DNA from: Isoetes taiwanensis
Taxonomy: Eukaryota; Streptophyta; Lycopodiopsida; Isoetales; Isoetaceae
Direction of reading: 5' to 3'
DNA length: 64,000 nt
Assembly (NCBI GenBank): GCA_021234155.1
Contig: JAJEKV010000014.1
Coordinates: 5,781,563-5,845,562 of the forward strand
Positions within the stretch are counted from its first letter, which is position 1, and each line of letters starts with the position of its first letter. Below, piece by piece: positions 1 to 64,000 of this stretch. The translations under genes and the position numbers were made by a program. A model generated the notes under the pieces. That model saw nothing but the letters and a program-made list of their open reading frames with translations. It did not search any database and had not been told where the DNA came from.

Positions 1-130
1 CATTTCAAAGTTGGGATTTTTTAACCCGGCAGTAATAGGTATGCACCGCTCTCTTTTTTGGGTCCCATAGACCCGATTGGTCACCGTGGAAGACAAAAGC
101 CTATTCTAATCTTTTCTATTCTTAATGATC
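1..130 (+). repeat. Degenerate copy of a SINE-like repeat (3' end)
   Basis: The stretch shares an ordered set of words with 21,030-21,145 and 51,656-51,745: a run of T, 'gggtcccat', 'attggtc.ccgtgga', then A/T-rich text with 'ctattctaat'. This is the most diverged of the three copies. No coding potential is seen. The remaining 131-411 holds nothing I recognise. Confidence 0.45.
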
Positions 131-411
131 TAGCTCTAGTTCACCAAAACTAGAAAAAAGATCCATCGAGAAAACAAAATTATAGTAGTTCACCCCAACC
201 GGTCGGGTTGGTGCTAAATAAGGCGATGAGGGCATTGATTTTTACCGCTCACGGTAATCATTTAAGAATTATGAAGTTACGTCGATCGATGGCAGTTTCG
301 GCGAGGATCCAAGTTCATGGAAGGTCGGATTTCTTGAATGCGATGTTTCTGGCGCCACGTCCATCCCTGATTCAAATCAGATCCAATGTAGATTTGATGT
401 AGGTGGCCCTT

Positions 412-921
412 TATCATGAACCTAAAAAAAACAAGGAATATACTTGGAAAATATACAAGAAATACGGAGGAAATATGCCAAGATCGGCGAAGAATCTAAT
501 ATATGAACAAGAATCAAGAGTACAATAGCCCGAAGGCAAGCAGGAACACGAGACAGATGCCTAGATGGCTCAAGACTAGCGTTGAACCGGAATGCTTTGA
601 CAAGAACGAGGTGCCTCCTTATATATCTAGGCCAAAGGTCAGGATTGTGCCGCTCCAATGGATGAGATCACGCCAAATGTCACACATGCATGTAGGTTCT
701 CGAATATTTTCTAGAACATCCTAGAAATAGCCCCGCATATAAGAAAGACGTGAGAAAATGTCTTCAATAAGTATTGGTAGCACACTTGGCAAAGGTATGT
801 GACCTGCAATTAAAAGGTTGCAAATTCAAACTCTATCTTGTGCTTGCATCCATGTGATGATTATCTTTTGTACATACGAGTATAATGTTCATATGATACG
901 AATATCTGTATAGTCGTCACA
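412..921 (-). repeat. 3' LTR of the chromovirus
   Basis: Direct repeat of 5401-5907, with the same start (tatcatgaacc versus tgtcatgaacc) and the same end (gtcgtcaca). On the minus strand it begins TGTGACGAC. The last pol codons and stop (…RRKGMV*) run into its first bases. Confidence 0.9.
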
Positions 922-1964
922 CCATCCCCTTCCTACGACGGTGACGAGTCCTCGGAGTTGGGGCCAGAGTACTCAAACTTGGCTTATCCGAATAACGTCG
1001 GTGAAACTCTGCAATTTTATCAGGAGCATTAGTCAGATTCTCGACAGGCTCCCAGGTTCTATCACTTGGTGAGTATCCTTCCCAATCATAATACAATCGC
1101 CGATGAAGAAACTTGGAGTCTAGAATCTCTCGAACCGCGAACTCCTCATGATCATCAATTTCCACTAGTGGTGCAGGTAGAGGTATTCGTTTTGGAAATG
1201 GATTCGCCATATAGGGTTCCAACAAAGACACATGAAACACTGGGTGAAGTCGAACTGACGACAGAAGCTCTAGACGGAAAGCAGCATCACCAACTCGTTC
1301 AATGATCCGATAGGGACTCAAGCGCGGATAGTCGAGCTTGTGACAAGAACGAGCTGTGGGCAAATCCCTACGCAAGAGCCAAACAAGATCACCAACCGTA
1401 AAAGGTGGTGCTGATATGCGTGATAACGATAACATGCTTGGGCCTGGAGGAGATGGTGCTGAAGATCATCCTGGAGCATGCAGAGCTTCTCGAGCATGTC
1501 CTCGGCATTGGGATTGACTGAGTCATATCTAGGAGCAATGAAAGAACACAGGGATTGCATGCCGAAATTAATAAAGAACGGTGTCTGGCCCGTAGAAGCA
1601 TGGACAGAAATATTGTAAGCAAATTCTGCCAAGGGTAGCCAGTCAATCCAGTCATCCTGCTAATAATTGATGAAGCATTGCAAATACTGCTCAAGTGTTT
1701 GATTAGTGCACTCCACTTTCCCGTTGGTCTCTGGGTAATGTCCGGAAGATAGCGAATATCCCACATGCAAGAGTTGCAAAAGATACTTCCAAAAACCGGC
1801 CACAAACTAGGGGCTGCGGTCACTGATGGTATCTGGTAAGCCGTGGAGTCGAACCACCTCTTGTAGCAAGAGAACAGCCGTGACTTCATTGGAGATAGAA
1901 GTGCTGCAAGAAATGAAATGCACCATCTTGGAAAAATGGTCAACGACAATAAGGATGGCGTCAT
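917..1964 (-). pseudogene. Integrase core and chromodomain (chromovirus pol, 3' part)
   Basis: Read on the minus strand in three frames with shifts near 1,640 and 1,435. The integrase catalytic-core region shows a V-D-H-F-S-K-type segment, a later 'NGKVE' motif (the region of the catalytic Glu) and 'LPLAEFAYN'. The last frame, 917-1435, gives 172 residues: a 'PPFTVGDLVWL' integrase tail, 'LHPVFHVSLLEPY', then a chromodomain of about 50 residues around 'EFAVREILDSKF' and 'YYDWEGYSPSDRTWEP'. Chromodomains at this position are known to steer chromovirus integration to particular chromatin. The frameshifts and an in-frame stop after 'TISDR' make this a pseudogene. Confidence 0.88.
922..936 (-). 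other. Polypurine tract of the chromovirus
   Basis: On the minus strand, AGGAAGGGGATGG lies immediately before the 3' LTR, the place where plus-strand DNA synthesis is primed. It overlaps the final codons of the chromodomain frame. Confidence 0.7.
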
Positions 1965-2792
1965 GGCCTGGGAGGATAGAAGCTCGACAATGAAATCAAC
2001 TAAAATGCTCTTTCGAGGACTGACTGGAACTAATAAAACCTGAAGCAGGCCATGTGGATGGTGCTTGGGAGCTTTTGCACGACAAAAAATATCACATGAG
2101 CGTACAAAAGTCTCAACAGTGCGGCGGAGACCTGGCCACCAATAATCTCGAGCAACGAGTTCCAGAGTCTTGGCAATTCCAAAATGGCCGGCGAGAGGAG
2201 AATCATGACAGGACTGCAGGACTTGAAGTCAGGGAACACCATCCAGAATGTACAGAAGTCCATCACGAAACAGAAGTCCATTTTGAACTTCAAGATGATC
2301 ATAGTCCAGCCGCATTTACTGGGAAGACGATGCTGAGCTAGGATGTGAAAATACATCCTGCACCAAAGGATAAAAAAGAAGAGACGCTCGAACAGACTCC
2401 AACAAGGATGTACCATGAGGCCTCTCGAACAAGGTGATGGCCATAAGATGGAAATGACCAGGTCCTAGAATAACCTGTGATTATTGATCAAATGCTGGCT
2501 CCCCTGCCTTAGGTTCAAAATAGGATCTGCGAGAAAGAGCATCTGGTTTTCCCTGAAGTGTGCCAGGCCGAAATTTGATGACGAAATCAAAATGGAATAG
2601 CACATGTGTATGCCATCGAGCCTAACGACGACTAAGACCTTGAGCAGACTGAAAATATTCCAGGTTGCGATGGTTACACAGTCACCTTATGAGTGAATCT
2701 TCAAGAAAACGTCGTCGACCCTGAAAAGAGTCAACGATCGCTAAAAGTTTCTTATTGTAAATAGGATAGCTGATCTCAGTAGCTTGGAACTT

Positions 2793-3755
2793 TTAAGAAT
2801 GATAGGCGATCAGGTGCAGCTCATGATCATCCCCCTCTTGTGACAAGATGCTGCCAAGAGCAAAATCTGATGCATCAGCTTCGAGAATATAGGAACGAGA
2901 AGGATCCGGGTGTGCAAGAACAGGTACTGCTGTAAAGGCATGCTTCAAAGTGATGAATGCTGATTCTGCTTCAATATTCCACTCAAAAGGGACATCCTTC
3001 CTAGTGAGACGTATCAAAGGCAAGACAGTCTCCGAATAGTTCTTGATGTAGCAGCGATAAAAATTGGCAAACCCCAAGAAGCACTGTACATTTGTAATTG
3101 AGGAAGGTGTTTTCCAATCAAGAACTATGCTGACCTTTTCTAGATCCATGGAAACACCCTGAGATGTGATGTAATAACCAAGAAACTCAACATTATCCTG
3201 CTCGAATTGACACTTCTCTAGCTTGGCATAAAGTTCACATTCCTGCAACTTTTGAAGGACCTTCTGAACACATTCTTCATGCTCTGCCAAAGTCTTCGAA
3301 TAAACCAGGATATCATCCAGATAAATAATAACAAAAAGATCCAAAAACTCCCAAAAAACATCGTTAGCCATGTATTGAAAGACCACCGGAGCATTGGTAA
3401 GGCAAAAGACATGAAGGTATACTCGAAATGACCATACCGAGATCGAAAGGTTGTCTTCCACTCATCACCTTCCCTGATCCGGATAAGATTATAGGCACCT
3501 TGAAGATCGATTTTGATAAAGCATCGTGCACCTTATAATTGCTCAAGTAAACTCTGAAATCAGAGGGAGAGGATATCGATTATACACAATGATCTTGTTG
3601 AGGTCGCGATAACCCACAACCAATCGCAAAGAACCATCCTTCTTGGAAACAAAGAAGATAGCAGCTCTTGTGGGTGGCTGAGAATGTCGGATAAATCCAG
3701 TCGCAAGATTCTCCTCGATATAGGTCCGCAAAGTCTCTAATTCTGTTGGCGACAA
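2793..3755 (-). pseudogene. Reverse transcriptase and RNase H (chromovirus pol)
   Basis: Minus strand, in two main frames. 3543-3755 carries the RT N-terminal fingers ('KKDGSLRLVVGYRDLNK' with 'NRYPLPLI'). 2793-3461 carries the palm with the catalytic '[12 protein letters not shown]' and 'KCQFEQDNVEFLGYYIT', followed by the connection region and the start of RNase H ('LEADASDFALGSILSQ'). A short gap with shifted frame between the two (about 3,460-3,545) marks a break. RT copies element RNA into DNA; RNase H removes the RNA strand. The rest of RNase H and the integrase N-terminus (1,965-2,790) are present only as broken frames. Confidence 0.9.
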
Positions 3756-4309
3756 GGCATAGATAGGGCTACATGGCGAGGTTGTCCCTGGCTGAAGATC
3801 AATGGGGCATTCATAGGGACGATGCTCCAGAAGCTTACTGGCTTTGACCTTATCAAAAACGTCGCCAAAATCCTTGTACTTATCAGGAGGACAGGAGCAG
3901 GAAGCAGAGCTAGTCGAATGATGAACTTGACTTGCAAATGCTGAACTGGAATCTTACCTACCATATCAGATAAACTTGTGAAGAGAGATCTTCGAGATAC
4001 AGAGCTGAGAGCGTGAAGAAGCCTTTATGGAAGCAGGAGCAGGAGCAGGAGCAACTGGAATAGGAACTAGTGGAGCAAGAACTAGAGCTGGGACATCATC
4101 TAGACCATGGTCAGAATCTGAGACATGAACTGGAGCAGAGATAAGAGCTGAATCAGGATGTGGAGCAAAAATAAGAACAAAAAGGAGGAATTAGGAGCCC
4201 ACGATACTGCATGGACTGAAGTAGATGTTGTTGCAGAAGCCTGAACTGCAGATGAACTGGAACTAGAGTTAGCACCAGCAAATCGAAAAGATCTAGTACG
4301 CCAATCAAT

Positions 4310-4609
4310 CTATGGGTTGTGTAGCTCGAGCCAAGGCAGACCCAAGACTATTGGCGCATGTGGACTAGCGATGAGATTAAAGGAAATACTACAAGAAGCT
4401 CCCTCGAATAAAATCTGAAGAGGTGTAGTATATTCTGTGACTGCGCCCGATGAGATCTCACGTCCATCAATCACACCGATAGAACTGGGATGCTCAACCT
4501 TGCTTCTAGGTATGGCCTGCTTAGTGGCGAAGGCACTATCCATAAAGCAGGTATTTGCACCACAATCAACTTGCACCAATGCTTCCAACCTCCCAACCTC
4601 TGATTCCAA
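4310..4609 (-). pseudogene. Retroviral-type aspartic protease region (chromovirus)
   Basis: A 99-residue minus-strand frame with 'VQVDCGANTCFMD', which corresponds to the D-[ST]-G active-site loop of retrotransposon proteases (Cys replaces Ser/Thr here), and a later 'VLGLPWLELHNP', the usual C-terminal signature of this family. It would cut the Gag-Pol polyprotein. It lies between the gag knuckle and RT as expected. The linker to RT (about 3,760-4,300) is rich in 'gagcaggagc'-type repeats and is broken. Confidence 0.8.
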
Positions 4610-4661
4610 TGATATAGAGACAAAAAATTTCTTGCTGACCTTATCTGATGGGATAAACCTG

Positions 4662-5319
4662 TCATGAAGCGTGCAAGGACTCTATGAATGGTGGCCAACC
4701 GACGAGAAACTCGGACTGGCCTTTAGAGTTTTCTGACTTCGCAGGGCATTCACGCGCAATATGACCAGCTCCTCCACAGTAGAGGCAAAGATTAGCCTCT
4801 CCAACGCTGCTTCTCAACATAGGCTCGGACCTGGACCTGCTGGATTCTACAGATGGGACCAACCAAGGAGAAATTCTGATGCATATACTATTGAGATTGC
4901 AGAGTTTTGTGACTGATGTGCGTTGATGATTGGTGTCTCCAAAGTATGCCCTTTGCAGTGAAGGCAGCAAAATCCTGCAATTCTGGAGCTCCTTTCTCCA
5001 ATAAAGGAAAAAACCAACTTAGAGCTGACCCTGTGAGGAGGGAACCAATCAACCCAACTTGTTCTTGGGTCGTGGAATATCTATGAGAATGGAGCTGGAT
5101 CACAAGCTTGATCTGATTCAAAAAACCACGAAGCTTAGATCGAGTGCCATCAAACTTCTCGGGCAAGCTAATTTTAGGCTCTGATGGCCTCAATCCAGAG
5201 CTGGAAGCAGATTCATGTGAAGCACTCCATTCCCTGAGCTCCTTATTATCTGACTACAATTGCTTGCATACTTGAACAAGCTGCTGGACCTGCTGTAATA
5301 AGGATGAAATCTCGTCCAT
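4662..5319 (-). pseudogene. Gag with CCHC zinc knuckle (chromovirus)
   Basis: The likely start is the minus-strand ATG at 5317-5319, followed by a short leucine/glutamine-rich coiled segment. An in-frame TAG sits at 5264-5266. The capsid-like core runs from about 5,190 to 4,890 ('LPEKFDGTRSKLRGFLNQI' through 'GSALSWFFPLLEKG'), typical of the Retrotrans_gag family. A frameshift near 4,970-4,890 leads to the frame holding the nucleocapsid knuckle 'CLYCGGAGHIARECP' (C-x2-C-x4-H-x4-C), which binds element RNA. Stop plus frameshift mean no complete Gag. Confidence 0.85.
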
Positions 5320-5400
5320 AAAGATAATAACCACCAAATATGGATAAGGGAATGCTTAAGATTAGAGCAGGCAAGAACCGATAGGGATTCCGGTTCCAAC

Positions 5401-5907
5401 TGTCATGAACCTACGCGAAAATAAGGAAAATACTTGGAAATATGCAAGAAATACAGAAGAAATAGCGAAGAATATAATATATGAACAAGAATCAAGAGCA
5501 CAATGGCCCGAAGGCAAGCAAGAATATGAGACAGATGCCTAAAAGGCTCAAGACTGGCGTTGAACTAGAATGCTTTGACAAGAAGGAGGTGCCTCCTTAT
5601 ATATCTAGGCCAGCAGTCAGGATTGCACCACTCCAATGGATGAGATCACGTCAAGTGTCGCGCATGCATGTAGGTTCAAGAATATTCTAGAACCTCCTGG
5701 AAACAGCCCTACATATGAGAAAGACATGAGGAAATATCTTCAACAAGTATTGATAGTCCAGTTGGCAAAGGTATGTGACTTGCAACTAGAAGATTTTAAG
5801 TTCAAACCTTATCTTGTGCAACTACTCTTTTTCATCCATGTGACGACTATCTTTTGTACATACAAGTATAATGTTTATATGATACAGATATCCATATGGT
5901 CGTCACA
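5401..5907 (-). repeat. 5' LTR of the chromovirus
   Basis: Pairs with 412-921. On the minus strand transcription would start here and run leftwards. Just inside it (plus 5,370-5,400) the usual initiator-Met primer binding site is not seen. Confidence 0.88.
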
Positions 5908-5990
5908 GCGTTTTGCATCCGTGTGATGACTATCTTTTGTACGTATGAGTATAATGTTCATATGATACGAATATCCGTATGGTCGTCACA
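5908..5990 (-). repeat. Extra partial copy of the LTR end
   Basis: About 80 bp that repeat the terminal part of the adjacent LTR ('tgtgatgactatcttttgta' to 'ggtcgtcaca'). It is a tandem duplication of the LTR end or a remnant of a neighbouring solo LTR. Confidence 0.75.
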
Positions 5991-7840
5991 GCCAGTATTT
6001 GAAGCTGGTTGATTCTCCTTTTAAAAAGGTCACAACCTCCTTTTAATACTTTGGCTCAACTATATTTAAACTTTAAAGCTTGTATTCATAAACCACAAAT
6101 TAAGTACTAACTCAATTTTTGTCTCTTGAGCATCAACAAATTCCATTCCTACATGCTGTTTTAAGATCCAAAGTCTAAGATTATGATCTCGCAAGTAGCA
6201 CCAATTATTTGTTACAATCACAATTGTTGTGGCTAAGGATTTAAGATACTGAAAGGATTGAATTGATCTACGGAGTTGGAATACAATTAACAAGGTTTTA
6301 AGTTGTATCAACTAAAAAGTAAATTCCTAAATTCAAGGAATGGGTAAGGCTTAAAAAGAAAAGTAATGGATTTTTATTAAACCAGTACCAACCTCAACCA
6401 GTAGCACCAACTACTGCTCAAAAATTTTGGACATCAATCTAAAAATTTCAATGCCATCCATTAATATCAATACTTATGGCACAAACCATAATATTGTGCA
6501 TATTTCAATGGCATGAACAACATCATAAGGAAACAATACAATCATCAATTCACAAATTCTCTAAAGGCATCCTCTAAAGTCATCAATTCATTCTCTACTT
6601 TTTAGCCAACAATTTCTTACGGACAAATTTTAATCAATATTAAGACGTCTTACTGGAAATAATTGGTTGCAGTTTACATTTGTTCAAGTTGTGGATAGTT
6701 CAATTATAGATAGATTCGTCCACTATAGATATGTTCTCTTTAGCTACAGAAAAGGTTTAAAAGGAGATCCATTCTGGCCAAGGAGTTAGGCTTGATTTGA
6801 AGAAGATATATTTTTGCAAAATGAAATGGATTAATCATGTAAATAGGTTCAGTTTGCATCCACATCTCTGTCCACATCAAACTGGTTAACATATTCAATC
6901 TGAGCAAACTTTGCACCACCAAGAAGTTCTGCAGTAAGCTGGTTGGCAATGCTCGTAAGCGGTCTTGTAATCTCGTCTTGCCCATCCTGTTTGATACAAT
7001 GCTAGTATCAAACAACATGTGCAACATGTGATTGCAAATTTGGTAATTTGCATCAGCTATCGGTGGGCTATCGCACAATAGCTGAGGCAATATGATAGAA
7101 TTCTGCATGCTCAAATAGATCTCCTTACTTATTTTATGACTTGGATATCAATCTTGTTAATTTGAAAATTTCCGGTCTGGTGGAAAAGTTTTTTTTTTTT
7201 TTTTAAGGGGATTTTCTAAGATTGTTGTTGTTTTGGTGGCCGAAAAATTTTTAGCATTCTTCCAAAAATCGGGAACGTTTTTTTGCTTATGTCTTTGGTC
7301 AGGGGTTTTTGGATCGAGCTATCATTTCGGCATGCATGCCACGAATATTGAAAGGCCACTGGAGTGGATTTTGGTTGATTCTTATCTCCCTTGGATTCGT
7401 GAGCCTTGCCCTGTGTTGCAAATTTTGAACTTTTGGGTTCCATCGGCTTGCATAACTGTGACGTTTTGGGTTGATTGTATTATTTCTTGGATTGTTTAGT
7501 ACGGTGGTAATTAACTGGCCTATGTTTGTAATCCATCACAAAGAAGCACAATTTCATTAAAATGAGAAATTTCGTGATTCCAATTAGGAACGAAAATCCT
7601 TTTTAGTCCATTTTATGCCAATTTTTTGAGCAATTATGGCGCCATTTAAAAAAATATGCATCTAAAGTGCCATCTATTGGCGCCATTAAAAATACTAACA
7701 TTGCATATAATGAAGCTAGAGAAACATAACATCACAAAATTAGTTAAAAATTCCAAATCCATAGATTTGCATATCAAAAAATTTGCCACAACAGGCAAGG
7801 ACTCGGAAGAGAGAGTCTGTTTACAAGAGCATTAGTGTAC
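5991..7840. other. A/T-rich intergenic stretch without a recognised gene
   Basis: Short frames on both strands look random. A poly(T) run lies at about 7,188-7,204. Two single tggcgcca sites occur at 7637-7644 and 7678-7685, the leftmost members of the palindrome family that is dense from 9.5 kb. Confidence 0.5.
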
Positions 7841-7843
7841 AAT

Positions 7844-8554
7844 TTACATTATATTCACACAAAATTCAGGGTTCCGCATCAGGATCAGGTTCCACATCAG
7901 GATCAGGTTCCTATTGCCAGGGCCATGGCTAGAAGAAGCAACCATAGGATCTCCCTGAAAGCTCTCGAACGCTGTGGCAGTGAAATTGGGATCATTAAGA
8001 ATGTCCAGATCGAATTGTGTATTCTTGATCACATCATAGTCCACATTGGGTGGAGCTTCGGGCATCTCTGGATTTAGTGGATCTACAGCTTCTTCAACAA
8101 CAGCACCTTGTCTCTCTGTCACAGGAACTGCTGCGATGATAGGATTCAGGAGGCGGTCAAGCCTATCAAGAATCCCCTTTAGGCACTCCTGCTTAACCGG
8201 GTCACTTTCGAACACAATGCAAAATCTCTTATTCATCAATGAAGCCCGGCCAAAAGAACCACAGGAGAAGTAAGCAAACACCCCTGTTCCTGGCGGTACC
8301 ATTTTCTGCACGAGGTAGGAGCATGGGCGGCCCCACTGGTTTCTCATGATTATGTCCCCCGGCAAGCCTTGCATTGTACTGAATCTGGCATTGCTAGAGC
8401 TTCGGCCATAGCCTCGGTCTCCATGTCTTCGCGTCTTCTTCGTTGGCAATGTGAGGGCGGTGGCGTTCTTGAGGATGATCGTTAAAGGGGAATCTAAGGT
8501 CAATTGCATCGGCGAGGAGGACTGCGCAGTGGCACGAATCTTTGTGGCGTACAC
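7844..8554 (-). pseudogene. Unknown protein, C-terminal part of a decayed transposon-like gene
   Basis: The longest uninterrupted frame of this decayed gene, 236 codons on the minus strand. The protein-like part starts about residue 55 ('RFSTMQGLPGDIIMRN', 'SYLVQKMVPPGTGVFAYFS') and ends with an acidic, Pro/Asn-rich tail ('VDPLNPEMPEAPPNVDYDVI'). The first 50 or so residues look like out-of-frame readthrough. Another frame just upstream (about 8,560-8,680) has coding-like text ('DDPDSGSVFIGMYEGEY'), so the original gene continued there before frameshifts. I do not recognise the family. It lies in the same orientation as the fragments at 9.64-10.13 and 10.42-11.27 kb and may be the 3' part of one gene. 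Confidence 0.4.
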
Positions 8555-9484
8555 TCAGTGCATGGACTCAACGAACTCGGGCAGGCGGATTCTTGTATTC
8601 GCCCTCATACATGCCAATAAAAACGGATCCGGAATCCGGATCATCCAACACGATGAAATCAAAAAGTTATGCTCCGCCTTGCAAAGACCACTATTCGTAA
8701 AGAATCACCAGTGGTGTTCTTTTCTGGTGTATTAAAGAAATTAGATAGTGTGGTTTTGTTCCACATTGGAAATATGCCTCTAGTGTCCGGGGCAATCAAG
8801 GATCTTGATGTATGGAGTGCATCTAACTTGCCCCCGCGTACGTTAGTTCAACCCGAACGGAAGTCTTCATTATCCTCTCTCGCAAGATAGCATTGCGTAT
8901 GAATCTTGCCAAAGCTGGTGGCACGCTATTAAAAACGCCTTCCTTGGTCACTCCGGTTCAACCCACTTACTATGCAAGGTGGCCATGGAAATCGGTCGGT
9001 ATCCTCAAGCCCTAAGACCGCAGCGATCTTTGAGATCGCGGAAGGATTTGAACTTCCTCGGAAAATTATCCTTCACGATTCAAAAATCTCTTTCTTCAAG
9101 AAAGATATGGATCTTAGTGTCTTTGCCCTTGCCTTGAAGAATTGCTTACCCAGATAATCACGGTGACCTTTGACGAAGGTCTTCTCATCCAAAGCACTTC
9201 ACGGAGCGTAACCCCGACGGTCTTAAGTAGTCGAGCCCCTTATGCACCTCGTAGGTAGGTCGACTGAAGTAGTCGATTCTTTGCCCCGATTACGGTAATA
9301 GTTTGTCCCTTTGTTGTCTTTTAGCTTGCCAGATTTCCACAAGTTCCATAGGGACATGAATAACTGAAAAATATCCTCTGGCATGAAGACCCACTGGTTG
9401 AAATCTTTTGGATGCTTACCACGCATGGTAACTTCAGCCCAAAGCCAGATAACGCTGGAAACAACAAGAAGTTAGCCTTGAACA

Positions 9485-9610
9485 TTTAATGAGCAAATGG
9501 CGCCGCAGGCCATTTAGTGAAGAAAATGGCGCCTTGGGCTCATTTAATGAGCAAATGGCGCCATGGCGCCATTTCTCACTAAATGGCCCGGGCGCCATTT
9601 GCCAATCTTG
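9485..9610. repeat. Palindrome cluster 1 (tggcgcca family)
   Basis: Within about 125 bp there are five hits of the ggcgcc core with A/T-rich flanks, including a double site tggcgccatggcgcca at about 9,555-9,572. Several copies end in 'atttg' or begin 'caaat', extending the dyad symmetry. Confidence 0.85.
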
Positions 9611-9641
9611 CCAACAATTACAATATGTAGCTTGTATGGTT

Positions 9642-10130
9642 CTAAGCGTGACTGCCCGCCGCCCCGATGGATCGGGCTTCCCGCATAGAGCATATTCTTT
9701 GCCGCAGGTGGGTTATGCTATCAATGAAGGGCTCTTTGAAAATAGTCTTCGCAGTGATATCATTGACTTCACAACTGAGCTGCAGGCATTCCTGTTCGTT
9801 GACTGTGCCAGATAACACTCGGCAATTCCGTTCAAGATAAATCTTTGACATTTGCTCTTGGGACTTTCTTTGTCGAAGTCTTCTACATACAAAGCCGAGC
9901 GACCATAATCGAATGATTGCCATTCACTATATAATAGTGCATCCCCATGAGGTCATCCTCGGTTTTCCAAGCGACCGGTTTGTTTGTGAGGGGATTGAAT
10001 GGAATCACATCGTGAGGGAGTGAACTTTGGATGTGGATCTCTGAAAGGACTCCACTAACGTTTTGACGTGCTCCATATTCCTTGGTCTAGATGTCGATTT
10101 TTTGGCCCTTGATATAGTTTGAACATCGTC
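9642..10130 (-). pseudogene. Decayed coding region with an NGNHS motif (ParB/sulfiredoxin-like?)
   Basis: Minus-strand frames that change by frameshift. One contains 'DVIPFNPLTNKPVAWKTEDD' followed closely by 'MHYYIVNGNHSIMVAR' (about 9,905-10,010). A G-N-H-[RS] motif preceded by a short 'I-x-x-N' segment resembles the ParB/sulfiredoxin fold; this is a motif-level inference. A second frame, 9642-9923, continues with protein-like text ('NEQECLQLSCEVNDITAKTI'). Stops interrupt both. It sits between the K/E-rich fragment upstream and the C-terminal fragment downstream, so it is probably the middle of one dead gene. Confidence 0.4.
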
Positions 10131-10423
10131 TATTTTTTTATAAATGTGACACCCGGAGGAAACGGATCTCAGGTGATCGTAAATTTTTGCGGTGTATTCT
10201 CTGCCGTCTTTTCCTCTTTTTTGACCTTTCCACTTTAAGATTTGCGGGCACCTCTAGCAAGTCCGAGAGCTATTCTTAATGTGAGCTTCTTTGGCTCGGC
10301 TTCTTAATGGGGACCCTTTTGGCGGTGTGTCGGCCAGGATCGGCTATGCCTTGGGCTCGGAGGGTTCACCACCACTTCTAGGACTTCAGCGGGGACTTGG
10401 AGTCCAGTGGCTCTCCTTTGTTT

Positions 10424-11272
10424 TTAGGTGTCCTCTCCTTCTCGAGGTCTCCGACTGTGCTTCTTCTTCTTTTTCCCATCCACTTCCTCTGTCTCCACTT
10501 CCTTTCCTTCCTTTTCTGTCACCGCCTTTCCTTCCTTACGCCCCTTGCCTTCCCTATCCTTTTCTTTCCTTTCCCTTTTCTTTTCCTTCTTTTCCTTCTT
10601 TTCTTTCTCTTCCTTCTCTTCCTTTTCCTTCTCTTCCCTCTTTTCCTTTTCCTTCTCTTCCTTCTTTTCCTTCTTTTGCTTCTCAGGATCTTTGTGATCC
10701 TTTCTCTTAACTTTCCGCTTGCCCGCCGCCTTTCCTTCGTCAGTTTCCTGGCCAACATCCTCAGTAGAAGATGAGAAGTCTTTTCTGGCTGCAGGTGTCT
10801 CCTTAGTTTATCTTGTCTTCTTCTTGCTAACTGTTTTTAGCCAGGCCGTGTCCACAATGGGGGGTAGCTTCTGCTGGGCTAATGCCTTCACAACGAATGA
10901 AGGCGAGTTTTTCGACTCGTTCATACGATTGTGAAGAATCATAAAGCCCCTCAAGATTTCTTGTGAGCCTTTGATGTCAGCTTCTTCAAAGCTGTTGTAC
11001 GATGGCAGCACCCATCCTTGCTTCCTCGCCGAACCAGCTACATTTGCAATGCTAGAAGACATTACAGTCGGATCATAAAATTTCCAGTCCACATAGTAGA
11101 CAATTATTCTCTGCTGCATAGTGTCCTCAAGGACCACCCGGAGCCAATCATCGCGACCGCTCTTGGCAACCATCTTCATGTGGACCAAGATACCTGGCTG
11201 GTAAATGCCAGCTGATTCTGGGGCTGTCTCCTTTATAAGGAAGGAAGGAAGGAAGGTACTTTTATCGTCCAC
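10424..11272 (-). pseudogene. Unknown protein with Lys/Glu-rich tail, one in-frame stop
   Basis: From the minus-strand ATG at 11,270-11,272 the frame runs 154 codons ('WLRVVLEDTMQQRIIVYYVD', 'GWVLPSYNSFEEADIKGSQE') to a TAA at 10,808-10,810. The same frame then stays open for about 127 more codons to a TAA at 10,424-10,426. The second part is strongly charged: a K-R-K-V-K-R-K cluster that could act as a nuclear signal, then a long K/E run and a K-K-K-K-K-H tail. A single sense-to-stop change, or a retained intron boundary, would explain the split. I do not recognise the family. The plus-strand Leu/Ser/Phe-rich frames over 10.4-10.75 kb are shadows of this run. Confidence 0.5.
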
Positions 11273-11489
11273 GCGGTGAGCTCTCTTCCGCGATCTCCTT
11301 CGAGCCCCAGAGCGGTTGAGGGGCTCACCGCATTACTTCCATGCACCAAGCACTGCCCTGGCGGCATGATAGTCCGGGTCGGATTGAAATTGTGTTTCCG
11401 GACGTAACATGGCTGCAACAAAGGGGCATCAGTAACAAAGAGGCATCAGTAAATGGTTTTAACAAGCAGACAGACAATCAGTTGTGGTA

Positions 11490-11760
11490 TGCAAATGGCG
11501 CTGTGGCGCCATTTGCATCAGTCCAGTGCATCACATGGAAGCAGTTCGTAAACATTTCCCTGCGTTTGGTCGCAGAGGCCTCCACCCAGTCCGAGCCCCT
11601 CCCTTTCGCAAAATTCGAGGAAGATGGTTCAAGGAGAGTGGCTCGACCGGGTGGAGGCACCCGCGACTCACAGGGAGGGAGAGAGCACCACGTAACAACA
11701 CAATGAGAAGCTAGCTACCCTGAATGAACTCGGATGCAAATGGCGCCATTTGCTTAGTCG
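11490..11760. repeat. Palindrome cluster 2 (tggcgcca family)
   Basis: An imperfect double site at about 11,494-11,516 (caaatggcgctgtggcgccatttg) and a single caaatggcgccatttg at about 11,734-11,750. Confidence 0.75.
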
Positions 11761-12009
11761 CCCGGTTTTAACAAGCGGGCGTATCAGACGATTCAGGGCA
11801 AATGCATCCGAAGTTCAAGCATCACATGGAAGCAGCTCGATGCATTTCCTCAGCGTTTCGCTTAGAGGTTTTTCCACCCAAGCCCGAGCCCTCCCTTCGC
11901 AATATTCGGGAAGATGGTTGGAAGGAGAGTGGCTCGACCGGTAGAGGCACTCACGATTCGTAGGAGCAATACATATGCGAATGACTCTAATAGTGTTTAT
12001 GGACTGGAC

Positions 12010-12425
12010 GCAGATAAAAATGGCGCCATGGCGCCATTTGTCAACAACAAGTCCCAAATGTATGCTAATAGACATCGTATAGCAACAAGACCCTACTGTA
12101 AGCTAATAGATATCAAATGGCGCCATGGCGCCATTTGCCAACAACAAGGCCCTACTGTAAGCTAATAGACATCAAATGGCGCCATGGCGCCATTTGCCAA
12201 CAACAAGGCCCTATGGTAAGCTAATAGACATCATATGGCGCCATGGCGCCATTTGCCAACAACAAGGCCCTATGGTAAGCTAATAGACATCAAATGGTTG
12301 GTAGCAACAAGACTCCCTAGAGTAAGCTACCAGGCATTCAAATGGCGCCATGGCGCCATTTGTCAACTAAGACCTTAAAGTGCTTACCAGGCATCTAAAT
12401 AGCGCGTTGGCGCCATTTAGCCCAA
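12010..12425. repeat. Palindrome cluster 3 with 59-bp satellite
   Basis: Double sites tggcgccatggcgcca lie near 12,020, 12,118, 12,177, 12,236 and 12,342. From about 12,100 to 12,295 they form a tandem array of period 59 bp (core starts 12,121, 12,180, 12,239). Each unit is a palindrome followed by 'acaacaaggccct' and 'gtaagctaatagacat'. Unit-to-unit changes are few, so the array is recent or homogenised. Confidence 0.9.
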
Positions 12426-12429
12426 ACAA

Positions 12430-13290
12430 AACAATGCAAGTAGAAGACATACCTGTCCCTTGAGGTACGCTAGCCGCCGCTCCACATTCCGGAGGCCTGC
12501 ACTGTCGCATTTCCATTTCGAAGCCTTTGAATTTGGTCCAAAACAAGTGTGTAGCTAGATGTGTTGAGGGCTTGAACCGGGTGGGGAAATGGCGCCGTAA
12601 ATCACTGAAAACAAAGGACTAAAAGTGGTAGCTTTTTTAGGCGCCGGGCGAATTAGGGCGCATGCTGGCGCTAAGGTCGAGGGCGCGCTTAGGAATCGAA
12701 TCGAAAACGAAAAAAGCTAATGAGAAGCTTCAGAAAACAATTACGCATAACAAACTTTTTTGGGTTGTGTTCATTGACTACAGCGCCAACTGGCTCAGAG
12801 TTGTCCAGCGCCATCGCCCGTCATTTATGCCCGGGCTTTACATGCCCGTGGCGGTCCAGCGCCCATGCCCGCCTCAAAATTTCCATGCCCGCCGATGCCT
12901 GTGGGTCCAGCGCCATGCCCCGGGCCTAAATTTGAATTTTGAAATTAATATTTTCCAATTTAACTCTACCACCAAATTTGAACATAAAATTCAAAATTCG
13001 CGCCCGCCCTTAATTAACATAAAAGTCAAAATTCCGCCCGTAAATTGAAAATTGAGCGCCACGGGTCCAAATTTGAATCGTAAACTTTTAAAATTGTACT
13101 TTGCATTTAAAGCTCCCTCTTTGTCGCCGTTCTCCCTCTTAAGCGACCATGGCAAAGGCTTGAGGCGTTTTCGTTGCCGCGGTTGGTGCCGCCGAATCCG
13201 CTTTGTTCGTTTCATTTCTTGGCTTCGCATAAAGGTAGCGCTTCTTTTCTCGCGCCTAGGCGAAACTTTGCAAAGGCGCGTCGCGTGCGG
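12430..13290. other. GC-rich stretch without a recognised gene
   Basis: Contains 'gcccg', 'ggtccagcgcc' and 'catgcccg' words repeated between 12,800 and 12,930. The open frames here have no protein-like pattern I can name. It could be the promoter side of the plus-strand DUF8039-like gene, but no clear TATA or start is visible. Confidence 0.35.
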
Positions 13291-13299
13291 TCAGGCGCT

Positions 13300-13440
13300 T
13301 CCTTCTTGGCGCTCACAGAAATTCCAGGTGAATCTTGGCACTTTCTTCTTGGCGAATTCTTCTGGGCGCTTTCTTCTTGGAGAATCCTTCTTGGCTCTTT
13401 CTTCTTGGCTCTTTCTTCTTGGCTCTTTCTTCTGCGAATT
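13300..13440 (+). repeat. Minisatellite, 'ctttcttcttggctc' type
   Basis: About eight imperfect copies of a roughly 15-bp unit around 'ctttcttcttggc', with the last three nearly identical. It produces Ser/Leu/Phe-rich frames that should not be read as protein. Confidence 0.8.
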
Positions 13441-13769
13441 TATCTGCTGGGATCAGCTTGATTTTCCTGTTCCATCTACTGCTCCAGGACTTCCCACTAT
13501 GGATCTATCTAATATCAAGTAAGTCCACTATTTCTGGTATGAATTCTGTTACATTGCTACCATGTGTATAGCGTGTCCAAATGCTGACATTAATGCTGCT
13601 AGGAAACTAAGAGCCTTGGTTTCAATTGCAAAGTTGGCATGGGGTGCCCATGTTATGCATGCCTGCTCTTATTGACACATATACATCAATAGGAGCAAGA
13701 ATGCATAACATAGGCACCTCGTGTAGATTTTGTGATGGAGCTAAGCCAAATCGCCCCATGTCACCCACT

Positions 13770-14110
13770 TGGATCAAATGGCGCCAGGGCGCCATTCTAT
13801 TTCAAATACACCATTAAAATGGTGGTCTAAATGGCGCCATTCGGTTGAAAATGGTGCACGCTTGAAATGGTGTAATTTTGGAGCCAAATGGAGCCATGGC
13901 GCCATTTGGTCGAAATGGTGCACTTGGATCAAATGGCGCCATGGCGCCATTTGTTCCAAATTCACACCTATGAATGTGCCATAGGTTTGAATTTGGATCA
14001 AATGGCGCCATTTGATCCAAGTGTTCCGTTTCGACCAAATGGCGCCATGGCGCCATTTAACTCCAAATTTGGACCAAAATTTTTTCTTTTGTACTAAATG
14101 GCGCCATTTT
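13770..14110. repeat. Palindrome cluster 4 inside a long inverted repeat
   Basis: Nine or more ggcgcc-core sites, with double sites near 13,932 and 14,041. They are nested in a larger inverted repeat whose arms are about 13,870-13,975 and 13,979-14,080 with a loop of only a few bases ('aatgtgc'). Arm features in mirrored order are 'tttggtcgaaa', 'cacttggatcaaatggcg', 'ttccaaattca' and 'cctatg'. Single-stranded, this would fold into one long hairpin. Confidence 0.85.
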
Positions 14111-14164
14111 TGCTTGTTTATTGCTTGTTTTTCGTCTAATTCATATGTTCTGAAAAGTGTCGCC

Positions 14165-14566
14165 TTGCTTGATTGAAACAGGTTCAATTTTCCCCTGTAC
14201 AACCTATTCGTCGGAAGGACAATTGTTGCCCGGGGACATATTTTGAATAGAACCACTCTTCATGGGAAGGAAATAGATCCTTCAAATGTAGCAATTGAGG
14301 TCCACGAGTCAAGGTGATCCCATCGCCGAAGCTTCGGTCCCCCGGAGGGGCAGATAACATTGGTGAAGCAGTAGGCACATTCATTCAGTGGCTTAAGAGG
14401 GATGTAAAACAAAATGAGCGCCCCTCAAGTGAAGATACGTCTTCGAGATCCCTCAATTTGCCTTCTTCAGAAGAGGATTCATCTAGTAGTCCACCATCCG
14501 TCAATAGCCATGGGACATCGGTTTCATCGCTCCTTTGTGGTGAACCAAGCAACACAAACAACAAAT
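14165..14566 (+). pseudogene. DUF8039-like fragment of a plant transposon gene
   Basis: Plus strand, two frames. About 14,180-14,312 reads 'LYNLFVGRTIVARGHILN' and 'LHGKEIDPSNVAIEVHES'. After a one-base shift, 14,314-14,566 reads 'NIGEAVGTFIQWLKRDV' then a Ser/Glu/Asp-rich tail. The order 'vArG…HG…V.V…GeAvGtfIqWpk' is the pattern of the DUF8039-type domain found in plant transposon-associated proteins (recalled from family knowledge, not searched). The frameshift makes it non-functional. It is followed about 0.7 kb later by the DUF7869-like segment in the same orientation. Confidence 0.5.
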
Positions 14567-15129
14567 GAAGAAGCGAGATAGTACGAGGAGATTGAAGGTC
14601 ATGAGAATCTAGATGCCCGTCTTGGTCTCCGGGTTGTTTAAGCCCTGAAGATGAGACAGATCTACTACTCCGAAACAGATCTACTAGGTTTGCCATGCTA
14701 CATTCTTCCTCCTGCATTGGATCTAAATGACCGGGGGCGAATATAGTCTTTAGTGATCCTCGGGGATGCTATAGCGATGAGTTCTTGGGTGTATCAAAGG
14801 TGGGCTTTCGGTGGGTAACATAATAGATCCAACGGGAAACCAAAATATCAGTCATGTCATGCTTGTCTTTGAGAGGCCTATAGCTATGACAGTCTAGTAA
14901 CACAGGAGACCCATGATGTTTTGCTTCATGATGGTAGGACGGTTTCACAACATTTACAAGCTCATTTGCTCTCGAGCAGGATGACTTAGAATTTGAGTGC
15001 TTGGAAGCCGATGTTGAGAAGCAATTCAAGAGGAAAAGGAAATATACATATGTGAAGCGGTCGGGGAGGGAACCAAAGGGGATAGCACGACGGAGGAGAG
15101 GATGTGCGCTTCCAAGTCAATCAAGAGTG

Positions 15130-17250
15130 CTCTAAAATCAACATGCCGCAAGGGCGAATGTGTCAAAAAGCCGGAGAGCAAGTATGTGCCTTAAGAAAAG
15201 AATTTTATTCTCAATCAAGCAGTGCCAGGATTACGCTTGTTTTTGATGTGTTGAGTGTAACTTATACAGGGCAGTCGGAGGCGAAAGTAGTGGTCTCTGG
15301 AGTGGAGTGCTGTCAATTCGCATGGCGCGTGGCTTTAGGAGTTGCTCAGTCTACGTTTTATAGTTGGAGGAAGAGGTTCGAGTTAGGTGGAAAACGGCGG
15401 AGACATGGTATCTGAGCTCTAAGAAGCCTAGATCTGTGACACTAGCTACAGAAAGTGTGCTTGATACCTTCATTAGTGAGAATGCGGAGAGCATTCCACA
15501 TAGAAGCAAAAAAGGAAAGGATGATATAAGGGAGAATGTTCGCAAACTTCCTTCCATTCTTAATAAGAAGAGCATACATAAGGAAGTGGGTGCCGTGGTG
15601 GAAGAATTGACAGGAAAGAGTGTAACCTTGCCCTCTTTTTACAATATTTGGAAGAAAGAGTTTCCAGACGCGTCGGCATAGCAAAAATACAGCATTCTCC
15701 AAGTGTAACATATGTGTAGTCATCAGCGTAAATTGGAAAGAACAAAAGATACAAGGGAGAGGCGAACCTTTCAATTCAACGGCGGGCACATATGTTGGAA
15801 CAACGCGTTCTGTGGGAGTCAATATTGGCATTGGCGTGCATTATCACATCGTTCGCCAGAAAGTCACCTTTGCATAATACATGATAAGATGGATCAGGTC
15901 AAAACACTCACACCAAGAAGTCACCATCTCGCAAAGTCTGTTTGGAGAGGAGATCGCTTGAAGAAGCTTGCTGAGCGAGAGCATTGACACATGGTCATGG
16001 TGGGACGGGCTTATGGCCATTTCTCTCTTGATCTTTGGAAGGATGACTCAAACTTTCATGTTGGATCACTTTCTAGGATCCTACACTATCTTGAGTTCTT
16101 TGGAAGAAGACAAGTGCGGTGATACGTGTGGAAGCGAGAACTACAGATTGCAAATTGATGCAAGCCCTAAAAGATACTCGACCCCTGCGGCATAAGCTAG
16201 CCTTGAGACACAAGAGAAGATGCCTTCATCTTCTCACGCCAACTTAGAAGGCTTCAATCCTCTTCCTCGAAATCTCTACTTACAGTTGGATAATGCATCG
16301 GGTCAAAATAAAAATAGATATGTGTTCTCCTACCTCTCTTATTTGACATGGCTTAAGGTATTCGATGAGATTCAGGTTGGCTTCATGATGGTTGGGCATA
16401 CTCATGACGATATTGATGCATTATTTGGGAACTGCTTTATTTGTTTAGCAAGTGCAATCCAAAGTCTCATGTTCCATATTTTGTGGATGAAGTTCCATAT
16501 TGGAAAGGCTTTGTCAAGGGATATATCCCTGATAAAGGCCAACGTCTAACAGGCCATACCGACCCATTGCTATTCCGATTTAAAATGGATGGGAAATGGC
16601 CCATTATGCAATATAAGATGCGGCCAACCCATAAAGAGTGGATTCCAGAAAAGGGAATAAGAATGTGGAAGGAGAATGAAAATGGTGAGCCAACGTTACC
16701 AACAGGGGTGCCTAAAAATATCCCTCCAAGGAAGACATTGAAAGATCTCCACGGCTGGCAGACGGCATCGGCAAGTACATAGCATTGTGGAATTCATACG
16801 CAAAAATCAAGAAGATAGTGTGTTTGCAACGACGATTACAAAGCAACTATGGATTCTTTGGAGCGAGATTCTTTTGTGTTTGGAAGATGTATCTCCGGGG
16901 CGACCTCAAAATGATAACTTTTGTTTGCGTACAAGGCAAGAACCTCTACAAAATTTTGCATTTACTCCAGAGGTCGATGAAGCCATTTGTGCTTGTAAGA
17001 CCTTTGCCTCATTATTGTGGGCGGCCGGATGGCGATCGGTGTTGCCTATGGATGAGTTTGATCCTCATGCACATGTTTCTGAAAGGTATGCTTGTTTTAG
17101 TCCGACGGAGAGGCGATGAAACTCCAACGTGGTTGGGCTTTACTGAAGAAGATGCCATCCTAGATCCGAGTCTACCAATTATGGTCACATTTATGTATCA
17201 TGGTGGATGCTGTTGGTGCATTGACTATCTGAGGTTGCTTAACTAAACAT
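15130..17250 (+). pseudogene. DUF7869-like transposon protein, broken by frameshifts
   Basis: Plus-strand homology continues across at least five frame changes. In order: 'GVECCQFAWRVALGVAQSTF' (15,300-15,360); 'LPSFYNIWKKEFPD' (15,630-15,670) with a Cys/His pair and 'LERTKDTR' (15,730); 'IIHDKMDQVKTLTPR' (15,870-15,920); 'GHFSLDLWKDDSNFHVGSLS' (16,010-16,080); 'LYLQLDNASGQNKNRYVFSY' then 'VGHTHDDIDALFGN' (16,270-16,435); 'YWKGFVKGYIPDKG', 'HTDPLLFRFKMDGKWPIMQY' and 'KGIRMWKENENG' (16,495-16,690). The HDKMD, LDN and GHTHDDID blocks are spaced like acidic active-site residues of an RNase H-like nuclease; that is inference. Family: DUF7869-type, common as mobile, multicopy genes in non-seed plants. 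A second copy lies at 37.7-38.5 kb. Confidence 0.65.
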
Positions 17251-17654
17251 TGGCGACCCAATCCATCAGATCCATCAAGGTATGAGAAGTTAGATGCCAT
17301 ACATTATGCATGGGATGCAAATGGCAAAAGACCAAGAACTGCTCGATTCAAAATACATTGTTGACATGTGGGGGGACATAGCATTAGCTAAAAGCTCTCA
17401 ATCTCAGTCATGTTCTCGATAATTATGTATGTAATTTCTTTTGCTATAATACTTAAGCATTTTGGACAATTAATACATTGTCGATACATCAATTAGCTTT
17501 CATTATCTACACGTTTACTAGTGCTTATACTAACATCCTTACATCTTTTATAATAGGTGTTTAATACACATCATTACATCTGATGCACACATTATTGATG
17601 GCATACATATAATTTAGATGCACATATTATTGATGGCATTATAGAGTCGATGAT

Positions 17655-17972
17655 TCACTCATCTTCAATCCCTGCTAATGTGATCGCATTCAGCTCATAG
17701 GCACGGCGTTCAGGAAGCCAAAGAAGATGGATCACAACACGAGTAAGGCCAGGGCAATGACACTCAGGACCATCAGCTTTGGATTGCAAGTAGGGATCCA
17801 GCTTAACACCTTTATGTATGCACCGAACAATATCATTGTAGCTCATGGAGCAAAGAATGGTCTCAAACCGATCTTCATAAATATTATAAGCCATGGGAGA
17901 TGAATGACTTCTACCACCGAATGGAGCTGCTTTTATAGTCGTTGTAGAATTATTGGTATAATACTTCAGCAT
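17655..17972 (-). CDS. Unknown small ORF, 105 codons
   Basis: Minus-strand frame with protein-like composition ('YNIYEDRFETILCSMSYND', 'VVIHLLWLPERRAYELNAIT'). It begins inside the 22-bp minisatellite, so the true start may be the internal Met at residue 27. I do not recognise it. It may be an exon or fragment of a transposon gene. No neighbour gives a clue to its role. Confidence 0.25.
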   Translation of the reverse strand: MLKYYTNNSTTTIKAAPFGGRSHSSPMAYNIYEDRFETILCSMSYNDIVRCIHKGVKLDPYLQSKADGPECHCPGLTRVVIHLLWLPERRAYELNAITLAGIEDE

Positions 17973-18064
17973 TATTGGTATTATACGTGAGCATTATTGG
18001 TATTATACCTCAGCATTATTGGTATTATACTTCAACATTATTGGTATTATACTTCAACATTATT
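17955..18064 (+). repeat. 22-bp minisatellite
   Basis: About five copies of 'agcattattggtattatac' plus three variable bases. Confidence 0.9.
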
Positions 18065-18109
18065 GGATTCGTAGCTATAAATTCTTTTACCTTGCTTTCA
18101 CTTCTCACT

Positions 18110-18545
18110 TTTCACCTTGCTACTTGATCTTGATCCTTGCTTCTTGCTCCTTCATCTTCCTTGTTCCTTGATCTTCTTGCTACTTGATCTTCCTTGTTCC
18201 ATGATCTTCTTGCTACTTGATCTTCCTTGTTCATTGCTTCTTGCTACAGTTGATCTTGATCCTTGTTCGGAATCCTTGCTACTTCATTCCCGTGCTCCTT
18301 GCTACTTGATCTTGTTCCTTGCTCTTGATCTTGCTACTTGATCTTGTTCCTTGATACTTGATCTTGATCCTTGCTTCTTGCTCCTTGATCTTCCTTGTTC
18401 CTTGATCTTCTTGCTACTTGATCTTCCTTGTTCATTGCTTCTTGCTACTTGATCTTGATCCTTATTCCTTGCTACTTCATTCCCGTGTTCCTTGCTCTTG
18501 ATCTTGCTACTTGCTCTACTCCGCTACGTGTTCCTTGCTCCGTCG
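18110..18545 (+). repeat. Minisatellite of 'cttgctacttgatcttgat' units
   Basis: Irregular tandem array of cttgctacttgatctt(gat/cct)-type words over about 430 bp, including a long internal duplication (18,185-18,250 versus 18,410-18,470). Leu/Pro/Cys-rich frames here are artefacts. Confidence 0.9.
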
Positions 18546-18549
18546 GTGA

Positions 18550-18990
18550 TCCTTGCTTGCTTTTGCAAATGATTGGACCCAATCCTCCCTGGGCTACTCG
18601 GAAGGCACGCAAGCATGCCCGGGCATTACATTGTGGCCCGGAATGGATGAGCTATTTGACCATTTCTTGGAGTGGAGGTTGCACCACGGCCCCACCAAGG
18701 AGCTTACAATGGAGTTGATCAACTTCATTCCGAGGCGATTTGATTGTGGTCATGAGCCACCGATGGAAATTAATCCATCCAATGTTATAAGAGACTTGCA
18801 ATGAGGGGAATGCTTGAACCCCCTCCTTTTCGGGCGAGATGCTACAAACAATTGAGGCCTCTTCTTAAATCTTTGGATATTTAGCACACTCTCTGCGGAT
18901 GCATACATATCGAGTTCATTCATGAAATTTCTAAGGGACGGATGTATGGCCTTATTAGGGTGTACTACAAACGAGTACAACGGTTTTGTG
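18550..18990 (+). pseudogene. Coding-like fragment, unknown
   Basis: A plus-strand frame to 18,804 reads 'WPGMDELFDHFLEWRLHHG' and 'LINFIPRRFDCGHEPPMEIN'. About 90 bp later another frame reads 'IHIEFIHEISKGRMYGLIRV' (18,900-18,960). Two coding-like blocks in different frames suggest a decayed gene. I cannot name the family. Confidence 0.3.
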
Positions 18991-19273
18991 GAGTTGGGTC
19001 CTCTCTTCTTACGTGAATATCATCTGTGGAATTACTTTTTCTAATGACTAGGTACCCCATATGGTGGGAAGAATCAGTTTTGGGATATCGTGAGCTCTTG
19101 ACTCCTAACCCGGATCGTGGGTTAGACCTCATGAGAGCAAAGGGAAAGGGGAAGGGTTAGGAACACGGGGAAGGTTACTAGGGACATACATAGTTCATAC
19201 TTCGGTCTCTATTGTGTTTGGAAGTTGGTTTATGATACCGTGTTATTATGTTCTCTAAATATTCATGTATGTA

Positions 19274-19414
19274 TGATACACGGGTACTGCATGTGTATAC
19301 AACCCCTGCATAAGGTCTATGATACAGGGTACTGTACACGTGTATACAACCCCTGCATAAGGTCTATGATACAGGGTACTGTACACGTGTATACAACCCC
19401 TGCATAAGGTCTAT
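19274..19414 (+). repeat. 47-bp tandem repeat, three copies
   Basis: Unit starts at 19,274, 19,321 and 19,368, each 'gatacagggtactgtacacg' followed by 'tgtatacaacccctgcat' and 'aaggtctat'. Copies 2 and 3 are identical. The unit contains the near-palindrome gtacacgtgtatac. Confidence 0.95.
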
Positions 19415-19419
19415 ACAAC

Positions 19420-20697
19420 CCCCATAATAAAAAAATTCCAGTTTACTAAAAATTTTCCCATTATAATGAAATTGTGCTTAAAGCAGAGTTTGATTACAGT
19501 GCGTCTAATCCTTTCAGCAGAATGAGAGGAGTTTAGAGCATTTCTCAACAAGTATTATGCTGCATCGACCCTGCGTCGCCTCTATCTAATTGTAGACAGA
19601 CCAAGCATTGTCTTTACGGCATCAAAAATTGTCTCTTCCTAATTTATTTGGTGGAGTAGGTATTCGATTTGGTCTTTTTGTGTTTATTTCGTATTCTTGC
19701 ATGAATCTTGGAATTTTATGTTAGTTGGCAGTTTGTTCATATAATTTAACTCGATATTAGCTCAATGTAATTATGAACAAAAGGTGTGTTTGTGCTGATG
19801 GCTTTACACAGTGAAGCAACCAGGTTCAAGATATTCCATGCAAGGCATATTCTGAGCTCTCCCATGATAAGCATCCGCACGCACTGTATCTTTTATTTTT
19901 AATTCATCTAGCATATTATATTCTAGGGAATGATTGTCGTTTGCCTTGATGGACTTGCTAAACTACTTGACACCTTAGGTGTACAGTTCTTCAAGTAAAG
20001 TTCTTCAGGCACTGCTTTAATTTGCTAGCTAAAATTTAGTTCTTTGAATCCTTAGGCTAAGTATCATATGGTTAGTACCTTCTTTCCTGTAAGCATTCCA
20101 AAAAGGGGTGTGCAGCAACAGGGGGATGAACCATTTCATTGGGATCAGATGCACATACATCGTAATGGGTTATTAGAGTATTACAGAAGCCGAAGAAGAT
20201 TGTTGGAAAGTTAAAAAGGTAATATATGCAAGAAACTTAAGGGGTAAGTTCTTACCATAGAAGTTTTAGCTCAATTGATCCCCTGTATTGTCTGCCCCTT
20301 TAATTTGGTGCCAGCTTGAAGTTTACTAAAAAAGTGCAGGCAGGGCCTGTTTATCTAATCCTAATGTACCCTTTGCCTTGTTTTAGTTTTAGGATGAGTT
20401 TTCCTCTTTCGATCACAATTTTATGCTCTCTTTTCAATGCATCTTTTTCCTTTAGCTCCTGCATCTTTTTTTTCTTCGTAATGTCCATAGTTTTTCTCCT
20501 GCATACTTTGTCCATAGTTCAAGAATTTATTTCTTAGATCTGATACTGCTATAGATATTGTTATGTAAGATAGCATAACTTAAGCATATACCCATCCATA
20601 CTTTGTCCATAGATGTGTTTGCTTTGTGATTTACATCTAGGAAGAGCCCATCAGTTTTTGATGTCCTATGTTGTATCAGGCTTGGACTTTAGAGTTA
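19420..20697. other. Intergenic, no recognised gene
   Basis: A/T-rich text with only short random frames. Nothing with domain-like pattern was seen. Confidence 0.5.
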
Positions 20698-20925
20698 TTT
20701 TTATAATTCATGCTCTACTGAAACTGAAATGAACTTCCAATGCACTCTGTGAATATATATGTATATTATGCCTATTTATGCTATCACAACCTAGCATTTG
20801 TGGGCTTTCCTTTTTATAATTCATGCTCTACTGAAATTGAAATGAACTTCCAATGCACTCTGTGAATTTATATGTAGATTATGCCTATTTATGCTATCAC
20901 AGCCTAGCTTTTGTGGGCTTTTGGA
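20698..20925 (+). repeat. 114-bp tandem duplication
   Basis: Two adjacent copies beginning 'tttttataattcatgctcta' and ending 'tttgtgggctt', with about seven single-base differences. Confidence 0.92.
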
Positions 20926-21150
20926 AAGTTCAGTGGTTCAAACCCTGGAGCCTGTATGGAAAACACTAATATTAAATAAGTCAACACACTAGGTGGCATC
21001 ATTATATATGTATTTGGAGTTGTATTAGGCAGGGGTTTTTTAATCCTAGTAGTAATGATTGTACTAGCCCATTGTATGGGTCCCATGACCTATTGGTCTC
21101 CGTAGACGTTAAAAAAACTATTCTATTCTATTCTATTCCTTCATTATTAA
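20915..21150 (+). mobile_element. SINE-like element with TTCTA-repeat tail
   Basis: An internal 'ggttcaaaccc' at about 20,935 fits a Pol III B box. The body ends with 'agcccattgtatgggtccca', 'cctattggtctccgtagacg', an A run and (ttcta)n. The last 110 bp recur at 51,656-51,745 and, diverged, at 1-130. The A box was not placed with certainty. Confidence 0.5.
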
Positions 21151-23407
21151 GTCTCATATTTGCCATACTCTTAAGTCCAGTCTCCCCTTTATTCTATTCT
21201 ATTCTATTCCTTTATTAAATCTGAGATTTGCAACACTCCTAAGTTTTGCACTTCAGAAACAAGTCAGATGTGCACATGGAGTATTTCACAACACCACAAT
21301 AACATTATCTCCTTGCAAATGATAAGTGTTCATTTTGATTGGCACGTCTGTATTTCCTTGATGTGGTTTTAACCAATGTTATAGACGCTATATAGTTTTC
21401 ATCCCTCAATATTATAGATGCTACATGGTTTTCATCCCCCAATACGAGTGTATTATATTAAAAAGCATCTTGGTATATTCCACATGTAATATGGCCAAAT
21501 GCATCTCACACACATTTTAAATTCGAGGCATAGAAAAACCAAATGAAAAAGGCCAAAGCTCATTTTCCTTATAAGAAACCTGCCATGCAGCGCTATGCTT
21601 TTGTGGAAGAGGCCTTTATACATTGCTATATGCATATATTCTAGAAATGAACACGTTTTCTATGAAAGCCCCAAATTCATATCAATAGATGCCATAATGT
21701 AAAATCTTGCAGCAAGGATGGCACAAATGCAAAGACTCAATTTGCTTCCTCCTTTTTTGAATCTTTCAGGCCCTTTGCTTCATTTGGGATGATAGAGTTT
21801 GCCAAGGTCTTCTAATAATGTAAGATGGCTAAACGTCTATTGTAGAAAATCAGTTTGGTGTCTTTATAGTTGCAAGTTATAACTAGATGAAATAATATCT
21901 CCCAACATACCGAAACTCGCGGTTTCTATGTTAGGGATGTGATGCATATATTGGTTCTGCTCTTTGAATGCTGCAAATAGGGAATATTGTAACAACACTG
22001 TCTACGAGTAGCGTCATATGCCGATAATATAACGTGCAGATAATATAACGGGACTGTTAAAACAGCAATATGGTCATGGCCATCACATGACTCCGTGCAT
22101 CTAATTGAATCTGAAGAACACATCTTTTATCATGTATGTTACAAAAAATGCCATGAAGCAACATGGACTTCCATAATTGTTACTAGGATGTTGCAAAATG
22201 AATTGGTTTGAATTTGAAAGAGAAGAAATGCTTTGTGTTTGGCCGTGGCTAATTTTACTACCCTTCGGAAATGGTGACAAAGTATTGAAAATTTGCATGT
22301 TAACTACCATCGTTACAGTCCACTATAGGCAAGCCATATAATACAAATTATGGCGTATCGTATGCTATGCAAAGAAAGTACGGTATTCTATCTAGATGCA
22401 GGACCATTTGAAAAACAACAAAGAGGAAATAATGTATCCTCATGATGATCCAACAAGAATATATCATCATGTTCATATTAGGTTTTGATAGTTTTGAGAA
22501 CCTCCTCCTACAGTTTTGAAAACCTCCTCCTTGATCAGGCTCAAATTTATTTTTGTACAATTGCACAATTTTGAGAACCTTCTTAATTTGGTATGCAAAT
22601 TTTCTAAGGACATGCACTAATGAAAAATGCCAATAATTTCACATAACACAAGCTAGCTACTGCATATAAATATGAAGGTATGCATGGATGGCATCATCCT
22701 AATCCCATGATGCACATTTGCAGATTGCCTCAATATATTCTTCATCAATATTGTCCCTTTCCAGATTTAACAAGGTATTATGTATGCCTACAACAAATGC
22801 TTGGCTACAATAGAATTGTAGTTAGCCTCAGGAAAATATAAAAGTAGAGGGCATCTATGTGTACAAAACTGCATCTCTTAATACATGACAACTTTAACCT
22901 TTATATGCTAAAAAATTCAACTTGAACGACGTCAATATCTAATTGGTCTAATTGGTTTCGTTCTGTGTAGCATCATCTAATCAATCCAACCAAAATTCCT
23001 CGAATTAGCTTATGTTTGTACTTATGACTGGCAATGCCAGACGCCTCCTACTAGATGTCAAGATTTGAGATGCTCATTATATTATTAGAGAAGCAAGTTC
23101 AAGGTAATTAGTTTCCTTTCTCTATCAAACATGTCTTCTAGGTCGTTATATTACATCTCGACCACCTTTCGAACTGCACTTTAACATTCCACATTGGCAA
23201 TTCCATTACACCATATTTAGTAATGTCTTGCTAGATTGCATATTTTCTCAACAATTCCACCTGATTTTGAAGCAAAATGTTTATGGTGATGAATCCGTCT
23301 CTTAATTAACGTTTCACATAAACATTTGAAGGCTTTGCGTTACAGCATTGCTAGGCAAGATGTTTGTTCCAGCAAACTTTACAATAAAAGGATGCAACAT
23401 CCAACTC

Positions 23408-23458
23408 TTGAGACTGTTAAATACTTGAGACTGTTAAATACTTGAGACTGTTAAATAC
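23408..23458 (+). repeat. 17-bp tandem repeat, three copies
   Basis: 'ttgagactgttaaatac' three times in a row. Confidence 0.95.
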
Positions 23459-23993
23459 AGGTTGTGTGCCTCTGAATGTGCTTTTTTCAATGTTAGAAAA
23501 CTGAAAGCTTTGATTTTATCGAGTGATAGTACCTATATTTGTTGGAGCAAAAAACTCTTGCGCCATGCTTGCCCTAAATTCATAAGGCTAGCAAGAATAT
23601 TTTATATGATCAAGCCTTGCATAAAAAATGATTACATCTTTGAAAAATTTACAAGAAGTTTGCCCATGCTACCTTTTCTACATTCTCACGTTGATGCTTC
23701 GATGCATGGATTACACAACACAAAGTTCTAAGCATACTATCACAAGCCTTTGTTAAACATTGTCTAACACACAACATACTGATCCATCTTCCTTCTTCCA
23801 TTTTATGTCAAATTCGGAAGGTGTTCTACAAATGTTTGGAGCTTCATAGATACCTACAATAGAATTGCATTCATGCCGAACAACATCGCATGCCACACAG
23901 TCGGTATGAAGTTCCACACACACTCGACATTCATATGAAAAGCCAAATGTTCTAGCCAACAATGAAATATGCACCCCTTCAAGTTGTTACTAG

Positions 23994-24010
23994 GCCCGGC
24001 AATGCCGGGC
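23994..24010. repeat. Short GC-rich palindrome
   Basis: gcccggc-aat-gccgggc, a 7-bp perfect stem in A/T-rich DNA, between 'tactag' and 'actagt'. A related but imperfect 'ctggcaatgccag' occurs at about 23,027. Possibly the end of a small transposon. Confidence 0.6.
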
Positions 24011-25301
24011 ACCATAACTAGTGCATGGTTAAGTTTCATATTGTAACATCTTGTCATAAGTTCTACACTAGTTGTTGAAACTTTTTTTATAAGAAGTTGT
24101 ATACTTTATATGCTTGATAAAATGCTCCGCAATATCGTTGTTGCGGTATCACCGAGCAGATTGTTGAATTCTTATTCTACAGTATTGAACGGCCTCAATG
24201 CAATGTTTCTAAATGGTAAATCTGTAGCTGAAGAAAAAGTATACAACTTCAATATGCACCACATGCCTGTGCCAGCAAGAGTTCCAGTTGTCTTGCTAGA
24301 AGTTATTCTAGTACCATGGTTTGAAGTGCCTTATTTGGAAAAAAGATGAGTACTATTTGCAAGTACCACGTTCTTATTCTCTGACCGACAGAGGATGTAC
24401 ATGATTTTTGCTCGAACTCATCTGAATTCTCCACTTTGCAGGCACAGATAAAGCATCTCCATTGGGAGGATGTAGAAGTAAACATCCAACACCACCAACA
24501 CTTCCTACCTATCAACCACTCCAGCCATCTCATGCACAGGATCTTGACTTGGGGATATCTAGAAATGAGCTTCTGAGAGGAAGTGCATACTGGCATGGTT
24601 GTTGCAACATGGCATACGACATAGGGTTCATTGTATTCAGATCCCAACCAATTGCCATTCTTATTTGTGTGCTGCCAATGCTAGAGAAGCCATCATATGA
24701 GATGCATTGCATATGCTAAAATGTCACAACTTCATGACCTCATGAGGCATAAAAAAGAGGCCTTTTATTTATTTTTTCCCTGGGCAGCAGATCTGTAGCC
24801 ATGTTGGAGCACTTGGAATGGTGCTAGGCAGATTTGCATCACGACTTACAAATTTTTGGACTCCTTGCAGGCCGGCTTCTTGTTCCAAACTTGTTTTCCT
24901 TCTCAAATGTGTATTTCAAGGAGAGTGCTTGCCTTTAAGAATGATGCAGGAAAGGTGTCGACTCCGATAAAAGCTTTGATGATTTTTCTAGGTAGACATA
25001 GGGTTTAGGTTAGTGGTTTCCATAGTTAAGACAGCTTTGGCTCCAAGTGTTGGATTGCCATAGTTTTAGAAGCTCTGCTTAGCATAATAGATTTGCCTAA
25101 AATAGGATACTGCCATCGCAAGGAAAGTATGGAGTTCTATTTATATGCAAAGAACACTTTTTGATCCGGTAATGTTGTTTGCATTCTAAAATGAGGAGTG
25201 AAAGGAGATGGGTATGGACTACACGTTGTTTCGTCTTTGCCATGCATCTTGCCTCAAATAAGGATTTTGTATTCGCACATATTCGGTGCTACGATGGAGG
25301 A

Positions 25302-25420
25302 AACCGCATTGGGGAGGGGGTTTCCTGAAATAAACCCCCTGGCGGCCGCCCGCGAGCGGCGACAGCCGCGAGCGGTGCCGCCAGGGGTTTATTTCAGGAA
25401 ACCCCCGAGCCAATGCGGTT
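25302..25420. mobile_element. 119-bp foldback (MITE-like) hairpin
   Basis: Left arm 'aaccgcattggggaggggg', then 'tttcctgaaataaacccc' and 'ctggcgg'. The right arm is its reverse complement with three or four mismatches or indels, ending 'ccaatgcggtt'. The arms are about 43 bp. The loop of about 33 bp is GC-rich and itself contains two copies of 'cgcgagcgg'. No target-site duplication is certain. Its origin as a MITE is inference. Confidence 0.8.
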
Positions 25421-25719
25421 ACGCCACGTATGTCCATAAGGACGAAATTTTTACTACGTGGGAAAAAAAGAAGGAAAAATTTTGGTTCTCTTCCGGCAGC
25501 GACAGAGTGAGCTTTGCAAACTTGCTTGCTTGTGACAGATTCGGTTGCAAGCTTGCTTGCTTGTGACAGATTCGGTGATTTCTTTTGTTTTGTGACAGAT
25601 TTTGTGCGGAACTATTGTGGCGGAGCTATGGCAGAGGAAGCCCTGTTTGCCATGAAACAATAGTATAGCGAAGCTATGGCATCTTGAAAACACAATTAAT
25701 GGAGGTTTAAACACAGTCC

Positions 25720-25822
25720 GACCTCCATAGCCAGAGCTTTGCAAAGCGGAACCTCCATAGCCGACCTCCATAGCCAGAGCTTTCCAAAGCGAAACCTCCA
25801 TAGCCGACCTCCATAGCCAGAA
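25720..25822 (+). repeat. 43-bp tandem repeat
   Basis: Unit 'gacctccatagccagagctt' plus 'tgcaaagcggaacctccatag' starts at 25,720, 25,763 and 25,806 (third partial). Related 'gagct' words continue to 25,890. The preceding 25,520-25,610 has three copies of 'tgtgacagattcggt'. Confidence 0.88.
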
Positions 25823-26401
25823 CAGTATTGAAATCAGAAAACCTTCTAGAGGTTTCTTGGCGGAGCTCTGGTGGCGCCGCCTGAGCTCCGAGTAGGTTGT
25901 TTACTGTTTTGAACAAAAGCATAAAAAACCAGAAATTTCGTCCTTGTGGACGTTTACGATTTCCCCTTTCTTGCATGATAGCAGATCTGGTCAATATATG
26001 CAGATTTGTTCTCTCAAAGGTCAATAAGAAAGCAACGGGTTTCACTCTGCCATGTTCTTGCTCTGTATCTTGATTTGGATTATCTGTGATGCATTCCACA
26101 AAAAATGCATGGCTACATTTGGGTAATAACATAATTCTGTTCCTCTTCTTAAAACTCTCAGAGACACACAGAGCATTTAGACATCTTTTATTATGCTCTC
26201 ACCTTTTTTAAATCTATCCACTAAAGTTTGTTCAATTAGACTCTGCGACAGTCCTCAAAATACTGGAATGTATCCATCGCCAAATTTTGCTACATCTAGC
26301 TTTATTAGGATTTGTTATGGCTATGGTTGTGTTGGCAGATAGTGTTATTTTTGTTGTCGGCCCAAATTTCCTATCCGAAAAAAAAAAATTGAAACTTTTT
26401 G

Positions 26402-27884
26402 TGTGACGTTCCAGCACAGTATACGGTCCCAGGACGTATACTGTACTGCCTCGTCACGCGTACACGCCGTCCCAATCGACGTGTACGTCGACGTGTACCC
26501 AAGCAAGGGCGCCCTAGGGGGCAACTTGCAAGGGTGCGCGCACTAGCAATGTGCGCACTTTTAGACCTTTAACCCATTAAAGGTAGACCAAGGGTCATGG
26601 AAACCCTAAACCTAACTGATAGCCTACATAAGGCACCAAACCCTAACTTTCCCTTTTCGCCGTTCCAAGCTCCGATTCGCGCGCCCAAGGAGTCAATTCC
26701 AACTCCCACAATCTGCCCGTGCACCCCAGCTTGTCAGATCGTCCTTCAGACCACATCTTAGAGACACGGACGCCTTCGGATCGAGAGGAGTGAACCAGGG
26801 ATCAGGTATTTGGTCGATCGAATAGCATAAACCTCACTCCAGCCTTCGAATCAGTAGGTTTAGCCTATTAAATCACCACTAGCAGCCAAGTAGATCCCGA
26901 GATTGACCTAACTAAAGAACCTAACTCTATGAGATAGATTAGTTCTTTATTATTTATTATGTTGATATGATGGACGGATGGATTCTGTGAACTCATTGTA
27001 TTGGGAAGGGGGGGTAGAGACTTAAAGCTTAGTAGATGATGCTCCTAGTTAGTCCCTCTTAGTGCATTACTAGATTTCGGCCTGTGCACAAGAACCCCAC
27101 CTGGTTGTGGGTGAAGGGGCGGACCGGCTTAGAATGAGGTTAGGTGTTCGACCCTTGACCGATCCCTCGGTGTGTAAGGCCCCCTTTGGGGATCAGGAGT
27201 GACTAGGTCTAATGGCTTGCCACCGAGTGTGGGTAAGGCATGGGCTCGACACCCGTGGGGTGGAGTTCACCTTCAGTGGGTTAAGTCGAATAAGGGCGGT
27301 GGCCCTCTAGTCACCTGGGGTCAGCATGTAGATCTCGGAGGGAGTGATCCCTACCGCCCCATCGGGACTGGGGAGATGTAACCGGGAATAGCCCCTTTGG
27401 CTATGCACCCCGTGGGCTTCTGATCGAGTCCTAACACTTTTCAACCTACTCTGCAAAGTGTGCACAGGAGGGGCGGATGGAGTGGACAACCCAAAGCCAT
27501 GTTCTTATGCCAGCCCAATCCATTGTCATGATTCATGTCTTGACCAACGGGGAGACCCAAGCTAGTCGGGTCCTTCCCCGAGTCCGAGCCTTGGGTAGGA
27601 ACTTCCATGTATTGTGCTGATCTTTGTCTATGCAGATGTTGATGTGCCACCACCCGAGGTGGATATATGATGTTATGTTCTTGGCGTGTATGTTTACGCT
27701 TCCGCAGCCTAGGTAGGCCACGAGGGAGGCGGGGTAAAATGACCCCTTCACTCTTCCCACTTTGTGGACTCTAGGCGGTCACGGTGATATGTGGAGGGCC
27801 CCAGATCAGTGTGGGAGCTGGTGCGGGGGATGAACTCCTGTTTGTATATGGTGCGGGCATCGTATACGAGTAGGGGACGTCACA
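26402..27884 (+). repeat. 5' LTR of the H3-like retrotransposon
   Basis: 1,483 bp, matching 36,070-37,535 over its length. It begins TGTGACGTTC and ends GGGGACGTCACA. It should contain the promoter; no unmistakable TATA box was chosen. Confidence 0.95.
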
Positions 27885-27885
27885 G

Positions 27886-27903
27886 TGGTATCAGAGCAAT
27901 GTT
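27886..27903 (+). other. Primer binding site (initiator Met tRNA)
   Basis: 'tggtatcagagc' is the reverse complement of the 3' end of plant initiator methionine tRNA, one base after the 5' LTR. This is the standard primer site of plant LTR retrotransposons. Confidence 0.92.
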
Positions 27904-28084
27904 CTTGGAGACCAAGAGCAAAGCACTGACCATGCTCCCAGTAGTACTAACTTGATAGGATCCTCAAACCTCGAAAAGTGGAAAAATGTTTTCTCATTTT
28001 TAGTTTGTGCTAAGCTAGTAACAGTTAAGTGAATTAGAACTTAATAAGTGAATTAAGACTAAAAATAATAAGTGAATTAAGACT

Positions 28085-28294
28085 AAAAAGAATGAGCCAA
28101 AATCTTTTCAGGCAAGGTGAACCTTTTCAGGCAAGGTGGTCTCACAGCTCGCGCCTGGTCAAAGATAAAAAGAATGAGCCAAAACCTTTTCAGGCAAGGT
28201 CGTCTCACAGCTCGCGCCTGGTCAAAGAACTGCACTTTAGTTTGTGAGCAGGGCGCAAGCTGTGAGTTTTTGAGCAGGGCGCAAGCTGTGAGAC
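28085..28294 (+). repeat. Repeat block and stem-loop 1 upstream of the H3-like ORF
   Basis: 'ccttttcaggcaaggt' occurs three times (28,092-28,137 twice, 28,184-28,200). 'gtctcacagctcgcgcctgg' occurs at 28,139 and 28,202. Its partner 'gagcagggcgcaagctgtga' occurs at 28,247 and 28,272. Arm and partner are about 22-bp imperfect reverse complements, so 28,202-28,294 can form a stem-loop with alternative closing strands. Confidence 0.85.
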
Positions 28295-28423
28295 ATTGAT
28301 CCAAAACCTCTTGAAAAGTCATAAAATTTAAAAAAGTAACTTGGTGATTCGAATTTTAGCCTAGAAATTAGCTACATTAGTCTAGTTTTTTTCAATCTAT
28401 TCTAACCTCATCTTAAAAGGATT

Positions 28424-28505
28424 CCCGCGGTAGCGAGAATTGAACCTCCCACCCACAGGGTTGAACCCCTCTAAACCCCCCCGGTGCCAACCACTGAGGG
28501 CGGGC
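28424..28505 (-). other. tRNA-like sequence, antisense to the H3-like ORF
   Basis: On the minus strand: 5' CCCGC, 'CTCAGTGGTTGGCACC' (A-box-like), an intervening G-rich segment, 'GAGGTTCAATTCTCGC' (B-box-like), and 3' GCGGG that can pair with the 5' end. Stems are imperfect and there is no clear anticodon arm, so it is a tRNA-derived SINE head or tRNA relic rather than a working tRNA gene. It lies about 150 bp before the H3-like start codon. Confidence 0.4.
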
Positions 28506-28651
28506 ATCGTTTGTGTTTGAATTATAATTCTTAATTAGATTTAAGCTTTAATAATGTTAGATAATATTAATGGCTAAGCCTTAGACTTAGAACCAAGACC
28601 CTTAAGCTAGATAGAGACAGCATCTTGATAGACACCAGGGCTCCGATCGAC

Positions 28652-28900
28652 ATGATGCGCACCAAACAGACCGCTCGACTTTCTCGACAAGGCGAAACAG
28701 CCAGAGGCCAAGGAGACCGAAGGAAACAAGAAGAGGAGAGGGCAGAACGAGAGCGGGAGGCCAAGGTTCAAGAAGCAGCAGAGCAGAAGCTGGTCCAACA
28801 TTTTGAAGACTCAACAGCCTGCACTGTTCATGCGAAGCGAGTAACCCTCATGAGGAAGGACATGCAATTAGCTAATTTAACTAAGGGAGATCCCCAGTAG
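28652..28900 (+). CDS. Histone H3-like ORF inside the LTR retrotransposon
   Basis: 82 codons, ATG at 28,652 (a second ATG follows at 28,655), TAG at 28,898. Aligned without gaps to the H3 tail, the start reads MMRTKQTARLSRQGETARGQ. Identities are at R2, T3, K4, Q5, T6, A7, R8, S10, G13, R17 and Q19; A1 is Met, K9 is Leu, K14 is Glu, K18 is Gly. The C-terminal ~44 residues align without gaps to H3 about 92-135: 'VQEAAEQKLVQHFED' against the end of helix alpha2, then 'CTVHAKRVTLMRKDMQLA' against loop 2 and helix alpha3. H3 residues about 21-91 (alphaN, alpha1, loop 1, early alpha2) are replaced by a short Arg/Glu-rich segment. The frame is open upstream to a TAA at 28,568 but without another ATG. 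It occupies the gag position, about 770 bp after the 5' LTR. It is not a normal histone gene. Possible role: mimic of the H3 tail; this is inference. Resemblance is strong, function unknown. Confidence 0.85.
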   Translation: MMRTKQTARLSRQGETARGQGDRRKQEEERAEREREAKVQEAAEQKLVQHFEDSTACTVHAKRVTLMRKDMQLANLTKGDPQ

Positions 28901-29046
28901 ATATGTTGTAAATAATCAATACTTTTGTTAATACATGATAATTTTGAGTAGTTTATGTATCAAATCTTGCTTAAATTAGGACGAGTTAGCAAGTAGTAGT
29001 TTTTATTTTAGTAAAATAGGATATTCTCAGACCAAAAAAGTGTGAT

Positions 29047-29113
29047 GTCTCACAGCTCGCGCCTTGTCAAGAAACTAAAGTTTAGTTTTTGAACGAGGCG
29101 CAACCTGTGAGAC
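29047..29113 (+). repeat. Stem-loop 2 downstream of the H3-like ORF
   Basis: 'gtctcacagctcgcgccttg' … 'aactaaagtttagtt' … 'cgaggcgcaacctgtgagac'. The outer arms pair over about 20 bp with a few mismatches, and the inner 'aactaaa/tttagtt' pairs as well, giving a nearly continuous 67-nt hairpin. Confidence 0.88.
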
Positions 29114-29260
29114 CTTCATACCTAGACCATGTCCAAACTAGACCAAAACACCTCCAAATTGACCAAGTAAGGGGTCCATTCTGCCTAACTCGAGGAGACT
29201 AGCATGAATAGACCCTTAGATCACCCAAATTGGACAAGTTTAACCCAATTTACAGCCAAT

Positions 29261-29327
29261 GTCTCACAGCTCGCGCCTGGTCAAAGAACTAAACTTTAGT
29301 TTTTGAGCAGGGCGCAACCTGTGAGAC
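29261..29327 (+). repeat. Stem-loop 3
   Basis: The same hairpin as stem-loop 2, 67 nt, with arms 'gtctcacagctcgcgcctgg' and 'gagcagggcgcaacctgtga', and the same inner 'aactaaa/tttagtt' pairing. Confidence 0.88.
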
Positions 29328-29329
29328 CT

Positions 29330-32300
29330 CCAAACTTTGAACTTCCATAACTTGAGCTACAGAGCTCCAAATCGCCTGAAAATTGTTGCAATAGGACCAT
29401 TAGACAGCCTAGAATCCATTTATGACCTCAAATTAGGCTAGAAATGTCAAACCCCAGCTCAAAATGACCAAAATTGCTCAAACCCTTGAATTGTTTTTCC
29501 AAACTGTGGTTTGTTTGTGAATAGAAGCATACCCCATTAGTAGCTCGCAAGTATTGCTCTCAGCTCGAAGCTGATGCCTTACTCCTAGATAGAAGTGCCC
29601 AAGAACGCCCCTTTGTTATAGTCATCTAGACCTCAGCGTACCAACCCAAGTCCAACTGTTGGTACATCACCTCGGGTCATGCCAAAAGCATAAACCTTAA
29701 CCTAATTCTGTGTCCTCCTAATAGAGTTTGACTTATATAGCCGCCACATTGACACTCCCTATTGCCAGGATACCTAGAAAGGAGCTAGAGTCTAGAGCTG
29801 CCCAAGTCACCTCATGTGTAGAGATTGGACTCCCCTAAACCAACTTTGCTAGGACCTTAGAGTATGCCTCAAACATCATGGAGGTCTTGCAAAACAACCC
29901 TCATGTCATGCCATACCACACATCCTAATGTCCATTGACTTGGAGATTATAGATATGTCTTCAGTAATGCTGCTCAAGCCATCTTGTTTGCATATAGAGC
30001 CAAAAATGTTGTAGGAGAGCCCTTCAAGTAGGCCCTTAGAATCTAGAATATACGAGCGTTGCTTCGAAGTACAGGACCAGAGCCACAGACGAGCTAGAGG
30101 CGCAACTTCTTGAAGACATCGAGGTCCCAGCCGATGTACAGACAGATAAGGAGAGGAGACCCAAAAGGCAGAGCCAAGAGAGGGAAGCACAACGACAAAC
30201 ACCTCAACCGACAAACGAGTAGAACGGGACACCACCAGCCTATCATCAATCTTCATCAAATGGGAAGAATAATTGGTAACCAACGGCATCAAGAATTTTC
30301 TAGATGTCAACCTCCCGGCTACCACGTCCACGAGCTCACATCAGGAAGAGGATCTCGACGCCTTCACCAACTCGACGCCCACGAGTTTCAAATGGGAGAA
30401 TGCAAAGCAGCAAAATACATGTGCACGAACACGTTAGACATCGATCTTGGCGTTAGCATCCACGAGCTAGGGCCGAGGGCATAATCTTCCGTCGAGGAGA
30501 GAAGTCATGGCGACGAGGCGTATAGGAACCGGAGAGAAGACCACCCGACCTTGCAGCCCGGCAGCTCAAGCGAATGTCGCGCGCCAACAAAAGGAGCGAC
30601 CAAGCTAGGCAACCACAAGCACCTAAGGCTGACCAGGACGAGCTTCCAGCTCCCTTGCACCAGCAGGAGAACTTTCATCGGTTCCAAAAAGTAAGAGACC
30701 ATGAGGAGGAGGAGACGACCTAGCCAGCAGATACAAATCACGCAAAGGCGACTAGAAGGAGCCATGGTAGGGGCAATGGAGAAGACCACACTTCCAGGCA
30801 CAGGAGAGGCACCTCGGAATGAAGCAAAGCCCAAGCAACAGGAGTCGCACTCAGAAATCCAACCTGCGGAGGAATGCCAATGCACGCCTCACAGACCACG
30901 ATCTTAGAGCTTGAAGATATTCAAGGATGCCCAACTGCAACAGCTAGGTGATCTTACTCAAGCGATCAACGGCACCGCACATCGGCAACCCTGCAACGAA
31001 ACACTGCATGTAGGGACGTTGAGCGGTCACCGCATTCCTCACGACGAATATACACATTAAAGAGGAGCATCTTTCTCAAGGGATCACATCGACGAACACT
31101 CTTCGCAACTGGCGTGACGAGCTCGGATCAGACATAAAGCTCAACAATAGTAGCGGCATCTCAAAGGAATCCTGGAGTCAACCAGAACAAAGAAGATGCA
31201 GCAAAACCAAAGGGTCAAACGCGATAGGAGGAGGGGAAACCCTAAAGGACTATAAACAATTAAGTAGATCTTCGTAGTTGTTTTGAAAAAGTGGATGAAT
31301 TAAAATCCCAATGTAAATGCGTATATGTCTATTGTATATCTCGGGTGCTCACAGATATAGTGGAGAAACATGAGTTTAAAGTCATGTTTTACGGATTTAG
31401 CGCTTAGATCAGGAAGCTCCTTCACTTCGACTACCAAAGGAGGAAGCAAGGAAGCACAACTATAGCCCAAGATCAAAATGGAAGAGCAAGTACGAGAGAG
31501 AAACGACCAGAGCCCAAGCAAACCTTCGACTCCAAACACTTCGGGAAGTGCCCTCAAATAGAACACTGCTCGTCCACCCAATGTCAGAATAAGAGACAAC
31601 ACCGGTCATGTCAAGATCATCAGTGCGGCACCAGGACATCGTCAGGGCGCAACACTACATCTTGTGGCAGTGGCAACATTTGATGAACTTATGACACGAG
31701 TGGCCTCAACAATAGAAGGAGGAAAGACCCGACATCAACGAGCCAACTAAGAAGGCAACATCTCAACGGCCATAATTCCACCTTGTGGTAATATAGGGTG
31801 ATGCGCCATGACACAGGTATTAGATGGAGAGGCACTTACGAAAGGCACCGCGACGAGGAGATATGCCTTCAACAACCAAGTGATGGCTTCGTCAGATACT
31901 CCTACCAGTAATTAGAAGAGAAGAAGCCGATCATATCTCCGACATGTGGGACATCAAACGCCCAAGGTAGAAGCATTTGACACCTTAACGACAAGGATAG
32001 CAACTGAAGCACCTTCGGCAAAAAAGAGAGTTCAAGATAATAGCAAGGCTATTCAACAACAAGAGTATACCTAAGGAAGGTACTTCTTCAACTCAAGGGT
32101 CAAGCTGCGCAGATATAAGGATCCATCATCCCGACGATATAGCCAGCAGGGAGGAGAGCCATGATGCTTTACTTGACAGAGAGACCGACATGCATAGAGG
32201 GACAAAGGTCAGGAACTGAAAGCCGGAGAAGTACTAGCAACCGACTTCTTCCACGAGCTCCCTAAAGGCAACAGGAGGATCAAAACTGACAAGCACAATC

Positions 32301-35300
32301 AAAGCCACCGGAAGGTATCTCAAGACAAGAAGACGGCATAGCACTGTGGAACGTGACAACGTCCAAGCCAGGTGATCGAGGGGATCAAACAAGGAAGTTT
32401 GGCAGCTCGATGGAGAAGCAACTAGGCGAGGCGAGCCGATGACTTGCACGCGGACTTGCATGCAACTTGGTGGACCCAAGGAGGGACGATTCAAAGAACA
32501 ACTGCAGAAGAGAACAACTCCAGAAGAGTATAGCCAAAGGAATCGCGCACAGCCTCAAGAGACGCCTTCAAATAGCTTCAAGCATCATGAAGGGAAGAAC
32601 AATTACCGCCCGAGAACAGGATCAGGAAGCAGACTGAAATGTCGAAGCATCAACGACCAGCACGCCTTTAATTAGAATGTGATGCAAAGCACGTTGTGCC
32701 ATAGCCGACAAACACCAGAGGGCCCAAGTATATCAACAAGTTACCCCGGAGTACGAGCTGACGTACAAATAGGAGGATATATATCGTCAACACCATTGCA
32801 CCGGGAGGAACACTGATGACATTGCCAAGGAGTAGGTGTGCAACTCGAAGGGATGCACAAGGGGGACCTAATAGCTCTAGTAGTAATTGTAATTATATGA
32901 GCTATATGCTTTGCATACATAGTTCCCTTGTTATTCCTTCCCTCCCATAGCGTAACAGATCAAAGGAAGAGATGTCAGGCAATTTGCAGGGGTGAAGCAA
33001 TCAACATCCTCAACACTCTTCGGGCAATACGATAACGAGAAGAGGACTCGACGTATGAGACGTAGATGGAGTCGAAGAAACAATATCGGATACAGAGTCG
33101 TCCTTTAGCTGCCAAGACAAAGAGTTCAAGATGAAAGATCTTCTTCAACGGCGCCACCTTCAGGCTTTTGAAAAGTGGCACGGAAGATTTCAAGTGACCA
33201 ACTACGCCATCAAAGCCAGTAGCAATGAGAGGCTTCTAACGAACAAAGTCAACCTCTACATCAAAGAGGATCCACCGTCAAGGAGACTGAAGTATCGAGC
33301 GACTCGGAAGAACGTTACCTTGCTATTTCAAGCAGGCAACGAGTGGATGAGCTTCTAGCAAGCTCAAGCATCTAAGGCCATGGGGCCTAGTAGGTTAAAT
33401 GTAGGGATGGTAACATCCATATTGGGATTAGAAGACATTGTTAGACATTCTCGCCGAAAGGATTGCCCCAATATTGAGCTAAGCGTCAAGTATTGGGAAG
33501 GAAACGCATAGGAGTGACTAAACTTATACACGACTGTTAACAGACATCCAACATATTGAAACCACTTGGTGAGATTGATCACCTCGCTAAGAAGGAATCA
33601 TTACTAGGATAATTGTTGACCATGTATAAATCTAGTACCTCCAAAAGAATAATCCAACCGAAAGAAAAGAAGTAATCTAACAAGTCCGGCCAACTTGTTA
33701 CGATGGCATCAATTCGATTGGTAGGAATATTCCAAGAGCTAAATAACTAAGAAAGGGGGAATCTCTAGAATATAAAAGAATAATACATGTAAGGTACATC
33801 TAAAATAAGAATTATAGTAATCAAATAGTCTTTTGAGACAAAAGGAATTGTCATAATGACAAAATCGTGTGGTTTAGAATCGTTCTAACTAAGTAGGTAA
33901 CCCGTAACTATATTGAAATAAATAATAACATAAAATGTGCATCCATCTTAGATGGTTAAATATGTTAGCCAAGGTTAGTAAATTAATGCGCTAACTAAGA
34001 AGCGTATAACCTCTTAAGGGGAGAGAATAGATATGATGTTGTGTACAACGTCATTGAAGGGGTGCATGACCATTTTCTTTTCGAAGAAAGTGGGAGGGCT
34101 CAATCTTATGATTGAACGTACTTGCATCGAATTGACCGACCTGTAGAATAGAGTTCACTCCGGCAAGGGCCGAAGCGAATAGAGCGTAAGATAGATAGAT
34201 ACCGTAGTGCTCAGGAGGCCTTCAACGTGCGAGACCGACGTGGCAGCTAACTACACCAATGAAGTGGAGCAAAAGTATGGGAGCAATGCAACGACCAAGT
34301 CATCTCCAAATTACGCGACGCCGGCTCAATGGGTGGATGCATTCTAGCCTAGGTAAGGCGTGCGCATGCATTATAAGCTTTAATGTGTCTTGTAGATAAG
34401 TTAAATATAGATCCTAATAATTGCATGGAATTTACTGTACGTATATGTATCATACGGGAATAAGTTAAATAACAACGATAATGTGAGGTAGCATGTTAAT
34501 TAATCCTTCGCAAGGATGCAATTCCTTCCAAGGATAGCCATATGACCTCGGGGTCCTTATAAATATAGATAGAAAATAGAATTCAGATATACTTAAGTGC
34601 ATCTTAGGGATATACTTCCAAGGGTAATGCAGGACCCAAGGAAGAGAATAAGAAGCACATCTAATTCTTGTGTATGATAATTGAAACCTTCTCTATGTAA
34701 CAATAGGTCTAGAATCAGGGTTATTGTTTAAATAATCGCGATCTAAAAGTCGTTAAATATTGCAAAGCTTAGAGCGAATATAATTGTACTATCGGAAGTA
34801 ATGTATCCGATACTATGATAATGTTAATTCTTAAACATTTTAGGGTAATTATGTTAATCACATGCATTAAAGGAGCCAGCAAAAATCGGCTCAGGCATGT
34901 CGATTTGTGTTTAGATTAGTTTCATGTGTAGTTAAGATTAATCTACGCATGCAACCTATGCTTGGTATGGGTTGCATGCGTTGTTACCGATGACGAGACC
35001 ACTACGGTGATCTCTAGGACGTGGTGTAATGTCAATGTAGGCATGACCGCGGTTCCGCTTGGAAAGTCTACTTCTGTCCCACGGAAGTAGACGACCTCGA
35101 GAGAAAGGAGGTCATTGAGGAATGCATTGATAGGAAAAGCACCTCTAGCCCCATATATGCTTTGATAGGAGGAATCGGCCTTCACGCCCCCATATCACGG
35201 GGAAGGACCTACCCTCCACGTTGGGCAACTAAAGGTGTAGGCATGAGCGGCATACTGGGCATTATAGGGCATTTGTCTCCTCTACCCGCGATGGAAGAAT

Positions 35301-35450
35301 CATCCTCTTCCTACGGAGATTAGCCATGCATTCATGTAGATAGGTGGGGTGGTCACCATATAACCAAAATTTTATTAATAATTAAAATGGTATTAACGTA
35401 GTGTGTCCTAATCGAGCCAATAGAGCTCCGGGAGGGCAAGGAGGTCGAAC
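29330..35450 (+). other. Long interior of the retrotransposon, no intact coding region
   Basis: 30,080-33,360 is purine-rich with short plus-strand frames that look like decayed hydrophilic (Gag-like?) protein, for example 'ERRPKRQSQEREAQRQTP' near 30,140 and a Glu/Arg/Gln-rich frame at 30,701-30,907. They are interrupted every 60-130 codons. 33,400-35,450 is A/T-rich with no coding look. I searched by eye for RT (YxDD), protease (D-[ST]-G-A), zinc knuckle and integrase motifs on both strands and found none. Confidence 0.55.
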
Positions 35451-35454
35451 TCAT

Positions 35455-35975
35455 GAAGACTTGCAACACAAATTTTGTTATAATGTGTTGCAAGAGATGA
35501 AGAGTACCTTAGAAGTGTAAATTTTGTATGAAATTGATAAACTTTGATAAACTTAAATGTTGTATTAAGTAAGGTTAATAATTACCTTGCGTGGATTAAG
35601 TTATGAAGTCATAAGTTAATTGGATAATGAAATAGTACAGTAATGTCTTAAACATTACCTTAGAGTAATTCTAATAATTAAGATAGTAAGTATGTAATTA
35701 TAGATATTGTAAAATTAATCTGAGGATTTTAAGGGTGAAGAGACTTGCAACACAAATTTTGTTGGAATGTGTTGCAAGGAATGAAGAGTACCTTAAATAA
35801 TAATTGTATATGAAAGTGTTAAATTGTGATAAACTAAATGTTGTGATAACGGAGACTAATAAGTACCTCGTTTTAATAGAAGTTATAAATTGTTAAGTTA
35901 TTTGATAATGTAATGATAGTGTTTAGAAATATTACCTTAAGGTAATCCTAGTAATTATGTAAGTATAATAGTAAT
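35455..35975 (+). repeat. Imperfect direct repeat (~240-285 bp units) with hairpins
   Basis: Units at about 35,455-35,700 and 35,738-35,975 share 'cttgcaacacaaattttgtt', 'atgaagagtacctta', 'gataaacttaaatgttgt' and 'attacctta.ggtaat'. Each starts with a perfect 11-bp stem cttgcaacaca/tgtgttgcaag (35,460-35,494 and 35,744-35,778). The placement just before the 3' LTR suggests a structural RNA element of the retrotransposon. Confidence 0.82.
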
Positions 35976-36054
35976 ACATTGGATGCATCAAGTTGATTGC
36001 AGGTTAGGAAGATCCCAAGGTGGGGAGACCCACGATGCTGCGGACAACATCATT

Positions 36055-36069
36055 TCAAGGTGGGGAGAA
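36055..36069 (+). other. Polypurine tract of the H3-like retrotransposon
   Basis: 'caaggtggggagaa' immediately before the 3' LTR. A near copy 'ccaaggtggggagac' lies 42 bp upstream, ending about 36,028. Confidence 0.9.
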
Positions 36070-37535
36070 TGTGACGTTCAAAGACGATATATCTGGTCCC
36101 GGGGCATTATATTGCATGCTCCTAAAATCCAGCGTATTACCGCAGATCCCAATCGATGTCGCCGGCGTGTATTACCAAGCAAGAAACCCTAGGGGCAACT
36201 TGCAAGTGGCGCGAGTCAGCATCGCGCACTTTTGTGACCTTTAACCCATTAAAGGTAGACCAGGGTCATGGAAACCCTAAACCTAGCCCGATAGCCTACA
36301 TAAGGCACCAAACCCTAACTTTCCCTTTTTCGTGGATTCAGGGAGCTCCGGGTTCGCCCAAGGAGTCAATTCCAACTCCCACAATGCGCCGTGCACCCGG
36401 CTTGTCGGATCGTCCTTCAGACCACATCTTAGAGACGGACCCGGGATCGAGAGGAGGAACCGAGGATCGGTATTTGGTCGTCCGAATAGCATAAACCCTC
36501 ACTCCAGCCTTGAATCATTAGGTTTAGCCTATTAAATCACCCCTAGCAGCCAAGTAGATCCAGAGATTGACCTAACTAAAGAACCTAACTCTATGAGATA
36601 GATTAGTTCTTTATTATTTATTATGTTGATATGATGGGCCGGATGGATTACGTGAACTCATTGTATTGGGAAGGGGGTAGAGACTTAAAGCTTAGTAGAT
36701 GATGCTCCTAGTTAGTCCCTCTTAGTGCATTACTAGATTTCGGCAGGTGCACAAGAACCCCACCCGGTTGTGGGTGAAGGGGCCAGGCCCGGCTTAGAAT
36801 GAGGTTAGGTGTTCGACCCTTGGACCGATCCCTCGGGTGTGTAAGGGCAGGGGGGAGGAGTGACTAGGTCTAATGGCTTGCCACCGAGTGTGGGTAAGGC
36901 ATGGGCTCGACACCGTGGGGTGGAGTTCACCTTCCAATGGGTTAAGTCGAATAAGGGCGGTGGCCCTCTAGTCACCTGGGTCAGCATGTAGATCTCGGAG
37001 GGGAGTGATCCCCACCGCCCCATCGGGGACCGGGGAGATGTAACCGAGGAATAGCCCTTTGGCTATGCAATGGTCTGGCTCGCCGTCCTAACACTTTTCA
37101 ACCTACTCGCAAAGTGTGCAATGGGAGGGGCGGATGGAGTGGACAACCCAAAGCCATGTTCTTATGCCCGCCCCAATCCATTGTCATGATTCATGTCTTG
37201 AACTCACGGGAGACCCAAGCTAGTCGGTCCTTCCTCGAGTCCGAGCCTTGGGTAGGAACTTCCATGTATTGTCTTGATCTTTGTCTATGCAGATGTTGAT
37301 GTACCACCCCCGAGGTGGATATATGATGTTATGTTACCGACGTGTATGTTTACGCTTAGCTAGCCTAGGTAGGCCCCGAGGGAGGGGGTAAAATGACCCC
37401 TTCACTCTTCCCTTGTGGACTCTAGGCGGTCCGCGTTGATATGTGGAGGGCCCTGTATCAGTGTGGAGCTGGTGCGGGGGATGAACTCCTGTTTGTATAT
37501 GGTGCGGGCATCGTATACGAGTAGGGGACGTCACA
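36070..37535 (+). repeat. 3' LTR of the H3-like retrotransposon
   Basis: 1,466 bp, same ends as the 5' LTR, with scattered substitutions and short indels relative to it. Followed by the TTTTG target duplication. Confidence 0.95.
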
Positions 37536-37552
37536 TTTTGTTTTAGTGTGTA

Positions 37553-37610
37553 ATGGGAGATGCCTTTTGGGTTTGGGGGAAAAAAAAATTCAAAAGGATG
37601 CATCTCCCAT
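37553..37610. repeat. Short inverted repeat
   Basis: 'atgggagatgccttttg' pairs with 'caaaaggatgcatctcccat' apart from a 3-base bulge. It lies 17 bp right of the retrotransposon end. Confidence 0.7.
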
Positions 37611-37734
37611 AAAGTATGCATTTAAAGACATCATCCAAAATGCTCATAGGGATCAAATCTTATAGAATCCAAAGCTTTAAGAACCAAAGTAATCAATGGT
37701 ATACACAATAATTTTGCGGCACCTCCAGAGCAAC

Positions 37735-38480
37735 CAATGTTGCTTAAACAACTACTAAGGAGGCTTTATTTGCAGTTAGACAACTTCTCTGGTCAAAATA
37801 AGGATAGATACTTGTTTTGATAGCTTGCATATTTTGTTTGGCTAAGCATGTTCGAGGAAGTCTAGCTTGAGCTCATGATGGTTATGTATGCACATGATGA
37901 CATTGACGCTCCTTTTGGAAATTAATCCACATCATAAGGAGATCAGGTGGACTATCAATCTCCGAGCTAATGCAATTGTTTTAGGAATGCGGCTCCAAGG
38001 CACTTGCTCCATATCTTATTATTGAAGTACCTGAGCATATTATTTGTAGAAAGATACATTCCAGATAAATTTGAGCGTTTCACTGGCCATCTCGAGCCTC
38101 TCCTATTCAAATTTTGCATGAAGGATGGATGGCCACACATATCTTACAAGATGAGGTCAAGACATTGAGAATGGTTGCCTAATAATGGAATCAAGATGTG
38201 GAAAGAAGATGAAAGCGGTAAGTGGATCACCTAAAACTGTTCAACAACATGGCAGTGTAAAAGATAGAGCAAATATTAAAAATGAAGGGGGTTGCCAAAG
38301 AAGGTTCGAGAAGTACACACATGAAAGCAGACATTACAAAGCAGGACATGGGTATCCAGGCATGGAGGGAAATGAAAGGCCTGAGGAAAAAGACAAGACA
38401 TGTGGATCATGTGAACGGTGGTGGATGGGAAGTTCACTTTGATGGCAAAGGAATCTACGTAGTGAGAGATTCTTTTATTT
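37735..38480 (+). pseudogene. Second DUF7869-like copy, heavily decayed
   Basis: One plus-strand frame with three internal stops gives 'YLQLDNFSGQNKDRYLF' and 'MFEEV' … 'MMVMYAHDDIDAPFGN' (37,768-37,925), matching the LDN and GHTHDDIDALFGN blocks at 16.27-16.43 kb. Further on, 'ERFTGHLEPLLFKF' and 'GIKMWKEDESG' (38,070-38,220) match the later blocks of that copy in the same order. The GHTH motif has become YAHD. Past about 38,230 the similarity fades. Confidence 0.65.
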
Positions 38481-38699
38481 GTCTCCCTTATGTCTATTAA
38501 TTGTTCATATCTACAATTTTTGTTGTTGCAATTAAAAGGATTGTGATGTGTGTCAACAATAACTGATGCAACATCTCAATTGTGATTCTTAAAAAAAGTG
38601 AGGCAATTGTACTTAATTTGGTCTTCAGATGAGAAAATTAATGATTACATCTCCAACTTTATGAACTGGGTAAGTAGTTTTCTATAACATCATAACAAG

Positions 38700-39230
38700 A
38701 ATGTAATGGACCCGTGTGAGACTTCTCGAGTAGATCTTGACGTGGCATTTTTTTTTACACTACCATAAGAGAGACGGATGGATTTTTCATAAATCCGGAT
38801 GTTTTGGCCAGTTGGTTAGGTCGTGGAGGTTAAAGAATGTTAATTTTGCTATCAGAGTAGAGCTCTAGTTCGAATCTCCGTGGGGCCATGTATGTTTTGG
38901 ACGGTATGGCCTTGGCTTGGTATTGGACACCATGGGATGGTGTGGTGTGCTCTTGTGGGAGAGATTGTAGCGAACCCATGGGAGACCGTGCGAGTAGATC
39001 TTGGTGTAATATTTCTTGATACCACCGTAAGAGGGTGGGATGGATTTCTCATAAACATCCGGATATTTTGCCAAGTTGATTAGGAGGAACATTACATTTG
39101 ATATTAGAGCAGGCTCGAGTTCAAGTCTCCATGGAGTCATGTATGACTTGGATACTGTTGGATGGTATGGTCTTAGCTTGGTCTTGGACACCATGGGATC
39201 ATGTGGTCTATGTTCTCTGGTGTCATGCAC
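38700..39230 (+). mobile_element. Two-unit tRNA-like repeat (SINE dimer)
   Basis: Two diverged units, about 38,700-38,960 and 38,961-39,225, share 'cgagtagatcttg', 'accataagag.g', 'gatggattt.tcataaa', 'ccggat.tttggcca' and 'ttggacaccatgggat'. Each contains 'tggccagttggttagg' (A-box-like) followed about 45-50 bp later by 'agttcgaatctcc' or 'agttcaagtctcc' (B-box-like). That layout is typical of tRNA-derived SINEs. Confidence 0.6.
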
Positions 39231-39239
39231 GCATAGCTT

Positions 39240-42200
39240 TACTACTTAAGTCCTAAGTAATTGCTATATGCAAATAGCTCAACACATTCTTTGATGACAT
39301 GTTTAGCTGCTCATTTTTTACTGGAGAAGGACCATGTGCCACTTGGCTTTTCAAGTCTTGTAAGACTTGCAAAAGACAAGCACAACAAGCTCAGTCAAGA
39401 AGTTAAAGATTACTTTGTTCCTTTCGAATACAAAATCTTTAATCTTTTTTGCTAACACTTTCTTTACCAGGTGTATCAGGGGCATTTGTGTGCATTGCAG
39501 CAAATGTTAAAACCTTGTCCATATACGCTCTATATTTCAGACATCCCTTATGGCTTTAATTTGTCAGACCTTCTTAAAGAGTGGTCTTTCATTCAAGTAA
39601 TCAATCTGGATTGGTTTAAGCGGCAATGGAGAAGCAGTACAAGGTGAGTTATAAGCCTACTATTTGATAAGTGCTATGTTATGGACACATAGCAACCATA
39701 TAATTATTATGAAGATGGATATAAGGGAAAATTGTGGAGGTACTAGGTTGGTTAACATATGGGAGTAGATTCACATTGGATATTCTAATGTAGATGGAAA
39801 AAAAACAAAGCATTATGCACTAAACATAGCCGGGATGGATTTAAGAAATGCATTTCAATGGCTTCCTATGTTACAGAAGCTAATTGATCCAGTCCTCCAG
39901 GGAAGGATTATCAGCCCTTATCAGAAGCCTCAGTGTCTGGTAAGCACACTGGTCAAAATGTTCTCCAAACCAGTGATTAAATAGTAGATGCTTTCTCTGA
40001 TTCTAGCATGACATTGGCCTGCTCTTTGAAGAGGGTCGGACTGTGTTACCATAGATATTGAGAAGAGTTATATGGCTTATATCAAGTCAAGAAATGGTTC
40101 TCTCCGAAGGCTCCCTGATGAAAATCAAGAGTGGTATCAAAGTAGCATCCAAAGGCCACTAGCCCTCAGGTTCAACCTCCTTTGACATGAAGCATGGATA
40201 ACCCTTCTGAGTTTGCATGATTTCCCATAAGAAATTATAAGAGCCCCATCCTAAGAACGTTCCTTCGAGTTTAAACCAAATTGCCAACATAGAAGTTGAT
40301 GAGTGGGAGCCTCTCCCAAGGAAGGAAATTCCATAAGGATCTCCCTCTTATTTATGTCATCACTCTAAAATTTAGTATTTGTGTTTCTGTTCAACTGGAA
40401 TTTGTAACTGCCTTTATGAAAAGCTCACTCTTTGGTTTGGTGTTTCTGCTTATGGATGATTATTTTAAGAAAATCCTAATACAAGCAAAATTTTGAGTCC
40501 CCTTTTTTGGCACACACTTAATGCAATTGCTCCTTGTTAAAACATCCAACTCTGCTTGATGAAACCTATATAGGACCATATGGTGACATCATCCCTCGCC
40601 ACGTATCAATAAGATAGTCATAGGAACAATGCCTGGAAGTTTGTGAGGTGGATTTGACTTTATAAGAAACGTTAGAGCAAACCATATTATTTCTGGACGC
40701 ACTAGAGCAGACTTCACAGGTGTAGAGCTCATCGAAGAAACCTCGACCGCAAATATCGACTAGACCCTAGCGGCTTTGATAAACTTCCGAAGTGATATCT
40801 TTGAGATACGAAATTGAGGGTATAATTTGGATGAAGATGTCATGTATGGTCAGTAACTGGAAGTTGTACATGTAGTAGGTCTAGAGTATAGTTCGGTTGT
40901 AGCTAGAGTAGGTGCAGGGTAAGGAACGAGAGCAGGAGCCAGAACAAAAGCATGATCTGGGGATCAAGAACTAGATCATGAGCAGAAGCAACACCAGGGA
41001 CAACCAACAAAAATTAGAACATGGACTATAGTATGAGCGTAGGCACGAATGGGGTAGCCTTGGGGATGCATTAGAGTTGTTTATAGGAGGTCTGAGTTTT
41101 GTGGGGTTTTGACCAAAATTCAGAAAGCCAATAATCTGTGGTCATTGGCCAATGACATATAAATCATGTTTGGTCAAAATTCAGAAAGCCAATAATTTGT
41201 GGCCATGACATAAAGTATAACAGCTTTGCGAAGTTTGATTCTAAGGATTGCATATTGTGCGTAGAAACAAACACACTAGCCATGAAATAAGCATTCATGA
41301 AATAAGCATTCGTCCCAAAATTGAGCTATACCAAAACCTCTAATCAAACTATGCCAAAGCAATCCAAGCAATTCGATCAGATCTTAACTCTGCGCAAGCA
41401 TAATCCGTTTCTAAGCTTGGGACATTGCCATTTTCCATTTAAGAGGGCATCTTCCGTACTTACCAAGCTAGTAGGGGCAATTTTCTCTTTGGCTATTGGA
41501 TGCCTACTAGGTTGGAAGACTTATCTCTAATTGTATCTTCACCGTTGCTCTCTATTATATATGCACTATTGCTACCACTGCCATTAATTGGACAACTCCA
41601 AACGTAAAAACCACTTACATTTTGCCTCCTAGTCTAATCGTGTGTTGACACGTGGCAGTGAGTCTTTCAAGGAATGCTTAGTAGATTTTGCATTCAATAT
41701 TTCTAGACATTTACCCAACATTCTGCCCACGTAAAGTTCACCCAGGGTTCATTCTGCTACTTCTATCCCACATTCTGTTATGATTTTCTTTTCCAGAAAT
41801 GTGATTAAGTTTTGAAGTTACTTGCAATTCCACTTTTAGTTGCATTCAATTTCTTGAAACCCTCTGCTCTGTTCCGGCAGACCTAGAACCGTGAGGAGAT
41901 CATCACATCAAAGCAAAAGATAAACCGAACAGTTGAACTTGAAGCGGCAGGCAAGCCCTGCTTTACATTTTCTGCCAATTATGACATAAATGGACAGATA
42001 TATCATGGCTATGGACAGAAAATCCGATACTACAAAGCAAAATACTTCAAACTCTTGATTCTTGAATGTTATGATCAAACGAGCAAGATTTAACCAAAGA
42101 GAACTACCAAATCCAAAATAGAGAAGCCTTGCACCCCAAATCCAAAAGTAGAGAAGCCTTGCGCTCCAAATCTTGCAAAAAGAACCGGAAGTGAAAAAAA

Positions 42201-42240
42201 GGAGTCGGCAGAATGATGTTTGCAAAGCTTTGAAGAGCGC
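39240..42240. other. Intergenic; possible gypsy linker relic at 40.7-41.0 kb
   Basis: No gene recognised. 40,780-41,020 has 'gagatacgaaattgag' and repeated 'gagcaggagc'-type text resembling the protease-RT linker of the chromovirus at 3,985-4,200. A 60-bp duplication ('ttcagaaagccaataat') lies at 41,121-41,215. Confidence 0.35.
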
Positions 42241-42600
42241 TAGCGGAAGGAACTATGGCGCCAGCAAGAACTTAGAGCCGAAAACCAGCATGCAGGCCTG
42301 GAGAAGAAAACCAGCGAAAAACTCTTGTGAAACTCGAGCAAAACCATGAGATCGGCTATGGCGGAAGAAAAAACAGAGCAAAACTCTTGTGAAACTCGAG
42401 CAAAACCATGAGATGGGCTATGGCGGAAGGAAAAACGGAGCAAGAACGTTCAAAAACAGAGCAAGAGATCGTCCAAATCTTCTCAAACTTCGTCAAAGTA
42501 ATGCTTCACCTAGATAGCGCCATCAGATGCAAGAATGGCGATGGCGCCATCGCAAACACGAAGATCGGCTATGGCGCACCAAGAACAGAGGAAAAATAGA
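42240..42600 (+). repeat. 62-bp tandem repeat and tggcgcca relatives
   Basis: 'actcttgtgaaactcgagca' plus 'aaaccatgagat.ggctatgg' begins at 42,321 and 42,383. Nearby are 'atggcgccagc' (42,255) and 'gatggcgatggcgccatcgc' (about 42,535), related to the palindrome family at 9.5-14.1 kb, and several 'ggctatggcg' words. Confidence 0.8.
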
Positions 42601-42794
42601 GAGAGAAAAAAATACACAGAATAAACCCTAGGTGAACTTCACGTTAGGGTAATGTCACTTTAGGTGACATTCCCACGTGTCGTTGCCTCCGCGCTAACGC
42701 GCATCGGCAACGTTTCCACGTGGGATCCCCTATACAGAATGTAATACAAGTGGTTTTCACGTAACAAAAATTGCACTTTAGATGACAGTGGTTT

Positions 42795-42981
42795 TTACGT
42801 AACAAAAATTTCACTTCTGGTGACATTCTCATGTGTCTAACATTGTAACAAAAATTTCACTTTAGGTGACATTCTCGTGTGTCTAACATTGTAACAAAAA
42901 TTTCACTTTAGGTGACATTCTCGTGTGTCTAACATTGTAACAAAAATTTCACTTTAGGTGGCATTCTCATGTGTCTAACGT
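42795..42981 (+). repeat. 46-bp tandem repeat, four copies
   Basis: Unit 'gtaacaaaaatttcacttta' plus 'ggtgacattctcgtgtgtctaacatt', period 46 bp, copies 2 and 3 identical. Diverged half-units start at about 42,650. It lies 0.5 kb beyond the 3' end of sulfate transporter gene A. Confidence 0.93.
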
Positions 42982-42999
42982 TGCCTCCACGCGTCGGTA

Positions 43000-43452
43000 G
43001 TGCTCTTTCTACAACTATCCTTGACGCAATTTGGTTAGAACCCTTGCTTAAAGCCTATCTTCAAAATCCGGAGAGACTATGCGCTCGTTCGTAAATGCTT
43101 CTGATTCCATGCCCAAATACTGTGGACATCGTTACCAAACTGCTCCTAACTGCGCACTTTCTCCCAGCAGCTTGTCTCTAAGCGGGGATTGTGCGTCAAT
43201 CAAAATCAAGCTGGTCGAGGAGGAGCCTCGACCTTACCTCGCCCTAATGGGCTCGCAAACGTCATAATGTCACTTTTACATCGATGTGAGTTTAGGTTAG
43301 TCAATTATATTATTCTTATCACATTATTCCAACTGACAGATTCTCTATAGCTGGGTTTTGCTTGTCGATTGAGCCATTAATCAAATCTTATCCAAACTTG
43401 GGAAGAATGTTTGACAGATTTGCAATTTTCAGATATACACACTACGTTATAT
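43000..43452. other. 3' flank of sulfate transporter A
   Basis: Presumed 3' UTR and downstream DNA. A 62-codon plus-strand frame (43,079-43,267) has no recognisable pattern. No clear poly(A) signal was chosen. Confidence 0.4.
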
Positions 43453-46400
43453 TCAACGACCTTTTAACGATTTTTCCATCAACCTAGAACAAACTTGAGT
43501 AGCTTCGTCAATGGTCAAAAACATCCATTCTTCACCAATATTCTCAATGAATTTCGCATTGATAAGCTTTCTTAAAACTACAGGTCCAGGATTTGCCAAT
43601 ACGAGCTGCATGGTGTGATGTTAGCCTGGCCACGACAAAAATCTGAAAGCCTGATCAAGTATTTAAGATACTGCACCTGTAAGTCTCTTTTCAGCATTGT
43701 CAAGTAAAACTCTTGCAGAGCATGAATTCCTGTTGTATCGATATCTGTAACAGCTGATATAGAAAACCCTATATTTTTACTCGTTCTAGTAGCTTTATGG
43801 CGATTAATCTAGATCTAAACCTTTAACAAGAAAGCATAAGAAGAAAGAGTGCTTACGTGTCAAATCAATAATTACATATTGTAGATTTCTGCCACTCTTT
43901 TCCAAGGAGATCTCATCTTCTACTAGTCTCAAGATCCTATATAGATAAATTAATACCTTATTAGATAAGGACATGTATTAGAAATCACCCTTTTGAGCTG
44001 GCAAATAAGATTCGAAATAAGATTGACCAGTAGCAGACCTTTCGCGGATATAATTGGCATTACAAAAGTAAACGGCAGCATCCACCCGCACAGCAAGAAT
44101 TCCAGGAATTGTACAAGCATCTGGATATTGTTCTATATTCCGATAGACTTTTGTTCCAGGAATGTTTCCAAGAACTGCAGTATGTGGTCTAGCAATGTAT
44201 AGTACAATTTTCAAGAAAGAAATAGCAACCTGCATTGCATGTTGTGAATCTAGTTATTTTCAAAAGCGCTGATTTTTGAAGATATTAACAAGGTCAAAGT
44301 TACCTACAGCAATGAGAAGCCCGTATTCAACACTGATGAAGAGGACGCCAAAAAATGCCCCCATGCATGATAAAAAGTCAAGTTTATCGACCCTCCATAG
44401 GGTCATTGCAGCAGAAAGGTCGATCAAATTAAGCACAGCTGAAATGATTATAACTGATAATATACAATTCGGAGTGTACTTGAAAAGTGGAGTTAGTACT
44501 AGCAGTGTTAGCATGACAACAATTGCCATAACAATGTTTGAGAGTGCTGTTCGGGCCCCTGCATTATAGTTAACAGCTGACCTAGAAAAGGAGCCTGCAA
44601 AGTATAAAATGGTGGTCATTATTTGAGTCGAGCATTGAATAACTACAATTCAACTAATGATAATGATCATAAAAGAAAAATAAATCCTCAGGTTACTGCA
44701 ATGAAACAACATAGCTTTCCCATACTTGGAAAATAGTACATAGAACAATACTTACCAGTTGCAACATAACATGATGTGCAAGAACCAATAATGTTTGTGA
44801 ATCCAAAAGCAATCAATTCTTTGTTCCCATCAATATGGTAGTCCTTTAGTGCAGCAAATGTTCTTCCTATAGCTATTGCTTCCTATATTGTTACAAAGCA
44901 TTAATGACATTGTTGATGCAACGTTTTATAAAGAAGTTTGCGCTGTCATCTATCAACAAACATATAAGGTTCACAAGAATTGAAGTATGTTCAGTCACTG
45001 TAAATTGCAGTCTACAAAATACACGAAAGAGCTTCACCAGCTAGGTAAAACAATCAAACCTCTTTCATAGTTTCTATACTGCTTTCATAGTTTCTTTCAT
45101 AGTTTCATAGTTTCCACACTCCATGCAAAATAGAGTCATTACAAGGTTGACTTTAAATACTGCTTCAAAGCAACCTATTGAGATTGAACTATAAAACTGA
45201 TCTGCATTTTCCAGTGCTTGAATCTGCAATTAACTGGCAGATTTTAATAACACAGGAGTACCAATATGGTTATTGGGATCGTATAAAATGACTGGTAATA
45301 TGCTGCAACTGGCAGTTCAGACTTTCCATTTCTTGAAAGTGGCACTGACCTATCTTTGTACAAATATAGTGAGCTGCAGATAACCGCTAGATGTTGAATC
45401 TATTATCTATTATTTTTCAAGTTGTAACACTTTATTGGGCTATAGGTAGAAGGAAACTTTGGCAAGATTAGAGCAATGGTCTGGCATCTCACGAATCCAT
45501 ACCAAACTCTGACATTAAGGATTGTTGTAAAATAAATCATTTGTACAAGTCATGCAATAGTTGAATCATCTGAGCTTACGACAAAATAAGAACTGTTTTA
45601 CTTACTGTGAAAGCAATGAGCCCAGCAACAAGACCAATTTTGACAGCCTTTGCTGCATATCCATCGGTAAAGAGGAATAAACTTACAGAGCTAGGATTGA
45701 TTCCCTTCTTGATATTATTAACCTACAAAGGTAAAAGAGAAATATGAACATCGTCAGGAAAAACATAACAGTCTCTTCTTCACTGATTCACATTACAAGA
45801 CAAATTGGACTGCAGATAAAACTGGCAGTCATGACCAGCATGATTGGAATTGCCCCAGAGAAAACTTATTGTTAAGTCATCTTTTATATGTTATGCTCCT
45901 AGACATTGGAGAGATAATTAGTAGGGGTTCAATAATATTATCAATAGATACCAAAATCAACTGCACATCCATAATTGAACTCAAAATGTTTATGCTTTCC
46001 AGATGAACCACCCATAATATTCAGTTGTGTTATCAGTAATGCAAATCATTGGACAAATATAGAGCAAAAACCGAAAAGACATCGGTGTAGGAATGGAATG
46101 TTATTACTTTACATCTATGAGACTATTAGCCTATAAGATGTTTAAACTAAATTTATGACATAGGTTATCATGGCATAGTGGAGAACGAGAGGGAGGGCCT
46201 GCCGAATTCAAGCATCAGAAAACATCAGTGGCCATTGAACAGAATCTTTATTGTTACATCTATGAGACCATTGACTTATAAAATGCTTAAATTTTACAAT
46301 ATAAGTTATTGTTGTCTAGTAGTGGATTGAGTTTTGGGTGGATGGGGGATGAGAGAAACTGACAATAGCTACTCCATGCTTGTCAACTCTTGTGAACTTC

Positions 46401-49239
46401 ACAATGAGTGTCGACAAAATAACTGATACTAATGGAGCTATAGCTGATACCCAGAAATACCTTTTGTAGTTTTTCCCCTACATTTTAAAAATAGCAAGAA
46501 TAAGAATACGGTCATATCGTACTGAAGAACACATCTGCTAAATGAAATATCCGGGTAAGAGGACTAACAATGTACTTTGCAGTAAGAAGGAGAAGTAGGA
46601 AAGAAAGTCCAATCACAATAGTTTGCCAGTTCCACTGCACAATAGTTAAAACCATTCCCATAAATTATGCATGCAAGAGCACAAGAAGGAAAGAGCTGTG
46701 CTCTTTGTAGCCCATTACCTGATGAGTATGTGTAAAGACAGATCCAAGGACAGAAACAATATCAGTCTTCGTGGTGAAATTTTTTATTCCAAGAAGCCCT
46801 TTGAGTTGTTGGAGGCCAATGGTAATAGCAGCCCCACTAATAAATCCGACAACAGCCGCATGTGACAGGAAATCAATGACAAACCCAAGCCTGATATGTC
46901 AGGGCATAAATGAGAGACAGTTAGCCTAGCAAACTCTCTCGACATAATCCCATAGATATGAAGGGAACATAGATTCGCACCTCAGAAGTCCAAGCGCTGC
47001 TTGGAAAATGCCACAAAAAAATGTTGAGGTTATTGCAAGTCGTAAATACAATGCTTCATCCTTCTTAGGATCAACCTCCTTGCTAAGCAACTCTCCCAAT
47101 AATAATGAGACAACTGCAACAGGTCCAATGGCTATATGTCTGGAACTTCCAAACACAGCATACAAGATGGGAGGAACAAAGCTTGTGTCTACAACACATA
47201 ACGTAATATAATTAACAACGATTTCATCACAAGATCTGTATTGGCACATTAAACAAACCATAACTGAACAAGTAAGATTACCAAAATTGAATGGAGCCCT
47301 TTTTGTCATCTTAATTTTTTAATGCCAATGTTGCTGTCAAGTGATATCAGTACATATATTAGTGGTGACGAGTTCGAAAACCTTAGAATGAAGCTTCAGA
47401 AAGCTTGAAGCTCTCAGTTTAGACAATAAAGCACATTGCTCAATTGAATGCGCATAACACTCTACTTTCATATTCTTCGTAGTATGAGCGTGTAGTTCTT
47501 TCGCTGCCATATTAACTTTATGCATATCGCGATCGCGTTAAAAGCAGTGGGGAAAAATTACAATTGGATCTAAATATGGGTTTATGTGATTAAAAGGCTA
47601 CAGCCCGAAACTCCTGCGGAAATTTAGATAGGTGTACTATAATTCGTTGATATTACGAAGGGAATAAACTTGATGACCCATTTCTTCGATTAATACAACT
47701 TAGAAGCAAAACCACCCATACTTAAAGAAAAGTGAAGTGCATTCGTTTTAGTGACGCCCGATTTTTTTGCACTTTTCTTGGATTCTTGGAAAGCCTAGCC
47801 TACTTATTGGGGAATAATATAGTAATAATAGTGGGGAGAAGAAATAAGCAATGTTGATGCAGTGCAGATGGTGCCAATGTGGCATGATGTAAAAATTGCT
47901 TCAATGACTGAGAGAGGTAGAGGGACAGAAGTTGGGGAGTGGGCACTCTCACCTTTAAGAGAAAGCAAGAGATTTTTGTTTACCCTAACTAGAATTAATG
48001 ACATTTCTCATTGCAAATTTGTTGTTAAAGCACAATATCGGACTCTACACTCTATTTAGATCTCTTCACACCTTTTCATGAGAGAGAGAGAGAGAGAGAG
48101 AGAATATCATACTCTACACTCTATTTATATCTCTTTACACCTTTTCATGAGGGAGGGAGGGAGGGAGGGGAGTGTGTGGGGAGAGAGAGAGAGAGAAAGA
48201 GAGAATACATAGTCCATAGTTCCCCTTAAGATTGGCAAGCTTCGCATATCCAATATCCTACAACATAAACAAATAAATAAATGAATGACCATTTGCACAA
48301 TGGTGCCATATAGAGATCCATGAAAAAAAAAAAAAAAAAAAAAAGGTACAATATAGAATGCCCTTTATTTTAATCCACTTGCTATGCACTCCTAGTTGAA
48401 TTTTGAAAGTGCACAACAGGTTTGCAAGATACAAGGCCATTTCCCCCTTAGGAAGGGAAAAGGGCCCAAATACGTCCATTGAGTAAGGCCCTTCAAACAA
48501 CATCAAGAACCAAGAAAAGGATTTGGCCAGGTTTTTTTTACAACCATGCTTACGTTTCATCTTACCTGACATCCCCATTCATGGGATCAACATGCTCTGC
48601 ACTGCGGACTTCATTGGACTACTCTACCACTAGACCGCCGGACATCATTGGACTACTATACCACTAGATAGGTGGCTTAAACTGAGCACATTCCATAAAG
48701 AAGTGTTTTCATATAAATATAATCTAATAAAACTATATAGAAAAGAATGTAGCTATTGAAATGAGGTGGGTTAGACCATTGACAAGGGATAAAGGAACTA
48801 TTACTATTGTGTGACAAACAAACGAAAAACGATATTTTAATGGAATCTGAATTTCATGCAAATAGAGACAAAAAGATAGAACAGGACATACCTGAGGAAT
48901 GCACAAACTGGCAATGGTAAGTCCGGCAATAATATCATGATGGATCTCCCGGATCTTGTAGCTGCGAACCCATTCAAGGATTGGAAAAATGTAAGCGAGA
49001 GCGAGCCAAGCCCGGGTAAGGGGGGGCTGATTTTTCAGGTGCCGGAGAGGGCTGTCGGAAAACAGAGCCTCATTTACCGCATCCTTCAATCCTTTGTAAA
49101 ACGGAGCCTGCCGCGGCATCTTCACCTTGTATTTTTGAAATTCAACATCATTCTCATCATCTGACACATTCGAAACCCGTCGCCCATCTGTTGAATTCCG
49201 ACGATCCAACGAAATCCGAGGTCCTTCAACAGAACCCAT
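43453..49239 (-). CDS. SULTR: Plant sulfate transporter (SLC26/SulP family), gene A
   Basis: Proton-coupled sulfate uptake carrier of a cell membrane. Coding exons (minus, 5' to 3'): 49239-48892, 48257-48209, 47188-46981, 46890-46719, 46634-46569, 46477-46364, 45722-45606, 44882-44756, 44594-44308, 44229-44039, 43936-43857, 43753-43677, 43605-43453; together 662 codons plus stop, the usual length. All introns are GT-AG and phases agree. The transmembrane domain (about residues 90-490) has '[11 protein letters not shown]', '[10 protein letters not shown]', '[20 protein letters not shown]', '[15 protein letters not shown]' and '[19 protein letters not shown]'. The cytosolic STAS domain (about 500-650) has '[15 protein letters not shown]' with the conserved Thr, and '[11 protein letters not shown]'. 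'[12 protein letters not shown]' favours the SULTR1/2 side. The exon 9 donor is read as gtaggt at 44,307, because the gtaac 4 bp on would break the frame. Exon 10 uses gtctgc. It lies downstream of gene B with 509 bp between. Confidence 0.96.
48034..48208. repeat. Polypurine microsatellite in intron 2 of gene A
   Basis: (ag)n at 48,081-48,103 and a ggga/ga tract at 48,150-48,203, with a ~70-bp duplication ('actctacactctattta', 'caccttttcatgag') spanning them. On the transcribed strand it is a TC-rich tract starting 5 bases after the exon 2 donor. Confidence 0.9.
48323..48344 (+). repeat. Poly(A) run in intron 1 of gene A
   Basis: 22 consecutive A. It could be the tail of a small retroposon, but no body is recognisable. 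Confidence 0.7.
48590..48672 (-). repeat. Duplicated tRNA A-box-like segment in intron 1 of gene A
   Basis: On the minus strand 'tctagtggtatagtagtcca' is followed by 'atgatgtccggcgg' and then 'tctagtggtagagtagtcca'. The words resemble the 5' part of a tRNA (TAGTGGTAGAG). No convincing B box follows. Confidence 0.35.
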
Positions 49240-49748
49240 TTCTTCCTTTGCCTCCCAAACTCTCTCGCCTTGGAAATTTTCGCTCGTTTATTTGAAGAAT
49301 TTTGCATGTTCTTTGTATCTGGTCCCTTCTTAGACCTCCATTTTCTTCCACATGCATTTAATATTTTTCTTCCTTTTGTGTTGACTTCTCTTTTGTTTTG
49401 GCTTAGATGAGGATAGTCAAGCTGTTGCTTCCTTCTAAATAATGCATTAATATGTCAATGGTCCAGCGAGAGTCCATTCTAGTGTGCCAAGTGTAGAGGA
49501 AACAATGTGAAACCTACTTGCATGACCTATAGAATATCTACACTCTAGTACAAAATTCTTCTCTAATCCATTGACAACTACACCCAATAATGTCAATCCA
49601 GGACCAAAATCAACTATTTCCAAAACCAACATATACAACATTTCCCCTACCATATATCTGTAGGGTTTTATTTGAACAAGCTTTCAGACATTTACATATA
49701 AGGCTTTCTTGGCCTTTTTCCTTTATTTCTATCAATCTTGTGTCTAGT

Positions 49749-52700
49749 CTAACTTCTAATTAAAGCCGAACAAACTTGGACTGCTTCCCCAACCGTTAAG
49801 AACAACCAGTTTTTCCCAATATTCTCAATAAATTTGGCATTGATAAGCTTTTGTAACACCACAGGCCCGGGGTTAGCTAATACTAACTGCATAGAATTCA
49901 ATAAAGCATTAGAAACGACAAATTGGAAATATGCACCGTTTAAAATATCATCACAAACAAACCTGTATCTCTCGTTTTTGAACTGTCGTGTAAAATTCTT
50001 GCAAAGAATGGATTCCAGTAGAGTCTATGTCTGTAACAGCTGATCAACAAACATAGATACAACAAAATTAATGATGATCAACATACTAGATACACACAAG
50101 ACTTTTTAATGTTCTATTTTTTTTTTTCCCAAATACAACACTTACGTGTCAGATCAATAATGACATAGTGCAACTTCTTTTGGTCAGCATCCTCATCTTC
50201 CACCAACCTCAGCAACCTGAATTAGATAAGGAGATGTTCTTCAAAAAGTTATTACATCAGTAAAAATGTAAGTTTTATAAAACATGTGCTAAATAACATA
50301 AGATACAAGTTAGTGATATATGCCATATTGAGTTCAAGTGATCTCACAAACCTTTCACGTATGTAGTTGGCATTACAAAAGTAAACAGCAGCATCTATGC
50401 GCACAGCTAGGACTCCAGAAGTTGAAGAAGCTTCTGGATATACTTCTATATTCCTATAAATGCTTGTTCCTGGAATATTTCCAAGGATTGCTGTATGTGG
50501 TCTAGCAATATATAATCCAATTTTTAAGAATGAAATAACTACCTGCATCATGCACAAAATGTGTCACTAAATCATATCAATGTTTGTACAACGTTATCAC
50601 AGCAGAATTGACATGCTTACCGAAATGAGAAGTCCATATTCGACACTAATGAAAAGGACTCCGAAAAATGCTCCCATGCATGCTAAGAAGTCCAATTTGT
50701 CAACCTTCCATAGTATGATTGTAGCAGGTATATCGATGAGATTAAGAACTGCTGAAATGATTATAGCTGCTAAGATACAGTTTGGAGTGTATTTGAAGAG
50801 TGGAGTTAGAACTTTCAGTGTAAGTGCTACAACTATTGCCATCACAATATTTGAAAGTGCTGTTCTGGCGCCTGCTTGGTAGTTTACAGCTGACCTTGAA
50901 AAAGAACCTGCAGAATGAAGTAGATATCATCATAAAACACCACATTTTTCTTTACAACTAAACACTCCCAATTTGAAATCTACCTGTTGCAACATAACAT
51001 GATGTGCAAGACCCGACAATATTTGTAATTCCAAATGCAACTAGTTCCTGATTTCCATCAATATGGTAGTCTTTTAATGCTGCAAATGTTCTTCCTATGG
51101 CTATTGCTTCCTGCCAGGACACAAATTTATCAATTTTTATACAAGCTAGGCGCAAATACGAATATCAGAGCATGTTTTCAAATAAGTAGGTATCTATCTT
51201 GGTGGCTAATTTTTACTAGACTACTTTGCAAAAAAATAAAGAAAGAATTTAGCATAAAATTTTTCCACTTATGTCTAAATGAGTAGGAAAGGAGGACAAC
51301 CGTAAAGGCAATAAGTGCAACAACAATTCCAATCTTTGCAGCCTTTTCCCCATATCCATCACCAAACATGAATAAACTTGTAGATTTGGGGTTTATACCC
51401 TTCTGGATGTTCCTAACCTGTAAAGCAAAACAAGAGATAGGGTTTTAGAATTAATCTATAATCTAGGTCTACACATTATCTACAATTTATACACGTAAGT
51501 ATTAATTTAAGATCGCCTCTTGATTCATTAAATACTCATAAAGCTTTGCATACAAAAGCAAATAGCATCTTGATGCGTTTAGATCACGCATTCTTGGTTG
51601 GCTATAGAGAATGCTCTTCCTCTTGAAAGAGCTAGAAGTAAGATTCTTCTAGTGGTGATGTTTTGGGTTGTTCTAGCCCATTGTATATGTCCCATGGCCT
51701 ATTGGTCTCCGTGGACGTTAAAAAATCTATTATATTCTTTCTCTTTAATGACCTATAAGTAGTATTTTCTCTCACATATTCTTTGTGGATCAGCGAATTA
51801 CAGGCCATTTGACCCTGAATTACCTATTCTATGGCGAATTCATTAGTGGTTCGGGATGTACCAACATTTTGGCCATTTGAGTTACGTGGATGAAGGATAG
51901 TGGCCAAGCAAATGACCATTCATTGCATAGGACATTACACTAGAGATAATAACAAATTCAACATATCCTTATGGGTCTTCATCAAAGCCTATACTTACTT
52001 ACGAGATGCATCTATAGTGATATTTATTATGGAAAATTGGTAGACAAATGCTTTGAACATTGGTGTCAAAAGAATCTAATTGCACTTGGCCCTTTTGGAT
52101 CTATGAACATGTAACTTGAGTTGTCGATTGATGTGTGAGGTGTTAGAATTAAATTAATGGTGTGTTGCTGCACAAACAGAGAGAGGTGTGCATGTAAAGA
52201 GAGTAAGATATGGAGAGAATGAGACGAGGGTAAGAGGAAGAGAAAGAGGGAGACTAACAATGGCTACTCCATGTTTGTCGACCCGTGTGAATTTAACAAT
52301 GAGTGTTGATAATATAACTGAAATCAATGGGGCTATCGCAGCTATCCAAAATAGCTTTTTGTTCTTCTTTGCCTGCATTAATAAATACATTAAGTAGCAA
52401 TATAAAGATGAAAATACCCATACTAACTTTTACACAATACTAACAATGTACTTTGCGACCAGTAGAAGTGCTAAAAAGGAAATTCCGATCACAATTGTTT
52501 GCCAATTCCACTGGCATAAAAAAAAAACACATGTTAGTTTTTCAAGTATTTATCTCTATAAGTGAGATATGAAGAGGTCTTTACCTCCTTCGTATGTCCA
52601 AAAACTGATTTACAAACAGATACTATATCAGTTTTTGTTGTGAAGTTTTTTATTCCAAGCAACCCTTTGAGTTGTTGTAGGGCAATGGTAATAGCAGCTC

Positions 52701-55003
52701 CGCCCATAAATCCAACAATAGCCGCATGTGACAGGAAGTCAATGACAAATCCAAGCCTGAAAAGTCGACAAGTGTTTACCATATTATGAATTCCAAGAAG
52801 TACTTTTGGTATTATAAAGTGAGAACTTTACCTTAGCAAACCAAGCCCTGTTTGAAAAATACCCGTGAAGAATGTTGTTGTGAGTGCAAGTCTTAGATAC
52901 AACAACTCTTGCTTAGGATTGACTTCTTTGCTAAGCATCTCTCCTAATAGAATTGAGACGACTGCAACAGGTCCAATCGCTATATGTCTAGAGCTTCCAA
53001 ATATGGCATACATAATTGGAGGCACAAAGCTTGTGTCTAATAGACACATCATAAATAATTGTTAGATACAATGAATAAAGTAATTAAAAACTATGTTTAT
53101 CAACTCGGGAATAGAAAATGCTTCTTAAGGATGCAAATAGATGTTCCTTTTGAATCACAAATTTTACTTGAACTTTGGTCTAATATCTTACTAGAATTCA
53201 ATGACATCTCATGGGCTACATAATAGTGCTATGAATTATATAGCTCTATTACGTTCCATTGTGTTATGTCATGTTTTCTTATGTCATGCCACACGCACGC
53301 ACGCATAGATGGGGGGAGGGAGGGAGGGAGAGAGAGAGAGATTACATAGTCCATAGTTTGGCTTCAAATGTGCCAACTTTGCATAACCAATGTCCTGCAA
53401 TCAATAAAGTTTGATGAGATTCAACACACAAAACACATATCAGTAATACTAGCATTTTATGCCTTGTGATTTTCAAGGGACAAATATGTATCAATGCAAC
53501 AGTCAGTCGTTGAGTAAAGCTGGAAAGATAGAGGAAGTAATAGTCTAGCTTGAACTTGCTTTTCTACTATGGCATCATGTATGGCGGTATGGAAACTGGG
53601 GAGCGGATTCCAAGGGGTCCTACGACTGGCGGGAGCCGGGAGCGGGTCCTGAAATCAGCGACCCAGTTCTAGGCCGCCACAACATGTTAACTGGATTGCA
53701 GACGATTTGCCTTCGGATTACTTGCTGAGCGAAATCAGCATGTCGTTTTCCATTCCGAGGCAGAACGAGCGAGCCAGTTTCCATACTATAGTGTAGTATG
53801 CTGCTTTTAACCGGCAGTTCCTCGACTACTTTAGATCTTAGCCGTTAGATTAAGATTAATTATTAGCCGTAACAGCTCATATTCAGCCTGTTTATCTTGA
53901 TAAACCATCTGCTTGCCTGTTTATCTTGATAAACCGTCCACGAAGCATCTCAGCTCTCAAAAACTCAGCGAAGACAAAGCTTTGGCAGGCCGTCTTGAAG
54001 GCTTTGCTTAAATCGGAGCTCTGGAGCTCTGGCCGGCCGTCTTGGAGCTCTAGCCTTGCAATCTTGAAGGCTTCTTAAATCAGAGCTTAAATCGTGCTTG
54101 AATCGCTGCTTTAATCTTAAATCGCTGCTTGAATCGCGCTTAAATCGCTGCTTAAATCTTAAATCGCACCCAAATCGGAGCTCCGGGATAGCATTGGAAA
54201 AGGCATCCAGCGATAGCCGATACAGATTTTCTTTGTTGCTTGCTGCTAAAGCAGTCTCGGACCCTGCCGGTTAAAGGGGTCAAACCCCCTTTCTCGCCCA
54301 TTACGGCAAAAATAAATGGGCTCGCCCCTCCGGGCTCGCCCATTTATTTGCCGTAATGGGCTCTAAAGGGGGTTTAACCCCTTCATAAGTAGCCAAGTAC
54401 TAGGTGTTTAAGTGATATTTTCCCTTCTCTCCACCCCCCGGACGAATTGATTATATTTGTAGAATTGAGGAGTAGTTTGAGAGGGCATTCCACATTAGAA
54501 CTTGAGAGGCCATGCTATTCGAAGCGATGTAATTGGCACAAAGCCACATCAATGTTATGCGTATGATTTTGCTTCTATTGTAGGAAGTCAAAGTCTAATC
54601 TAGAAAAATGAATGTCGGCTAAAATGTGGACGTCTAAACAAATGCAAAGAAAATGGGAAAACGACAAAAAAGGGAACAAGCGACTGACCTGAGGAATGCA
54701 TAAACTGGCTATGGTCAATCCGGCAATAATATCGTGATGAATCTCTCGGATTTTGTAGTTTTTGACCCATGAAATTATGGGAAAGATGTAGTTGAGAGTG
54801 ATCCAAGCTTTTGCAGAAGGCGTCTGGCCCTTAAACTGGCGAGGAGGAGACAGAGCGCCCTGCACTGCATGCTTCACCTCTTTGAAGAACGGACGCTGTT
54901 CAGGAATGCCCACTCTATATCTGGCCCCCCCGGTCTGATTCTGGAGCTCAACATCTGCATCTTCTGCCGATGAAACCCGCCGGACATCCGAGCTCGAACC
55001 CAT
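49749..55003 (-). CDS. SULTR: Plant sulfate transporter (SLC26/SulP family), gene B
   Basis: Tandem paralogue of gene A with the same 13-exon plan. Exons (minus, 5' to 3'): 55003-54689, 53394-53346, 53036-52832, 52756-52585, 52510-52445, 52372-52259, 51417-51301, 51110-50984, 50907-50621, 50542-50352, 50216-50146, 50039-49963, 49886-49749; 642 codons plus stop. Start chosen at the MGS Met, which matches gene A; an in-frame Met 14 codons upstream (55,045) is less likely. Motifs: '[11 protein letters not shown]', '[20 protein letters not shown]', '[17 protein letters not shown]', '[15 protein letters not shown]', and STAS '[15 protein letters not shown]'. It differs from A by a shorter N-terminus (105 versus 116 residues in exon 1), one residue less in exon 3 and three less in the STAS loop of exon 11. 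Exon 7 uses a weak gttgtc donor. An AATAAA lies about 22 bp after the stop (49,722-49,727). Intron 1 contains a foldback hairpin and intron 6 a SINE remnant. It appears functional. Confidence 0.96.
51650..51750 (+). mobile_element. SINE-like remnant in intron 6 of gene B
   Basis: 'tagcccattgtatatgtccc', 'atggcctattggtctccgtg', 'gacgttaaaaaat' and a ttcta-type tail match the element at 20.9-21.15 kb. It is absent from the same intron of gene A, so it inserted after the gene duplication or was lost from A. Confidence 0.65.
53293..53340. repeat. Polypurine microsatellite in intron 2 of gene B
   Basis: (acgc)n, then g6, (gagg)n and (ga)n, ending 5 bases from the exon 2 donor at 53,345. This is the same position as the tract in gene A. 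Confidence 0.9.
53860..54200. repeat. Short repeats in intron 1 of gene B
   Basis: 'gcctgtttatcttgataaac' occurs twice (about 53,887 and 53,914). 'aatcgctgcttaaatctt'-type words repeat about six times between 54,070 and 54,180, along with 'ggagctct' words. Confidence 0.7.
54274..54383. mobile_element. 110-bp foldback (MITE-like) hairpin in intron 1 of gene B
   Basis: Left arm 'aaggggtcaaaccccc', then 'gcccattacggcaaaaat' and 'aaatgggc'. The right arm is its reverse complement with few mismatches, ending 'tttaacccctt'. The arms are about 47 bp and the loop about 16 bp (cgcccctccgggct). It has the same overall design as 25,302-25,420 but unrelated sequence. Confidence 0.8.
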
Positions 55004-56000
55004 TTCCTTTTCTTCGATCTTATATCCTCTGCATATACAAGACAAATTAGTTGCTGTTCAATACTCGAACCATGCTAGCTTTATCAATTCAATTCAATTT
55101 AATTTATCTTGAAGATTCACCTTCGCAATATCCCTCCACACTTTGTCGCCTTTGCACAAATGTCCACACTTCCATTTGATATTTTTTAGTATGTATTTAT
55201 ACATGTACTCTCTCGTGGACTTTAGAAATGCTCTTTTTCTCTCGTCAGATCCACTGCACCTTGCCCCATTGTCTTGATTCCCTGTTATCCCTATCCAGTT
55301 GGCTCACTCTCATGTATCTTGCCCGTTTTTCGTCTACATACTTTGGAGTTGACCTCATGCCCCTCATGTCATATACACGTTCTATACTCGAGAAGCGTTG
55401 AGGTGTAGCATTCTACTTGTCATGTTGGCTCATTGACTTCATTACTAGATGTAACATAGCATTATATTACACAATTGTACATGGCAAAAACATTATTTAA
55501 TAGCATTTCAGTTGTGAAGTAGGTTCTACTTCACCACAAGAAACAAACTTTTGCTTTTTATACTCTTCACTTAACTTTAAGCATAGCTTCCTATATCTGA
55601 CCCGATACTTGTTTTTATACATCTATCATTTATAGAATATTACTTTCTTCCTTGTACCTGACCTTGATACTTGTCTTTATACATCTAATTTATAGAATAT
55701 TACTTTCCTTCTTTAGATGTACAAGGATAGAATCTATGGCAACGACGACTTTCCTTCTATGGATGCACGATCTATAATATCATACAATGGTAATATCTAT
55801 GACTAATCATCTCAAGGATGTGTTGGCTTTCGCCATAAAGCAAAACCCTTGTGGTGGAATATTATGAAATATATAATGCGGTAATTTGACATTTTAAGCA
55901 AGTATATGACGTGTTTTCTTCTTTCTCAAGTCTAATTTAGCAAGTTCTGACGGGTCTGCCCAGGAGGTACAAGTTAATAATTGACTCAATGAAGCAATCC
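55004..56000. other. 5' flank of gene B
   Basis: Presumed promoter and upstream DNA of sulfate transporter B. A 60-bp near-duplication ('tgatacttgtctttatacat' type) lies at 55,590-55,710. No specific promoter site is claimed. Confidence 0.4.
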
Positions 56001-56308
56001 TTGAGTTACACCCAAGTGTGGTCGTCGCACAATATGGTCAATCACCCGACATTGTCGTGGCCTATACCATACCCAAAATATTAAAGTCTAAGAAAGTCTT
56101 TGAGTTACACCCAAATGTGGTAGCCGCACAATATGGACAATCACCCGACATTGTCGTGGCCTATACCATACCGAAATTATTAAAGTCTAAGAAAGTAAAC
56201 GCTGGCCAAAATGCCAGTTTTGATTGGGCTTATGAAGCTCCTAAAAAGCTCATAGGAGCAATCTATTGCCTTTCAGAAGGTTCCCATAAAGTTTTACTAC
56301 ATAATTAG
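56001..56308 (+). pseudogene. Short ORF with a 33-residue in-frame tandem repeat
   Basis: From about 56,002 to 56,200 a 99-bp unit is repeated ('ttgagttacacccaa' at 56,001 and 56,100). The open frame reads 'VVAQYGQSPDIVVAYTIPK' twice and ends at 56,308. It has no ATG; a TGA lies just upstream of the first unit. I do not recognise the protein. It is probably a fragment. Confidence 0.3.
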
Positions 56309-56332
56309 GCACTACTACAAAGCCATTGTGGT

Positions 56333-57751
56333 TATTATAGCTACCATTGTGGGCCGATAACGGGCCGGCAATGGCGGCCGCTTCCTTGCAGAAAACCTAG
56401 GGGGCGGCTATGGCCGTCCCCATCCCCTTGGTGAATCAGGTCTGCCCCGGAGGCTGGAGGGCTGTTAGGGATCTGTGCTCCCGAAGACTGGGCTGGGGCT
56501 CCGAGATTCTTGGCAAGGTGAGTGCAACTTGGTATTCTGCTTCTTGTTTTCGCATCTGCCACAGGGTTCCGGCTATGGGAGGTGTGCCTCAAGTTAGCTT
56601 CAGTGGTAAAGTGATGCTCCTCTTCTGCCATTGATTTCGTTCTTGTCAGTCTCTAGTGGTCTGGCTGGGAGAATGGCTGCAGATTCCAGGAAACAGACAC
56701 AAGCAGCCCTGTAGTATATGCTGCCACAAGAAGAAGGAACCGCTCTTTTAGTACAGTCCCCAGCTAGAAAATGTTTCGGAAGGGATCTTCAAGATTAGCT
56801 TGGTGTCTGGAAACAAATGCTGGCCCCTGTAGTACTATGGCAGCTAAGAAGAAGGCGTTGTTGGCATCTTTAGTACTATTTTCTGCAGCACTTTTCTTTA
56901 TGCCGGTGCTAGTATCAGCAAGAGCCAAATCTTTTGACAGAAGACAAGCGCCTATGCATTTCTGTTGCAAATATTTCATGACTTTGTGGCTGTTTGTCTA
57001 ACAATTAGCAGGGCCCGTGCTCCCCTTTCCCAGCAAGGGGTGGCTTGAGAATTGGTAGTTTGCAGGAACGGGACATCTCAAAAGCCATTGACTTCTAGTG
57101 GGCGGGAGACCCTAGAAAGGTTAAATTCTTGGTCTTGCAGGAAGACAAGGCCTGCAGGGCTAGAAGCAGATGGGTCAGGCGTGGGTCAAGATTCTAGCGG
57201 TCTTTGCCCCTACGGTGTGTTGGTGAGAAGAAAGGCGAGTGCCTTATACATGAGGCACCCCTATAGTATTCTTCTGCGGCGGCTGATGGGATCAGCACTA
57301 TCTTGGCGAGGGAAGCTTAAAGAGGATCTTGCCTCTAGTTTGGCCAATGAGAACCGGTCGCGATTGGCTACTCTCATTCTGCTTCTTTGGTAATCTCAGT
57401 GCGGTTTCTTTGCCATATCGAGGGCCTATTTTTGAAGCAATGATGCGGTTGGGGCATGTGGAAGAGCAGAACTCAGCTCCCATAGTATCGATTTGGAGAA
57501 AGAGGCCGGGTAGTTCTTGTCCAGTAACTGGCCCTAGTTGTGTCATTAGAGTCTAGGAAATTAGTCCCTCTCTCCTGTAGTATCCTACGGAGAAGTTGAG
57601 AGAGGCAAAAGAGTACTAGGCTCAGAGCTTGGACTGCTATCCATGGATTAGAGAAGTGGTAGCAGCTCTGGGCTCAACTGTATGTATGAAAACGTTTATC
57701 TTTTGAATATACAGATCCTTGACTTCAAAAAAAAAAAAAAAAAAAAAAAAA
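56333..57751 (+). mobile_element. Retrosequence ending in poly(A)
   Basis: GC-richer than its flanks and ending in 25 A (57,727-57,751), preceded by 'cttttgaatatacagatcct'. The text contains repeated 'tagtactat' and 'aagaagaaggc' words but no long ORF. It fits a 5'-truncated LINE end or processed transcript copied into the genome. Target duplications were not found by eye. Confidence 0.45.
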
Positions 57752-57920
57752 TGCATTGATGTAAGAGAACTAATAAGGCTTATATCAAAGTTTCCAATAT
57801 CAATTTGGCGTGCAACATTGGTTAGTATTCAAATATATTTATTGCTGTTTTTTAAAATGTAAAAATGGTTTTGAGAGTGATTCTTATATGTGTAGTTTAA
57901 AATGGTTCTTCTGATTACTT

Positions 57921-59870
57921 TCATCTCTCTCTAAAATAATACATAGAATTGATAAATGATTTTCCATTTAATTCCCAAACCAGCATGGTTTGTTGGAATA
58001 CTATTGCGTGTAACATGTTACTGATGCATGAATCATCAGACTTTTGAAATACTAGTTTCAGTTCGGAGAGAGGATCATTCATGGAACTATAAGCAAAAAA
58101 GTCATCTTGAAAAACTTGTAAAAAGACATTATCCTTCATGCAATCCTGAAAGACCGAAAGCATAATGCACTGAAGGTGGAACGAGAATTTGAGAGTTCAA
58201 GGGGAACCAGTTTGTAGGTATAAGCGCTCTACGGGGCAGAGAAGATAGTCTTCAATTGATCTTCTGATTTAATGGGATCTAATTATAGCATGAAAAATCA
58301 TCTATGAAGGAATACATTTCATGATCTGCAATCTCTTTAAGGACTTGATCAGTGAAGGTATGGGAAAATGGTCATGATTAGCAGCCAGATTGAGCTTGAT
58401 GTAGTCCATGCAGACGTGAATCTTACATTATGCTTGAGGACGTTGACAATGGGGTTCACCCATTCGGAACGCTTGACTTCATTAGTCAGACATGCAATCA
58501 AAATCTTGTCAATTTCAACCTTAACATGACCACGATTATAGTTGGGGTTGAGCATGTAAAGTTGTTGCTAGATGGGGCATAAGTCATGTTTGATAGGAAT
58601 GGCCAGTTCCTCTAATTCTTTCTTGACACTTCGTCAATCTTTGTAGCTCCAAGAAAAAATGGGTTTGAATTTCATAAAGAGATAATGGTGCCACACCGAT
58701 ATGGAGTGGAAAGATTGGCTGCAAAACGGATCGACTGATCTGTTGCAAGGTCAAAATTTTCAACTTCAGGAGCTTGGATATGAGGGATCGCATCATGATC
58801 CATGACTGTATGAGCAGTTGGCTTAAGCAAAACAAGAGGTTCAGTACTAACAATTGTTAAAAAATAATGGTTGTCGATCCTTGGGAACGATTGGTTGTCA
58901 AAAAGAGGGTTCAACATCTTTCTTAGTAAAATCTAAGGGAGGCAGGAGGCTAGATATGGATCAACTAGAGTAGCAATGGCGTGCTCATTGGTAAGATATT
59001 CCTCAAAATTGGAAAAATCCGGAGTCTCTACAGTAGACACACGAACCTGAAAAGCATTATGGGCATCATCCGGATCGCTATCAAATAAGTATGGTCTAGC
59101 ATGCGCAACAAAAATTGTTTTGCTTGTTTCCAAGTCCATAGTGGCATTAAGCGTGCCATTAGTAATGAGCAGTTGATCATACTCCCAATAGTGAATGTTT
59201 TTGGCTTTATGAAAAAAGAGGCAGTTGGCTAGCATGTTTTAGCCGTCGGGTTCCTGTCCTACTTTTCAGACTCCAAATTCCAAAGGGAACTTGAGATCGC
59301 AATTGTTGATCGTGAGTGCTGGAGAAATACCTTGAGGACGGGTGATGTGACCATTGGTCAATTTGATGTCGTACGGAGTTTTATAGAACAAGTGTAGAAG
59401 TGTCAACAACTGCCAACTAACGTAGTAGGTAAAGGAAGTTGTTCACGACGATTCTGACAAAGTTTCAAAATAATAGCAAGACTGGGGGGAATCATGATAT
59501 TGGCACGGAGCTTGAGGTGAGCAATGCAATCCATACCTGATTGGCAATCCGTACCTGATAGGCAGTGAGGCATACCGAGATAGTTTGATTGGTGTCTACA
59601 AGTTATACTTAAACTTGAGGAAATTAGAGGACACATTGTGGTAGTGTGGCCCCATTGGTGGCAATTATAACACTGAGCTTTGGATGGATCGAAAGGAGCG
59701 TGTGAATTTGAGGACGAAGATTGATATTGAGATTGGTGTAGTTGAGACTGTTGCTGATATTGTGGTTGATAATAAGAAGTTGGAGTTGGTGATGTTGGAG
59801 GTTTGGCTTGAATATGATGACCAATGTTTGATGGAAGGTTACACATCATTGAGTTGCTTCAAGAGTTAAT
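57921..59870 (-). pseudogene. Second Ty3/gypsy fragment: knuckle to RT palm
   Basis: Minus strand, several frames. 59,403-59,849: a Gln/Ser-rich Gag end and knuckle 'CYNCHQWGHTTTMCP'. About 58,590-59,235: protease/linker region. About 58,440-58,555: RT start 'VEIDKILIACL' and 'SEWVNPIVNV', then, shifted, 'HVCMDYIKLNLAANHDHFPI' and 'YSFIDDFSCYN' (to about 58,275). 57,930-58,163: the palm with 'VFQDDFFAYSS' where active RTs have Y-[LV]-D-D. Stops and shifts throughout. It is a different lineage from the chromovirus at 0.4-6 kb, and no LTRs were found. Confidence 0.75.
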
Positions 59871-61700
59871 GATCATCAGCTGAAGAATCATAATGTGCTA
59901 GAACTGCCGATTTCATTTAGACATTGAGGTTTGACCCTACGCCTGGAGTGGCCAAGAACAAACCAATTTGATTTGTGTTGTCTGGAAAGCCAATTCAATT
60001 ACTAATTCTCCCCCAGGTGGGCATAACTTCCCAATGCTACCCATGTACAGACTGGTATTCCCATGGATTTCTATGACCATATATCAAATCAAATGATTTT
60101 TTTTGCTCTCCACCTACACGTAAATCCTAACTGGCTAGGACGTGGCTAGCCTATTGCTTCGAAGTCTCAATTCGTGTTTGTGCAAACGTGCAAAAAATCA
60201 TATTTGATATAAATGGTAATGGAATAAATTTATGAGAGAGATCCAACATTTTAATATTTTGCAATGACAAACTATTTCTCATGATGAATTTGTAAATAAT
60301 AGCTATATATTAGTTTTCAGAAAAGAAACTCAAGAATATATTTTACAAGATCCCTTAGTAAAGTGTCATCACTCTCTTGGGGCTAGATACTTGCCTTATA
60401 CACCTACATCATCCAAAGAACCAAAACCTATGCCATATGACTATTCTTTTCTCGACATTTCTTTGGAAAGCTCAGCCCCTTGGTACTGGATTTTTGGAGC
60501 CATGTCAAATCCCTTGCCCTGATATTCAAGGCTTTTTAGTCTGTTATTTAATTTTGTGTTTGTTTGTACTTAGAAAGATTTGTAATGCAGATGATATACC
60601 ATCTAGTATTCCAGAGAGCACTATCAGTCCTAGCTCTTCTAATCAAAGAAGTGCTTGTTTAGCCGCTTGCAGAAGTGCTTGGTAATATTAATGCATGTAT
60701 TGATCTTTGGCTGACAGTTATGGATCATGGAAATCGTAGATCGACAACAAGCCAAACTATTATCACTCGGTCTGCTATGAGCAAGGTCAGACCATTGATG
60801 ACTAGAGAAAATATGAGTTGCTATTGAAAATCGTATGCACGATCATTTGCCTTAAGTTGCATTGGTTTTGAGATTTATTCTGTTTTGTTGTATTTTGTTT
60901 TAGGTTTTGGTGTGCTCTCTTATGGGGTTATGCATTGTCTTATGTTGTGAGAATGATGCCGAGGTAATGGCGTTGTTGAAGGTATTGAAGGTATTCCTGG
61001 CAAACCTTCAACCTCAATGGTTTAGAACTTTCTATCACTTAAATGACCACTGTGCAAGAATCTTGTAAAAATAAAGCAAGCAAATCAAGTTTGAACTCTT
61101 TTCCCAAAAGCAGAAAAACAAGGTAGACTAGAAAATCTTATACCATGCACAAGCCATTTCGAATTTTGATGCCTTATCGTTTTAGAAAGATGCTTTGATA
61201 AAGAATCTATGACCAAAAGTATAGCCCCAAAAAATTCCTTTCAAATTCAACACCTTGACCAAGTAAAGAAAAAGCCAATATCCCAAGCAGAATACCAAGT
61301 TTTTCAAAAAGTAGAAGTGCAATCTTTTTTCAATTCTTCCACCTGGAGCAATCTCTGACACATCTAGTGAATAGTTCATCAGGTCTTTTCAACAAAAAAG
61401 CATGCAAATACGAGTGTAAGATTGATTTTTTTGCCAACAGACTTTTCTTGAGTTTTTTTTTTTTGGGGAAGGGGGGGGGGGGAGGTGTGTCGAAGTATTA
61501 TATTACATGCAAAATTTTCCATGGTAACATATAAAATTGGCGACCAGGACTGGCATGATCCAAATCCTGCCAACCACAACCACCTCCACAGGAGGGGAAT
61601 ATTTATATAGTTTTAAGGCACTTTGAAATTCAGAGTACAAAGGGGCAAAGACTTAAACCAGAAGTTCGATGCCCAAAGATCACAGAGATATCAGAAGTCT
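59871..61700. other. Intergenic, no recognised gene
   Basis: The first 150 bp may be residual gag of the adjacent gypsy fragment. The rest is A/T-rich with unremarkable short frames. Homopolymer runs of T and G lie at 61,446-61,485. Confidence 0.4.
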
Positions 61701-61979
61701 ATCATTTCGTCTAGAGAGATGATTGTAAAGGCATCCTGAGTATGTTGATGTAGCATATCATCCAGCTCTTTCGGACCATATCCAGTCGAATCAAGCAAGT
61801 ATAAGATCCAAGAGTCTCGGGCTGAATTCTCAGCTTTTCCTTGAAGAGCTTCCTTAGTTCAGGATTGAACTCCCATATATCTCCATCCCCCAGCACTCGC
61901 TTCAGAGTAATAACACTCAGGACTTTTGTCTTTACCCAATAAAGGCCTTCAACCGCCTCTTGGTGGTTGAGCATTGGGG

Positions 61980-64000
61980 TGGAAGGATCGACTTCATGCA
62001 TGTGCCCCCCTGCTCGATGTCGCATCAGCAGATAATCTGTCAAGCACAACATCCAAATTATCAAGACTTAGTGATAAGAAACTAAAGAACCCCTGAAAAG
62101 TCCCAAGAGAATCCCACAGAGGATCATATTCAACCCCTTTTAACATCCTGTGGTCCATAGCTGTCCTAACCACCAACATTTGGAATCCAGACTTTAAACT
62201 ATTTAAGCACGGATTGGTTTGTGTTATGGCAACTTTATTTTTGTGCTTCCAAATGGCCCAGCTGCATAGTATCCTGACAGTACCAATGAAAGGATTATCA
62301 TTATCAAGAAAGGATAGAAGGTCTGCCTCTGTGTTGGGAATTTGGCCAGTTAGAGCTTGGATCCATCTCCAAAAGGAGGACAACCATGGACAAAGGAAAA
62401 CATGATTAGAGGATTTCCTTTCTCCGCATCCCAAAGGACACCTGTCAGATACCTGATCATCAAATTGGGTGACATACACATTGGTTTTTAGGCTCTAGTT
62501 CAAGAGAAGCCATCTGAAGGATATCAACTTTTTAGCAAACTAAAGCTTCCAACCCTTCATGATTATTGAGACTGCCTGATCCTGGGGGCAATTCCATACT
62601 GTAGCCACTTTGAGGGGCCCTTCTGATATTAGCATGGAATTAATAGTGGCTACTTTGTACCCCATTCCGTAGCAACTCCGATCATATTCCCTTTGATAAC
62701 CCATTGATAGTTGGCCCTCTAGTAACAGCTTTGTAAATTTTTCTATTTGTGTCAGTATCAGGAATCAATCGAGAGATGGTTGACGAGGGTTTCCACTCCA
62801 AGTGTGTTCTGGTGCTAGCAATAGTGTTAAGACCGGCTTGCTTCCATTCTTTGTATTTAACACTAGAGTTGTCCCATGATGGACAAAAAATGGTCCATTT
62901 GCAGTGTTCACTTTAAATTCGTATAAAATCAAACATGTCTGACATGTCTACATAGGAAGAAGCAATGCTCAATTGTCTCGTCCCTCTGTGCACATAAGGG
63001 ACAAAGTGCAGACACCTCTGGACGAAATCTGTGCACCAGAATATTAACGCGCAGACAACGATGAGTGACTTGCCACCATAAAACAGATACTTTGGGATGG
63101 AGTAGTTTATCCCATACCCATTTCCATACTGCTTTCTGCCGATCCCTGGGAATGACTAAGGGCCACTTGGACGAAGGAGGCAAGACGTCAGCATCAAGCA
63201 AGATCTTGTACATGGAATTCACCAACTTATCTGCTTTGACATGCTCATGAACTACCCACGGCTGGGGGTCATCCACTTGTGCTACTGGAGGAAGAATTGA
63301 AGACACCTTCTGCCAAATAGCTCGATCCCACCTTAAAAGGAGGAACTTAGCTCTAAACTCCTCCCATGTCAGCAACTGCCTTTGATTATTATACCAATCA
63401 GATATCATATGCACACCTGCTGCTCTCCATCGACGCTGCGTCAATGGGTGGACTGAAGCAACCAGAGGACCACCATCCAATGGAATCCACCAACAACTTG
63501 CAGTCATGCTAGTGAGCGCAAGATGGTGAAAATGAAACAGAGATTGATTATCTGATCTCCCATGCAACTAGCAATCCTCTAAGAAATGGGGATGCATTAG
63601 GGTATGCCATCGATGGATAGAACAGAGCCGGGGAAAAGTGGCCTAAGAGACCGAGACCCAAAAGAAATGCACATTTGCAAAGATCGATAAACAAGGGGGA
63701 ACGGGGACTCATCCACATTATTCAAAATTCTCCAAATGAATTTAGAAATCATCACCTTGCTCAAAAAAGAAAATTGATCATTCCAAGGCGCCAAAATGCT
63801 TTGGCAACATGCACTTTCCCTCCCTAGCCCGACTTTGTGTGAAGCACCCCTCCTGTTCCCCGGATGAAGTTCCTGACAATCCTGACGAGAAGTTGTATCT
63901 TTGACTATGGAGCCAACATGAACGAAGCCATATGCACATGGGTGCTGCTTAAAACTGACTTAGCCATAACAATTCGTCCTGCCATGGAAAGCTTCGCTAT
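61980..64000 (-). pseudogene. LINE (non-LTR retrotransposon) ORF2, C-terminal half, broken
   Basis: Minus strand, entering from the right edge. 63,800-64,000 carries the RT thumb-type text 'AKLSMAGRIVMAKSVLSS' with two stops. 63,597-63,794 continues ('SKVMISKFIWRILNN'). 62,929-63,567 (212 codons) includes a zf-RVT domain: 'VWKWVWDKLLHPKVSVLWWQ', 'THRCLRVNILVHR' and 'CPLCAQRDETIEHCFFLC'. 61,994-62,479 has a second zinc-finger-like block 'RCPLGCGERKSSNHVFLCPW' and 'SWAIWKHKN'. The order and motifs are those of plant L1-type LINE ORF2. Stops and frameshifts make it non-functional. The endonuclease and RT palm would lie beyond the window. Confidence 0.85.

What the first reader, a model, noticed from the sequence alone, without database searches (positions are those of the whole stretch)
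28652..28900. Histone H3-like ORF encoded by an LTR retrotransposon
The ORF matches the H3 N-terminal tail (TKQTAR and spacing to Q19) and, separately, the H3 C-terminus (QEAAE…LV..FED…C..HAKRVT.M.KD.QLA) without gaps in either block. It sits in the gag position of an element with intact LTRs, PBS, PPT and target duplication. Two conserved blocks in the correct order make chance very unlikely. A retroelement carrying a histone tail could use it to recruit or decoy chromatin readers, guide integration, or resist silencing.
Basis: partly seen in the sequence, partly recalled or inferred. Interest (0 to 1): 0.96.

Follow-up and report, generated by a model that had tools for sequence, protein, structure and literature searches.

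The report
Histone H3 remnant inside a retrotransposon
A plant-type jumping element with no recognisable protein genes of its own carries a short reading frame that matches both ends of histone H3; this looks like a captured and reworked host gene, and nothing yet shows that it does anything.

Summary
The ORF at 28652-28900 is derived from histone H3: Pfam Histone 3.3e-08, best solved H3 2e-11, H3 against the window 1e-11. Both ends are in register with H3, start codon to residue 20 and residue 92 to stop codon, around a net in-frame loss of 54 codons. It lies inside a structurally complete LTR retrotransposon (26402-37535). Pfam scans of the interior in six frames find no other domain, so the element looks gag/pol-less (LARD-like).

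The divergence is unlike plain decay: 15 of 29 changed codons need two or more base changes (neutral maximum 13 in 5000 simulations), yet the frame is open. Past constraint is likely, in a host H3 variant or in the element; two other tests of constraint were not significant. Copy number and dN/dS are untested because the host genome search did not complete. Most of the histone fold is missing, and the tail has lost A1 and K9, which argues against a reader decoy. Best reading: a transduced, reworked H3 gene, probably inert in this old copy.

The parts
26397..26401 (.). left target-site duplication TTTTG
   Evidence: identical to 37536-37540; T-rich, so only moderately informative
26402..27884 (+). 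5' LTR, TGTGACG...CGTCACA, 1483 bp
   Evidence: alignment to 3' LTR
27886..27898 (+). primer binding site TGGTATCAGAGCA
   Evidence: sequence; assignment to initiator tRNA-Met is recalled
28200..28300 (+). hairpin-forming repeat upstream of the ORF
   Evidence: fold z -6.79, repeat family
28652..28900 (+). H3-derived ORF, 82 aa; open stop-to-stop from 28571
28652..28711 (+). N block, colinear with H3 start codon to Q19, 12/20 identical
28712..28762 (+). 17-codon Glu/Arg-rich middle, no significant H3 match, in place of 71 H3 codons
28763..28900 (+). C block, colinear with the last 45 residues of H3 and its stop codon, 24/45 identical
29045..29112 (+). hairpin-forming repeat downstream of the ORF
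   Evidence: z -7.85
29259..29326 (+). second downstream hairpin-forming repeat
   Evidence: z -6.10
36057..36069 (+). polypurine tract AAGGTGGGGAGAA
36070..37535 (+). 3' LTR, 1466 bp
37536..37540 (.). right target-site duplication TTTTG

Best explanation
A non-autonomous (LARD-like) LTR retrotransposon carries a transduced histone H3 coding sequence. Shown: the start-to-Q19 end and the last-45-residues-to-stop end are both in register with H3, around a net 54-codon in-frame loss with a short Glu/Arg-rich replacement; the ORF lies between matching LTRs with PBS, PPT and TSD; no gag or pol domain is found in the interior by Pfam. Inferred: capture was by template switching onto H3 mRNA during reverse transcription or by DNA recombination (plant H3 genes are often intronless, recalled, so the two would look alike). 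The sequence then, or beforehand as a host H3 variant, diverged under some constraint, because it keeps an open frame and unchanged motifs next to multiply-hit codons. In this copy it is most likely an inert relic. If translated it would give a small, charged, probably helical protein that cannot form a normal H3-H4 histone fold, since alpha-1, loop 1 and half of alpha-2 are gone. The first two rivals below are versions of this capture that differ in where the constraint acted; the odds given are not exclusive.
For: H3 homology. Register of both ends and 12/20 plus 24/45 identity. Element anatomy. No other Pfam domain at E 0.1 in six frames. Constraint before insertion: 15 of 29 changed codons need two or more changes, neutral mean 4.6, maximum 13 of 5000; neutral drift from H3 to this identity leaves no stop and keeps the ATG in 5% of 20,000 runs, and separately is free of any indel with probability about 2e-6 at the LTRs' own indel:substitution ratio. 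No direct repeat of 7 or more bases flanks the ORF. LTR elements capturing host genes are common: 672, 1343 and 424 in rice, sorghum and maize (PMC3726574, passages); maize Bs1 (PMC13317346, passages).
Against: One copy only, so that the ORF belongs to the element family is not shown; it could be a private capture or a fragment that entered this copy after it inserted. Retained residues are not significantly concentrated at sites invariant among H3, CENP-A and Cse4 (17 kept/9 lost against 7 kept/9 lost, Fisher p 0.15), and the run-clustering test is not significant (p 0.097). The excess of multiply-hit codons could also come from short replaced tracts instead of selection. The starting H3 protein was recalled and its codons random, not taken from the host; the simulations treat the 17-codon middle as given and count any indel as loss.
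Confidence: 0.75

Rival explanations
1. Element-encoded working mini-histone: the family kept the H3 ends under selection, and the product acts on H3-H4 chaperones, the H3-H3' interface or the H3K9 methylation machinery to blunt silencing.
For: Open frame despite strong divergence. Retained C110, H113, K115, R116, T118, D123, Q125, L126, in the region of the H3-H3' four-helix bundle; PMC5626479 names 109, 110, 126 and 130 as its hydrophobic cluster (passages). Tail keeps K4/R8 but has K9 to L. Survival of the frame since insertion by luck alone is about 0.02-0.07 (stop and indel odds multiplied, assuming independence).
Against: L109 is Ala and I130 is Thr, so half of that four-residue cluster is lost. 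The single-sequence fold shows one long helix with no histone fold (pTM 0.42; weak evidence). A1 is lost. 37 upstream ATGs. Two constraint tests not significant. No expression data and no second copy.
Confidence: 0.12
2. The constraint predates capture: the host has or had a divergent, internally deleted H3-variant gene, and the element (or a retrocopy landing in it) only carries a dead copy.
For: Most H3 divergence is older than this insertion: substitutions since insertion are about 6% per site (half of K2P 0.123), against at least 46 changes over 195 sites from H3.
Against: No such H3 variant is known to me (recall only), and the H3 core is normally almost invariant (recalled). No host genome could be searched.
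Confidence: 0.35
3. Chance or composition-driven resemblance of a Glu/Lys/Arg-rich ORF to H3.
For: The middle is low-complexity and charged; residues 10-20 of the tail alone are only p 0.009, and the N-terminal stretch alone is not significant in the PDB search.
Against: 0 of 200,000 shuffles reach either block score; next best in the window 23 against 51 and -5 against 117; Pfam above its curated cut-off.
Confidence: 0.01
4. Secondary insertion: an H3 retrocopy landed inside an existing element and is not carried by its family.
For: Only this copy was available. Target duplications shorter than 7 bases were not tested.
Against: No direct repeat of 7 to 14 bases is shared between 28501-28652 and 28901-29045, and no long A run follows the stop.
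Confidence: 0.15

Closest known systems
Bs1 and other plant LTR retrotransposons with transduced host gene segments (PMC13317346, passages; PMC3726574, passages)
   Same: LTR element carrying coding sequence of a host gene between its LTRs; in Bs1 not full length
   Different: Cargo is histone H3; the word 'histone' does not occur in the main text of either paper
LARD-type non-autonomous LTR elements (recalled class)
   Same: Long interior (8.2 kb) with complete LTRs, PBS and PPT and no detected gag/pol domain
   Different: Contains one recognisable protein-derived ORF, from H3
Single viral H3 histones of large DNA viruses (PMC9145170, passages)
   Same: A mobile or viral genome encoding an H3-like protein without other histones
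   Different: Those generally keep high similarity to eukaryotic H3 in the histone fold; this one lacks alpha-1, loop 1 and half of alpha-2
Bracovirus H4 CpBV-H4 (PMC5423620, search listing and abstract start)
   Same: Histone gene in a viral context, reported to act through its tail after joining host nucleosomes
   Different: H4, in a parasitoid wasp virus
H3K9M-type oncohistones and EZHIP-like histone mimics (recalled; EZHIP in the listing only)
   Same: Tail in which a silencing lysine is replaced by an aliphatic residue (here K9L)
   Different: K9L is not an established inhibitor to my knowledge; no expression or binding shown

Membership tests
Histone H3 | significant sequence homology to H3 | tested here: met
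   Pfam 3.3e-08, PDB 2e-11, tblastn 1e-11
Histone H3 | complete histone fold (alpha-1, L1, alpha-2, L2, alpha-3) | tested here: not met
   no significant H3 match for codons 21-91 in the ORF or elsewhere in the window; single-sequence model is one long helix (weak). So it is H3-derived, not an H3 histone
Histone H3 | N-terminal tail with A1, K4, K9, K14, K18 | tested here: not met
   only K4 of these five kept
CENH3/CENP-A | closer to CENP-A or Cse4 than to H3 in the C-terminal block | tested here: inconclusive
   24/42 to H3, 23/42 to human CENP-A, 20/42 to yeast Cse4: H3 and CENP-A are not separable; no plant CENH3 was compared, and loop 1 is absent
LTR retrotransposon | paired LTRs, PBS, PPT, target-site duplication | tested here: met
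Autonomous LTR retrotransposon | gag and pol domains | tested here: not met
   Pfam at E 0.1, 3 forward and 3 reverse frames of 27886-36130, stops as X: only Histone
Transduced-gene LTR element (Bs1-like) | host coding sequence between the LTRs | tested here: met
Transduced-gene LTR element (Bs1-like) | cargo shared by several copies of the family | not tested
   The genome search unanswered

The most novel reading that the evidence does not exclude
A retrotransposon family encodes a selected mini-H3 (H3 tail with K9 changed to Leu, plus the alpha-2/alpha-3 end of H3) that interferes with H3 deposition or H3K9 methylation and so protects the element from silencing: an anti-silencing histone mimic made from the histone itself.
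Probability: 0.08. Interest if true: 0.92.

Novelty: new variant of a known kind. Interest (0 to 1): 0.55.

Why it matters
Histones are among the most conserved proteins known, and plant retrotransposons are silenced through H3 modification (both recalled). An H3 gene carried by such an element that lost the silencing residue K9 and most of the fold while keeping an open frame would, if conserved across copies, be a direct case of a transposon turning the silencing substrate into its own tool. Even as a relic it is an unusual captured gene: the five literature searches that bear on it, and one on gene capture in general, showed no title or abstract start about an LTR element carrying H3. Searches listed only part of their hits, and the open-licence library lacks most subscription journals.

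Tried and rejected
Chance or composition: rejected by shuffles and whole-window controls. Hidden H3 middle in another frame (frameshift or assembly error): no further significant H3 piece by sensitive tblastn, best other hit E 0.60. CENH3 origin: not separable from H3 with the sequences compared. Degenerate gag/pol elsewhere in the interior: no Pfam hit at E 0.1, though badly broken copies could be missed. Retrocopy with its own target duplication of 7 or more bases: none seen.

Led nowhere: a protein search of 5.8 billion sequences found nothing, but ordinary H3 should share enough five-residue words and length to be a candidate, so that collection apparently holds no eukaryotic H3 and the miss is uninformative (my inference). 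Plasmid, viral and prokaryote-genome scans found nothing, as expected for plant-type DNA. The host genome search did not complete. The species was not identified. The single-sequence structure model is uninformative.

Results against my reading: retained residues are not significantly enriched at family-invariant sites (p 0.15), and clustering is not significant (p 0.097), both; half of the four-residue H3-H3' hydrophobic cluster is lost (residues named); the N-terminal stretch alone is not significant in the PDB search.

Full report
Observation. The ORF at 28652-28900 encodes the 82 residues reported. It matches Pfam Histone at 3.3e-08, 34.3 bits against a cut-off of 26.4, and solved H3 chains at 2e-11, with the strong stretch at residues 30-80 and a weak one at residues 1-20 (5.8 bits, i-Evalue 210, not significant by itself). 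A recalled plant-type H3 searched against the whole window gives one significant hit, 1e-11; the next is 0.60. Anchored at the start codon, the first 20 residues score 51 against H3 1-20 (maximum of 200,000 shuffles 43; next best of 1110 open ATG-anchored 20-mers in the window 23). Anchored at the stop codon, the last 45 residues score 117 against the H3 end (shuffle maximum 30; next best of 638 is -5). Counting the initiator Met, codons 1-20 and 92-136 of H3 and its stop codon are in register, so the ORF is H3 with a net loss of 54 codons and a 17-codon Glu/Arg-rich replacement (28712-28762). Identity is 12/20 and 24/45. Residues 10-20 taken alone give p 0.009. Single residues named below (K9, C110 and so on) use the usual H3 numbering without Met.

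Element. LTRs lie at 26402-27884 and 36070-37535, begin TGTGACG and end CGTCACA, and are flanked by TTTTG on both sides, with PBS TGGTATCAGAGCA at 27886 and PPT AAGGTGGGGAGAA ending at 36069. LTR comparison: 1281 identities, 86 transitions, 77 transversions, 35 indel events, K2P 0.123, with 52 mismatches in the first 150 alignment columns. The element is old, or has a recombinant or fast-changing U3 end. Six-frame Pfam scans of 27886-36130 with stops as X, at E 0.1, found the Histone match and nothing else. The element is therefore probably non-autonomous, LARD-like (class name recalled). The ORF is 5'-proximal, 767 bases downstream of the 5' LTR, but no gag was found for it to stand in for.

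History. From the ORF back to H3 at least 46 base changes over 195 sites are needed, in 29 codons. Unconstrained drift to this identity leaves no stop and keeps the ATG in about 5% of 20,000 runs, and is free of any indel with probability about 2e-6 at the LTRs' indel:substitution ratio (in-frame indels are counted as loss, and the 17-codon middle is taken as given). Since insertion only about 6% per site has changed (half of K2P), so most divergence is older. Some earlier constraint is the simplest reading, in a host H3-variant gene or in the element; short replaced tracts could also raise the multi-hit count. Two tests did not support histone-type constraint: enrichment of retained residues at sites invariant among H3, CENP-A and Cse4 (p 0.15) and clustering of retained residues (p 0.097). 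After insertion, the chance of no stop is 0.46-0.60 and of no indel 0.04-0.12, together about 0.02-0.07 if independent: suggestive at most.

What it could do. The retained C block spans the end of alpha-2, loop 2 and alpha-3 of H3 (structural labels recalled). Of the four hydrophobic positions named for the H3-H3 interface in PMC5626479 (passages), 110 and 126 are kept and 109 and 130 are changed to Ala and Thr. Without alpha-1, loop 1 and the first half of alpha-2 a normal H3-H4 pair is not expected. A single-sequence model gives one long helix, residues 6-77, mean pLDDT 82.9, pTM 0.42, which is weak evidence. In the tail, K4 and R8 are kept; A1, K9, K14 and K18 are M, L, E and G. Loss of the Ala1 end argues against PHD readers: an N-terminally acetylated H3 peptide did not bind KDM5A PHD1 at the concentrations used (PMC6327041, passages). 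K9L recalls K-to-M oncohistones, but K-to-L is not an established inhibitor (recalled). Translation would have to pass 37 upstream ATGs from an assumed start at 26660, 7 of them after the PBS.

Known relatives. LTR elements with captured host genes are well known: 672 in rice, 1343 in sorghum, 424 in maize (PMC3726574, passages) and Bs1 (PMC13317346, passages); neither main text contains 'histone'. A review of viral histones, including lone H3 genes of viruses, has no word beginning 'retro' (PMC9145170, passages). Five literature searches on H3 or CENH3 with retroelements and one on gene capture showed no title or abstract start about an LTR element carrying H3; some searches listed only part of their hits and the library is incomplete. 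Three further searches were on other points.

Verdict. It is most likely a captured, reworked H3 coding sequence in an LTR element without detectable gag/pol, inert in this copy. A selected anti-silencing mini-H3 is not excluded, but it needs the copy comparison that could not be made here: the host genome search did not complete.

Noticed in passing
window 28200-28300, 29045-29112, 29259-29326: Three copies of a palindromic repeat (TCTCACAGCTCGCGCC...GGCGCAA.CTGTGAGA) bracket the H3 ORF and fold into strong hairpins (z -6.10 to -7.85); possibly tiny MITE-like units or siRNA sources.
   Followed up: partly
window about 26402-26551 vs 36070-36219: The first 150 alignment columns of the two LTRs carry 52 of the 163 substitutions; suggests recombination between elements or a fast-changing U3 end.
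   Followed up: no
window 35457-35688 and 35741-35965: A direct repeat of about 230 bases, 75% identical, lies shortly before the 3' LTR.
   Followed up: no
window 917-3461 (minus strand): Broken chromovirus-type Ty3 element in three ORFs: chromodomain, integrase zinc-binding domain, reverse transcriptase and RNase H by Pfam; a possible kind of autonomous helper, not tested.
   Followed up: partly
window 48733-49287 and 54575-55057 (minus strand): Two similar but diverged ORFs about 6 kb apart that look like first exons of plant sulfate transporters (recalled resemblance; no Pfam match at 1e-3), perhaps a tandem gene pair.
   Followed up: partly
window 62929-63567 (minus strand): ORF with a zf-RVT domain (1.9e-13), as in plant LINE elements (recalled).
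   Followed up: no
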